Shown: piece after piece, positions 1 through 43,165 of the stretch
Position numbering within the stretch: position 1 is the stretch's first letter
How the letters are laid out: each line of letters starts with the position of its first letter
Source: Candidatus Gastranaerophilales bacterium
GTDB lineage: Bacteria > Cyanobacteriota > Vampirovibrionia > Gastranaerophilales > Gastranaerophilaceae
DNA length: 43,165 nucleotides
Reading direction: 5' to 3'
NCBI GenBank assembly: GCA_944326515.1
Contig: CALVEI010000012.1
Span: 1 to 43,165, forward strand
Position numbers and translations under genes: made by a program
The notes under the pieces: generated by a model
Seen by the model: the letters and a program-made list of their open reading frames with translations, nothing else
Told to the model about the DNA's origin: nothing
The model's database searches: none

Positions 1-96
1 TTTAACATTTTAAATTTATTTTGCCCGAAATAATCAAACTATCTGTAAAATATAATCAAACCATGTGTTCTTTTATATACATGTAGTCATACAATG

Positions 97-120
97 AGAG
101 CCACCTTAAATGGTGGCTCT
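97..120. terminator. Hairpin 15 bases past the adhesin stop; possible terminator
   Basis: A perfect 9-bp stem (AGAGCCACC at 97-105 pairs with 112-120) encloses a 6-base loop just downstream of the adhesin stop codon. On the minus strand no clear U-tract follows the stem. On the plus strand a T-rich stretch follows, so it may instead end a plus-strand gene lying left of the window, or act on both strands. Confidence 0.45.
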
Positions 121-134
121 TAGATTATTTAGTT

Positions 135-476
135 TTAATTTTGGGACACCTTATTAGAAGATGTTTCTGCCATATACATGTTCATGTACAGTATCTTATT
201 TGCAGTAGCCTTGTCTAAGTTAATAAACTTAAGACCTGCTTTATCTCCTGTTACTCTTACAACTTCCACTTCAGGAGAAGCTTTGATATTGTGATAATCT
301 AAGCTAATTACAAATTTTTCTCCCTTAACAAGCGAACCGTCGTGAACAACAGCAAGACCGCCTCTTGATATGTTTTCAATAGCTATAATACGTTTACGCT
401 TTTCTTTTTCTTTTTTATTGGATACCATGACATATCCGTCACCTTTAGCTATTTCAAACCTTATTGAATCACGTTT
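135..476 (-). other. PilZ domain encoded at the 3' end of the giant adhesin gene
   Basis: Residues 5549-5655 of the adhesin have the PilZ pattern: KRDSIRFEI contains RxxxR (Arg5550 and Arg5554), followed about 29 residues later by NISRGGLAVV, which contains [D/N]xSxxG (Asn5583 to Gly5588). After this come the usual barrel strands ending in VEVVRVTGDKAGLKFINL. In known PilZ proteins these two motifs hold cyclic di-GMP. Both motifs appear intact, so nucleotide binding is chemically plausible. The location, on a protein with a Sec signal peptide, is at odds with the cytosolic pool of c-di-GMP. The domain call rests on motif recognition, not on a profile search. Confidence 0.8.
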
Positions 477-3400
477 AGTTGGCTTGTAAGTTGACTTATC
501 AATATCAGCAAACTCAGGTGTAGTTGTTGTTTTTTGAATTTTGTCATCTTTATATGTCAATCTATAGAAGCTGTTTTCAGTTCTAGGAAGGACAATTACT
601 TCATAAGGGTTATAATGAACAACTGGAGCTTTAGTTTCCAAAGCTATAACATTACCCATATTTAAGGCAAATGAACCTGTTAATTTTGTGTATAGCTGAG
701 AAGTAACAGGTATACCAAAATCATTTGCTATATTTCTATAGTAATCGTTATCAACAATAGTTAGCCATCTGTAGCCGTTTGCAGTATCAACAAAGTGTCC
801 GCCACCTTGACCACCTCTGTTACCATTTCTAAATTCAGCATAATTAGTAATATATCCATCTGATATATGTAAATTCAAATCTTTTGTATCTACATACGCA
901 TTATCAGAATAGAATTTCAACAATTCCATACCACGATTATCAGTAGGTGATGTACTTGCAGAATTCAATGATAAAGTAACATCTTTTGCTTTGTATACTG
1001 TTTCTTTAAAACCGACAGGGTTATTAAATATTGTCATTGTTTGTTCAACATCTTGAGGTTTATAGTTTCTGTCAGATTCTTTTCCACCGGCATTAACAAC
1101 ATCATCAGGAGAAACACCTTGTATATCAAATACAAGTTTGTCACCTTTTCCTACTGTGTTAAAACCTGTAGCTTTAAGATTCTTTTCAGAATCAGGATTC
1201 ATATAATCATTAGCATATAATCTGCCATCTGTAGCATCAAAACCATTTGGTCTATTTTGATTAGACACAACAGAACTAGCTGCATCATAAGCGTGAGCAA
1301 TAATGTTATCAGCTCTCAATGTTACATCAGGTTTGCCATTGCTTTGACCTTTTATGTAAGCATTATAGATATTAAGAGTAGAGTTAGCATCATTCGGATT
1401 AACTCTTGTATCAGGATTAATATCCAATACTCTTATATCTACAGTTTCTGGAGCAACTGATGTAATAGTTATTCTGTCGTGCGGATAAAGAATATCATCA
1501 TCAGGCGCCATATTTGTAACTTTACCCAAATCATATATAGTCAAGTTAGCACCTTTAGAAACAATTTCTAAGTGTTTACCAGCTGTAATTTCTCTTATAA
1601 TAGCATCTCCAGTCAATTCAAGTCCCATATTACCGCGTTTTGTAATAAGTTGCCAGAAATTATCATTATTACCCATACCGCTGATATAAAGATCATTTTC
1701 AGCCATTGCACTTATGGAACCATTATCAAGTTGATAATAAGTAAGCTTATTATCCTTAACACCAATATTGTCACTAGCAATCAATGAAATATTACGTCCG
1801 GTCACATTCGCTTTAGATTTATCTGAAGCTGCATTAATTATAGAGTAACCGCGGAAATATGATTCATCAGCCGGTGTTGGATTTTGATCGGCTTGTTTCC
1901 AATCTGCTGCAGTGAGCATAACATTTCCATCTGATGTAATGTTGCCAACTTTCAAATCAGAATTTTTAGCTCTGATATTAATTAATGCATTGCCGTTATT
2001 AGTTGCATTTGCATTAACAACACCGTTAACTTTAACATTGATTGATTCTGTATAATCGCGAGTTGAAGCATTAACCCCAAAGCCTGACTCTTTTCCTTCA
2101 AGAGCATGTGTATCGGAGCCAATATTACCGTCAGTTACACTAAGATTTAAGTTACCTGATGAAGATATCAATGTTTTATAAGCTTTATCAGGTTTACCCA
2201 AATCATGATTTTGATTTTTATTTTGTATATCAGGATCAACTACTCCGTTAAGAATATCACCGTTAACCTGTGTTATTGTTATGCTTCCATTTTGGGTATT
2301 AATATAGAAATCATTATTACTATCATACTCACCAATTGAAATGTCAGAATTTTCGTTAATTATTTCAATATCTTGTTTGATAGCAGAAATGATACCTTCA
2401 ACGGCTATACCAATTTCTTTAGTTCCTTTGTTAGAAATAGATATTTTACCATCATTGTTAGTTATTCTACCTGTTGTAGCAAGTATAATCGAAGATGTAT
2501 CAGCATCGCTGTTATTATTAATAACTGTCTCACCTTTCTTATTTTGTATACTTCCAGCCAAAGAAATACCTAAAGCACCTTCATTATTAACTGTTAGCTT
2601 ACCATTATTGTTAATAACCTTTGACCCGTTTTCAGTTACAATTCCTGAATCGATATTTTTGTTATCAATAGCAAGATTTCCACCTGCATTTTCAACAAGT
2701 GCGGTATTTTTCAAGGCAATACCATCATCGCCATCATTATCTATAGACATACCGCCTTGATTATTTTTAACAGTACCAGCAATAACAACACCACTTGCAG
2801 CGTTTGTATTGTCTATTACAGTATTTCCTCTGCCAATATTGAGAACTCTACCTAATACAGACAATAACCCTTCACCGCTGTTTGATATTTTCATATTATC
2901 AACACCAGTAGCTTGTGATGTATTTTGTACAGTTGCTGTTTTAGTTATATCTAACGCACCTTTTGTATTGTTGATTGAAATAGCAGAATCTGCACCAGAG
3001 TTTGTCACAGAACCACTTATTTCAGTTCCGCCTTCTCCAGTATTTGTTACAGTTAAGTCTGTACCTGTATTTTCTATTGTTCCTGACACAAGTAATTTTC
3101 CACCATTATTTGTAACAGTTGTACTGCCTTGTGAGTTTTTAACCTCGCCAGATATTGTAGCACCTTGACTACCTTCATTAATCAATGTTGTATTACCGGA
3201 TGCGTTTTCTACGTTACCTGCAATACTAATACCGCTCGTTGTATTTGTATTATCTATCTTTGTATTACCTTTACCTTTATTTAGAACTTTACCTAATATA
3301 GACAACAATCCTTCACCGCTGTTTGATATTTTCATATTATCAACACCAGTAGTTTGTGATGTATTTTGGACAGTTGCCGTTTTTGTAATATCCAATGCAC

Positions 3401-6400
3401 CTTTTGTATTGTTGATTGTAATAGTAGAAGCTGCACCAGAGTTTGTCACAGAACCACTTATTTCAGTTCCGCCTTCTCCAGTATTTGTTACAGTTAAGTC
3501 TGTACCTGTATTTTCTATTGTTCCTGACACAAGTAGTTTTCCACCATTATTTGTAACAGTTGTACTACCTTGTGAGTTTTTAACACTACCTGAAATTGTA
3601 GCGCCTTGTTTTCCATCATTTTTAGCCGTAATATTTCCTGATTTGTTTTCCACAGTACCGGAAATAATTACACCGCTTTCTGCATTTGTATTGTCTATTA
3701 CAGTATTTCCTTTTCCTAGGTTAAATACTTTACCTAATATAGACAACAGTTCTTCACTGCTGTTAGATATTTTCATATTATCAACACCGGCAGTTTGTGA
3801 TGTATTTTGGACAGTTCCGTTGCTTGCAATTGTCAAAGCTCCATTTGTATTTGAAATTGATACAACAGAATCTGCACCAGAGTTTGTCACAGAACCACTT
3901 ATTTCAGTTCCGCCTGTACCGCTGTTTGCTATAAGAATATCATTCCCTTCGTTTTCAACTGTACCGGAAATAGAAAGTTTTCCTGCATTGTTTGTTATAG
4001 AGATATTTTCTACAGTATTATTTATAACGCCACTGATTGCAGTACCATTAGTGCCATTGTTAGTTATAGAAACATTTCCGACCTCACTATCAATTGTTCC
4101 TGCTATAGTAACACCTTGAGAACCATTGTTTGTAATCGTTGTATCTCCGTTAGAAGCTTTAATGATACCGTTAACTACAACACCTGAATCTGTATTGGCA
4201 TTTGTAATATTAGTGTTTCCATAGCTTTCTATCGTTGGAACAACAATACCAGTTTCATCGAGTTTCTTAACAACTTTTATACCGTTTTGTCCATTTATAT
4301 TTAAAACACTCACAGAATCACCATTATTGAACCCTAGGCCATTTTTAATCGAGCCTAAAACTTCAATGAAACCATTTGATTTTATTGTAGTATCAGCCAA
4401 AAGGCTTCCTTGATTAGTAACATTGGCAATAGTGCCTCTATTATCAAATGAACCATTCATTCTGTTATTTTCAAGAGTATTTATAACAAGCTCTTTGTTT
4501 GTTTGGTTATCAATTGAAACTGTTGCATAACCGTCAGTATAAGTAACACTACCGTTACCAGTTACTGAGCCTTTCAAATTTACATTTCCTCCTTCTTGTT
4601 TAGTATTAAACACAAGGAGCTTACCGTCTTTATAAAGTACTTTAATGTTATTTGTATCATTCAAATATGGAGACTTGTCGCTACCGCCAAGATTAACCAT
4701 ATTCTTTTCACCAGTAGTAGGATCTACTACCAAGTTGTTTAACATATCATCTGTTATGGTTAAATTTCTATCGCCATAGCCAGCCTTTAATGTGCCGTCA
4801 ATATTTATACTATTTGCAGTTATATCAATATTTTGACCAGCAATAATTCTATCACCTGCTTTTACATCGAATGATGAATTAGCACTATTATATGTAACAT
4901 TACCTTGAGTTGCTACAATATCTTTTGAATAAACTGAAACAGGAGCATTAAACTCTATATTTCCGCTTTCATTCCATATATCAAACAAATCACCACTAGC
5001 AGTAATAGAACCATTGAAGATAATATTAGAAGCAATAGAATCTTCTAAAGTAGGATTCATATGGTCGTAATAATTATTAATTACAATACCATCTATATCC
5101 CCCTCAGTTTTTAAATAAACGTTATCATTTACCGGGGTTGATGAATTAGCCAGATAATTATAGTTTGTTCCGCCAATAATAAGACCTGCCAATGAATAAT
5201 TATCTAAATTGATATTTTTAAACACTAAGTCTATATTAGAATAATTATCAATACCAAGACCAGCAGTTACAAGACGGAATTCACCACTACCTTTGACGTC
5301 GGCTTTTGTAATACCGTTTAACTGGATTTTAGCATTAGGTACAGTAAGATTAGCAAACTCAATTGCTGCTTTTTCTATATTTAAATCAGAAAGCGGATTA
5401 TCAATCAAATAACTAATTTGATTATTTACTGATGTAAGAGAATTATCTAAAGAGTCTCTGTTATCTTGATATCCTTTATTTACACTTTCAAACTGAGCTA
5501 TAATTGACTCTATGCTGGTTTTACCAGATTGTAAATCATTTATAGCGTTATTTTTAGCTTCGGTATCATTTCCTAGAACTATTTTCCCGTTATATAAAGA
5601 GTAATCATAACCATTTATTGTTTCAGTTGAAAATTTACCGTTTGCTGTATTATAAGCACTTTCAATTGCGCTTACTTTTTTGTCAAGGTTTTCTTGGCCG
5701 TTAAGAACATCTGTTGCAATTTGTTTTATGCCGGCAGAATTTCCATCATCATCAAGTGTACCTGCCTTTTCCCAAATTTTATCAAACAATTCCTGAGATA
5801 TCTGGTTCTCGCCTGAGCCTACAACGGCACCTTGCACTTCTGTTTTAAATTGGTTTTGAGCATCCGTAATAGAAACAGCATCATTAACACTGTTTAATAA
5901 ATTTGTAATTTCAGTAAGTTGTGCTTTATAAGTATCTATCGCCGTTTTATTAGCAGTAATTTGATCATCAAGTTGGGCAATTTTTTCTTCTAATTTTTGA
6001 GCTTCAGATTGAAGACCTTCTATTGTATCTTTAGTTAAATCCTTACCTGATATTTTAGTAGCATCAACAACTTTATACTCCTCATCTTTGATAAAGCCTT
6101 TTAATTTTTGCATATCGATTTTTCCGTCTTTGTCGATATACATATATCTTTGAGCTGAATCTCCAGCTTTTATCACCCCATCCAATTGAAGAGCATTAGT
6201 TAATTTATTGTCGATTCTAGAATATCTATTTACAGTATGGATAGGAATACCAAAAACAATTCTACAGGTTAGATCTTCTATCATATCAGATGTTAATTGA
6301 CTATTTCCTGCTGAATAATTAACTATAACATCCTTAGATGAAATTATATCTGCATTTTTAGCAACATTCATATTATTATTAACAGTATAATTAACATAAC

Positions 6401-9400
6401 CATCAACAGCTGATGTCGGAATAGCAGCATCTACTGTTACTTTAACATCCTGGTCTAAAATGTTTATTGATTTTTTCATAAAATCAAATTGTGCTAAAGT
6501 ACCGGCTTTGATGTGTCCTTGATTATTCAAATTATTATTAACGTTTAATGTGATTTTAGCCGTACCATCAATATCTCTAAAACCAAAGTGATCAGCTTTC
6601 AAATTAACATCGTTTTTAAGGTTATTTGACGAATCAAGTGCTATATTTAGTGAATCAGCACTAACTGTTGCATTATTTAAGACATTAAAATTATTGTTAT
6701 TGGTGACAGTTAAATTAGAATGACCATCGACATTTGCAACAAAACCTGCTCCACTGGCATTTACGCTTTGACTAAATGCGGAACTTGTATCTACATCGAT
6801 ATTCATATCAGAAGTTGCGGTTATTGATGAATTATTAACATTAACCTCAGATGTTTGAGCAACAGAGTTGTTTATTGTTGTTTTAGTTTCAGCTATACCG
6901 CCTTCAACTCTTATTGTATAAGCGATATTTTCATTGTTTTTTGTCCCAATATTCGCTGTTGATGAAATATCAACATCACTTGCCTTTATATCTGAACCAT
7001 TTTGAATATTTACTTTTGAATTTGACGTAATATCATTGTGCAAGCTACCACCTGAATGAACAATAACTCCGCTTTGTGTTGATTTACGCTTCATTAATAC
7101 TTCATTAGAATTGTTTGCATCAAGCTTAAATTTACCTTTTGAGTTTATTTTGGCACCGTTAACATTTATATTGTTTGATGCATTTACTGTGTTACCCGAA
7201 TTACTTTGAGAGATTGCAAGTACAGCGCCACTTTTATCCCCAGTTACAGATTCTGCTGTATTACCTGCACTTGCCAAAACCGTTAAACCATTATCGTAGT
7301 TTTCATTCGTCGCATTAGCCGTAATGTTAACGTTTGAATCACCGGTTGTTGAAGTTGTTATTTTAAAATTATTAACTGAAACAATTGCACCATCATTTGA
7401 TTCAATTGAATTATATGTATCTCTGTTTACGGTTGATTTAACATTCATATCCCCCATTGCAAGAGTTCCGCCGACATTTATTGTCGTATCTGTATCAACA
7501 GAGGAAACAGTTCCATTTACGGCAGAACCCACAAGACTTATTTGCATTTTTGATATTTGCGCATTTGTATCGGCATCATCATTTAATTCAACAACTGCAT
7601 TTTGAACTATTGTGTTGTTGCCTGAAATGTTGATTGTATTGCTGCCTTTAACGTCTGCATTCATGTTCAAAGTTTGAACACTTACTGCACCAATGCTGCT
7701 GTTGTTTGAACCTATAACAGCATCTCTGTCAGCTTTAGATTTAATATTGAGGTTATTTGTCGTAAAATTGCCAGTATTTAGCTTAGCTTCAGTTTTTGAA
7801 TTAACGCTTGCGTTAAGGTTAGTAACACTCACATCTGCAAGTGAAACAGCTGATTTTTGAGATATAATCTCAGCTTTTATAGAAGCTGAATCATTATTAT
7901 TAGATTTTTTTACGCCAGATAAGATATTGGTTGTGCCTTTATTATTTACTGCTATTTTGGAATTATCAATTCCAGCTATGAACTCAGAATTAACAACAGC
8001 ACCTTGATTTGCAACATCAACACCAATTATTGAATAAGTACCAAGACTCATAGTTGTTGTAGCATTAACTCCATCAGATGAAGCAATAATATTCATATTG
8101 TTAGAATCAATTGTACCTGTTGCATTAATCAATGCTTTAGTAATAGCATCTGATTTGGTTCTATTTACAGTGACATCAACAGTTAAACCACCAACAGCCT
8201 CAGTATCTAATTTTGATACCAAATTGCTTGTATTAGATGATTTAATGTCTACATCATTTGCATCAATATCAACCTTGCCTGAAACTAATGCTTGAACATT
8301 ATTTGATGTTTCTGCTATTGCTACAGAAACATTAGCCCCAACACCTGCGCCAAGAACACTTAAGACATCAACATCAATATTATCATTAGAATTTGCATTT
8401 ACTAATAAATTACCCTTTGAATTGATTGTAGCATCAGAAACTTTTGCAATAGTTTGGGCCGCATTATTAAAGTAACCAACTCCGCCTTTTATTCCTACTG
8501 CCCCAAGAGTAGCATCAACAACATCAACTTCAGCTTTTATATTAGATGCTGCATCAACTTTAACATTACCAGCATTAGCAGTTACATTACCACCAGAAAT
8601 TTCAGCATTAGTTTTGTATTTCATATTAGTAACTAAAACACTAGCACCAACAGCGGCAAGACCTGCACCAAGGCTGATATTATTTGAACTAAAAGTATCG
8701 TCACTGTAACCTTTTAATTCGTTTGATGCAGCAACTTTTATTGCATCGCCGTCAGAATTTTTGCCAGTAGCAGCAACGTTACCGTTTATATTTGCTTTTG
8801 TACCATCTTTTATAGTTTCGGATGTTAAATTATAAGAAGCAGTCTTTGTTTGACCATTCTTTTCATATTGAATATTATTTGAATTTCCATCAATTTTAGC
8901 AAGAGAATCTTTAATTTTAGATGACTCAAGTTCAGAAGTGTCTGAAAAATCAACTTTTCCACCTATTGAATTGACAACAACATTTGCAGCAATGCCAGCA
9001 ACACCACCAACTGCATTAGCTATAGAATTGTCCATTCCAATTACAGAATCTGCTAAAACTTCAACATTTTCTGCATTAATTTTTCCGCCTTGCGTAGTTA
9101 ACAATTCAGATATCACGGCATTGTTAATCACATTTACATCAACACTTGCACCAACAGCCTCAGTACCTACAGCAAGCAAACCGAGTTTGTTATCAACTAA
9201 TATTTGATCATTAGCTGTAACACTAACCTTATCAGATGCATTCATCGATTTGTCTTTAGCGTCAATATATGCCTTAGTTGCATTTTCAATATAATTAACT
9301 ATTGTGTTAGAACCAACAGAAGCACCGAACTTAGCAACTGAAACCCCAATATTAGTATTTCTAAGATTTTCGTCACTATCAGCAACAACTGAAACTGTAG

Positions 9401-12400
9401 AAACACCATCTAAAGATGTATTATCAATATAAGAAAGTAAATTATTTTCAAATGAATTTACAACTGTATTAACTACAGCACTAACACCTGCACCAACACC
9501 ACCACCTATGTAAGCATTATTGCTTATATTGGTATTTTGCTTAGCAAAAGAGGACACACTACCCCCTTGTATAGAAGAATCGGCAATGTAAGCAGTTACA
9601 TTGTTATTAATAACATTAACAAGAACATTCGCTAAAACATTTGCACCAATACCAGCTAAACCACCGGAAGCCAAACTGTCAGAAATATCAATATCTGATT
9701 CAGCATTTACTGATGTAGATTTGGCCTTTGTAATAGTTGTTCCATTAATTTTTGCATGAATATCATTATCAAAAATGTTAGTAACAGTATAACCACCGAC
9801 AGAAGCACCTGTTCCTGCTCCAGTAGCACCAATAATACCAGCATTAACATTAGCATTAGTTTTAGCAAAAAGTGAAGTTGCGGCACCATTTACAGAGCCA
9901 CCTTCACCATTTACAGAGCCACCTTCAATTTTTGCTTCTGTTTTACCAGTAAACTGGTTTACTACAGGAATTACGTTAACACCGCCACCAATTGCAGCAA
10001 CAGAAGCTGCAGCCAAAATATCATTGATATAAACAGAATTTATAGCATTTAAAATAACGTTTGAAGCATTTTCAATATCGGTGTCTACAACATGAGCTAA
10101 TACATTATTTTCAATAACATTAGCATTTTCAACAGCACTTACTGCGCCGCCTGTTACAGCAGCAGCAATACTAAATACAACGGTATTTAAGTTAAATATG
10201 TCATTTGCAGAAACATTAACATCCCCATTTTTAATTGTAGAATTTTCAACAACAGCTTTTGTCGTACCAGAATAAATATTATTTACACCGGTAATTCCAA
10301 CACCAGCTGTACTGCCAAATGTAGTACTAATCACAGCATCATAAGTGTTCATTGAAGAAGTAGCATTAACATTCAGACCTTCCGTAGAAGAAACTACTGC
10401 ATTATTTACATATGCGCTTACAGATGTTGATACAACATTAGCAATAACATTGGCACCAACGCTTACTCCACCACTACCTGCGACATTTACTATACCAACC
10501 AAAGGTAATAAAGCTGTCACATCGGAAGAATTTATAGAGTCTTTTCCAAATAAAGAACCAATACCAGTTGTTTCTTTATCTTTATTAAAATCATTGTTGG
10601 CTTTTACATCAATCTTGCCATCAGTAGTTTTAAGTGTAGTATTTTCAACACCTGCATTAACCTCAGATGCCATTGTATTTGAGATAGCTACACCATCTAC
10701 AGACACAGCACCGCTACCAGTAATCAATGCAATATTGGCTTTGAAGTTTTGATTATTATTTGCAGAAATCAAAACATCATCAGCAACATTGATTTCTCCA
10801 GCTTTTTGACCATTAGCAGCATTTTTACCAACAACAGCATTTACTTTATTAGCCAACACATCAACATAAACAACACCGCCAACGCTTGCTCCGCCAGAAG
10901 CACCAACACCTATATTCACAGATTCTACATCCATAGAATCTGTGGCATCTACAGTTAATGTTCCATTAGAATCTATATTTACACCGTTTCCGATGTATGC
11001 ATTAGTTGTATTTGCTACAATATTTGAGTTGATAGAACCATTGACAGAAGCCGCACCTGCCCCACCAACAATAAACATAATTGATTTGTAAACCTGAGAA
11101 GATTCGGCATCTACATTTATGTTACCAACGTTTGAAGCAGTAGTACCAATACTTGCCCCATTTGCAATATAAGCATTAACATCGCTAACATTAACATTAG
11201 AGAAGACTGAACCACCAACAGCAGCTGTTCCTGCTCCAGTAACGTTTCCAACTATTACATCCGCAACAGTCTTATTCGAAGCCAAAACGTCAACAGAGCC
11301 GGCATTTTGAATTTCGACATTTGAGCCAATATATGAATTCACATTGTTTATAACATTTTTAGAAATTAAAGATCCTGACACACCTGCAGTATTACCACCA
11401 GCGATATCAAAGGTCATATCCCAGTTTTCAAAACCATCAGAACTAGCAATATCTTCACCGGCTTCAACTTTTTCTGTTAAAGAGCCTAAAGTGATATCAG
11501 ATGGATTTTCTGCACCAAATATATTTTTAGCACTAGCTTCAACTTTTATATTTCCACCCTTGGAAATTGTAGTATTGTCAACATAAGCATTAACATTTTT
11601 AGTGTAAACATCAGCTAAAATAGAACCACCTACGCCAGCAGAACCTCCTGTCGCAGCAATCGTACCACCTCTACTTCTAGATTGTGTATTATCTGATGCA
11701 ACTACATCAATATCATTTGCTGAAACTGTAGATTTTTTTACACTGTCTTTATCAATTTTGGCAGTTGTAGTATTACTAACAACATTCACACCAACATTTG
11801 CAGCTGCAGCAACTGTACCAGATCCAGAGATTGCAGCAGCAACTGGAATAATATCTATATTGCCATCCGAAGTTGATTTAACAGTTAATTTTCCTGTTGA
11901 AGTCACATTTGAACCCAAAACCTGAGCAGAGTTATTGCTTAAAAGTGTGTTAGATAGAACGTTAGCCCCAATAGTTGCAACACCTGCATTAGAAGCAGCA
12001 CCTACAACTGTAACACCTTGAATAGAATTATCATAATCTGCGATAACATTTGTTGTTGCAGCACTTGTTACATTTGAAGAAATAATTGATGCATTAACAT
12101 TATTTTGAATAACATTTACAATTCCGTTTACAGAAACTGGAATACCAGAACCTGTCTGAACTCCCATATTTGCAGCTAAGAAATACAGATCCTCGTTATT
12201 TTTAGCATTAACATCAATAGAATTTGCATTAATATTAGAATTATTTTGTATTGCCGCTGTTACAGTATTATTAATAACACTCACAATTGCCCCGATACCT
12301 ACACCAACACCTGTTGAAGCAGTAGAAAAGCCTAAGGCGCCAGCTGTATTAATATTTCTGAAATTATTATTCGCAAAAACATCTAAATCACCTGATGCAA

Positions 12401-15400
12401 CAATTGTAGAATTATCAACAATTGTAGAATTATCAACAATTGCAGAAACCTCATTTTCAATTATGTCAGTGGCCATAGCACCAGAGAATGTATAAGCACC
12501 AGTAGCCCCATTTACAACTACACCACCTACGCCAACAGATACAATATCTTCTGTTAATCTAGAAGCATCTTTGTTAGCTGCAACTGAAACGTTATTTAAG
12601 TTATTCAATGTGGAAGTTTGAATTTTTGCTTCAGTATTTTTATTGATGATATTTAAATTACCACCCATGCCGGCACCAACAGATGTCGAACCACCTTTGC
12701 CTGCACTAACAGCCAATCCACCTGCACCTTTATATGCAGTTGAATGATTTTCTGCATCAACATCAACATCAATTTTTCCGCCCGCATTATTTGAAACAGT
12801 GGCATTTTTAATTGAAGCAGCCACAGTATTTTCAAGAACATCAGCATTGAATGAGCCACCGGCTACTACAGTTGTTGTAGTATCATCTTTATCTTTTTTA
12901 CCTACTCCAACACCAATTGCAACCTGAATATTATCATTGCTTTCATTAGCCTTAACATTCAATTTATTGTTATCTGTTAAGTTTTTGTTGAATATGATAT
13001 TTGTGCCATCGATATTTGTGCCATCGATATTTGTGCCATCGATATTTGCGATTGTTTGGTTAGAATTCTGAATAAAATTAACAGCAGCACCAGCTCCTAC
13101 AGTTGCCGCATTAGCAACACCACCACCAATATTCAAAGATTTTGTAGTCTGGCTTGCTTCCACATTTACGTTATTACCAACATTAATTGTAGCATTACCA
13201 ATCTCTGCCTTTACAACAGACTCGTTAATTTGTGTATTAACAGAACCTGCTGCTGCAACAGATATATTGCTTCCCTGACCTTTAGAGGCATCTAAATTAT
13301 CTAAAGAGCCAGCTTCTTTTCCTGTAGAACCTTGATATTTAACATCATTGCCATTAGCGTCCTTTAAAGTAGTTTCACCTGACACTAAATTTTTGCTATC
13401 AGAATCAACCTTATAATCCTTACCGTCTACAGAAATATTTTTGTCTGTAGATACAGAAGTGTCAGTGGATGTTGAAGCTAATTTGTTTTTTATTTTATTG
13501 AATACATCTCCTGTTTTTGATAATGCAGAATTCAATATTCCACCTGAAGAAGATTCAGGCTTTTTAACTTTAACACCACCAGCGAACGCACCAGCAAAGG
13601 CTAGGTTAAGAGATTGAGTTCTACTATCAGCATTTACAGTTAAACTATCATTTAAAGTTATTTCGGCACCATCAGCAATAGTTGCAGAGACCGCTCTATC
13701 AAACAAACTAACATTTACAGACGCTCCAACAGCTCCACCTGATGAACTGCTTCCACTACCACCCTCTAATTCTTGCTCAGAGGTTGCACCTGCGAATAAA
13801 ATATTAGATATACCATCATTTATAGTTGTTGCTTGTTCGTTTAAAGACAACAAACCTGATGTTTCATCAATTCCACCAAAATTACTAATAGTAGGAGAAG
13901 ACAAATCAGGATCAAACCCTACATCAAAATTTCCATCGGTAGGTAAATCATCCCATATTTTATCCCAAGAGAATAAATTATCCTCTGCTTTTGCAATCTC
14001 ATTTAATTTTGCACCACCTACTTTAACATTTAAATTATTAGCATTTATTAGTGCTTTTCCAACAGAAGATGATGTTGTACCATCAAAATTTTGTACTGTA
14101 ACACTACCTGAAATAGAAAAACCATCTTTGCCAGATGCCTTGCTGCCAGTATTTACAACAGTAACAAATTGATTTTCAGTTCCTGATAGTACATCAACAT
14201 TACCATTTGCGCTAACCTTAGCATTGTCATCAATCAATGCTTTTGTATTGTTAGTTACGCTTTCAACAATAACATTACCGCCAACACCATTTGCACCAGA
14301 TACTGCACCCGAAGGCAAAATCAACAATTTGTTGATATCACCTGCTGCGTTGTACTGAACAGTTTTATTAGCAGCATTAACTATAACATCGCCACCAGAC
14401 ACATCTGCATATTGACCAATTTGTGCAACTGTATCATTTTTGACAGCTGAAGAAATCACAGAAGCTGACAATCCCATACCCTCTGTTGTTTTTGATGTAG
14501 TTGCCGCCCAGTTATTAAAGAATCCTGCTAAGCCTTTAGAATCTTTGACACTAGTTTTAAATCCTGTTAAAACATTACTAATATCGGCAGATACTTCTCC
14601 AACAGGGTTTGTTATACCTTGTAAAAGAAGACGAATATCCCAGTCTTCACCCCATTCTGCTTTTATATTTCCAATAGCATCACTAGGCAAATTCGTTAAG
14701 TCGTAGCCAGTTTGCAACAAATTCAAAATGAATTCTATTGTTGCACTGTTTCTAGGCAATTCAGTTGTGGCGTTTACATCCAACTTATTATTTGCAACAA
14801 CTGTTGCGTGATTTGTATCCGTACCAGATTCAATCACAGCTTTTGTTGAATTGTTCTGTTCATTAACAATAACAGCAACACCTGGGTTCGGTATAAAGCC
14901 AGATACACCGGAACTTCCACTACCGTCTTTTTTACTTTCAATTTTTACATTAGACGTCGCATTATTAACTGTTAAATCTATTGTGTTTGCATTGACCTTA
15001 ACATTGTCAGCATGTACAGATGCATTTTTACCAATAGTTGCATTTGTATTAACATTAGAATCATTAATAACTGTTGCAACACTAACATTTGGCAAACCTG
15101 ATGTGTCAATAATAGGTCCATTGCCGCCCATATCCAAAAGTCCAGCAAATTTATCAACAACTTTGGATAAAATTTGTGATTTCATTTTATCTATGAAATT
15201 TTTCTTAGGTGCATCCGATGTTACATCAGCCTTTGCAATAGTAGAACCCATATAAAGATTTTGTGCGTTTACAGACACACTACCTTTATCGTGAGTGTTA
15301 ATTTTAGTGTCTATTAATGCACTGGTATTTATATGAGTATTATTAATATTAACAGCAACTGCAGCACCTGAATTTGCATCAGGGGTTATATTAGCCAAAG

Positions 15401-17120
15401 CTTGAACATTAGAAGATATACTTGAGTGATTAACCGCATCTACTTCTACATTAGCAGCTTCGACAATAGCTCCAGAATGTATTGCAGCAGTAGTATCAGC
15501 TTCAACTTGATTAGCCAAAATTATAACTTGGATATTAGGTATTCCTACAACTTTGTCAATAGTTGCGCCAATAGTTGAAGTTGGATTTTTTATCTTAATA
15601 CTATGAGCATTTTGTGATTGAGCGTGTAAATTTAAATTATTGCCTGCATTAATTTTTGCACCATTCATTACATCAACAGACGAAACAGTCTTTGAACCTA
15701 ATGCATAATAAAGTTCTTGAGTTGTATCAAGACCAGGTGCATACTTAGAAGCTGATTTATATAAAGTGTTAGCAACTGCATTTGAACTCAAATTAACATC
15801 ACCACCGGATATTAATTCGGCCCCAGAATTAATATTTACAGTAGCCTTAGCTCTTGCGCCTTCAAAGTCAAATTTTTCACCAGTAATAGCACCTTCAATC
15901 ATTTGTCCAAAAGAGCTAGTAAACATACTATCCAAAATAGTAGTATTTGTTGCAATGTAATCAACTTTACTTGTAGCACTTATATCAATACTATTAGATG
16001 CTTTGAGAATTGCGTTGCTTATATCCACGGTAGCAAAATTAGTATCATTGTGAGCATTTGCATTTGTAGCATCACTTGGAATTGAATTTTGTATTGTAGT
16101 TTTTAAGACAGAAGTTAAATAATCGCCATCAACGCCTAGTTTTTGCAGTTCTTCAGGAAGTAAATTTTTATCAAGCCAATTTCCGGTGTTTTCATCGAGT
16201 AAATCTTCAACTATATATTCTTTACCATATACAGAAATTTTTTCTACTATGCCTGGATTTACAGCTTGTTTAATGGATTGAGCTTTAATAACTATATTAC
16301 CGTTAGGATCTTTAGAAAATCCTGAACCACTTTTAATATCATTACTTACAAGTGCATCAAAAAGTTTGCCAGCAGCCTCTGTTGAAGCAAGCTTTGCATT
16401 AACATTTTGACCGCCGTTTGTAACTGCATTATTGTTGACACCAGCAAGAATACCGGCTTTGTCGCCTGTTGTTTGACCAACAACAACTTTTTGAGCCATT
16501 AACTCAACATCACCTCTTGCAATGATTTTGCCGTTAATCTCAATGCTTTTATTCATGTCAGAAGCTTTTAAGACCTCTAAATTATTATTATGATCATAGC
16601 CTCCGCCAATGAACTCATTTGTTCCGGTAGAAATCCCTGTGTTCTTAACATAATCCCAATACCCTTGTTGTGTAGGAGAAATAGCAGTTAAAGAGCCAAC
16701 ATTCAACACCCCTGAAGCACCAACAACCATGCCCTCGGGAGAAACAAATATAGCATGACCACCTATATTGCCATTACTTAAGACACTGTTCAAAATACCA
16801 TTAATTATAATTTGGGTATCAACAAGGTTAACAAATTTGCTAATATCACCGCCATTTTTTAATGCAAAAATAAGATTTGCAACATCTCCCTCAGAAAGGT
16901 TAAAGTTAGTATAATGCTTAAAACCAAAGTCACCACTGTTAAAATCTGGTCTGATATTAAATTCTGTATTATGTCCGTTATTAATCGGATTTGATTCAAT
17001 ATTACCCGGAATGCTACCGGTAATATCTGATGCAAATGCAGGCAATACCATCGTTTGCTGCATTAAAAATAAGAAAGTTAAAAATGATGCAAAAAACTTC
17101 TTAAAACAAATATTTTTCAT
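135..17120 (-). CDS. Giant two-partner-secretion filamentous adhesin (TpsA / FHA-like) with C-terminal PilZ domain
   Basis: This is a 5,661-residue exported surface protein, probably an adhesin. Residues 1-30 form a Sec signal peptide (Lys-rich start, hydrophobic core, cleavage near AFA-S). Residues 31-150 match the TPS secretion domain of the filamentous-haemagglutinin family, with NGILNS, then SPEGMVVGAS and LNVGSLTA where many relatives have NPNGI. The body is Asn/Gly/Val/Thr-rich beta-helix-type repeat. It is interrupted by a predicted alpha-helical segment at about residues 3685-3905 and, further on, by three 147-residue repeats. Residues 5549-5655 look like a PilZ domain. There is no frameshift over 17 kb. 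The start is supported by an AGGG ribosome-binding site and by the signal peptide that follows. The partner transporter is the divergent gene at 17293. FHA-like proteins act in adhesion or biofilm; the ligand here is unknown. I see no CdiA-type toxin tip or immunity gene. Confidence 0.93.
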   Translation of the reverse strand: MKNICFKKFFASFLTFLFLMQQTMVLPAFASDITGSIPGNIESNPINNGHNTEFNIRPDFNSGDFGFKHYTNFNLSEGDVANLIFALKNGGDISKFVNLVDTQIIINGILNSVLSNGNIGGHAIFVSPEGMVVGASGVLNVGSLTAISPTQQGYWDYVKNTGISTGTNEFIGGGYDHNNNLEVLKASDMNKSIEINGKIIARGDVELMAQKVVVGQTTGDKAGILAGVNNNAVTNGGQNVNAKLASTEAAGKLFDALVSNDIKSGSGFSKDPNGNIVIKAQSIKQAVNPGIVEKISVYGKEYIVEDLLDENTGNWLDKNLLPEELQKLGVDGDYLTSVLKTTIQNSIPSDATNANAHNDTNFATVDISNAILKASNSIDISATSKVDYIATNTTILDSMFTSSFGQMIEGAITGEKFDFEGARAKATVNINSGAELISGGDVNLSSNAVANTLYKSASKYAPGLDTTQELYYALGSKTVSSVDVMNGAKINAGNNLNLHAQSQNAHSIKIKNPTSTIGATIDKVVGIPNIQVIILANQVEADTTAAIHSGAIVEAANVEVDAVNHSSISSNVQALANITPDANSGAAVAVNINNTHINTSALIDTKINTHDKGSVSVNAQNLYMGSTIAKADVTSDAPKKNFIDKMKSQILSKVVDKFAGLLDMGGNGPIIDTSGLPNVSVATVINDSNVNTNATIGKNASVHADNVKVNANTIDLTVNNATSNVKIESKKDGSGSSGVSGFIPNPGVAVIVNEQNNSTKAVIESGTDTNHATVVANNKLDVNATTELPRNSATIEFILNLLQTGYDLTNLPSDAIGNIKAEWGEDWDIRLLLQGITNPVGEVSADISNVLTGFKTSVKDSKGLAGFFNNWAATTSKTTEGMGLSASVISSAVKNDTVAQIGQYADVSGGDVIVNAANKTVQYNAAGDINKLLILPSGAVSGANGVGGNVIVESVTNNTKALIDDNAKVSANGNVDVLSGTENQFVTVVNTGSKASGKDGFSISGSVTVQNFDGTTSSSVGKALINANNLNVKVGGAKLNEIAKAEDNLFSWDKIWDDLPTDGNFDVGFDPDLSSPTISNFGGIDETSGLLSLNEQATTINDGISNILFAGATSEQELEGGSGSSSSGGAVGASVNVSLFDRAVSATIADGAEITLNDSLTVNADSRTQSLNLAFAGAFAGGVKVKKPESSSGGILNSALSKTGDVFNKIKNKLASTSTDTSVSTDKNISVDGKDYKVDSDSKNLVSGETTLKDANGNDVKYQGSTGKEAGSLDNLDASKGQGSNISVAAAGSVNTQINESVVKAEIGNATINVGNNVNVEASQTTKSLNIGGGVANAATVGAGAAVNFIQNSNQTIANIDGTNIDGTNIDGTNIIFNKNLTDNNKLNVKANESNDNIQVAIGVGVGKKDKDDTTTTVVAGGSFNADVLENTVAASIKNATVSNNAGGKIDVDVDAENHSTAYKGAGGLAVSAGKGGSTSVGAGMGGNLNIINKNTEAKIQTSTLNNLNNVSVAANKDASRLTEDIVSVGVGGVVVNGATGAYTFSGAMATDIIENEVSAIVDNSTIVDNSTIVASGDLDVFANNNFRNINTAGALGFSTASTGVGVGIGAIVSVINNTVTAAIQNNSNINANSIDVNAKNNEDLYFLAANMGVQTGSGIPVSVNGIVNVIQNNVNASIISSNVTSAATTNVIADYDNSIQGVTVVGAASNAGVATIGANVLSNTLLSNNSAQVLGSNVTSTGKLTVKSTSDGNIDIIPVAAAISGSGTVAAAANVGVNVVSNTTTAKIDKDSVKKSTVSANDIDVVASDNTQSRSRGGTIAATGGSAGVGGSILADVYTKNVNAYVDNTTISKGGNIKVEASAKNIFGAENPSDITLGSLTEKVEAGEDIASSDGFENWDMTFDIAGGNTAGVSGSLISKNVINNVNSYIGSNVEIQNAGSVDVLASNKTVADVIVGNVTGAGTAAVGGSVFSNVNVSDVNAYIANGASIGTTASNVGNINVDAESSQVYKSIMFIVGGAGAASVNGSINSNIVANTTNAYIGNGVNIDSNGTLTVDATDSMDVESVNIGVGASGGASVGGVVYVDVLANKVNAVVGKNAANGQKAGEINVADDVLISANNNQNFKANIALITGSGAVSVDGVAISNTMASEVNAGVENTTLKTTDGKIDVKANNDFNKDKETTGIGSLFGKDSINSSDVTALLPLVGIVNVAGSGGVSVGANVIANVVSTSVSAYVNNAVVSSTEGLNVNATSSMNTYDAVISTTFGSTAGVGITGVNNIYSGTTKAVVENSTIKNGDVNVSANDIFNLNTVVFSIAAAVTGGAVSAVENANVIENNVLAHVVDTDIENASNVILNAINSVYINDILAAASVAAIGGGVNVIPVVNQFTGKTEAKIEGGSVNGEGGSVNGAATSLFAKTNANVNAGIIGATGAGTGASVGGYTVTNIFDNDIHAKINGTTITKAKSTSVNAESDIDISDSLASGGLAGIGANVLANVLVNVINNNVTAYIADSSIQGGSVSSFAKQNTNISNNAYIGGGVGAGVSAVVNTVVNSFENNLLSYIDNTSLDGVSTVSVVADSDENLRNTNIGVSVAKFGASVGSNTIVNYIENATKAYIDAKDKSMNASDKVSVTANDQILVDNKLGLLAVGTEAVGASVDVNVINNAVISELLTTQGGKINAENVEVLADSVIGMDNSIANAVGGVAGIAANVVVNSIGGKVDFSDTSELESSKIKDSLAKIDGNSNNIQYEKNGQTKTASYNLTSETIKDGTKANINGNVAATGKNSDGDAIKVAASNELKGYSDDTFSSNNISLGAGLAAVGASVLVTNMKYKTNAEISGGNVTANAGNVKVDAASNIKAEVDVVDATLGAVGIKGGVGYFNNAAQTIAKVSDATINSKGNLLVNANSNDNIDVDVLSVLGAGVGANVSVAIAETSNNVQALVSGKVDIDANDVDIKSSNTSNLVSKLDTEAVGGLTVDVTVNRTKSDAITKALINATGTIDSNNMNIIASSDGVNATTTMSLGTYSIIGVDVANQGAVVNSEFIAGIDNSKIAVNNKGTTNILSGVKKSNNNDSASIKAEIISQKSAVSLADVSVTNLNASVNSKTEAKLNTGNFTTNNLNIKSKADRDAVIGSNNSSIGAVSVQTLNMNADVKGSNTINISGNNTIVQNAVVELNDDADTNAQISKMQISLVGSAVNGTVSSVDTDTTINVGGTLAMGDMNVKSTVNRDTYNSIESNDGAIVSVNNFKITTSTTGDSNVNITANATNENYDNGLTVLASAGNTAESVTGDKSGAVLAISQSNSGNTVNASNNINVNGAKINSKGKFKLDANNSNEVLMKRKSTQSGVIVHSGGSLHNDITSNSKVNIQNGSDIKASDVDISSTANIGTKNNENIAYTIRVEGGIAETKTTINNSVAQTSEVNVNNSSITATSDMNIDVDTSSAFSQSVNASGAGFVANVDGHSNLTVTNNNNFNVLNNATVSADSLNIALDSSNNLKNDVNLKADHFGFRDIDGTAKITLNVNNNLNNQGHIKAGTLAQFDFMKKSINILDQDVKVTVDAAIPTSAVDGYVNYTVNNNMNVAKNADIISSKDVIVNYSAGNSQLTSDMIEDLTCRIVFGIPIHTVNRYSRIDNKLTNALQLDGVIKAGDSAQRYMYIDKDGKIDMQKLKGFIKDEEYKVVDATKISGKDLTKDTIEGLQSEAQKLEEKIAQLDDQITANKTAIDTYKAQLTEITNLLNSVNDAVSITDAQNQFKTEVQGAVVGSGENQISQELFDKIWEKAGTLDDDGNSAGIKQIATDVLNGQENLDKKVSAIESAYNTANGKFSTETINGYDYSLYNGKIVLGNDTEAKNNAINDLQSGKTSIESIIAQFESVNKGYQDNRDSLDNSLTSVNNQISYLIDNPLSDLNIEKAAIEFANLTVPNAKIQLNGITKADVKGSGEFRLVTAGLGIDNYSNIDLVFKNINLDNYSLAGLIIGGTNYNYLANSSTPVNDNVYLKTEGDIDGIVINNYYDHMNPTLEDSIASNIIFNGSITASGDLFDIWNESGNIEFNAPVSVYSKDIVATQGNVTYNSANSSFDVKAGDRIIAGQNIDITANSINIDGTLKAGYGDRNLTITDDMLNNLVVDPTTGEKNMVNLGGSDKSPYLNDTNNIKVLYKDGKLLVFNTKQEGGNVNLKGSVTGNGSVTYTDGYATVSIDNQTNKELVINTLENNRMNGSFDNRGTIANVTNQGSLLADTTIKSNGFIEVLGSIKNGLGFNNGDSVSVLNINGQNGIKVVKKLDETGIVVPTIESYGNTNITNANTDSGVVVNGIIKASNGDTTITNNGSQGVTIAGTIDSEVGNVSITNNGTNGTAISGVINNTVENISITNNAGKLSISGTVENEGNDILIANSGTGGTEISGSVTNSGADSVVSISNTNGALTIASNGTVQNTSQTAGVDNMKISNSSEELLSILGKVFNLGKGNTVIDNTNAESGVIISGTVENKSGNITAKNDGKQGATISGSVKNSQGSTTVTNNGGKLLVSGTIENTGTDLTVTNTGEGGTEISGSVTNSGAASTITINNTKGALDITKTATVQNTSQTTGVDNMKISNSGEGLLSILGKVLNKGKGNTKIDNTNTTSGISIAGNVENASGNTTLINEGSQGATISGEVKNSQGSTTVTNNGGKLLVSGTIENTGTDLTVTNTGEGGTEISGSVTNSGADSAISINNTKGALDITKTATVQNTSQATGVDNMKISNSGEGLLSVLGRVLNIGRGNTVIDNTNAASGVVIAGTVKNNQGGMSIDNDGDDGIALKNTALVENAGGNLAIDNKNIDSGIVTENGSKVINNNGKLTVNNEGALGISLAGSIQNKKGETVINNNSDADTSSIILATTGRITNNDGKISISNKGTKEIGIAVEGIISAIKQDIEIINENSDISIGEYDSNNDFYINTQNGSITITQVNGDILNGVVDPDIQNKNQNHDLGKPDKAYKTLISSSGNLNLSVTDGNIGSDTHALEGKESGFGVNASTRDYTESINVKVNGVVNANATNNGNALINIRAKNSDLKVGNITSDGNVMLTAADWKQADQNPTPADESYFRGYSIINAASDKSKANVTGRNISLIASDNIGVKDNKLTYYQLDNGSISAMAENDLYISGMGNNDNFWQLITKRGNMGLELTGDAIIREITAGKHLEIVSKGANLTIYDLGKVTNMAPDDDILYPHDRITITSVAPETVDIRVLDINPDTRVNPNDANSTLNIYNAYIKGQSNGKPDVTLRADNIIAHAYDAASSVVSNQNRPNGFDATDGRLYANDYMNPDSEKNLKATGFNTVGKGDKLVFDIQGVSPDDVVNAGGKESDRNYKPQDVEQTMTIFNNPVGFKETVYKAKDVTLSLNSASTSPTDNRGMELLKFYSDNAYVDTKDLNLHISDGYITNYAEFRNGNRGGQGGGHFVDTANGYRWLTIVDNDYYRNIANDFGIPVTSQLYTKLTGSFALNMGNVIALETKAPVVHYNPYEVIVLPRTENSFYRLTYKDDKIQKTTTTPEFADIDKSTYKPTKRDSIRFEIAKGDGYVMVSNKKEKEKRKRIIAIENISRGGLAVVHDGSLVKGEKFVISLDYHNIKASPEVEVVRVTGDKAGLKFINLDKATANKILYMNMYMAETSSNKVSQN
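2762..4084 (-). repeat. Three tandem 441-bp (147-residue) repeats within the adhesin gene
   Basis: The same landmark (TCATATTATC) recurs at 2891, 3332 and 3773, exactly 441 bp apart, and the surrounding sequence aligns in register. Each unit encodes 147 residues with segments such as GTIENTG, GGTEISGSVTNSG and GVDNMKISNS. The two units nearest the 3' end of the gene are nearly identical over about 145 bp (2998-3143 against 3439-3584, two differences seen by eye). The third has diverged more. This suggests recent duplication or gene conversion. Unit boundaries are approximate. Confidence 0.9.
5400..6060 (-). other. Alpha-helical / coiled-coil island inside the adhesin
   Basis: Residues about 3685-3905 switch from beta-helix composition to Glu/Lys/Gln/Leu-rich sequence with heptad-like spacing (for example EAQKLEEKIAQLDDQI). 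Other helical stretches follow up to NNQISYLID. The segment separates the long N-terminal repeat region from the NG-rich C-terminal repeats. It could be a hinge, stalk or oligomerisation element. No named domain was recognised. Confidence 0.6.
9886..9927 (-). repeat. Two tandem copies of a 21-bp unit in the adhesin gene
   Basis: The 21-base unit at 9886-9906 is repeated exactly at 9907-9927, giving a duplicated GGSVNGE-type heptapeptide. The copies keep the reading frame. Confidence 0.8.
12403..12438 (-). repeat. Two tandem copies of an 18-bp unit in the adhesin gene
   Basis: An 18-base unit is repeated exactly (12403-12420 and 12421-12438), producing a VDNSTI duplication in the protein. It is in frame. 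Confidence 0.8.
12996..13050 (-). repeat. Three and a partial copies of a 15-bp unit in the adhesin gene
   Basis: The unit GATATTTGTGCCATC occurs at 12996, 13011 and 13026, with a partial copy after it, encoding repeated GTNID pentapeptides. The unit length is a multiple of three, so copy-number change would not break the frame. Confidence 0.85.
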
Positions 17121-17292
17121 ACAAAATCCCTATTTTATAACTTATTAAACCAGTTTAAATTAACCCCAAAAGTGTTTCAGCAAATTATAACAAATTATCA
17201 CGATTTCTTTAAAAATCGTTACATGCTATTACAAACAACAAGTTTTAAGTTAGTATATACAAGTGTCTCTGAAAAGAAGTGGAAAAGGGTTA
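17121..17292. promoter_or_regulatory. Divergent promoter region between tpsA-like and tpsB-like genes
   Basis: This short region must serve both the adhesin (leftward) and its transporter (rightward). For the adhesin, the minus strand carries a perfect extended -10 (TGTTATAAT, plus-strand positions 17184-17192) about 65 bases before the start codon. For the transporter, TGCTATTAC at 17224-17232 is a weaker extended -10 candidate. A 7-bp inverted repeat (ACGATTT 17200-17206 with AAATCGT 17213-17219) lies between them and could be an operator. An 8-bp palindrome GTATATAC sits at 17253-17260. All assignments are by eye. Confidence 0.5.
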
Positions 17293-19302
17293 ATGCAAAA
17301 ACATATAAAAAGTTTTATCTTACTTGCAGTATTTATATCAGTACTGTCGTCTGGTACTGCAAATGCAGAACCAATTGGTGGTTATGTTCCTGCTGAGTTA
17401 AATTATGGTGGAGCATTGATGAATCACGATATGATGATGATCAAAGAAAAACAACGCCAAAGAGACGAAGCAGAAGATTTTCAAAACTTCCAAGAAAGAA
17501 AAAAGAACAAAAACAAAAAAGAAAGTGTTATAAACGACAATTCTGACAGCACTGAAAAAATATACGATGAAGAATCATCTAAAAAATTAAAAGAAGAACA
17601 CCAAAAACTACAAGAAGAAAAAGCTAAAAAAAAATCTTTTTTTAAAAGAAAAAAAAAGAAGCAAGACTCACAACCAGAAGAATCTACCAATTCAGAAATA
17701 ACAGAAAAGACAGAAACAACTACAACGATAAAAGCTAAAGTTGATAAATCTCCAATGCAAGACGGAAAGGTTTACATAAGAGCAGTTGCTGTAACAAACT
17801 CTAAAATCCTGTCCGACATGGAGATTCAATCTTTAACAGACAATGTTATCGGCAAATATGTGACATTTGATGACTTAGAAAAGCTCGTTGTAGATTTCAA
17901 CTATATTTATGCATCAAAAGGTTACGTAACAGCTAGGGCATTTTTACCCCCGCAAACAATAGAAAACGGCGTAGTAAAAATAAATCTTGTTGAAGGTACA
18001 GTAGGTGAAATAACTGTGTCTGATAACAAATACACGAGCAGCAATTACGTAAAAAAAAGAATTTCTGCTAAAAAAGGAGACATATTTGAAATTGTCGAAC
18101 TTGAACAAGACATACTTAAGTTCAACAAATATAACGACGGAATAAAACTAAAAGCAAACCTCAACAAGGGTAAAGAAATTGGAACAACTGATATAAACAT
18201 AAAAGCAGAAGAAAGATTTCCTTTCAGAGTCACTGCTCTTATGGACAATGCTGGTAGAAAAACCATTGGGGAATTAAGAGGCGGACTTATGGCACAAGCA
18301 GATAGTTTGTTCCATCAAAGAGACCGTTTAACATTGGGCTCTTATGCAAGCAGACATTCTGTAACGCCATTTGCTGACTACAATATACCTGTTAACAAGC
18401 ATGATGGCAGAGTTGGATTCTTATTTTCTTCAAGTTACGCACAAATTGGAGAAGGTCCTTACAAAATATTTGATATAGAAAGCCGTTCATTCAACTACTC
18501 TCTATACTATACTCACCCACTTATAAGAAAACCAAATTTCGAATTAAACGGTTACGCTGGTATCAACTACAAAACAGCTGCAACAGCTTTTGGTGGATAT
18601 ACAATTAACCGAGATAAAATATCAAGCGCAGAGGTTGCCTTAAATGCCAGATACGACACTAAACGTGGTATTTGGTATTTAAATCAAGGTGCATATCAAG
18701 CGTTTCCTATTTTCGATGACACATCAAAATACTTCAAATATACAGGTAGTTTGATAAGATTACACGACTTTGGACACGGTATTGTCGGACAATTCAGAGG
18801 TATGTACCAATTTTCACCTCAAGATGTAATTCCTTATATAGACCAATTCCAAGCTGGTGGTTTGGCGACAATAAGAGGTTACTCAGAAGGTCTTTTGATT
18901 GGTCGTTCTGGTTACATAATAAGTACAGAACTTTTATTCCCAATTGCACCGCAAAAAATCTCAGTTAAAAAGAAAAACGAAAAAAGAGAAATACCTTTTC
19001 TAGGAAGATATGTTAAAGGTATTGTATTTGTTGACCACGCAGGAATTTATCCTTTTAAAGGAGAAGGTCCGGGAGCACAGAGTTACAATCAAAGTGACTA
19101 TATGTTGAGTATGGGTCTGGGTTTAAGAATTACATTACCGGGTGACGCAACAGCAAGATTATATTGGGGTTGTCCTTTAATGCATAACCCTCATGAAACT
19201 TATTACAGAAACCCACGTTTCAGTTTTGAAATATCACTTTCACCTGATATAGATAGGATTCTTAAATACAGAAAAAGCCTAAAAAATAAAGAAACTTTGT
19301 AA
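17293..19302 (+). CDS. TpsB / FhaC-ShlB family outer-membrane transporter for the adhesin
   Basis: This is the predicted outer-membrane beta-barrel that moves the adjacent giant adhesin across the outer membrane. From the ATG at 17293 (669 residues) a clean signal peptide begins MQKHIKSFILL and cleaves near ANA-E. An in-frame GTG at 17263 would add ten polar residues ahead of it, so I prefer the ATG, which has AAAAGGG just upstream. Residues about 45-150 are an unusually charged Lys/Glu linker. Two POTRA repeats follow (about 160-234 and 235-310), then the barrel with the family's IRGY motif (about residue 527) expected in loop 6. Canonical TpsB proteins are 550-600 residues, so the excess is the charged linker. 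The gene is divergent from its substrate rather than upstream in one operon. It ends before a clear terminator. Confidence 0.93.
   Translation: MQKHIKSFILLAVFISVLSSGTANAEPIGGYVPAELNYGGALMNHDMMMIKEKQRQRDEAEDFQNFQERKKNKNKKESVINDNSDSTEKIYDEESSKKLKEEHQKLQEEKAKKKSFFKRKKKKQDSQPEESTNSEITEKTETTTTIKAKVDKSPMQDGKVYIRAVAVTNSKILSDMEIQSLTDNVIGKYVTFDDLEKLVVDFNYIYASKGYVTARAFLPPQTIENGVVKINLVEGTVGEITVSDNKYTSSNYVKKRISAKKGDIFEIVELEQDILKFNKYNDGIKLKANLNKGKEIGTTDINIKAEERFPFRVTALMDNAGRKTIGELRGGLMAQADSLFHQRDRLTLGSYASRHSVTPFADYNIPVNKHDGRVGFLFSSSYAQIGEGPYKIFDIESRSFNYSLYYTHPLIRKPNFELNGYAGINYKTAATAFGGYTINRDKISSAEVALNARYDTKRGIWYLNQGAYQAFPIFDDTSKYFKYTGSLIRLHDFGHGIVGQFRGMYQFSPQDVIPYIDQFQAGGLATIRGYSEGLLIGRSGYIISTELLFPIAPQKISVKKKNEKREIPFLGRYVKGIVFVDHAGIYPFKGEGPGAQSYNQSDYMLSMGLGLRITLPGDATARLYWGCPLMHNPHETYYRNPRFSFEISLSPDIDRILKYRKSLKNKETL
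17626..17657 (+). repeat. Clustered homopolymer tracts (A9, T7, A9) in the transporter gene
   Basis: Within 32 bp of the charged linker are nine A (17626-17634), seven T (17637-17643) and nine A (17649-17657). All are coding (Lys and Phe codons). They lie upstream of the POTRA and barrel regions, so a one-base slip would abolish the transporter. Confidence 0.85.
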
Positions 19303-19402
19303 AAATATATTACAAAAATCTAGTTTTGTGCAATAACATAAAACCAAAAACTTTTTATATAACTATCAGTTAAAAATACTGACATTATGTTCATTTAGAA
19401 TG

Positions 19403-19430
19403 GAAAGGGGCGAAGAGCCCCTTTCTTCTT
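19403..19430 (+). terminator. Rho-independent terminator after the TpsB-like gene
   Basis: A 9-bp stem GAAAGGGGC / GCCCCTTTC (19403-19411 with 19417-19425) with a 5-base loop is followed by a T-rich tail (TTCTT). It lies about 100 bases past the transporter stop. Confidence 0.8.
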
Positions 19431-19452
19431 AATTAAATTAATAATAGAATTA

Positions 19453-19480
19453 AGACATGCGCCCAATTTTGGCTTATAAA
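19453..19480 (+). promoter_or_regulatory. Candidate promoter of the APC transporter gene
   Basis: AAGACA (19453-19458) and TATAAA (19475-19480) are 16 bases apart, resembling -35 and -10 boxes. The predicted transcript start is about 18 bases before the ATG. A second TATAAT at 19487-19492 lacks a good -35. Confidence 0.35.
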
Positions 19481-19504
19481 TATTTTTATAATAATATATA
19501 AAAT

Positions 19505-20860
19505 ATGAGTCAAGATTTAAAAAGAACATTATCTCTCCCCGATGCTATATCTATCGTTGCTGGTTCAATGATAGGTTGTGGGATATTTATAGTATCAGCA
19601 GATATTGCAAGACAAGTTAACTCCGGATTGTTACTCATAATAATCTGGATATTAGCCGGTTTTATAACTCTTTGTGGAGGTTTGTCTCTATGCGAACTCG
19701 CATCAAATATAACAGATGAAGGCGGACAATACGTATATTTAAAAAAAATATTTAATGAAAAAATTGCATTTTTATATGGTTGGACATTGTTTCTAGTAAT
19801 TCAAACAGGAACAATCGCAGCTGTATGTGTTGCTTTTGCAAAGTTTTTCGGTATTCTTGTACCTTTTGTAAGCACAGAAAATTTAGTATTACACGTTGGA
19901 TTTTTAAAGCTATCAACCCAACAAGTTTTTGCAATTTTTACAGTAATATTCTTAAGCTACCTCAATTCACGAGGTATAAAATACGGAGTAATCACCCAAA
20001 ATATATTTACAATAACTAAAGTTCTTTCTATTGCAGGGTTAATAGGCGTAGCATTATTGTTTGGGTTTAATGCAAATACACTTCATATGAATTTTCATAT
20101 GCCAATACAATTTAATTTTCAGCTCATAAACACAATGGCAGTTGCAATCGTAGGAGCATTATTTGCATCAATAACTTGGAATAACATAACTTTTATAGCA
20201 GGTGAAGTTAAGCACCCACAAAAAAATATTCCTAAAGCTATGATTTTTGGGGTAGCTCTTGTAGTCTCATTATACTTGCTTATGAATTTGATTTATCTAG
20301 GTGTTTTGCCTTTTGAAGCTATACAAAATGCACCACAAGATATAGTTGCAGCAAGAACAATTGGAGAAATTTTCGGCAATATAGGTAGAGATGTTATAGC
20401 AGTTATAATAATGATTTCAGCATTTGGTTGCGCAAATGGAATGATATTAACAGGCTCCAGAGTATATTACAAAATGGCAAAAGACAGAGCATTTTTTAGA
20501 CCATTGGCTTTAATCAACAGGAAAACAAGAGTTCCTGTGAATTCATTGTGGGCACAATGCATATGGATTTGTATATTAATATTATGGGGAAACTATTCAG
20601 AGCTATTAGATTTTGTAATATACGCTTCTCTTATATTCTACATTCTTGTTACTGCCGGTGTGTTTGTGTACAGAAAAAAATTCCCTAACGAAAATAAGAA
20701 ATTTAGAATTAACAACTTTTTCCCAATAACATTCTTAATCATTGCAAGTTACATTGTAATCTGCTTATCTATTTATAAGCCTTTATACACAATACCGGGA
20801 TTGTTAATCACAATCGCCGGCATTCCTGTGTTTAAGATATGGAAAAATAATAATAAATAA
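19505..20860 (+). CDS. APC-superfamily amino-acid permease/exchanger
   Basis: This 451-residue polytopic membrane protein has about 12 hydrophobic segments. The N-terminal motif (residues 9-33, including AISIVAGSMIGCGIFI) is the unwound first helix GSxxGxGIF of amino-acid/polyamine/organocation transporters. It is followed by WILAGFITLCGGLSLCELA and GGQYVYLKK, which fit the LAT/SteT-like branch. The likely role is uptake or exchange of a neutral amino acid across the inner membrane; the substrate cannot be read from sequence. No Shine-Dalgarno sequence is visible before the ATG, so initiation may be leaderless or SD-independent. The gene ends 9 bases from the convergent gene at 20870, with no terminator between them. 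Confidence 0.88.
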   Translation: MSQDLKRTLSLPDAISIVAGSMIGCGIFIVSADIARQVNSGLLLIIIWILAGFITLCGGLSLCELASNITDEGGQYVYLKKIFNEKIAFLYGWTLFLVIQTGTIAAVCVAFAKFFGILVPFVSTENLVLHVGFLKLSTQQVFAIFTVIFLSYLNSRGIKYGVITQNIFTITKVLSIAGLIGVALLFGFNANTLHMNFHMPIQFNFQLINTMAVAIVGALFASITWNNITFIAGEVKHPQKNIPKAMIFGVALVVSLYLLMNLIYLGVLPFEAIQNAPQDIVAARTIGEIFGNIGRDVIAVIIMISAFGCANGMILTGSRVYYKMAKDRAFFRPLALINRKTRVPVNSLWAQCIWICILILWGNYSELLDFVIYASLIFYILVTAGVFVYRKKFPNENKKFRINNFFPITFLIIASYIVICLSIYKPLYTIPGLLITIAGIPVFKIWKNNNK

Positions 20861-20869
20861 TTTACTCGA

Positions 20870-21577
20870 TTATACGTTTCTCATAAATTTTGGTGGTTTG
20901 TATGCATCTGTATAGAAATCAAATCTAGCAGATTCGTTTGCTGAATTAGTAGATTTTACATCATTACTTTTTGATGACTTACTTTCAGCATTTTCTGTAG
21001 GTGCTAACTTACCAGCTTTTTTCATTTCATATTTTTCAAATTGAGCTTTAATAACGTCAGCTAAAGGTGTAGCAACACTTGGAGTGATTACACGTTTGCA
21101 GATAATTTGAGAAGCGACAAGTGTTGCGATAACTGCAAATCCTGCTCTTGCCCATTTACTAGACGTTTTACCGAGAATATTTTCTACTGATTTTAAATCG
21201 CAATCAATATTTTTTGCTTTCAATTTATTATACAAAGCTTCAGCAGAAGATTTGTTGAAATATTTAGCATAACGTTTGTTAAAAATATGATCAGAAGCTT
21301 TTTCAATCAAAGGTTTTGATAATATCGGAACAATAACGTTAACCAAACCGTTAGATAAGTCAATAGAAGCAACGAAAGTTCTTTTATCTTCCGGAATCTT
21401 TTTATTGTGGTAACTTTGAGTTGTATAATAGTAACAATTCAAAGCATCCTTAGTAACTGTTGAAACTAACGCCAAAGTTGCAGCTGCCTTGGTTGGGTTA
21501 TCAGGCAACCACTTTTTCATAAACTTAGTATTGAATAAGTTGTTATATAAATTTCTACCACTAATTACAGGAGCCAT
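20870..21577 (-). CDS. Hypothetical membrane-associated protein, coupled to the gene upstream
   Basis: I do not recognise a named family for this 235-residue protein. It has hydrophobic stretches near residues 30-45, 75-90 and 145-165 (WARAGFAVIATLVASQII). A basic central part follows the second stretch, and the tail from about 190 is Ser/Asn/Lys-rich and probably disordered. Its ATG overlaps the stop of the upstream gene by one base (TAATG), with GGAGG just ahead, so the two are almost certainly translated as a pair. Both look like lineage-specific membrane proteins sitting beside, and divergent from, ftsZ. The function is unknown. Confidence 0.8.
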   Translation of the reverse strand: MAPVISGRNLYNNLFNTKFMKKWLPDNPTKAAATLALVSTVTKDALNCYYYTTQSYHNKKIPEDKRTFVASIDLSNGLVNVIVPILSKPLIEKASDHIFNKRYAKYFNKSSAEALYNKLKAKNIDCDLKSVENILGKTSSKWARAGFAVIATLVASQIICKRVITPSVATPLADVIKAQFEKYEMKKAGKLAPTENAESKSSKSNDVKSTNSANESARFDFYTDAYKPPKFMRNV

Positions 21578-23034
21578 TATTTAGCCTCCTTTGCTTTATC
21601 TGTATTTCCATTTTGGTCTAATCCATAAAGTTTTGCTTTTGAAGCAGCTTTTGCTGCACTGAGTTTCGGGAAGAATTTCTCCATAATTCTTGGGTAAGAC
21701 CAATTAAGAATACCGCAAGTAATCGGTAGAATTAAAAGACCTACAATAATACCGCTTCTATCCTTCCAACCTTTTAATTTAGCTTCAGCTTTATTTATGC
21801 TTGTTGTCAAATATTTTTTAATTAAAACGTTTCTTCTTGCAGCCTCAAATGTTTTACCGTGGTCTTTGATACGATCCATTGATTTTGCATTTTTAATTTT
21901 ATTAAATACATATTCATATATCTTATCATCTAAAGTTTTTGCATCTTCAGCTAGTTGAGATATTTGCTCATATTTAGGTTGTAAAGAATTCAATTTCTCT
22001 TTGTAAATATTTTGTTTTGCAATTTTAACTTCATTTTCTATCTGATTTAGAACACTTTCAGGAGAAGCCGATGTTGCAGAATGTTTTTTCATTGCTTCTA
22101 CTCTAAATTGTTCAACTTGTGCCTGCATATCATGCAAGTGAGATGAAACATTGAACTTAACCTTAGCTTCCATATCAATACATTCGTTCAAATCTTTGAT
22201 AGCAGCTTCTTTAGCAATTGTATCTATCGTTTCTCTTACATGTTCAAAATCAAGACCTTTGCTTGAAATTAAAGACTTACCTTTCTTAGCTAGTTGATCA
22301 ACTGAATCAATATGTTCAAGTTCTGAGTCAGTAAATGCAAACTTATCTTTCAATACATCTTTAAAGAGAGCTTTTGTTTTTGCCTCAACAGCAGAAGGTT
22401 TAACAACATCAGCCATATCAAGCTTACTGATATCCATTGTTTTTCTTAAGCGTTTCAATGTATCATAGAATGCCTCATCTTGAAGACTTCTTACTCTATT
22501 ATTAATCCAAACTTTTTTCTTTTCAGGTTCAACATTACGTCTCATACAATCAAACTTGTAGAGTTCATATTCTTGTTTAACTCTTGGCAACAATGTAGAT
22601 CTTGGAGGTTTAGCACTTAAATCCATTTGATCAACGCCTAAATAAGCAGCATGTTTATCCAACCACTTATTGTAGTTAGACATAACAAAAACTTGTGTTC
22701 CTAATGTAATACCTGCTGAAATAGGCTGTCTTAATGAGGTATAAGCTTTAGTATTTTTATCCTCTTTTGATGCTGGGTTAAAAGCAATAAATACAGGTGC
22801 AACAAATGCAGTACCAAGAGCTGTAACGGCGTTATTTAAGTTTTCTCCGCTCTTTACATACATATCCATCAACATCCTTCTTGCGCCGCTAGAATTATCG
22901 TAAATTGCGTCACTTAACTCTCTGATTTTTGTATAATTTCTTGGAATATAAGCTGCGCCGAAAGAAGGCTTACTTACTGCAGCACTTTGTGCCTTATTCC
23001 CCAAACAACTGTTGTAATGTCCTTGAACTTTCAT
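21577..23034 (-). CDS. Hypothetical membrane / coiled-coil protein with N-terminal SFGA motif
   Basis: This 485-residue protein belongs to no family I can name. It has a short polar N terminus containing PSFGAAY (residues 23-29). A hydrophobic stretch lies at about 65-85 (AVTALGTAFVAPVFIAFNP) and another at about 100-115. A long charged helical region covers about 130-400, and a membrane segment lies near 430-450 (IIVGLLILPITCGILNW). No Sec signal peptide is apparent. AGGTGG ahead of the ATG supports the start. It is the first gene of a two-gene operon with 20870-21577, divergent from ftsZ across 312 bp. A structural or envelope role is only a guess. Confidence 0.8.
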   Translation of the reverse strand: MKVQGHYNSCLGNKAQSAAVSKPSFGAAYIPRNYTKIRELSDAIYDNSSGARRMLMDMYVKSGENLNNAVTALGTAFVAPVFIAFNPASKEDKNTKAYTSLRQPISAGITLGTQVFVMSNYNKWLDKHAAYLGVDQMDLSAKPPRSTLLPRVKQEYELYKFDCMRRNVEPEKKKVWINNRVRSLQDEAFYDTLKRLRKTMDISKLDMADVVKPSAVEAKTKALFKDVLKDKFAFTDSELEHIDSVDQLAKKGKSLISSKGLDFEHVRETIDTIAKEAAIKDLNECIDMEAKVKFNVSSHLHDMQAQVEQFRVEAMKKHSATSASPESVLNQIENEVKIAKQNIYKEKLNSLQPKYEQISQLAEDAKTLDDKIYEYVFNKIKNAKSMDRIKDHGKTFEAARRNVLIKKYLTTSINKAEAKLKGWKDRSGIIVGLLILPITCGILNWSYPRIMEKFFPKLSAAKAASKAKLYGLDQNGNTDKAKEAK

Positions 23035-23346
23035 GTTCCCACCTTAAACACACTTCCACATGTACTAAAAACTGTAAAAATAAAAATTGCGCAAATACTC
23101 ATGCTTTATTAAGAAATATAAACTTAATAATTTACAAACGAATAGATGACAAAAAAATAATAACGCGAACAAAAAATCATGCATAATTTTTTATAAATAT
23201 TTTTTTGAATCTTTAACTTATATTAAAAAAAGTATTAAATTATCTTAAATTTCTTTACTAATTAATTTTTTTAAAATAGTATAGGTATTAAGTTATGGGG
23301 AAATAACCTCACCGATATGAAGTTTAGATTGAAAGAGGTCAAATAA
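23035..23346. promoter_or_regulatory. 312-bp AT-rich divergent intergenic region upstream of ftsZ
   Basis: No gene is seen here. On the minus strand TTGTCA (plus coordinates 23147-23152) and TATTAA (23124-23129) are 17 bases apart and form a good candidate promoter for the 23034 gene. On the plus strand several AT-rich hexamers precede ftsZ but none stands out. The ftsZ ribosome-binding site GAGG is at 23335-23338, eight bases before the GTG. Confidence 0.5.
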
Positions 23347-24558
23347 GTGGAAAATTTCGGACCAGATATCTTCGGAAGAAGAGACAAAGAACAAGATATG
23401 GAAACTCCGCAAGTATCAAGTGTTGCAGATATTAAAGTTATCGGTGCCGGCGGCGGTGGCGGTAACGCTGTTAATAGAATGATAAAAGCTGGTTTAACTG
23501 GCGTAGATTTCTGGGCAATGAATACTGATGCACAAGTATTAAAAATGTCATTGGCTGATAACAAAATTCAGCTCGGTGGCAAGTTGACGGAAGGCTTGGG
23601 TGCCGGCGGTGATCCTTCAGTTGGTGAAAAAGCAGCTGAAGAAACGAGAGACCAAATAGTTCAAGCACTTGATGGTGCTGATATGGTATTTGTCACAGCA
23701 GGCATGGGTGGCGGTACAGGAACTGGAGCAGCTCCTGTCATTGCTAAAATAGCCAAAGAACTTGGCGCATTGACTATCGGCGTAGTTACAAAACCTTTTA
23801 GCTTTGAAGGTAAACGTCGTATGAACCAAGCAATGCAAGGTCTTGAAAAATTAAAAGAAACCGTTGACGCTCTTATAGTTATACCAAACGACAAATTATT
23901 AGAAGTTGTTGAAAGAAGAACAACAATGAAAGAAGCCTTCCAAGTTGTTGACGAAGTGCTTTTAAGAGGTGTTCAAGGTATATCTGATATTATCACTGTA
24001 CCGGGATTAATAAACGTAGACTTTGCAGACGTAAAAGCTGTTATGCAATCAAGCGGTTCTGCATTAATGGGTATAGGTAGAGGTACCGGTGAAGGCAGAG
24101 CTATGGAAGCTGCCAAGTTAGCAATCAATTCACCATTACTTGAAACTTCTATTAATGGTGCATCTGGTATCATCATGAACGTTACTGGTGGTTCTGATAT
24201 GACATTGCATGAAGTTACAGAAGCAGCTCAGGTTATTCATGACGCTGTTGCTGAGGATGCAATCGTTACATTTGGTTCTGTAATTGATGACAGAATTCAA
24301 GGAGAAATTCAGATAACAGTTATAGCTACAGGTTTTGAGATGAAAGGTGTAGAATCACAGCAGAAAAAAGAAATTGCTAAATCTTTAAGTGCAGCTGATT
24401 TCTTCTCTGCTTCATTCAATACAGGTTCTTCAATGAACCAACCAGCTGCACCTGCAACTGCTAATAATATTCCTCAACCAAAACCGGCTATATCGCCACA
24501 AAAAACGCAAAATGATTTGATGAGTATTATTGATATACCACCATTCCTTCAAAAATAG
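23347..24558 (+). CDS. ftsZ: Cell division protein FtsZ
   Basis: This is the tubulin-like GTPase that polymerises into the cytokinetic ring. It has 403 residues, normal for the family. The nucleotide-binding signature GGGTGTG is at 121-127 and the T7-loop NVDFAD, which completes GTP hydrolysis in the next subunit, is at 223-228. After a short linker the conserved C-terminal peptide (IDIPPFL, last ten residues) for FtsA/ZipA/SepF-type partners is intact. The start is a GTG at 23347 with GAGG eight bases upstream; the ATG at 23398 would lack a good site. The core sequence ([20 protein letters not shown]) resembles cyanobacterial FtsZ. It is monocistronic, unlike the dcw cluster of many bacteria, and minCDE lies about 3.3 kb downstream. 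Confidence 0.98.
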
Positions 24559-24574
24559 CCAAGAGGGATTTAAT

Positions 24575-24612
24575 AAAACGAGAGCCTTGGATGTCCAAGG
24601 CTCTCGTTTTTT
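24575..24612. terminator. Strong bidirectional terminator between ftsZ and csaB
   Basis: A 12-bp perfect stem (24579-24590 with 24595-24606) with a 4-base loop is flanked by AAAA on the left and TTTTTT on the right. It ends ftsZ on the plus strand and can also serve the convergent csaB gene on the minus strand. Confidence 0.92.
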
Positions 24613-24631
24613 CTAAAATATATAAAATATG

Positions 24632-25654
24632 CTAATTTTGTATTTCACGAAAAATTTTTGAAAAATCAAAATAGCATTCTTTAACCTTTTCTTTTATTTG
24701 TTGCGATTGAATTGCAAGTAATTTTTTAAAGTATTCATCAAATTTTTCTTCATCGTTAAGCAATGAACAAGGGATAGAAAAACGTTCAGCAATTTTTTGA
24801 ACTTTTTGATCATAGCTAAGAGCTAAAGTAGGAATACCATATTTCAAAGCTAAAAGGCAAGCATGATATCTCATTCCAATAAGATAATCTAAATTAGAAA
24901 ATGACTGTATTGTTTCGTCTATGGTCAATGCGTTAACCAAAACAGTTTTTAAATTTGGATTAACAAGCTTAAGTTGTGCTTCAAAATGTTTACACAAATC
25001 TAAATCTAATGCATCCTGAAAAGAATATATATAAATTTCTTTGTCAGCAAAATTAGCGTTAATCTGCCTAGCCAATGCAAATAAATACTTTTGAGACAGT
25101 CCCTTCCAGCTACGTAACTGAACACCTACTCGATTCATTGAAACTTTTTCTTTTAGATCGATGTTCCAAACAGGATCAGATACCAAATCAGCCTTTAATC
25201 CCCATCCTCGTAGCAAAAACAAACTTTTTTCATCTCTTACAGTTATGTATTTGCAATTTTTCAATATTTTTTTTGTAAAAAAACGCCCCAAAAAGTTTTT
25301 AATAGGTCCAATACCTTGAGCAAATATTATTACATCTTTTTTATAACTTAAAGCAGTATATATAACCCATAAATAATAAAAAAGACTTTTTAAACTTGTA
25401 GCATCCTGTAAAAGACTTCCACCCCCACTAATCAAAACATCAGATTTTTTTAATACATCTCTAACTTTGGAAAAAGCAAAAGTATTAACAGAGCCAACAC
25501 CCAACTTAGACGAGGTTATAGCAGGATTTTTAGAAAAAACTGTGACATAATAATCACTTGCTTTTAACTCTTTTGTGAGAACAGTCAATATCGCCTCATC
25601 ACCAAAATTTTCAAAACCATAATATCCTGAAATAGCTATATTTTTCTTTGACAT
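24632..25654 (-). CDS. csaB: Polysaccharide pyruvyl transferase, CsaB type
   Basis: It is predicted to add pyruvyl ketals to a cell-envelope polysaccharide, which in known systems lets SLH-domain proteins anchor to the wall. The N terminus SKKNIAISGYYGFENFGDEA is the family's GYYGxxNxGDE start; ISGGGSLLQD, FAQGIGP and GMRYHACLLA follow, as expected for a pyruvyltransferase with a GT-B-like fold. I place the start at the ATG at 25654 (340 residues), 8 bases after the upstream kinase stop. A longer reading from 25738 would add 28 residues that overlap the kinase gene and resemble nothing. It forms an operon with the PfkB-family kinase and ends at the shared terminator. Confidence 0.87.
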   Translation of the reverse strand: MSKKNIAISGYYGFENFGDEAILTVLTKELKASDYYVTVFSKNPAITSSKLGVGSVNTFAFSKVRDVLKKSDVLISGGGSLLQDATSLKSLFYYLWVIYTALSYKKDVIIFAQGIGPIKNFLGRFFTKKILKNCKYITVRDEKSLFLLRGWGLKADLVSDPVWNIDLKEKVSMNRVGVQLRSWKGLSQKYLFALARQINANFADKEIYIYSFQDALDLDLCKHFEAQLKLVNPNLKTVLVNALTIDETIQSFSNLDYLIGMRYHACLLALKYGIPTLALSYDQKVQKIAERFSIPCSLLNDEEKFDEYFKKLLAIQSQQIKEKVKECYFDFSKIFREIQN

Positions 25655-25662
25655 AATTAATC

Positions 25663-26604
25663 TTATACCTGCCCATAATATGCTGAATATACTTGATCTC
25701 TGTACGGTGTCGATTTTATTGCCCCCATGCCATGACACTGTATTGCAGCATCGATAGCAGCAAGCTTTGCTGCCTCAATTGGAGTCATACCAGAATTCAA
25801 ACCATGCAAAAAAGCACCATTAAAAGCATCACCTGAACCGGTTGAATCAACAACTTCATCAGTTTTAAATTCAACAAAAACAATATCTCCTTCAAAACCT
25901 ATAAAATATCCCCTATCTTTAGCAGATTTAACAACTACTTTGTTAATACCCTTATCCCAGAAATATTTTATACATTTGTCAGGAGAATCAATATCAAAAA
26001 CTCTGATTGAATCATGTTCTAAACTCAAAAATATTATATCTATATACTGGTAAATTTCCTCAAAAGCATCTTTTGCGTCCTCTGTACTCCAGAGTCGAGA
26101 ATCATAATTTACGTCAAAAGCGGTACACAAATTATTTTCTGAAGCTATTTGAAATGCTCGTTTAACTGCTTCTCTGGCATTTAACGAAAGTGACTGGGTA
26201 TTACCAGTTGTATAAAGGACATTTGCTGACAATATGTATTCTTCAGAAATATCCTCTAAAGATAACTTTGTTGCTGCAGTCTTTTTTCGATAATATACAA
26301 ACTCTTTATCAGAATTTTCAGGGTGCCCAATAAAGTATATACCATTAAATCCATCTATTAACTTTACTTGAGATATATCAAGCCCCTCTAACTGCCAACT
26401 TTCAAGTAAAAATTCCTTGAAAGGATCATTACCAACTCTAGTTATATAGCCAGTTTTTGATCCAAGTCGCTGAGCAGCAACAGCAGTACAAAGCGTATCC
26501 CCTCCATAATATTTGTTAAAAGCCTCTGCATAAGCAAGACTCATATCTGAAGAAAGCTCGATAAGACTTTCGCCAATTGTAATTATATCTAAATATTCAC
26601 CCAT
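25663..26604 (-). CDS. PfkB-family sugar kinase (2-keto-3-deoxygluconate kinase / fructokinase-like)
   Basis: This 313-residue ribokinase-fold enzyme phosphorylates a sugar or sugar acid with ATP. YYGGDTLCTAVAAQRLG (residues 32-48) is the first PfkB signature with the substrate-binding GGD. DSTGSGDAFNGAF (253-265) is the second, with the anion hole and the likely catalytic base Asp259. FDVNYDSRLW (163-172) resembles the KdgK/fructokinase branch (FDxNxRxxLW), though the first Arg of that pattern is replaced. The exact substrate is uncertain. It lies 8 bases upstream of csaB, so the two are probably cotranscribed; a shared pathway in envelope glycan supply is possible but unproven. Confidence 0.87.
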   Translation of the reverse strand: MGEYLDIITIGESLIELSSDMSLAYAEAFNKYYGGDTLCTAVAAQRLGSKTGYITRVGNDPFKEFLLESWQLEGLDISQVKLIDGFNGIYFIGHPENSDKEFVYYRKKTAATKLSLEDISEEYILSANVLYTTGNTQSLSLNAREAVKRAFQIASENNLCTAFDVNYDSRLWSTEDAKDAFEEIYQYIDIIFLSLEHDSIRVFDIDSPDKCIKYFWDKGINKVVVKSAKDRGYFIGFEGDIVFVEFKTDEVVDSTGSGDAFNGAFLHGLNSGMTPIEAAKLAAIDAAIQCHGMGAIKSTPYRDQVYSAYYGQV

Positions 26605-26760
26605 AGTAATCTTTCCTAAGAAGAATTTATCACAAATATTTTAATATGTAAAAATATAAATATTAAGAAATATTACAATTGTATATACTAAAAAAGCAAT
26701 TTTTCATCAAGTATATACTTTATATATATACAGAGAGCAAGTTATTAAGAGAGGCAAACT
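26605..26760 (+). promoter_or_regulatory. Divergent intergenic region with paired GTATATAC palindromes
   Basis: The region separates the leftward kinase from the rightward coiled-coil gene. GTATATAC occurs at 26681-26688 and 26711-26718, 30 bp apart. The second lies in a 12-bp perfect palindrome (AAGTATATACTT, 26709-26720). A TATATA-rich stretch follows and could be the -10. AGAGAGGC just before the 26761 ATG is the ribosome-binding site. Confidence 0.35.
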
Positions 26761-27708
26761 ATGACACCGCAAGACAATAGCTTAAGAAAATATAACTACG
26801 GTCTAACCAATTCAGGTCAGCCTGCTAATAACTTTAATAGACCAAACGTTACCAACTTCAAACCAGAAAGTGGTCGTTTGTATCAAACACAATATGAAAA
26901 CATAATGACTTCGTCTCCAAAAGTATATTGGAATTCATATAATACTAAAGACCCAATTTTAAATTTTGGCTCAACTAGTACAGATATAGGCGGGGCCGGA
27001 TTCTTAGAAACCATGGGCAAAATTGCATCCGGAATCACACTGTTTGGCGGTATAGCAATGACCGGACTAGGAATAGCTAATGCAGTGCAAACAATAAAGG
27101 CAGCAAAAAATAATCAACAAGCAAACGGAACAAATAATTTCTCAAGAAAAGAAAATAAACTCATCGATAAAAACACTGTAAACAGCGATAGTGCAATGAA
27201 TGCTCTAGATTCTGCAATTACAACAGCAGAAAATCTTGATGAGTCAGTTTCTCAAGAAACCGCAATAAATGCAGGAACAAATTTAAACAATGCATTAAAT
27301 GAAGCAAGAAGCGTTGTAAAAAATGCTAAATTGGAAAGACAAGAAGCAGTAGAGCACAAAAAAACATTAACAAACGAAAAATCTGATTTAGAAGTTAAAC
27401 GAGACGGATTAAAGAATGAAAAAACCTCTTATGAGAATGAACTTGCTGCATTAGAGAAAAAAGATCCTTCAGAATTAACGGAAAGTGATAAATCACGAAT
27501 TAATGAACTCAAAAAGCTTATAAAAGAGCAAGAAAAGAAAATTGAAGATCTTGAAGAAGAAATTGAAAAAAAACAATCAAAAATAAATATAGAAAATGAA
27601 ATAATAACAAGAAACACTACAACTATTAATAATCTTGAACAAAATATTGCACAAGGTGACAAACTTGCAGCAAAATTAAAAAAACAAGTTGATGGAAGTA
27701 ATCAATAA
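26761..27708 (+). CDS. Hypothetical protein: one membrane segment plus long C-terminal coiled coil
   Basis: I recognise no named family for this 315-residue protein. The first 75 residues are Asn/Tyr/Ser-rich and contain LNFGS (67-71). A Gly-rich hydrophobic segment at about 78-106 is the only likely membrane span. Residues about 185-312 are a charged heptad-type coiled coil (for example LKKLIKEQEKKIEDLEEEI). AGAGAGGC precedes the ATG. It sits directly upstream of minC but is separated from it by its own strong terminator, so it is probably a separate transcript. Architecture and position would fit a membrane-tethered scaffold, which is inference only. Confidence 0.82.
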   Translation: MTPQDNSLRKYNYGLTNSGQPANNFNRPNVTNFKPESGRLYQTQYENIMTSSPKVYWNSYNTKDPILNFGSTSTDIGGAGFLETMGKIASGITLFGGIAMTGLGIANAVQTIKAAKNNQQANGTNNFSRKENKLIDKNTVNSDSAMNALDSAITTAENLDESVSQETAINAGTNLNNALNEARSVVKNAKLERQEAVEHKKTLTNEKSDLEVKRDGLKNEKTSYENELAALEKKDPSELTESDKSRINELKKLIKEQEKKIEDLEEEIEKKQSKINIENEIITRNTTTINNLEQNIAQGDKLAAKLKKQVDGSNQ

Positions 27709-27741
27709 ACAAGTATTGTACTTAATACTTGTTTATTTTTT
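27704..27741 (+). terminator. Rho-independent terminator overlapping the stop codon of the coiled-coil gene
   Basis: A 14-bp perfect stem (27704-27717 with 27724-27737) with loop GTACTT is followed by a T-rich tail. The stop codon TAA at 27706-27708 lies inside the left arm. Confidence 0.88.
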
Positions 27742-27836
27742 ATAATAATTTGCAACAATAGCTTATATTTAATTGTATTTAATACATTTTTAATATATTC
27801 TTTAATAAAAATATTTTACAGTGAGTATTAAAGAAT

Positions 27837-28901
27837 ATGGAATTAAACAAAAGATTTATTGTTGATTTGTCACAGGCTAAAACACCTGCTGATATAGTTT
27901 TTGAAGTTAGTAATATTTTAGAAAACCCAGAAGCTGCTAATAGAAAAATTTGGCTTAAATTAGGTGATGTTTCACTTAATCAATCACAGATTTTAAGTAT
28001 AAAATCATTGATAAGCAGTATTAATTCAACATTGTCATTGATTGAATCAGAATGTTCACAAACAGAATTGGCAGCGGCAACACTGGGCATAAACACTAAA
28101 GACGTTGAAGAAGAACTTCAAGCAGAATTGAGCACTCTAGAGGCAGAATCGCCTAAAGATGCACCTTCTGAACAATATATTCCGCTAGTAGACTACAAAG
28201 AAGAAGATACAAAAGAATCTGAATGCGAACAGCAAAAAAATAAAGAAATAGTAGATGAGAACGCACAACAAAAGAAAGAAATTGAAAACAATCAAGATGC
28301 GCAAACGACACTAAATACAGAAGAACAACCAGCTGAGTCTTCAGATACGAATCAAGAAGAAAATAAAAAAGACGAGGAAATACAAAACCAATTAGACAGT
28401 ATATTTGATTCCGAAGTCAAATTAGAAAACATACTTGCAGACGATAAAGATATTACAGAAATGCAAAACTGGCCTTTAACAAAAGAGGCTGAAGACGATT
28501 TTGAGATACCTGAAGAAATAATGACAGACGAAGATTATGCAATTCTTCAAATGAATACTCAATATCACAAACAAACTGTTCGATCAGGTCAAGTAATTCA
28601 ATCTAACGGTAATGTAGTAATCATAGGAGATTGCCATCCGGGATGTGAAATTCACGCAGCTGGAGATATTACAGTGTGGGGCGTATTAGGCGGTATTGCC
28701 CACGCAGGTTGTAAAGGTAATACCAAAGCCAAAATCAGAGCCTTGACGTTAAACGCAATTCAACTAAGAATAGCTGATTCCTACGCAAGACGTCCTGATC
28801 ACATAAAAAACATATATGTTGAAAAATCTAACACCTTCACACCTGAAGAAGCAAGATTTGTCAACGGAAGCATCGTAATTTTAAAAGTAAATGACAGATA
28901 A
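27837..28901 (+). CDS. minC: Septum-site determining protein MinC with long acidic linker
   Basis: MinC blocks FtsZ assembly away from midcell and is brought to the membrane by MinD. This 354-residue version has a probable MinC N-terminal domain (about 1-85). A Glu/Asp/Gln-rich, presumably disordered linker follows (about 90-240). The diagnostic C-terminal beta-helix domain is at about 246-350, with TVRSGQVIQSNGNVVIIGD and AAGDITVWGVLGGIAHAGCK, including the RSGQ MinD-contact motif. Typical MinC is 220-270 residues, so the linker is the unusual part. minD begins 26 bases downstream and minE follows, giving the standard order. No strong Shine-Dalgarno sequence is seen. Confidence 0.93.
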   Translation: MELNKRFIVDLSQAKTPADIVFEVSNILENPEAANRKIWLKLGDVSLNQSQILSIKSLISSINSTLSLIESECSQTELAAATLGINTKDVEEELQAELSTLEAESPKDAPSEQYIPLVDYKEEDTKESECEQQKNKEIVDENAQQKKEIENNQDAQTTLNTEEQPAESSDTNQEENKKDEEIQNQLDSIFDSEVKLENILADDKDITEMQNWPLTKEAEDDFEIPEEIMTDEDYAILQMNTQYHKQTVRSGQVIQSNGNVVIIGDCHPGCEIHAAGDITVWGVLGGIAHAGCKGNTKAKIRALTLNAIQLRIADSYARRPDHIKNIYVEKSNTFTPEEARFVNGSIVILKVNDR

Positions 28902-28927
28902 TATAAGTACAAGATAAGGAGTGGCGT

Positions 28928-29740
28928 ATGACAGGGAGAGTAATTGTAATTACTTCCGGCAAAGGTGGAGTAGGTAAAACAACTACTTCAGCAAACATAG
29001 GTACAGCGCTTGCCAAAAATGGAGCAAGTGTCGTTTTGATAGATACAGATATAGGGTTAAGAAACCTGGATTTGCTACTTGGTTTAGAAAATAGAATTGT
29101 TTATACGTTGGTAGACGTTGTTGAAGAACGATGCAAATTAAAACAAGCACTCGTTAAAGATAAAAAGAACCCTAATTTGTGTTTGCTTGCTGCAGCACAA
29201 ACAAGAGACAAATCTGCAGTTGACGCTGACCAATTAAAAACTATTTGCGAACAACTTCAACAAGACTTTGATTTTGTACTTGTTGATTGTCCTGCAGGTA
29301 TAGAAGAAGGCTTTAAAACAGCAATATCAGGCGCATCAGAAGCTATTGTTGTAACAACTCCTGAAATGTCTGCCGTAAGAGATGCTGACAGAATTATTGG
29401 TTTATTAGAAGCAAAAGAAGAAATAAAATCTTACAGACTTCTTGTTAACAGAGTGAGACCAAATCTTGTACAATCAAATGATATGATGAGCGTAGATGAT
29501 GTTGTTGAAATATTATCTTGCGATTTAATAGGTGTAATACCTGAAGATACAGGTATAATTACATCAACCAATAGAGGTGAACCTATTGTTAACGACGAAA
29601 ATTCACCTGCAGGTAGAGCATATATAAATGTAGCTAAACGTATTAACGGAGAAGAAGTTCCTTTCTTAGATATTAACGAACCCAAAGGCTTCGATGCCTT
29701 TTTAGCTAAGGTTAAAACTTTTTTTGGTATTAAAGGATAA
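28928..29740 (+). CDS. minD: Septum-site determining ATPase MinD
   Basis: This membrane-associated ATPase drives the Min system: ATP-bound dimers sit on the inner membrane and recruit MinC, and MinE triggers their release. It has 270 residues, typical of the family. The deviant Walker A GKGGVGKTT is at 11-19 with the signature Lys12, and DTDIGLRNLDLLLG at about 39-52 is the A' motif. FDFVLVDCPAGIE is Walker B. The C-terminal amphipathic helix (GFDAFLAKVKTFFGIKG, 254-270) is the membrane-targeting sequence. AAGGAG before the ATG is a strong ribosome-binding site. It is the second gene of minCDE. Confidence 0.98.
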   Translation: MTGRVIVITSGKGGVGKTTTSANIGTALAKNGASVVLIDTDIGLRNLDLLLGLENRIVYTLVDVVEERCKLKQALVKDKKNPNLCLLAAAQTRDKSAVDADQLKTICEQLQQDFDFVLVDCPAGIEEGFKTAISGASEAIVVTTPEMSAVRDADRIIGLLEAKEEIKSYRLLVNRVRPNLVQSNDMMSVDDVVEILSCDLIGVIPEDTGIITSTNRGEPIVNDENSPAGRAYINVAKRINGEEVPFLDINEPKGFDAFLAKVKTFFGIKG

Positions 29741-29755
29741 GATGGAGCAAAAATA

Positions 29756-30391
29756 ATGAGCGAAAATATTTTTAGCAATTTTTATAACAAAGTTTTGAGT
29801 TTTTTTCAAAACGATAAACATGAGGGTGAATCCGCTAAAACAAAAGCAACCAATAGACTTAAATTAGTCTTAATGCAAGACCGTTCAAACCTTGATGGTG
29901 CAACAATGCAAAAAATGCGCGAGCAACTTATTGCTGTTATATCTAAATATATAGAAATAGATAAAGACGCATTGAATTTAAATTTGGAATCAGAAGGCGA
30001 TGAAATTGCACTTATGCTAAATATACCAGTTATAAGAGCAAGAACACCCGAAGAAATTGATGAATTAGAAAAAGCCGAAGAGGATGCAAAAAAAGAAGAT
30101 ATTAAAGCTGCTATAGAAGCTGAAATAGCTGCATTGTCAGAAAATATAGAAAATGAGGATGAAGAAGTCAAAGAAAATAAAACTGATTCATCAAATGAAC
30201 AAGAAGAATCTGACGAAAACAAAGAAGAATTAATAGATGAAGACATAGAGAAAAATTCAGAAAAAGAACCTTTTACAGTTGATAATGAAAATGAAGCTAA
30301 AGAACAAAAAGAAGAAAGCAACAGTAATGTAGAGACTTCTAAATCAACTGATAAAAACAATAAGAAAGATAAAACAAAAAACCACGAATAA
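29756..30391 (+). CDS. minE: MinE topological specificity factor with acidic C-terminal extension
   Basis: MinE stimulates MinD ATPase and makes the Min pattern dynamic. Residues 1-20 form the amphipathic membrane-binding helix (IFSNFYNKVLSFF). ATNRLKLVLMQDRS (31-44) is the MinD-contact segment. The dimerisation domain runs to about residue 95 (AVISKYIEIDKDALNLNLE). Bacterial MinE is usually about 90 residues, while this one has 211. Residues 96-211 are a Glu/Lys/Asn-rich tail of very low complexity, probably disordered and strongly acidic. The gene starts 15 bases after minD with GGAG upstream. Confidence 0.92.
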   Translation: MSENIFSNFYNKVLSFFQNDKHEGESAKTKATNRLKLVLMQDRSNLDGATMQKMREQLIAVISKYIEIDKDALNLNLESEGDEIALMLNIPVIRARTPEEIDELEKAEEDAKKEDIKAAIEAEIAALSENIENEDEEVKENKTDSSNEQEESDENKEELIDEDIEKNSEKEPFTVDNENEAKEQKEESNSNVETSKSTDKNNKKDKTKNHE

Positions 30392-30435
30392 TATATGCTA
30401 TACTTCTACTATAAGAGATAAAGGTATGATCTATA

Positions 30436-30903
30436 ATGTCTAACGACAATCACCAATCACGCATAAGAAGCGCAAACTCAGCAAGAGAAAAGGCTGCTAA
30501 CATACAGTTCTCTTATGATAGTGAAAAGTTAAAACAAGAAAACAGATATAAAGTACAAGGACAGGCATTCCCAAAAAACACAAACGGTTTTAACTGGGGT
30601 GCCTGTTTGCTTACTCCAATATGGGGTTATTTTAATAAAACTTATGTTGCGTGTTTTTGGATAGTTCTTGCGATAATTCCTTTTGTTGGAATTATAATGT
30701 CTTCGATATTTTCTTTATACTGTGGGGCAAAGGGCAATGAATGGGCCTGGAAAAATAATGATTGGAAAAATATAGAACATATGCATTATATCCAAAGAAA
30801 ATGGGCAATAGCAGGATTACTTATTAATATAATATCTTTATTTCTAATATTTGGCAGTATAGTTAATCAAATCAATACTTTACAAAGAGCTGGTATATTG
30901 TAA
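30436..30903 (+). CDS. Small polytopic membrane protein of unknown function
   Basis: This 155-residue protein has a polar first 40 residues with no signal peptide, then FNWGACLLTPIWGYFNKTY. A hydrophobic stretch covers about 70-95 and the Trp-rich block GNEWAWKNNDWKNIEHMHYIQRKW follows as a pair of short motifs. The last membrane segment is at about 125-145. The layout recalls small DUF2628-like membrane proteins, but I am not certain of that family. It follows minE by 44 bases on the same strand and may be the last gene of the min operon. Confidence 0.75.
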   Translation: MSNDNHQSRIRSANSAREKAANIQFSYDSEKLKQENRYKVQGQAFPKNTNGFNWGACLLTPIWGYFNKTYVACFWIVLAIIPFVGIIMSSIFSLYCGAKGNEWAWKNNDWKNIEHMHYIQRKWAIAGLLINIISLFLIFGSIVNQINTLQRAGIL

Positions 30904-30984
30904 AACTCATTTTATTGTAAATTTATTTTAAGCAATAAAAAAAAATTGCATAAATATAAAAAAAATGGGTATTAATTTAAATAG

Positions 30985-31013
30985 ATGACACTTTGTACAA
31001 TTAACTATGTTAT
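30985..31013 (+). promoter_or_regulatory. Candidate lemA promoter
   Basis: ATGACA (30985-30990, five of six matches to TTGACA) and TGTTAT (31008-31013, four of six to TATAAT) are 17 bases apart. Transcription would start close to the AAAAG repeat tract. The assignment is by eye. Confidence 0.35.
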
Positions 31014-31029
31014 TATTCACATAAGTTAG

Positions 31030-31057
31030 AAAAGAAAAGAAAAGAAAAGAAAAGGAG
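31030..31057 (+). repeat. Five AAAAG repeats abutting the lemA ribosome-binding site
   Basis: Five consecutive AAAAG units fill 31030-31054 and run straight into AGGAG (31053-31057), the ribosome-binding site of lemA, five bases before its ATG. The tract is non-coding. Confidence 0.9.
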
Positions 31058-31062
31058 TTTAT

Positions 31063-31626
31063 ATGGATTTAATTACAATTTTAGTAGCAGTTGGCGTTTT
31101 ATTAGCTCTAGGATTATACGCAGTATATGTTCAAGTTATAAAAAACAAAAACTCTGTTAGAGAAGCTTTATCAGGAATAGACGTACAATTAAAAAAACGC
31201 CACGACTTAGTTCCAAACATATTGACTATAGCCAAAAAATTTATGGAACATGAAAATGAAATTTTCACTAAAGTTACAGAATTAAGAACGCAAGCAATGA
31301 AAGCACCATCTGGAACTAAAGCAAAATTTGCAGCAGAAGGTATGCTAGACAACTTAATGAGCCAGTTGATGGTGTCTGTTGAAAACTATCCTCAATTAAA
31401 ATCTGATGCAACAATGACACAAGCTATGCAAACATACAATGAAGTAGAAGAACATATTTCAGCAGCAAGAAGATTTTATAACTCAGCCTTAACACAATTA
31501 AGAAACTCAGTAATGATTTTTCCTGGCTCACTTTTTGCCGGTTTAGCAGTAGAAGAAATGCAATACAGCTACTTTGAAGCAACAGAAGCAGATAAAGCAC
31601 CTGTTGATGCATCTGCTTATCTATAA
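31063..31626 (+). CDS. lemA: LemA family membrane protein
   Basis: This 187-residue protein has an N-terminal membrane anchor (about residues 4-23) followed by the LemA helical bundle. GIDVQLKKRHDLVPNI (about 39-54) and YNEVEEHISAARRFYNSAL (about 126-144) are the diagnostic motifs. LemA proteins are widespread, with the bulk of the protein facing out of or along the membrane. Their biochemical role is still poorly known; some are linked to stress and envelope functions. The gene has AGGAG five bases from the ATG, and its leader is a simple-sequence repeat. It ends at a strong terminator shared with the convergent glgA-like gene. Confidence 0.93.
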   Translation: MDLITILVAVGVLLALGLYAVYVQVIKNKNSVREALSGIDVQLKKRHDLVPNILTIAKKFMEHENEIFTKVTELRTQAMKAPSGTKAKFAAEGMLDNLMSQLMVSVENYPQLKSDATMTQAMQTYNEVEEHISAARRFYNSALTQLRNSVMIFPGSLFAGLAVEEMQYSYFEATEADKAPVDASAYL

Positions 31627-31640
31627 AAACAAAACGGATA

Positions 31641-31668
31641 AAAAGTCGGGCTTTTAGGCCCGACTTTT
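31641..31668. terminator. Bidirectional terminator between lemA and the starch synthase gene
   Basis: An 11-bp stem (31641-31651 with 31658-31668), with core AGTCGGGC / GCCCGACT and loop TTTTAG, is flanked by A-rich and T-rich arms. It can end lemA and, on the other strand, the gene at 31689. Confidence 0.9.
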
Positions 31669-31688
31669 ATTATGTCAAACGTGTTTAT

Positions 31689-34082
31689 TTAATTTGTTTG
31701 CCCAGTTTTAATAAGATTAATGTATTTATCTAAAGCACCGCCTTCGTTATCCCAGCTAAAGTCATTTTCCATAGCTGTTTTTTGCATTGCTTTAAATTTA
31801 TCGTGATTATTGTAATAAGTGTCAAGCCCTCTTTCAATCACATCACAGAAAGCGTCATAGTTGTTACTAAAGCCTCCACCATACAAGAGTTTTTTGTCTC
31901 CTGTTTCATCAAAAAATGCTTTAGTTCTAAAACCATCAACACCATCTTTAACAGTATTAACAAGACCACCTGTAGAAGTAGCAAGAGGCAATGCACCTTT
32001 GGCCATAGCTTCTAACTGAGTAAGACCGCAAGGCTCAAATACAGATGGAACCAAGAACATATCCGCTGCAGTAGCTACTAAATTTGTATTCAAGAAGCCA
32101 TTAACTAGAATTATTCTCTTACCAACATTCGGATAGTATTCTGTCATATAGTGCTTGAATTCTTTTAATTTATCGTATGAAGCTTTTTGAGAAATTGCAC
32201 CACCGATAATAAATACAGGTAATTTTTCTTCAGGAGTATTTTTATTGTGTTCTGCAAACTTCCACATAGCTTCTTTAAATATAGAATCCATACCTTTTTG
32301 TGGATCAACACGTCCAGAATATGCAATAACAGGTGTGTTGCTAAAATCATTTTCTTTTAATTCGGTTCTATCTGCCTCAAAAAGCATATATCTTCTTGAA
32401 TGAGAAGGATCTTCGTTATAACCAAGATACCTTTCTCTTTCAATAAGCTGTTTAAATACATTCATAATAGTATTTTTGTTTTGAACTTTTACATCAAGAG
32501 ATTTTGAATCGTAAGCTTTTAACTTAGTATCTTTAAAATCAATTTTTGGAGCATTAGCGTCTGACAAAGTCATATCTTTTTTAGTTGCATCCCATAATGA
32601 TTTCATATTTTTATCTGTTGGCTCAATCAATGATTTAGAATATCCGTTAGTAATTGGTGTTAATGTATGTCCAGGCCCATAGAAACGAGCTTTCATAAGA
32701 TCCATCATACCTCTTGCTTTTTCATTAGAATGAACGAGTTCTTGAGCATAGTATTCAGAAACAGGTACAACTCTGTCAACAAGTGACATACCAGTTTTTG
32801 CAGAGTTGAAATTTGTATAGCGCATCAAAGCACTCTTATCTTCATCAAATGCTTCATTCCAGCTTTTTGAATTAGGAATTATATCTACACCATAAGCGCC
32901 AAACAACGTACCGAAAATATTTTTTCTTGCCCAATCATTTCCATCTGTCGCACCTTGGTGCTCACAGTTGTGAGCAATGTAGATAGTTGGTGTTTCATCA
33001 AAATATCTTCCTGTTTCCTTAGATATTACACCTGTATCAGCTTCAGCATTAGCTGTATAGTGCATCATAGCAGCCAATGAACCTGCATGCCAGTCATTTA
33101 ACAAGACAGTGTTCGGCGCATCTATACCTTTAAAGTCTCCTTCTTTAATGCTCTTCATAAGTTCATAAACACCTTTTGAAAAATAAGCCATTCTGTATAC
33201 TGGATCAGCAAATTCAGTATTTGCGTATGGGGTATTATTGTTAGTTGCTTTTGCATCTTTATCAAGAATATTAAAGAACTGATTAAATGTTGTGAATTGT
33301 CCGTTTGCATCATCACCATATTCAGGAACTTCTAAGAAGATATATTTTGTTGGTTTTGGTTTATCAGACATCAACTCAGTAGTAAATATTCTCACATCCA
33401 TATCTTTCAAACGAGTGTTGTGAGGAGGACCAAAATACATAGGTACGTTAATTTTACCTTCATATTTAACTTCTCTTTGTTTTTCACCTTTTTTACCGTA
33501 GTGATAAATATATTTGTTATCTTTTTCGTTATACTCTAATCTGTATTCTTTACCATTGACATACATTGGAGTAACTACAGACATAAAATTCTTTGAATCT
33601 TTATTGAATTTTTTATTGAAACTATTAGGTAAATCTGCTGCAACTTTTCCTAAACCACCGTCTGACTTAAATTCATCAGTTTCAGCTGTCACCATCCAAG
33701 CATTAATATTTTCAATTTTAGGCCAAGGACGTGTACCATTAATTCTTGTTGAAGCTTCATTGTAAATCTTGCTCTTAGCATAATCTGATAATGTAGGAGC
33801 AAATGTATCAACATCAAAATCTTGACCATAAGGTTTTACCAAAGTTTGTGTCATTGGAATAACCGGAACAAATTCTTTATTATCAGCGCCATGTCGTGTT
33901 GGAGCATAACCAAAAGAAACTATAGACTTATTTTGATTAGCCATTAAAGCAAGAAAATTTTCCAACAACTGTGGATTAGAAGCATCCAATTGCGCTGTTT
34001 GATTAGTTTTTTGTTTGTCGTTTTTAGAGTGCAACTGCACTTGACCTAACTTAGGTGTTAACACTTTTTGAATAGTTGCCAT
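31689..34082 (-). CDS. glgA: Starch/glycogen synthase (GT5) with extended N terminus and insertions
   Basis: It is predicted to transfer glucose from ADP-glucose (or UDP-glucose) to growing alpha-1,4-glucan. WMVTAETDEFKSDGGLGKVA (about 129-148) is the N-terminal donor-binding motif; here it reads KSDGGL where GlgA normally has KTGGL. VPSVFEPCGLTQLEAMAKGA followed by STGGL is the catalytic GT5 C-terminal signature, and AYSGRVDPQKG opens the second Rossmann domain. Typical GlgA is about 480 residues; this protein has 797, with about 125 residues ahead of the catalytic fold and large insertions within it. The N-terminal region contains VSFGYAP (55-61) and is otherwise Gln/Asn-rich. AGGA precedes the ATG. 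It is a single gene, with no other glycogen genes beside it. Confidence 0.88.
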   Translation of the reverse strand: MATIQKVLTPKLGQVQLHSKNDKQKTNQTAQLDASNPQLLENFLALMANQNKSIVSFGYAPTRHGADNKEFVPVIPMTQTLVKPYGQDFDVDTFAPTLSDYAKSKIYNEASTRINGTRPWPKIENINAWMVTAETDEFKSDGGLGKVAADLPNSFNKKFNKDSKNFMSVVTPMYVNGKEYRLEYNEKDNKYIYHYGKKGEKQREVKYEGKINVPMYFGPPHNTRLKDMDVRIFTTELMSDKPKPTKYIFLEVPEYGDDANGQFTTFNQFFNILDKDAKATNNNTPYANTEFADPVYRMAYFSKGVYELMKSIKEGDFKGIDAPNTVLLNDWHAGSLAAMMHYTANAEADTGVISKETGRYFDETPTIYIAHNCEHQGATDGNDWARKNIFGTLFGAYGVDIIPNSKSWNEAFDEDKSALMRYTNFNSAKTGMSLVDRVVPVSEYYAQELVHSNEKARGMMDLMKARFYGPGHTLTPITNGYSKSLIEPTDKNMKSLWDATKKDMTLSDANAPKIDFKDTKLKAYDSKSLDVKVQNKNTIMNVFKQLIERERYLGYNEDPSHSRRYMLFEADRTELKENDFSNTPVIAYSGRVDPQKGMDSIFKEAMWKFAEHNKNTPEEKLPVFIIGGAISQKASYDKLKEFKHYMTEYYPNVGKRIILVNGFLNTNLVATAADMFLVPSVFEPCGLTQLEAMAKGALPLATSTGGLVNTVKDGVDGFRTKAFFDETGDKKLLYGGGFSNNYDAFCDVIERGLDTYYNNHDKFKAMQKTAMENDFSWDNEGGALDKYINLIKTGQTN

Positions 34083-34219
34083 TTTTTCATTCCTAATTTA
34101 TATATATTCTCTCAGTAATTGTTTTAATACTCCTAAAAATATTTTTTGTTAGCTTAAATCAGAAAACTAAATAAAAGTTACAATTTTTAATAATGTGTTA
34201 ACTATGATAATATAAGTCT
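34083..34219. promoter_or_regulatory. Divergent region between the starch synthase and SulP genes
   Basis: This 137-bp AT-rich spacer must hold both promoters. No pair of boxes is convincing. The SulP ATG has no Shine-Dalgarno sequence. On the minus strand AGGA precedes the synthase start. Confidence 0.35.
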
Positions 34220-35839
34220 ATGACTTTGGCAGAAACTTTACAAAACAAAATAAAAATTTTAACTGGAGATATTTTTGGAGGGATAAATTCTGCAATTATA
34301 ACACTTCCTCAAGCTTTGGCCTTTGGTGTAGCAACAGGTTTTGGTGCCGGAGCTGGTATATGGGGTGCAATCATTTTATGTTTTGTTGCAGGGATGCTTG
34401 GTCCAAGAATACCAATTATATCAGGGACTACAGGCCCTGTCGCTATCGTCGTTGCATCAATGATGCTGGCTCTAAACAACAATATACAAGCAGCAGTAAC
34501 TGTACTATTAACAGCAGCGTTACTACAGTTATTAGCGTCATTAACAAACCTGCCAAATATGGTTAAATATGTGCCATATCCTGTAATATCAGGATTTATG
34601 AATGGAGTTGGAATAATAATTATAATTCTTCAATTAAATCCTTTAATTGGTCATAAAGCGATGCCTTCTACTATAGCAACAATTACAAATATAAATGAAA
34701 GCATACATTCTCTGAACCATTCTGCTTTATTTATTGGCTTAATAACCCTTGCTATAGTCTTTTTAACACCGAAAGTAATAAATAAAATTGTGCCATCACA
34801 AATAATTGCTCTAATTTTTTGTACTTGGCTTTCTCTTAAACTGGGATTGAATGTAGAAAAAATTAACGAAATTTCTGTTTCTTTCCCAACACTTGTTGCT
34901 CCATATTTTGACTTAAGCCACGTAATAGAATACCTTCCATATGCATTTACAATCGCAATAGTTTTTTCAGCAGAAAGTATGTTGACTGGGCTTGTAACAG
35001 ATTCTTTAACAAAAACAAGACATAACCCAAAATTACTTTTAGCTGCACAAGGAATCGGAAATATGATATGCTCACTAACCGGTTCGCTGGGTGGTACTGC
35101 AGCAACAATGAGGACAGTTGCAGCAATTAATGCAGGAGCAACAACCAAAATTTGTGCAATTATAAATCCATTACTTTTAATAGTTTTATTATTTAAATGT
35201 TCAAATTTTGTAGCAGAAATACCTTTAGCTGTACTAGCAGGTATTTTAATAAAGATAGGCTATGACATTATTGATGTAAAACTACTAAAAGTTTTAAAGT
35301 ATGCACCTAAAGATGATTTGTATGTTTTATTTTTAGTGTTTCTGCTAACTGTATTTTACAACTTGATTTTTGCGGTAGGAGCTGGCATAACGCTATCTGC
35401 GTTGTTATATGCTAAAAGAGTTGCAGATAAAGCAAAACTTGTACATAAATCAGTCTATGACAAAGACATAATGGATATGGAAAAACATCTTGAAGAAGAT
35501 TATAAACACAAAATCAGAGTTGTGCACATTAGCGGACAATTTTTCTTTGGTTCAGCTACACAGCTTATTTCAAAATTTGAAGATATGCTCGGTACTCAAT
35601 ATTTGATTTTAAACTACGAAGCAGATGACTTGTTAGATATATCAGCAATATTTGCATTGGAAGATATCATACTAAGACTTCAATCACAAGAGGTTGAAAT
35701 AATACTTGTTATAAAAAGTGAAAATGTATTAAAACAACTGCAAGACCACAAAATAGTCGCTCAAATAGGAGAAAAGCAAGTATTCTTTACAGAGCTTATG
35801 GCAATTGATTACGCTAAAGATCAGCTAAAAAATCTATAA
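34220..35839 (+). CDS. SulP-family anion transporter with C-terminal STAS domain
   Basis: This 539-residue inner-membrane protein probably moves sulfate, bicarbonate or another anion. INSAIITLPQALAFGVATG near residues 22-40 is the SulP first-helix motif and IPIISGTTGPVAIVV (about 64-78) is the ISGPTG-like motif. About 10-14 hydrophobic segments run to about residue 405. Residues about 430-535 form a STAS domain with RVVHISGQFFFG and LLDISAIFALEDI. The substrate cannot be assigned; in cyanobacterial relatives SulP members include bicarbonate transporters. No Shine-Dalgarno sequence is seen. The last 26 bases overlap the convergent lipoate-enzyme gene. Confidence 0.92.
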   Translation: MTLAETLQNKIKILTGDIFGGINSAIITLPQALAFGVATGFGAGAGIWGAIILCFVAGMLGPRIPIISGTTGPVAIVVASMMLALNNNIQAAVTVLLTAALLQLLASLTNLPNMVKYVPYPVISGFMNGVGIIIIILQLNPLIGHKAMPSTIATITNINESIHSLNHSALFIGLITLAIVFLTPKVINKIVPSQIIALIFCTWLSLKLGLNVEKINEISVSFPTLVAPYFDLSHVIEYLPYAFTIAIVFSAESMLTGLVTDSLTKTRHNPKLLLAAQGIGNMICSLTGSLGGTAATMRTVAAINAGATTKICAIINPLLLIVLLFKCSNFVAEIPLAVLAGILIKIGYDIIDVKLLKVLKYAPKDDLYVLFLVFLLTVFYNLIFAVGAGITLSALLYAKRVADKAKLVHKSVYDKDIMDMEKHLEEDYKHKIRVVHISGQFFFGSATQLISKFEDMLGTQYLILNYEADDLLDISAIFALEDIILRLQSQEVEIILVIKSENVLKQLQDHKIVAQIGEKQVFFTELMAIDYAKDQLKNL

Positions 35840-36518
35840 AATCAATATCAAAATATTGTTCAAATCCCATTTTTAGCGCGCAACAAAGCTGCATATAATC
35901 AACATCAGACAAAATATCTCTTAAAAGACATATCTTTTCATTACAAGGTTTTTCTCCAAATATATTTTCAATTGTTGATTCATTGTAATCGAACATTATA
36001 GAGCCATGTTGTAAAATATATCCTTGAGAACGAAATTGCGCAGAACCAACAATTTTTCTAGTTTTGTAACTTAAATCAGCACCAGTAGAGAGCGACATAC
36101 AGTATTCAAATTTTGTTTTTGCTTTCGTTTCTGTGGGAAAATCTACATCAAGACCTAAAGATTTAAATCCATATGCTAAAGCAGAAGATATTTCTTTATA
36201 TGATTCAATAACAGTATCACCGTGCTTTAAAAAAGATGTAGGACATACAAAAGAATAAGTCAGCTCATTGTCATGTAATAAAGCACGACCACCGGTAAGT
36301 CTTCTAACAATATCTATATTATTATCCTTGCAAAATTGCTTGTTTAAATGTTCATCACTTTGATTTCTACCTAAAGAAACACAAGAAGGCTTCCACCCAT
36401 AAAATCTTAAAACAGGTAAATTTAAATTATTTTTGATAGCATAGTTTAATATTTTTTCATCCATATCCATATTGTATTCACCAGTATTAACAGAATATGG
36501 AATAAAAAACCCTTGCAT
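35814..36518 (-). CDS. Octanoyl/lipoyl transferase, LipM-like
   Basis: It acts in lipoate assembly on GcvH or E2 lipoyl domains. In the 234-residue protein, RRLTGGRALLHDNELTYSF (72-90) is the RRxTGGxAxxH motif of the biotin/lipoate protein ligase fold. EYCMSLSTGADLSYKTRKIVG (from 138) places Cys140 where LipM-type octanoyltransferases have their catalytic Cys. Lys155 in RKIVGSAQ is the conserved acyl-contact Lys, and LQHGSIMFD follows. The length fits LipM rather than the two-domain LplA ligase, so octanoyl transfer from acyl carrier protein is the likelier reaction. AAAGGTGG precedes the ATG. It is the last gene of the five-gene operon starting at 39614, and its 3' end overlaps the SulP gene. 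Confidence 0.85.
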   Translation of the reverse strand: MQGFFIPYSVNTGEYNMDMDEKILNYAIKNNLNLPVLRFYGWKPSCVSLGRNQSDEHLNKQFCKDNNIDIVRRLTGGRALLHDNELTYSFVCPTSFLKHGDTVIESYKEISSALAYGFKSLGLDVDFPTETKAKTKFEYCMSLSTGADLSYKTRKIVGSAQFRSQGYILQHGSIMFDYNESTIENIFGEKPCNEKICLLRDILSDVDYMQLCCALKMGFEQYFDIDFIDFLADL

Positions 36519-36543
36519 ATGACCACCTTTATAAAGTAAAAAA

Positions 36544-37428
36544 CTACAAATCCAATATTTTTTTTATTGCTGCAGGTATACAATCAATCAAATCAGTTGA
36601 AAGAACACTGTACTGAGTTAATGTTTCAGAAGCTATTTCACCACAAAGGCCGTGCATATAAACTCCAAGTATAGCGGCTTCTTTTATCCCAAGCCCTTGA
36701 GCTAACAAACCTGATATTATTCCTGTCAATACATCACCACTGCCTGCTTTGGCTAAAGCAGAGTTTCCACTGGTATTTATAAAGACTTCTTTTTCTTGCG
36801 TAGCAACAACTGTATTATGACCTTTCAGAATAACAACACAATTAAATTTATCTACAGCCATAAGTGCATATCTGATTCTGTCATGTTGTATATCATCTAA
36901 TGAAACACCAAGAAGTCTAGATAACTCCATAGGATGAGGCGTAATCACTGTATTTTTAGGTAAAAAAGAAATATTAAGAGCAGAAATAATATTCAAAGCA
37001 TCAGCGTCTAAAACAACCTTCTTATCAGTATTACATAAGCTGTGAATTAATTTAAGAATAAAATTACTAACAGCAGGCAATGTTGACAAACCTGGTCCGA
37101 TAGAAATTGTGTTGTATTGTTCCAAAATACCTGCAATCTGTTCAATTGCTGACTCATCAATACACTTATTTCCACAAGAGTTTAAAGGAAATAGAGTAAC
37201 ACATGGAGAAAGACTAACCATATTGTTAATAACAGGCTCAATTGAAGCCAGAGTAACAAGCCCTGCACCAACTTTTAACGGAGAAACAGAAGCTAAAAAG
37301 GCTGCCCCTTGATAAAATAAAGAACCAGCAATATTTAAAACTTTACCGTAAGTTCCCTTATTAGAAAGATCAGAACGTAAAGGCATATAATCCTTTACAA
37401 ATTCTTTAGTTATAAGAGTATGTTCCAT
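36544..37428 (-). CDS. nnrD: ADP-dependent NAD(P)HX dehydratase
   Basis: It repairs hydrated NADH and NADPH (NAD(P)HX) by dehydration, using ADP in bacterial enzymes. The 294-residue protein is the ribokinase-like YjeF C-terminal domain only. The N-terminal epimerase (NnrE) domain found in fused bacterial enzymes is absent and no nnrE gene is visible nearby. NKGTYGKVLNIAGS (23-36), VVLDADALNI (138-147), ITPHPMELSRLLG (162-174) and AGSGDVLTG (228-236, Asp232 catalytic) are the family motifs. Its ATG follows the TrmL stop directly, with GGAG seven bases ahead, so translation is probably coupled. Confidence 0.92.
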   Translation of the reverse strand: MEHTLITKEFVKDYMPLRSDLSNKGTYGKVLNIAGSLFYQGAAFLASVSPLKVGAGLVTLASIEPVINNMVSLSPCVTLFPLNSCGNKCIDESAIEQIAGILEQYNTISIGPGLSTLPAVSNFILKLIHSLCNTDKKVVLDADALNIISALNISFLPKNTVITPHPMELSRLLGVSLDDIQHDRIRYALMAVDKFNCVVILKGHNTVVATQEKEVFINTSGNSALAKAGSGDVLTGIISGLLAQGLGIKEAAILGVYMHGLCGEIASETLTQYSVLSTDLIDCIPAAIKKILDL

Positions 37429-37893
37429 TTAAACTCCGATTTGTCTTAGTGCTTCATAGACAACTATCGCAACAGAGTTTGATAAATTCAAGCTCCTTTG
37501 ACCGTCTTGCATGGGTATAGTTAAAGCAGTACTTTCTTTTTCTTTAAGCAAATCTTCAGGAAGTCCTCTTGTTTCAGGCCCAAAGACAAGAAAATCACCA
37601 TCTTTAAATTTAACATCTGTATAAAGATTTTTTGTCTTTGTAGTCAGATAGTAAAAAGTACTTTGAGGAAACTTTTCCCATAAATCTTCAAGATGTTCTA
37701 TTCTTTGTATGTTAACGGAATCCCAATAATCAAGCCCTGCTCTTTTTAAGTGTCTACTGTCAATCGAAAACCCAAGTTTACCAATTAAATATACGTCACT
37801 ATTAGTGCAAGCGGCAAGTCTTACAATATTACCTGTATTTTGAGGTATTTCCGGTTCATACAGAACGATATTAAGCTTCGTCTTTATTTTCAT
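37429..37893 (-). CDS. trmL: tRNA (cytidine/uridine-34-2'-O)-methyltransferase TrmL
   Basis: This SPOUT-fold enzyme methylates the ribose of the wobble base in certain leucine tRNAs, using S-adenosylmethionine. At 154 residues it has the standard length. The three SPOUT motifs are visible: PEIPQNTGNIVRLAA (14-28), LVFGPETRGLP and IPMQDGQRSLNLSNSVAIV. Its start overlaps the end of the upstream phosphatidyltransferase gene by 23 bases and there is no other Met near the N terminus. Coupling to upstream translation is likely because the local ribosome-binding site is weak. Confidence 0.93.
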   Translation of the reverse strand: MKIKTKLNIVLYEPEIPQNTGNIVRLAACTNSDVYLIGKLGFSIDSRHLKRAGLDYWDSVNIQRIEHLEDLWEKFPQSTFYYLTTKTKNLYTDVKFKDGDFLVFGPETRGLPEDLLKEKESTALTIPMQDGQRSLNLSNSVAIVVYEALRQIGV

Positions 37894-38575
37894 CTTTAGG
37901 TTTTTCCGCAGGTGTTTCTACAAAAAATCTTTTACTTTCAATAAGAACAGGCAAGCCTCTCAATACGCAGAATATAACAGCTGCATATACACAGAAGTGA
38001 GCAAACGGACAAATCATTATACAAATATCATGAAAATGACTCCAAGCAGCAGTTGCCTGAGCTGATAAAGCAGGGTCTTCACCTTGAAGGAACAAATTCA
38101 TAGTAGCAAATGGGAAGTTGCACAAAATCATTAGAGCAAAAGCAAGGGCTTTAGTTACAGCATATGAACCTCTTGAAAAATTAGACGCTACTAAAAAATG
38201 TCCTAATTTAGTTTTCATCATAGTTGTTTGACCAAAAGCTGTATAACCTTGCTCAAGAGCGATACTTCTAACACCGTCAGTTAAAATACCTCTTGTTACA
38301 ACAATTAAGGGGATCCATACAGGAATCCAGCCTAAAACAGCAAATACAATCCAATAAATATTTTCTACAACTCTATCACCAAGAATATCGAGAACCGCAC
38401 CAAATTTAGAGCTTTCATTTAATAATCTAGCAACAAAGCCATCCAAACCGTCAAACCAAATTGCAATTACAGTCAAAATAAAAGCTGTAATATATGACGC
38501 AGGTGTTTGATAGAACAAAAGACATATTGCGATAAATGCAATAATCATTCTTAAAATTGTAATCATATTAGCCAT
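37871..38575 (-). CDS. CDP-alcohol phosphatidyltransferase family enzyme (PgsA-like)
   Basis: This inner-membrane enzyme transfers a phosphatidyl group from CDP-diacylglycerol to an alcohol. FDGLDGFVARLLNESSKFGA (41-60) continues to VLDILGD (61-67). Together they give the complete catalytic motif DxxDGxxAR-x8-GxxxDxxxD (Asp42, Asp45, Asp63, Asp67). The 234-residue length and several membrane helices fit. The family includes phosphatidylglycerol-phosphate and phosphatidylinositol-type synthases; the acceptor is not clear here, and PgsA-like is a best guess. The C-terminal 20 residues are charged and polar. GAGGAG before the ATG is strong. It lies 28 bases downstream of the oxidoreductase. Confidence 0.88.
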   Translation of the reverse strand: MANMITILRMIIAFIAICLLFYQTPASYITAFILTVIAIWFDGLDGFVARLLNESSKFGAVLDILGDRVVENIYWIVFAVLGWIPVWIPLIVVTRGILTDGVRSIALEQGYTAFGQTTMMKTKLGHFLVASNFSRGSYAVTKALAFALMILCNFPFATMNLFLQGEDPALSAQATAAWSHFHDICIMICPFAHFCVYAAVIFCVLRGLPVLIESKRFFVETPAEKPKDENKDEA

Positions 38576-38603
38576 CTTAAATACTCCTCGTTTTTCTCAA
38601 TAG

Positions 38604-39614
38604 TTATTGTTTACTTCTAGATGATGCAAAGTTGTGTTGGTTCAAAAGCTTTAATTTATCGCCCAACATCATTTTTTCAGCATCTTCAAGAATTTTTACT
38701 ACAAAATATCCGTTTTCTCCGTCACTTCTGGCTTTTTTGCCATTTTCAATACATTTAACAAAATGTTCGCATTCAAGTTTTAACGGTTCAATTTCAATAT
38801 AATCAAGTGAAATATTGCTTCCTGAGTTAGGTTTGTCATTTTTAAATACCTGAAGTTTATTTTCCTTCAAAGTATCATCAAACATAGCAGAACCTTTAGT
38901 TCCTCTTAACATGAGATTAACTCTTTTTTGAGGATGAATCCAACTGTCAGAAATATGAGCAATACAACCTGACTCATATTCAATCTCAATATGAGTAATA
39001 TCCATAATCTCATTACCTTCAGAGCTTACACCCATAGCAGAGATAACTTGAGCAGGTTCTTCACCTAAAATGTAGCTGACCATAGAAACATCATGCGGAG
39101 CTAAGTCCCACATAACACTTCTGTCATTTTTAAAATAATTTATATTTAATCTATCAGATTGAACATATTTAATTTCGCCAAGTTCACCTGATTCAACAAT
39201 CATCTTAAGTCTGTTTACAGCAGGATGGTATAAAAGCAAATGTCCGACCATTAAAACAAGATTTTTAGATTCAGCAATTTCTTTTAACTGCAATGCTTCT
39301 TCACTGGCTGTTGCAATAGGTTTTTCAACATAAACGTGTTTGCCTGCTTCTAATGCCATTTTTACAAGCTTAAAGTGTGTGTGACTAGGAGTTGCAATAA
39401 CAACCGCGTTAATGTCTTTGTTATTTAACACCTCATTAAAATCAGGTGTAGTGTAAATTTCAGGATAATCAGCGTTAACTTTTTTTCTGTTTTCTTCATC
39501 CATATCACAAACGGTATGAAGATAGTTAAGATTGTAAAAATTTCTAACTAAATTTTTGCCCCAAATACCCGCTCCTAATACGGCTACTTTTGTGGATGGT
39601 TTATCAAAACTCAT
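38604..39614 (-). CDS. Gfo/Idh/MocA family NAD(P)-dependent oxidoreductase
   Basis: It is a 336-residue sugar dehydrogenase-type enzyme. The N-terminal Rossmann motif GAGIWG is at 14-19, VIATPSHTH at 72-80 and the catalytic-site EKP at 97-99 (HVYVEKPIA). WDLAPHDVSM in the second domain supplies the conserved His/Asp. Relatives include UDP-N-acetyl-hexosamine 3-dehydrogenases of surface-glycan pathways, but sequence alone does not fix the substrate. AGGGGA before the ATG is a strong ribosome-binding site. It is the first gene of a five-gene operon; its neighbours are lipid, tRNA, cofactor-repair and lipoate genes, so context does not point to one pathway. Confidence 0.88.
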   Translation of the reverse strand: MSFDKPSTKVAVLGAGIWGKNLVRNFYNLNYLHTVCDMDEENRKKVNADYPEIYTTPDFNEVLNNKDINAVVIATPSHTHFKLVKMALEAGKHVYVEKPIATASEEALQLKEIAESKNLVLMVGHLLLYHPAVNRLKMIVESGELGEIKYVQSDRLNINYFKNDRSVMWDLAPHDVSMVSYILGEEPAQVISAMGVSSEGNEIMDITHIEIEYESGCIAHISDSWIHPQKRVNLMLRGTKGSAMFDDTLKENKLQVFKNDKPNSGSNISLDYIEIEPLKLECEHFVKCIENGKKARSDGENGYFVVKILEDAEKMMLGDKLKLLNQHNFASSRSKQ

Positions 39615-39649
39615 TTATAATCCCCTACTTCAAACTATTCAATTAACTA

Positions 39650-39679
39650 ATTATATCAACGGAGAAAGCAAAAAATCAA
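39650..39679 (-). promoter_or_regulatory. Promoter of the 39614-35814 operon
   Basis: On the minus strand TTGATT (plus coordinates 39674-39679) and TATAAT (39650-39655) are 18 bases apart, and TGA just ahead of the -10 makes it an extended TGnTATAAT. Transcription would start about 29 bases before the ATG at 39614. Confidence 0.6.
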
Positions 39680-39790
39680 ATTAATATTATGTAAAGGTAA
39701 TATTTTTTTATTAAATCATGTAAAGAAATGATAAGCAATCTGCAAAAACGTGTTTAAGAACTAATAAAAATGGGAACTATAAAAATAGGT

Positions 39791-39845
39791 TATAATTTTT
39801 GGTTAGTTTGGCCGAAAAAACTTGAAAATATAAAAGGGTATTAAT
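39791..39845 (+). promoter_or_regulatory. Candidate -10 and ribosome-binding site for the Pmp-like gene
   Basis: A perfect TATAAT lies at 39791-39796 with no clear -35 ahead. AAAAGGG just before the ATG at 39846 is a good ribosome-binding site. The rest of the 231-bp spacer has no gene. Confidence 0.4.
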
Positions 39846-42800
39846 ATGAGCGTTTTTCTAAGTAAATTAAACACAAAGATATTAACAGCAGCATTTGTCT
39901 TATCAGTAATAGCAATGCCTGCGCTTGCAGATGTGCCGACTCCAACATTAGATAGTGTAAAAGCACAGCAATCTGCATTTTTAAATACAGATTATTCAAC
40001 ATACAGCTTAACTGAAATCACAGCTGATGTGACAGCACCGGATGGCGCAATCACTGTTAATATCGGCGGTAAAGAGTATTTCTATACCCCGACAGATAAC
40101 AAAGATGTACTACAGTTACTTTCTGCAACAGGAAGTACAGCGTTAATAGAAACTACACAAGATAAAGCACTTTATTCAACACCTGAGGGCAAGTATTACA
40201 CCTATGATACAAACAAATTAAAAGATTCTGCTTATACACTGACAGAAGCAGCATCTGCAGACGAGCCAAATACTATAACTCTTTACAACAAAAATGCAGA
40301 TGGAACAATTTCTCCAAAGTATTACACTGTCTCTTTAAAACAAACAGAATACGGAAACCCAAACGGTGATACAACACTAACCTACGGTTGGGAAAAGAAT
40401 GCGGATACAGGTAATCTTGAATTTAAACAAGACCCGACAACGCCTGTAGGTCAAACTATAATTTATAAATACTCAGAGATGGATTTTTCTGATGTGAAAA
40501 AAGATAATACCCTTGATAAAGGTACAATAGAAGACCCGTTAGGCGATTATTTGATAGAAGGAGGAGCAGCATTAATCAATCCAAACGGTACAACAACATC
40601 TGTAAATAATGTTTTGTTTAAAGATAACAAAGTCACTGCAAAATTAACTTCAACAACTTCTAGTTACAAACATGCTAGTGTTTTAGGCGGATCTATATAT
40701 AACGCAGGTGATATAACAAGCATAACTGGTACATTCATTAATAATGGCGTAGATACAACCGTAGTTGCAATTGATGGTAGCATAGTTACATATTCAGGTG
40801 GTGGAGCGATTGGAAACACAGGAACAATAGGCAACATCACAGGCGATTTTATCGGCAACTATGCTCAAAGCTCTTCTAATGCCTATGGCGGAGCGATTTA
40901 TAACTATGGAACAATCGGAGATATCACAGGCGATTTTATAGGCAACTATGCTCAAGGTAGTACTTCTGCCTATGGTGGAGCGATTTATAATGATAGAGGA
41001 ATAATAGGAGACATCACAGGAGATTTTATCGGTAACTATGCTCAATCTGATTCTGTATATACAGAAGGCGGAGCGATTTATAACTATGCGCAATATGGTA
41101 GTAATGCAACAATAGGAGACATCACAGGCAATTTTATTGGCAACTACGCTCAATCTGATTCTGATTATTATCATGTCTATGGCGGAGCGATTTATAACTA
41201 TAGAGGAACAATAGGAGACATCACAGGCGATTTTATTGGCAACTATGCACAAGGTTCTTATGCCAATGGCGGAGCGATTTACAACTATGAAGATGCAACA
41301 ATCGGCAACATCACAGGCGATTTTATCGGCAACTTTGCTCAAGGTAAATATGCCTATGGCGGCGCGATTTGCAACTATGAAGATGCAACAATCGGCAACA
41401 TCACAGGCGATTTTATTGGCAACTATGCTCAAAGCTCTTCTTATGCCGAAGGCGGAGCGATTGATAACGATGGAACAATCGGCGACATCACAGGCGATTT
41501 TATAGGCAACTATGCTCTATCTAATTCTTATGAAGCCTCTGGCGGAGCGATTTATAACGATAGAGGAACAATCGAAAATATCACAGGTGATTTTATAGGC
41601 AACTATGCTAAATCTGATTCTTCTTCTGCCTATGGCGGAGCGATTTATCACTATGGTTATGATAAAGGAACAATCGGAGATATCACAGGCGATTTTATAG
41701 GCAACTATGCTCAAGGTTCATATTATGCCTCTGGCGGAGCGATTTATAACTATTCATATTCTAATTCAACAGCAACAATCGGAGATATCACAGGCGATTT
41801 TATTGGCAACTATGCTCAATCTGATTCTTCTTCAGCTTATGGCGGAGCGATTTATAACTATGCTAACTTTGGAACAGCAACAATCGGAAATATCACAGGC
41901 GATTTTATAGGCAACTATGCTCAAGCAAACAGTAATTACGCTTTAGGCGGTGCTATATACAATTGTATATATTCATCAAGCAACAAAGCAACAATCGGTC
42001 TTACAAACAACAACTTCTTAAACAACTACGCTATATCTCAAACTGGTACAGATATGGCAAAAGGCGGTGCGATATTTACCAACTATGACCTTACATTAAA
42101 CGCCGATAACGGAACTTCATTAATCTCAGGCAACTATACTGAATCTAACGGAGTAAAAGAAAATAACGCAATCTACGTTGCAAATTACTCAAATTCATCT
42201 GGAACAATCCAACGTAATACAACACTAACCCTTAATTCAGTAAACAACGGCAAAATTCAAATAGATGACACAATCTCGGGCGGGTCTTATTACGTATATG
42301 GTAATAAATTCTGGGAAACCGCAGACCATGCATATAACTTAGCATTAACAGGTGACGGCACAGGCACAGTATCGTTGTACAACGATGTAGAAAATGCAAA
42401 AGTTACTGCACAAAACGTGACAGTTGACCTAGCCAACAACGAAACTCGCAACTACAATTTTGTATCTCTTACTGACAACGGGGGAACAAAATACAATATA
42501 GATGTTGATCTTTCAACAGGATTATCAGACAAAATAACTACAGAAAAAACATCATCAGGAACAATCTTACTAAATATTATCAATGTGATGAGTTCAACAA
42601 CTCAAGATGAAGTAACATTCCAAATATTAGATACTCAATCAGACAGCCTAAAACTGGCTTTAGGTGATAACATACATACTGTTCAAGGAATAAATGACAT
42701 TGTTACCGATGAAGTTTTTAATGATGATATATTCACAACTTTTGAAGGTATAAGACTTTCAACAACAAACACAACAAATGACAGTGTAACAATCCAAAAA

Positions 42801-43165
42801 TCAGGTGTATTTGATACTTTACAGTTAATAAATCAAAAAGAAAGCACAAACGAACGTAATTTCACCTTCAGAACAACAGACAACTACATAGCATCAAAAG
42901 ACCTTGGAACGACAACCAAAGGTACATTAAACATCAACGGTCTTGGCGTAACAACCCCATCAACAATAGACGCCAACAACCACACAATGTTTGACCTTCA
43001 AAATGAAACTACTTTAAACATATCAAATACAACAATCAAAAACGCTAAAGACTTTGCAATTAAAGCAGAAAATACAAACTCAGTCGTGAACCTTACTAAC
43101 GCATCATTTAAAGATACTCAAGGTACAGCAATTCAATCTAATGTAGATGTAAACATTACAGCAGA
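39846..43165 (+). CDS. Exported Pmp-like repeat surface protein, incomplete at the right edge
   Basis: An uninterrupted reading frame of 1,106 codons runs off the window. Residues 1-28 are a Sec signal peptide (MSVFLSKLNTKIL, cleavage after ALA). Residues about 30-310 are Thr/Asp/Asn-rich with no recognised domain. Residues about 320-700 hold twelve copies of a 29-36 residue unit, GGAIYNY-variable-TIGDITGDFIGNYAQ. Each copy contains GGAI and FxxN (FIGN), the two short motifs that define chlamydial polymorphic membrane protein (Pmp) repeats. Beyond 700 the sequence is a Thr/Asn-rich beta-helix type with one more GGAI. A C-terminal autotransporter barrel would be expected in this class but lies outside the window. 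Surface adhesion is the likely role. I checked every codon line by eye and saw no stop. Confidence 0.88.
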   Translation, partial: MSVFLSKLNTKILTAAFVLSVIAMPALADVPTPTLDSVKAQQSAFLNTDYSTYSLTEITADVTAPDGAITVNIGGKEYFYTPTDNKDVLQLLSATGSTALIETTQDKALYSTPEGKYYTYDTNKLKDSAYTLTEAASADEPNTITLYNKNADGTISPKYYTVSLKQTEYGNPNGDTTLTYGWEKNADTGNLEFKQDPTTPVGQTIIYKYSEMDFSDVKKDNTLDKGTIEDPLGDYLIEGGAALINPNGTTTSVNNVLFKDNKVTAKLTSTTSSYKHASVLGGSIYNAGDITSITGTFINNGVDTTVVAIDGSIVTYSGGGAIGNTGTIGNITGDFIGNYAQSSSNAYGGAIYNYGTIGDITGDFIGNYAQGSTSAYGGAIYNDRGIIGDITGDFIGNYAQSDSVYTEGGAIYNYAQYGSNATIGDITGNFIGNYAQSDSDYYHVYGGAIYNYRGTIGDITGDFIGNYAQGSYANGGAIYNYEDATIGNITGDFIGNFAQGKYAYGGAICNYEDATIGNITGDFIGNYAQSSSYAEGGAIDNDGTIGDITGDFIGNYALSNSYEASGGAIYNDRGTIENITGDFIGNYAKSDSSSAYGGAIYHYGYDKGTIGDITGDFIGNYAQGSYYASGGAIYNYSYSNSTATIGDITGDFIGNYAQSDSSSAYGGAIYNYANFGTATIGNITGDFIGNYAQANSNYALGGAIYNCIYSSSNKATIGLTNNNFLNNYAISQTGTDMAKGGAIFTNYDLTLNADNGTSLISGNYTESNGVKENNAIYVANYSNSSGTIQRNTTLTLNSVNNGKIQIDDTISGGSYYVYGNKFWETADHAYNLALTGDGTGTVSLYNDVENAKVTAQNVTVDLANNETRNYNFVSLTDNGGTKYNIDVDLSTGLSDKITTEKTSSGTILLNIINVMSSTTQDEVTFQILDTQSDSLKLALGDNIHTVQGINDIVTDEVFNDDIFTTFEGIRLSTTNTTNDSVTIQKSGVFDTLQLINQKESTNERNFTFRTTDNYIASKDLGTTTKGTLNINGLGVTTPSTIDANNHTMFDLQNETTLNISNTTIKNAKDFAIKAENTNSVVNLTNASFKDTQGTAIQSNVDVNITA
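40797..41962 (+). repeat. Tandem array of twelve GGAI/FxxN repeats with variable spacing
   Basis: The conserved core (ATCACAGGCGATTTT or a close variant) starts at 40836, 40923, 41013, 41121, 41220, 41310, 41400, 41487, 41580, 41682, 41787 and 41892. Spacings are 87-108 bp, always multiples of three. Conserved blocks are nearly identical at the DNA level, while the segment between NYAQ and GGAI varies in length and sequence. Degenerate copies flank the array at about 40711 and 41991. Confidence 0.95.

What the first reader, a model, noticed from the sequence alone, without database searches (positions are those of the whole stretch)
135..476. A complete PilZ (c-di-GMP-binding) motif on the C terminus of a Sec-exported TPS adhesin
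The last about 110 residues of the 5,661-residue adhesin contain RxxxR (RDSIR) and NxSxxG (NISRGG) in the correct order and spacing, followed by the expected barrel strands. PilZ domains normally sit in the cytosol, where c-di-GMP is made, yet this protein has a signal peptide and a TPS domain. Possible meanings: the C terminus, translated last, gates export while still inside the cell; it is a periplasmic plug like the prodomain of FhaB; or the fold is reused for another ligand. I know of no established precedent for this arrangement.
Basis: partly seen in the sequence, partly recalled or inferred. Interest (0 to 1): 0.82.

Follow-up and report, generated by a model that had tools for sequence, protein, structure and literature searches.

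The report
Secreted adhesin ending in PilZ domain
A giant secreted surface protein of a gut bacterium, and a whole family of its relatives, ends in a PilZ domain, the fold that normally senses the messenger c-di-GMP inside the cell; this suggests that these bacteria hold or release their adhesins through a sensor built into the adhesin itself, which has not yet been tested.

Summary
The last ~110 residues of the 5,661-aa TpsA adhesin match Pfam PilZ (6.1e-8, above cut-off). The AlphaFold core superposes on c-di-GMP-bound YcgR and Alg44. RDSIR and NISRGG are both present. The N terminus has a signal peptide and an LktA-type TPS domain; a TpsB pore gene lies head to head with it.

It is not a one-off. 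In Gastranaerophilales gut bacteria a PilZ profile hits 192 of 382 genomes of the class, nearly all in one family. Complete TpsA proteins of 935-5,661 aa carry the domain at the extreme C terminus. In 50 of 59 large ORFs it follows a low-complexity linker (median 194 residues, mostly DX or PX repeats), though not in the window's protein. Small signal-peptide PilZ proteins also exist, one kind head to head with TpsB. The ligand motif is kept in ~90% of 128 exported sequences and lost in at least four lineages, while fold and position persist. LapG is absent.

Best reading: a C-terminal retention or gating domain, analogous to the FhaB extreme C terminus or the CdrA hook, whose hold depends on ligand. 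Domain and architecture are shown; ligand, location and mechanism are inferred. No precedent found in the open papers searched.

The parts
135..17120 (-). tpsA-like gene, 5,661 aa: signal peptide, LktA-type TPS domain, very long repetitive passenger, C-terminal PilZ
17028..17120 (-). signal peptide, MKNICFKKFFASFLTFLFLMQQTMVLPAFA-S (by inspection)
   Evidence: crude signal-peptide rule passed
16470..16961 (-). TPS domain, NCBIfam NF012204 (LktA-family filamentous adhesin, FxxPxG)
   Evidence: 4.8e-39; the only one in the genome
492..668 (-). conserved non-repetitive junction before PilZ (..APVVHYNPYEVIVLPRTENSFYRLTYKDDKIQKTTTTPEFADIDKSTYK..); takes the place of the low-complexity linker of most relatives
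   Evidence: alignment A3; linker scan, (no low-complexity linker in the window's protein)
165..491 (-). PilZ domain (residues ~5544-5652)
459..473 (-). RxxxR motif, RDSIR
   Evidence: the two R kept in 114 and 115 of 128 exported relatives
357..374 (-). [N/D]xSxxG motif, NISRGG
   Evidence: S 128/128 and G 127/128 in exported relatives
17263..19302 (+). tpsB, outer-membrane transporter (POTRA_2 at protein 172-245, ShlB 307-566, Omp85), divergent from tpsA
17121..17262 (.). 142-bp intergenic region between the two divergent genes, presumed promoters (not analysed)

Best explanation
The PilZ domain is the C-terminal retention or gating module of this TPS adhesin family. Shown: signal peptide plus TPS domain at the N terminus, PilZ as the last domain, a TpsB gene next door, and a ligand motif under constraint. 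Inferred: the chain is threaded N terminus first through Sec and TpsB. The last ~110 residues fold into a compact PilZ barrel on the inner side of the outer membrane, at the end of a flexible tether in most relatives, and stop the adhesin from leaving, as the FhaB extreme C terminus and the CdrA hook do. Binding of c-di-GMP or a related nucleotide by the RxxxR/[ND]xSxxG pocket would change the stability of this knob, and so whether the adhesin stays on the cell or is completed and shed. The small signal-peptide PilZ proteins would be free-standing versions of the same module working with TpsB. Where the nucleotide meets the domain (periplasm, surface, or cytosol just before export) is not known; the periplasm is my first choice.
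For: Domain and fold. Always the last domain (tail 1-48 aa) in complete proteins of 935-5,661 aa with signal peptide: 57 of 59 large ORFs by a crude rule, the other two being a broken 5' end and a start called too far upstream; TPS domain confirmed by NF012204 in all 9 PilZ-bearing relatives tested. Tether: 50 of 59 large ORFs have a low-complexity run of 21 to >380 residues, median 194, mostly DX or PX repeats, directly before PilZ. Motif constraint without choosing sequences by motif: over 128 exported sequences the five motif columns rank 1, 2, 11, 15 and 25 of 126 by entropy, P = 6e-5. Motif lost on at least 4 branches while fold and position stay: an anchoring role that does not need the ligand. 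Stand-alone signal-peptide PilZ with intact motif, one kind head to head with a POTRA_2/ShlB gene as in the window. No C-terminal cysteines for a disulfide hook and no LapG, so the known CdrA solution is missing. c-di-GMP synthesis is likely present: 7 GGDEF domains here, 7-10 in each of 33 relatives.
Against: No experiment. c-di-GMP is not known outside the cytosol (stated for ExlA in PMC8472254), so constraint on the motif is awkward for a periplasmic site. The window's own protein lacks the low-complexity tether. Complete TPS proteins of 820-1,045 aa without PilZ exist in the same genomes, so the domain is not needed for secretion as such. The RxxxR part of the model has pLDDT < 50, so the ligand pocket is not modelled. 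The model of the last 280 residues is of low confidence.
Confidence: 0.45

Rival explanations
1. Cytosolic gate: the PilZ domain, translated last, meets c-di-GMP in the cytosol while the rest is already in Sec and TpsB. Bound PilZ folds and stalls the chain, leaving the adhesin spanning the envelope on the surface; when c-di-GMP falls the domain unfolds, passes Sec and the adhesin is finished or shed.
For: Motif constraint with the ligand where it is made; 7 GGDEF domains; in CdrA and ExlA high c-di-GMP also means retention (PMC8472254); linkers of median 194 residues would be long enough to cross the periplasm (inference).
Against: Small signal-peptide PilZ proteins with the same intact motif appear to be exported whole and would make little sense here. 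A folded domain stuck in Sec is expected to be harmful (general knowledge). The window's giant protein has a junction of only ~60 residues.
Confidence: 0.2
2. Fold reuse: PilZ outside the cytosol binds another ligand (another nucleotide, a phosphate-bearing envelope sugar, or part of TpsB), and has nothing to do with c-di-GMP.
For: Exported location; motif lost in several lineages although all sampled genomes carry GGDEF domains.
Against: In ~90% of exported sequences exactly the residues that bind c-di-GMP in Alg44 and YcgR are among the best conserved columns.
Confidence: 0.2
3. Surface sensor or sticky tip: the adhesin is fully exported and the PilZ domain sits outside on its stalk, binding extracellular cyclic dinucleotides or nucleotides from lysed neighbours.
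For: Long acidic repeat stalks resemble the surface stalks of other adhesins (analogy from general knowledge); signal-peptide PilZ proteins exist.
Against: TPS adhesins of the linear type leave N terminus first, so the last domain is the one expected to stay in; the small PilZ proteins have no TPS domain to take them out.
Confidence: 0.1
4. Pure structural plug: the barrel only blocks TpsB; the motif is a relic.
For: Fold and position kept where the motif is gone.
Against: Motif columns are constrained across many genera and in the divergent small proteins.
Confidence: 0.05

Closest known systems
FhaB (filamentous hemagglutinin) prodomain of Bordetella: proline-rich region plus 98-residue extreme C terminus (PMC8263021)
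   Same: TPS adhesin whose last ~100 residues follow a low-complexity region, sit inside the outer membrane and control processing and release
   Different: The FhaB paper read names no PilZ or c-di-GMP; here the last domain is PilZ with a ligand motif. Sequence relation to the FhaB C terminus was not tested.
CdrA-CdrB with LapG/LapD, Pseudomonas aeruginosa (PMC5422565, PMC8472254)
   Same: TPS adhesin retained through its C terminus, release set by c-di-GMP
   Different: CdrA senses c-di-GMP indirectly: LapD sequesters the protease LapG that cuts a disulfide-shaped hook. Here no LapG, no C-terminal cysteines; the putative sensor is part of the adhesin.
ExlA-ExlB, Pseudomonas aeruginosa (PMC8472254)
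   Same: TPS protein held in TpsB at high c-di-GMP, with no LapD role and an unknown link
   Different: The paper reports no PilZ on ExlA; the protein is a pore former, not a giant adhesin
Alg44 PilZ and YcgR PilZ (PDB 4rt0, 4xrn, 5y6g)
   Same: Fold and ligand motif
   Different: These act on the cytosolic side; here the domain is on an exported protein
LktA-family filamentous adhesins (NCBIfam NF012204)
   Same: TPS domain type of the N terminus
   Different: The family model covers only the N-terminal domain; the PilZ end is an added feature

Membership tests
PilZ domain family (PF07238) | profile match above the curated cut-off | tested here: met
   33.4 bits vs 22.5; 52 of 52 aligned relatives match
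PilZ domain family (PF07238) | beta barrel of PilZ type | tested here: met
   VIA-align Z 13.1 to 5y6g (rmsd 2.8, 112 aligned), the 33 best rows all PilZ; Foldseek best 4rt0, 1.6e-4
PilZ domain family (PF07238) | RxxxR and [D/N]xSxxG ligand motif in order | tested here: met
   RDSIR 5550-5554, NISRGG 5583-5588
PilZ domain family (PF07238) | binds c-di-GMP | not testable with these tools
   needs a binding assay
PilZ domain family (PF07238) | cytosolic location | tested here: inconclusive
   signal peptide and TPS domain on the same chain, and signal-peptide stand-alone relatives, point outside; the final place of the C terminus is unknown
Two-partner secretion TpsA | signal peptide and N-terminal TPS domain | tested here: met
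   NF012204 4.8e-39; Pfam TPS model no hit at 0.1; signal peptide by inspection and crude rule
Two-partner secretion TpsA | cognate TpsB gene | tested here: met
   POTRA_2 + ShlB gene divergent at 17263-19302
Two-partner secretion TpsA | beta-helical passenger | not tested
   repetitive sequence only; no model of the passenger made
CdrA/LapA type c-di-GMP retention (LapD/LapG) | LapG protease (PF06035) in the genome | tested here: not met
   no match in the 98% complete genome
CdrA/LapA type c-di-GMP retention (LapD/LapG) | disulfide-shaped C-terminal hook | tested here: not met
   only cysteines at residues 5 and 3619
FhaB-type prodomain | sequence relation to the FhaB extreme C terminus | not tested
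   compared as architecture only (PMC8263021)

The most novel reading that the evidence does not exclude
A family of exported c-di-GMP receptors: PilZ domains that work outside the cytosol, fused to or alongside TPS adhesins, so that a cyclic dinucleotide controls adhesin retention directly at the transporter, without LapD/LapG.
Probability: 0.3. Interest if true: 0.92.

Novelty: new variant of a known kind. Interest (0 to 1): 0.78.

Why it matters
c-di-GMP control of TPS adhesins is known only through an indirect relay (CdrA-LapG) or with an unknown link (ExlA). Here the putative sensor is covalently part of the adhesin, in a widespread group of gut bacteria whose surface biology is almost unstudied. 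If the domain binds c-di-GMP, either c-di-GMP acts outside the cytosol or an export intermediate is sensed from inside; both would be new. The small stand-alone versions give a tractable protein for the test.

Tried and rejected
Assembly or frameshift fusion: rejected, same join in many independent genomes. Chance motif: rejected. LapG-type control: no LapG found. TPS proteins seemingly without PilZ: most were contigs ending inside the repeat linker; five were genuine, 820-1,045 aa. Link between motif loss and loss of c-di-GMP synthesis: none visible, GGDEF domains in all 33 genomes searched. Model of the last 280 residues: mean pLDDT 44.8, only the PilZ core usable. The PilZ tree has few columns (126) and long branches, so the count of motif losses (4-5) is approximate. 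Weak A1 hits in two other genomes of the phylum (G429, G591) were not inspected.

Full report
Check. The ORF at 135..17120 (-) encodes 5,661 residues. Its last 171 residues match Pfam PilZ at 6.1e-8, 33.4 bits against a cut-off of 22.5. RDSIR lies at window 459-473 and NISRGG at 357-374. The N terminus carries a signal peptide by inspection and the NF012204 TPS domain at 4.8e-39. The neighbouring divergent gene is a TpsB. This is the only NF012204 protein in the genome; two further PilZ proteins found there, one of them next to an flhA-like gene, lack a signal peptide by inspection and look cytosolic.

Fold. AlphaFold2 on 52 aligned sequences gave mean pLDDT 72.7, with a good barrel core and helix and a poor N-terminal stretch that holds RxxxR. 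Foldseek's best match is the Alg44 PilZ with c-di-GMP, 1.6e-4; VIA-align's best is YcgR PilZ with c-di-GMP, Z 13.1, and the 33 best-ranked rows are all PilZ. A profile against PDB sequences finds a Legionella protein (Lpg0364) and Alg44 with the motif residues aligned.

Relatives. The organism belongs to Candidatus Gastranaerophilales, non-photosynthetic gut relatives of cyanobacteria, judged from the titles of the nearest records. A PilZ profile built from these ends finds matches in 192 of 382 genomes of the class, in 29 of 97 genera, almost all in the window's own family plus one genus of another family; some of the weakest hits are cytosolic PilZ proteins. In a wider draw of the phylum only two genomes outside the order matched, weakly. 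In complete genes the domain is always the last, 1-48 residues from the end, on proteins of 935 to 5,661 residues with signal peptides (some loci are the same gene fetched twice). TPS domains were confirmed in all nine PilZ-bearing relatives tested and in one PilZ-less TPS protein. Fifty of 59 large ORFs have a low-complexity run just before PilZ, median 194 residues, mostly DX or PX repeats. The window's protein and its closest kin have instead a conserved non-repetitive junction of about 60 residues.

Stand-alone exported PilZ. Proteins of 151-238 residues with a signal peptide and a PilZ domain follow TpsA-PilZ genes in several genomes. In one genus of a sister family such a gene stands head to head with a POTRA_2/ShlB transporter gene, the same layout as in the window. 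Their motif is intact although the rest of the domain is divergent.

Motif. Over 128 exported sequences not chosen by motif, the five motif columns rank 1, 2, 11, 15 and 25 of 126 by entropy (P = 6e-5); the two arginines are present in 114 and 115. Several lineages have lost the motif yet keep the domain at the same place. On a rough tree the cytosolic domains separate from the exported ones (support 99) and the motif loss needs about five changes, at least four.

Mechanism. Known TPS adhesins are held through their C termini: FhaB by a prodomain that ends in a proline-rich region and a 98-residue extreme C terminus (PMC8263021), CdrA by a hook that LapG cuts under c-di-GMP control (PMC5422565; PMC8472254). 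This family has a PilZ domain in the same place. The window's protein lacks C-terminal cysteines, and the genome lacks LapG. GGDEF domains are present throughout. I therefore read the domain as a retention or gating knob whose hold depends on a ligand, most likely c-di-GMP or a relative. The constraint on the motif says that a ligand matters; the lineages that lost it say that the fold serves even without. The weak point is place: the ligand is made in the cytosol while the protein is exported. Cytosolic sensing of a stalled chain and extracellular sensing remain possible, with lower weight because of the small exported proteins and the order of TPS export. Shown: domain, motif, architecture, distribution, constraint. 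Inferred: retention, ligand, place.

Novelty. No open paper found describes exported PilZ domains, TPS adhesins with PilZ (three papers hold the words; I read passages of the ExlA one, which describe no such fusion), or Melainabacteria with PilZ. The library lacks most subscription journals, so this is not proof. Each half is known; the combination is a new variant.

Noticed in passing
L042-L053, L080-L137; contig ends L182, L185-L190: Most relatives have long (DX)n, DP, EP or PTEP-type repeats before PilZ; many metagenome contigs end inside them, so these adhesins are systematically truncated in assemblies.
   Followed up: partly
L055, L056, L057, L150, L153, L154: A second giant TpsA family (3.9-4.6 thousand residues) in the same genus keeps a PilZ-like end but has lost RxxxR and the N/D of the second motif.
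   Followed up: partly
L012:1501-1845; L198:734-4636: A 171-aa ORF with R to C in RxxxR looks like a decayed TpsA-PilZ remnant; in L198 a copy with broken motif lies beside an intact one.
   Followed up: no
L071, L072, L073, L075: Reading frames of the giant adhesin are interrupted shortly before the PilZ end (short ORFs of 208-296 aa, 1,340 aa in L075); decay, sequencing error or phase variation not told apart.
   Followed up: no
L179, L180, L183, L184, L052:1364-3826: Complete short TPS proteins (820-1,045 aa) without PilZ in genomes that also have PilZ-ended ones.
   Followed up: partly
window 17263-17775: TpsB has about 170 residues before its first POTRA domain, matched by no Pfam family.
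   Followed up: no
L002:1471-2079: A cytosolic PilZ protein sits next to an flhA-like flagellar gene in the same genome.
   Followed up: no

Follow-up and report, generated by a model that had tools for sequence, protein, structure and literature searches.

A tandem array of Pmp-like repeats in an autotransporter-like gene family of Gastranaerophilales: conserved site and changing array content between sister species

In a Gastranaerophilales gene carrying a tandem array of Pmp-like repeats, we observed that the syntenic site is conserved between sister species while the array loses its unit order and identity, which is the new element reported here. The array is likely to be the passenger of a type Va autotransporter-like protein whose paralogs would exchange segments, the repertoire of surface loops changing as a result. 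The gene is found at the end of the window, by which we mean the whole stretch of 43,165 nucleotides that was analysed, and all the genomes compared were draft assemblies. The architecture, the beta-helix and barrel predictions, the loss of array orthology and the mosaic similarity described below were established computationally. Gastranaerophilales are gut bacteria of wide distribution that are practically uncultured, and little is known about the biology of their surface; a large recombining autotransporter family would offer a concrete handle on their interaction with host, phage and neighbours. A literature search, conducted mostly outside subscription journals, returned no description of this Gastranaerophilales family.

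The open reading frame starting at 39846 contains 14 GGA[I] motifs in total, the last GGAI being located at 42063. Every one of 12 consecutive units contains GGAI followed by [T/I]I[G/E][D/N]ITG[D/N]FIGN[Y/F]A, as exemplified by GGAIYNYGTIGDITGDFIGNYAQGSTSAY, and all 12 are comprised within one open frame (Table 1). The array was reported independently by Tandem Repeats Finder, with main rows having periods of ~87-105 bases and 76-82% matches, and is therefore far beyond chance. The 14-residue core has a mean DNA identity of 90% (range 81-100%), with 11 distinct versions among the 12 units, and the mean DNA identity over whole units of the window array is 75%. Two stretches vary in length: the first, from GGAIYN to TIG, comprises 2-8 residues and the second, from NYA to GGAI, 6-10 residues. 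The preliminary description of this DNA, a twelve-copy tandem array with GGAI and FxxN in each unit, was thus right in kind. It overstated the identity by calling the units nearly identical in DNA, and named a single variable loop between the two motifs where there are two. That loops change length by whole codons is true, but is no special pattern, as any open reading frame requires it. On the minus strand, an antisense ORF of 212 codons (window 40794-41432) mirrors the array, and similar antisense ORFs are found at the paralogs; the ORF opposite the array is probably a by-product of codon composition.

Table 1. Features of the autotransporter-like gene and its neighbour in the window
Feature	Positions	Strand	Remarks
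Gfo/Idh-type oxidoreductase gene	38604..39614	-	Named by eye; conserved neighbour marking the site
Autotransporter-like gene	39846..43165	+	1106 codons visible; signal-peptide-like start (MSVFLSKLNTKILTAAFVLSVIAMPALA), judged by eye
N-terminal segment collinear with the sister-species syntenic copy	39846..40294	+	blastn
12 canonical GGAI...FIGNYA units	40800..41945	+	29-38 residues each; one predicted beta-helix rung per unit
13th, degenerate unit (GGAIYNCIYSSSNKATIGLTNNNFLNNYA...)	41946..42062	+	
Post-array segment	41956..42405	+	Identity to own-genome copy on C44 92.4%, to sister paralog L027 87.8%, to syntenic copy 78.9%
155 bases exactly matching the own-genome paralog on contig C44	42096..42250	+	Candidate conversion tract
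Tail segment	42866..43165	+	Identity to the syntenic copy rises again, to 94.3%

The window and contig C12 (43165 bases) end at the same base, so that the gene is truncated, and its barrel-coding part, being past the contig end, is absent from the window. Contig C38 carries the downstream neighbour that is also present in the sister species (94% identity), and its own end falls within the final ~38 codons of the barrel, after which come a stop and a terminator-like hairpin (identified by eye). Judged by synteny alone, the missing last ~38 codons of the window gene are probably located on this contig. On the other side, the protein of the oxidoreductase neighbour is 99% identical between the two species. 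Upstream of the autotransporter-like gene, a promoter scan gave no signal above shuffles.

The PF02415 profile (Chlam_PMP repeat) matched the window protein with 26.3 bits for a cut-off of 20.6 (E 6.6e-6, 8 stretches) and matched single units weakly; the complete relatives L022 and L024 gave no PF02415 match at E up to 1. The TIGR01376 profile (POMP repeat) did not match the window protein at E up to 10, and the NCBIfam search gave nothing for it; the same profile does match other genes, on other contigs of the same genome. The Pmp middle domain was detected neither in the 8 relatives scanned with Pfam (E up to 1) nor in the Pfam scan of the window gene, cut short as it is by the contig end. 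In view of the missing TIGR01376 match and of the lack of middle domain in the scanned relatives, we describe the protein as Pmp-like and not as a chlamydial Pmp. The earlier assignment to Pmp-type repeats consequently holds at the profile level for PF02415, above its cut-off, but not for TIGR01376. The non-chlamydial host, pointed out in the preliminary description, is not surprising: according to the available part of PMC10715098, PF02415 is already known from more than 100 species that are not chlamydial, and we found a PF02415 match in 54 of the 194 genomes searched in the phylum.

The passenger was modelled with AlphaFold2 over the region 40533-42515 from an alignment of 12 rows (mean pLDDT 90.2, pTM 0.91). 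The secondary structure of the model displays one rung per unit, with the variable stretches falling at turns, and the passenger is thus predicted to be a beta-helix. In this prediction the loops would project from the helix, as had been anticipated. Foldseek retrieved no PDB match to the passenger at E 0.001 or below. In the complete relatives, the passenger is followed by a C-terminal domain, which was modelled from 14 relatives (alignment A1, 14 rows) as a helix and 12 strands, with a pLDDT of 78.7. Its best Foldseek matches were EspP (E 8.6e-14), AIDA-I (E 1.1e-13) and BrkA (TM-score 0.85 by target). No PF03797 match was found at E up to 1 in the 4 scanned Gastranaerophilales relatives (L022, L024, L025, which is cut at its end, and L036), and the Gastranaerophilales barrel is therefore considered as diverged.

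In its own genome, 38 matching stretches were found, corresponding to the window gene and 11 other places on contigs C44, C9, C3, C111, C49, C27 (two), C102, C114, C17 and C10. Contig ends are reached by 10 of the 11 other places, and several contig ends in the family have exactly 77 bases in common with another copy, so that paralogs may have been mis-joined. Genes of this kind fragment short-read assemblies, and their number is underestimated. Within the genus, the protein was matched in 20 of the 23 genomes, including its own, and the barrel type is present in all 23, with 2-21 matches each when fragments are counted. The occupancy of the site was examined in 8 of the 22 other genus members: the gene is at the site in the sister genome G018, 6 members have other genes beside the oxidoreductase, and the contig of G012 ends too soon. 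The single paralog place uncut by a contig end, L078 (positions 1019-4982 of contig C10, genome G000), has its frame broken by an in-frame TAA and is perhaps a pseudogene. At the starts of paralogs L070, L071, L072, L074, L075 and L076, a common peptide such as HSEQSEES or SECEESHK occurs in or upstream of the frames, which suggests an interspersed repeat element beside the paralogs. Another genome from this bacterial family has PF02415 matches within an 8459-codon open frame (G114:C7, around 329534-346162).

The copy in G018 is located at the same site, inside a contig of 348,960 bases, and forms a complete open frame of 1728 codons with 16 GGA motifs, versus 14 in the window gene. Window positions 33844-40294 (6.45 kb, made up of flank and the first 449 gene bases) are 93.5% identical in DNA to the sister genome (blastn), and the first 449 gene bases alone are 86.9% identical to the syntenic copy. 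The mean unit identity between the window and syntenic arrays is 0.68 (maximum 0.82), to be compared with 0.75 and 0.69 within each. The unit order is no more collinear than in shuffled arrays, 634 of the 2000 shuffles reaching the best order-preserving match, and the other collinearity tests detected no retained unit order, L069 being nearest to significance (73/2000). Two further syntenic pairs were available, C3/L057 (7 kb, 89.6%), limited by the fact that L057 has only 2 canonical units, and C102/L036 (2.9 kb, 95.4%). In all 3 pairs, the identity between the syntenic arrays (0.680, 0.659 and 0.687) is lower than that between arrays belonging to different genes of the own genome (0.737, 0.742 and 0.749). 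These comparisons indicate that the content of the arrays is replaced far more rapidly than the genes on either side. The active expansion, contraction or gene conversion proposed in the preliminary description is to this extent supported between species, at three pairs.

Beyond the array, the gene resembles its paralogs and the syntenic copy in turn. Over the post-array segment, 12 sites are shared with the syntenic copy only and 65 with C44 only (p 5.9e-10); with L027 instead of C44, the numbers are 21 and 52 (p 3.7e-4). The N-terminal segment does not discriminate, since the syntenic copy and L027 are equally close to it (24 sites versus 24). The contrast of the two segments against L021 gave p 8.7e-4. 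Unit relationships were compared on 215 canonical units from 36 arrays in 13 genomes labelled Gastranaerophilales or Melainabacteria (one as 'uncultured bacterium'), leaving out L041, L045, L058, L061, L064 and the non-Gastranaerophilales loci. Units failing the motif pattern were dropped, and invariance at the pattern positions thus exists by construction. For 57 of the 215 units, the nearest neighbour belonged to the same array (shuffle mean 6.4, maximum 15); for 63, it belonged to a different array within the genome (shuffle mean 24.5, maximum 38). Together, the similarity to paralogs in the 3' part and the 155-base exact match indicate that members of this multigene autotransporter family undergo ectopic recombination or gene conversion.

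In the mechanism that we favour, a signal peptide would export the protein to the periplasm and a C-terminal 12-stranded barrel, seen in the complete relatives, would carry the passenger across the outer membrane. The passenger would fold into a long beta-helix with one rung per unit, GGAI and FxxN forming its core and the two variable stretches forming turns beside the GGAI strand, probably exposed. The gene is one of at least a dozen family places in the genome. Their copies would recombine homologously through the repeated cores and so swap parts of their passengers, either by ectopic gene conversion or by unequal crossing-over, as a result of which the arrays would change far more quickly than the genes around them. 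The likely outcome would be a changing surface-loop repertoire serving adhesion and/or escape from phage, IgA or predators. We infer a variable-adhesin function for the family, and likewise its secretion, exposure, adhesion, immune variation, selective benefit and exact recombination mechanism.

Short-read assembly could have mixed the paralogs, making the mosaic pattern and the unit order chimeric. The 77-base ends, which have the size of a k-mer overlap, and the contig ends cutting the window gene and 10 of the 11 other places are what such an artefact would leave. We nevertheless regard it as unlikely, because the sister copy is a complete ORF well inside its contig, the 12 window units keep one open frame, turnover is observed at three syntenic sites, in two genomes that were assembled independently, and the post-array segment is close but not identical to C44 over 450 bases, unlike a simple mis-join. 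We hold it to be a little less probable still that replication slippage and unequal crossing-over act inside each array alone, with drift and with no exchange between genes. The frequent nearest neighbours in the same array would be accounted for in this way, as would the two DNA-identical units located three positions apart in array L023, but not the number of nearest neighbours in other arrays of the same genome, which exceeds the shuffle maximum, nor the mosaic pattern of the post-array segment, which is not repeated.

Turn positions in beta-helices tolerate change, and the array could be a passive spacer or stalk with unconstrained loops and no selection for variants. Such a role is somewhat unlikely, the argument against it being indirect: the comparable side loops of C. 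trachomatis Pmps concentrate epitopes and serovar variation according to the available part of PMC11166332, but these belong to another lineage. Very improbable, finally, is the acquisition of the gene as a chlamydial Pmp by horizontal transfer from Chlamydia. The PF02415 match and the motif pair in each unit speak for this origin, and it is opposed by the absence of a TIGR01376 match, by the absence of the middle domain in the 8 Pfam-scanned relatives, by the wide distribution of the repeat family within the window's own phylum and by a genome-contig scan in which none of the 47 loci was labelled Chlamydia.

The autotransporter-like protein and its family can be compared with three known groups. 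The passengers of the type Va autotransporters Ag43, AIDA-I and EspP are beta-helices. The window family resembles these proteins by its predicted beta-helix passenger and by a predicted barrel matching EspP, AIDA-I and BrkA, and differs by its Pmp-like passenger repeats and by its barrel with no PF03797 match at E up to 1. Chlamydial Pmps, described with side loops and a 12-stranded barrel in the part of PMC11166332 available, share with it a beta-helix passenger, FxxN/GGA[ILV] pairs, a C-terminal 12-stranded barrel, which in the window family is predicted from the complete relatives, and a multigene organisation (PMC10715098 and PMC11166332, as far as available). In contrast to them, the window units are regular with a longer common core (TIGDITGDFIGNYA), TIGR01376 and the middle domain are lacking as described above, the barrel of the scanned Gastranaerophilales relatives is unrecognised by PF03797, and arrays turn over between sister species. 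Lastly, PF02415 beta-helices of Trichomonas, Phycisphaerae and Methanobrevibacter are reported in PMC10715098; these predicted helices carry the same motif pair, but the accessible part of that paper does not present them as multigene families of recombining autotransporters. With the Gastranaerophilales family, the question of which parts of Pmp-type beta-helices vary could be put to a natural test away from Chlamydia, in a bacterium presumed to be commensal.

The 47 loci of the genome-contig scan are mostly from Gastranaerophilales, the others including Alphaproteobacteria, one Synergistaceae and one Akkermansiaceae record. The alphaproteobacterial units resemble those of the window, and the non-repeat N-terminal parts are homologous across phyla (L033: 33% identity, E 4e-14). 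The alphaproteobacterial proteins nevertheless have a PF03797 barrel at their end, as seen in L033 (E 2.1e-29), L056 (E 2.7e-26) and L059 (E 2e-23). Both barrels are of autotransporter type, the Gastranaerophilales one by fold prediction and the alphaproteobacterial one by PF03797. The profile comparison between them gave a probability of 2% and was not informative, so that the notion of different barrel families is based on sequence profiles. L063, labelled Alphaproteobacteria, and L066, labelled Akkermansiaceae, carry the Gastranaerophilales-type barrel, and any single contig could be mis-binned. The alpha_tmRNA was present in 4 of 6 genomes (those of L033, L056, L050 and L063) and absent from the genome of L059 and from G018, which supports the Alphaproteobacteria label at the level of the genomes but does not extend to the binning of individual contigs. 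A flanking-gene search used as a label check yielded 4 of 6, the Synergistaceae and Akkermansiaceae genomes among them, and was unhelpful.

In L033, the synonymous GC3 of the array is 0.37, versus 0.62 expected from the flanking genes (z -11); its N-terminal part deviates less (z -4) and its barrel fits the host (z +1.3). The other arrays gave z values of -6.3 (L030), -3.8 (L056), -1.8 (L055) and +0.2 (L059). As the arrays of the window and of L063 are also off their host (z +5.5 and +8.0, respectively), part of this signal may reflect codon constraint in the array. The best cross-phylum unit DNA identity is 0.79 and the median of best matches over 54 units is 0.74; with such values, no recent donor was found. 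The array of foreign composition on a host-like barrel in L033 suggests, from its sequence composition, a modular transfer between phyla. We tentatively consider it possible, though short of probable, that a pool of Pmp-like beta-helix cassettes circulates among gut phyla, recipients keeping their own barrel and swapping the passenger, with in-genome copies recombining to give changing loops. If true, such a cross-phylum exchange of modules, with each host retaining its barrel, would mean that surface proteins can evolve by an uncommon route. Mobile carriers of the passenger were dropped as candidates, as plasmids gave no match and none of 7 pattern matches in viral contigs was confirmed. Four weak matches to the passenger (29-37% identity) occur in a phage collection (MT836116, MT836501, MT838037 and MT836420); these are unannotated fecal 'Bacteriophage sp.' records, and may be bacterial DNA in viral preparations.

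Elsewhere in the window, a 5661-codon ORF (135-17120, minus strand) lies back to back with a TpsB-like exporter (17263-19302, plus strand; ShlB E 3.7e-24, POTRA_2 E 9.5e-18). The first 1500 codons of the ORF gave no Pfam match at E 0.001, and the two genes are possibly a two-partner secretion pair. A tandem repeat with a period of 441 bases (2.6 copies, 84% matches) is located inside this giant ORF, at 2770-3915.
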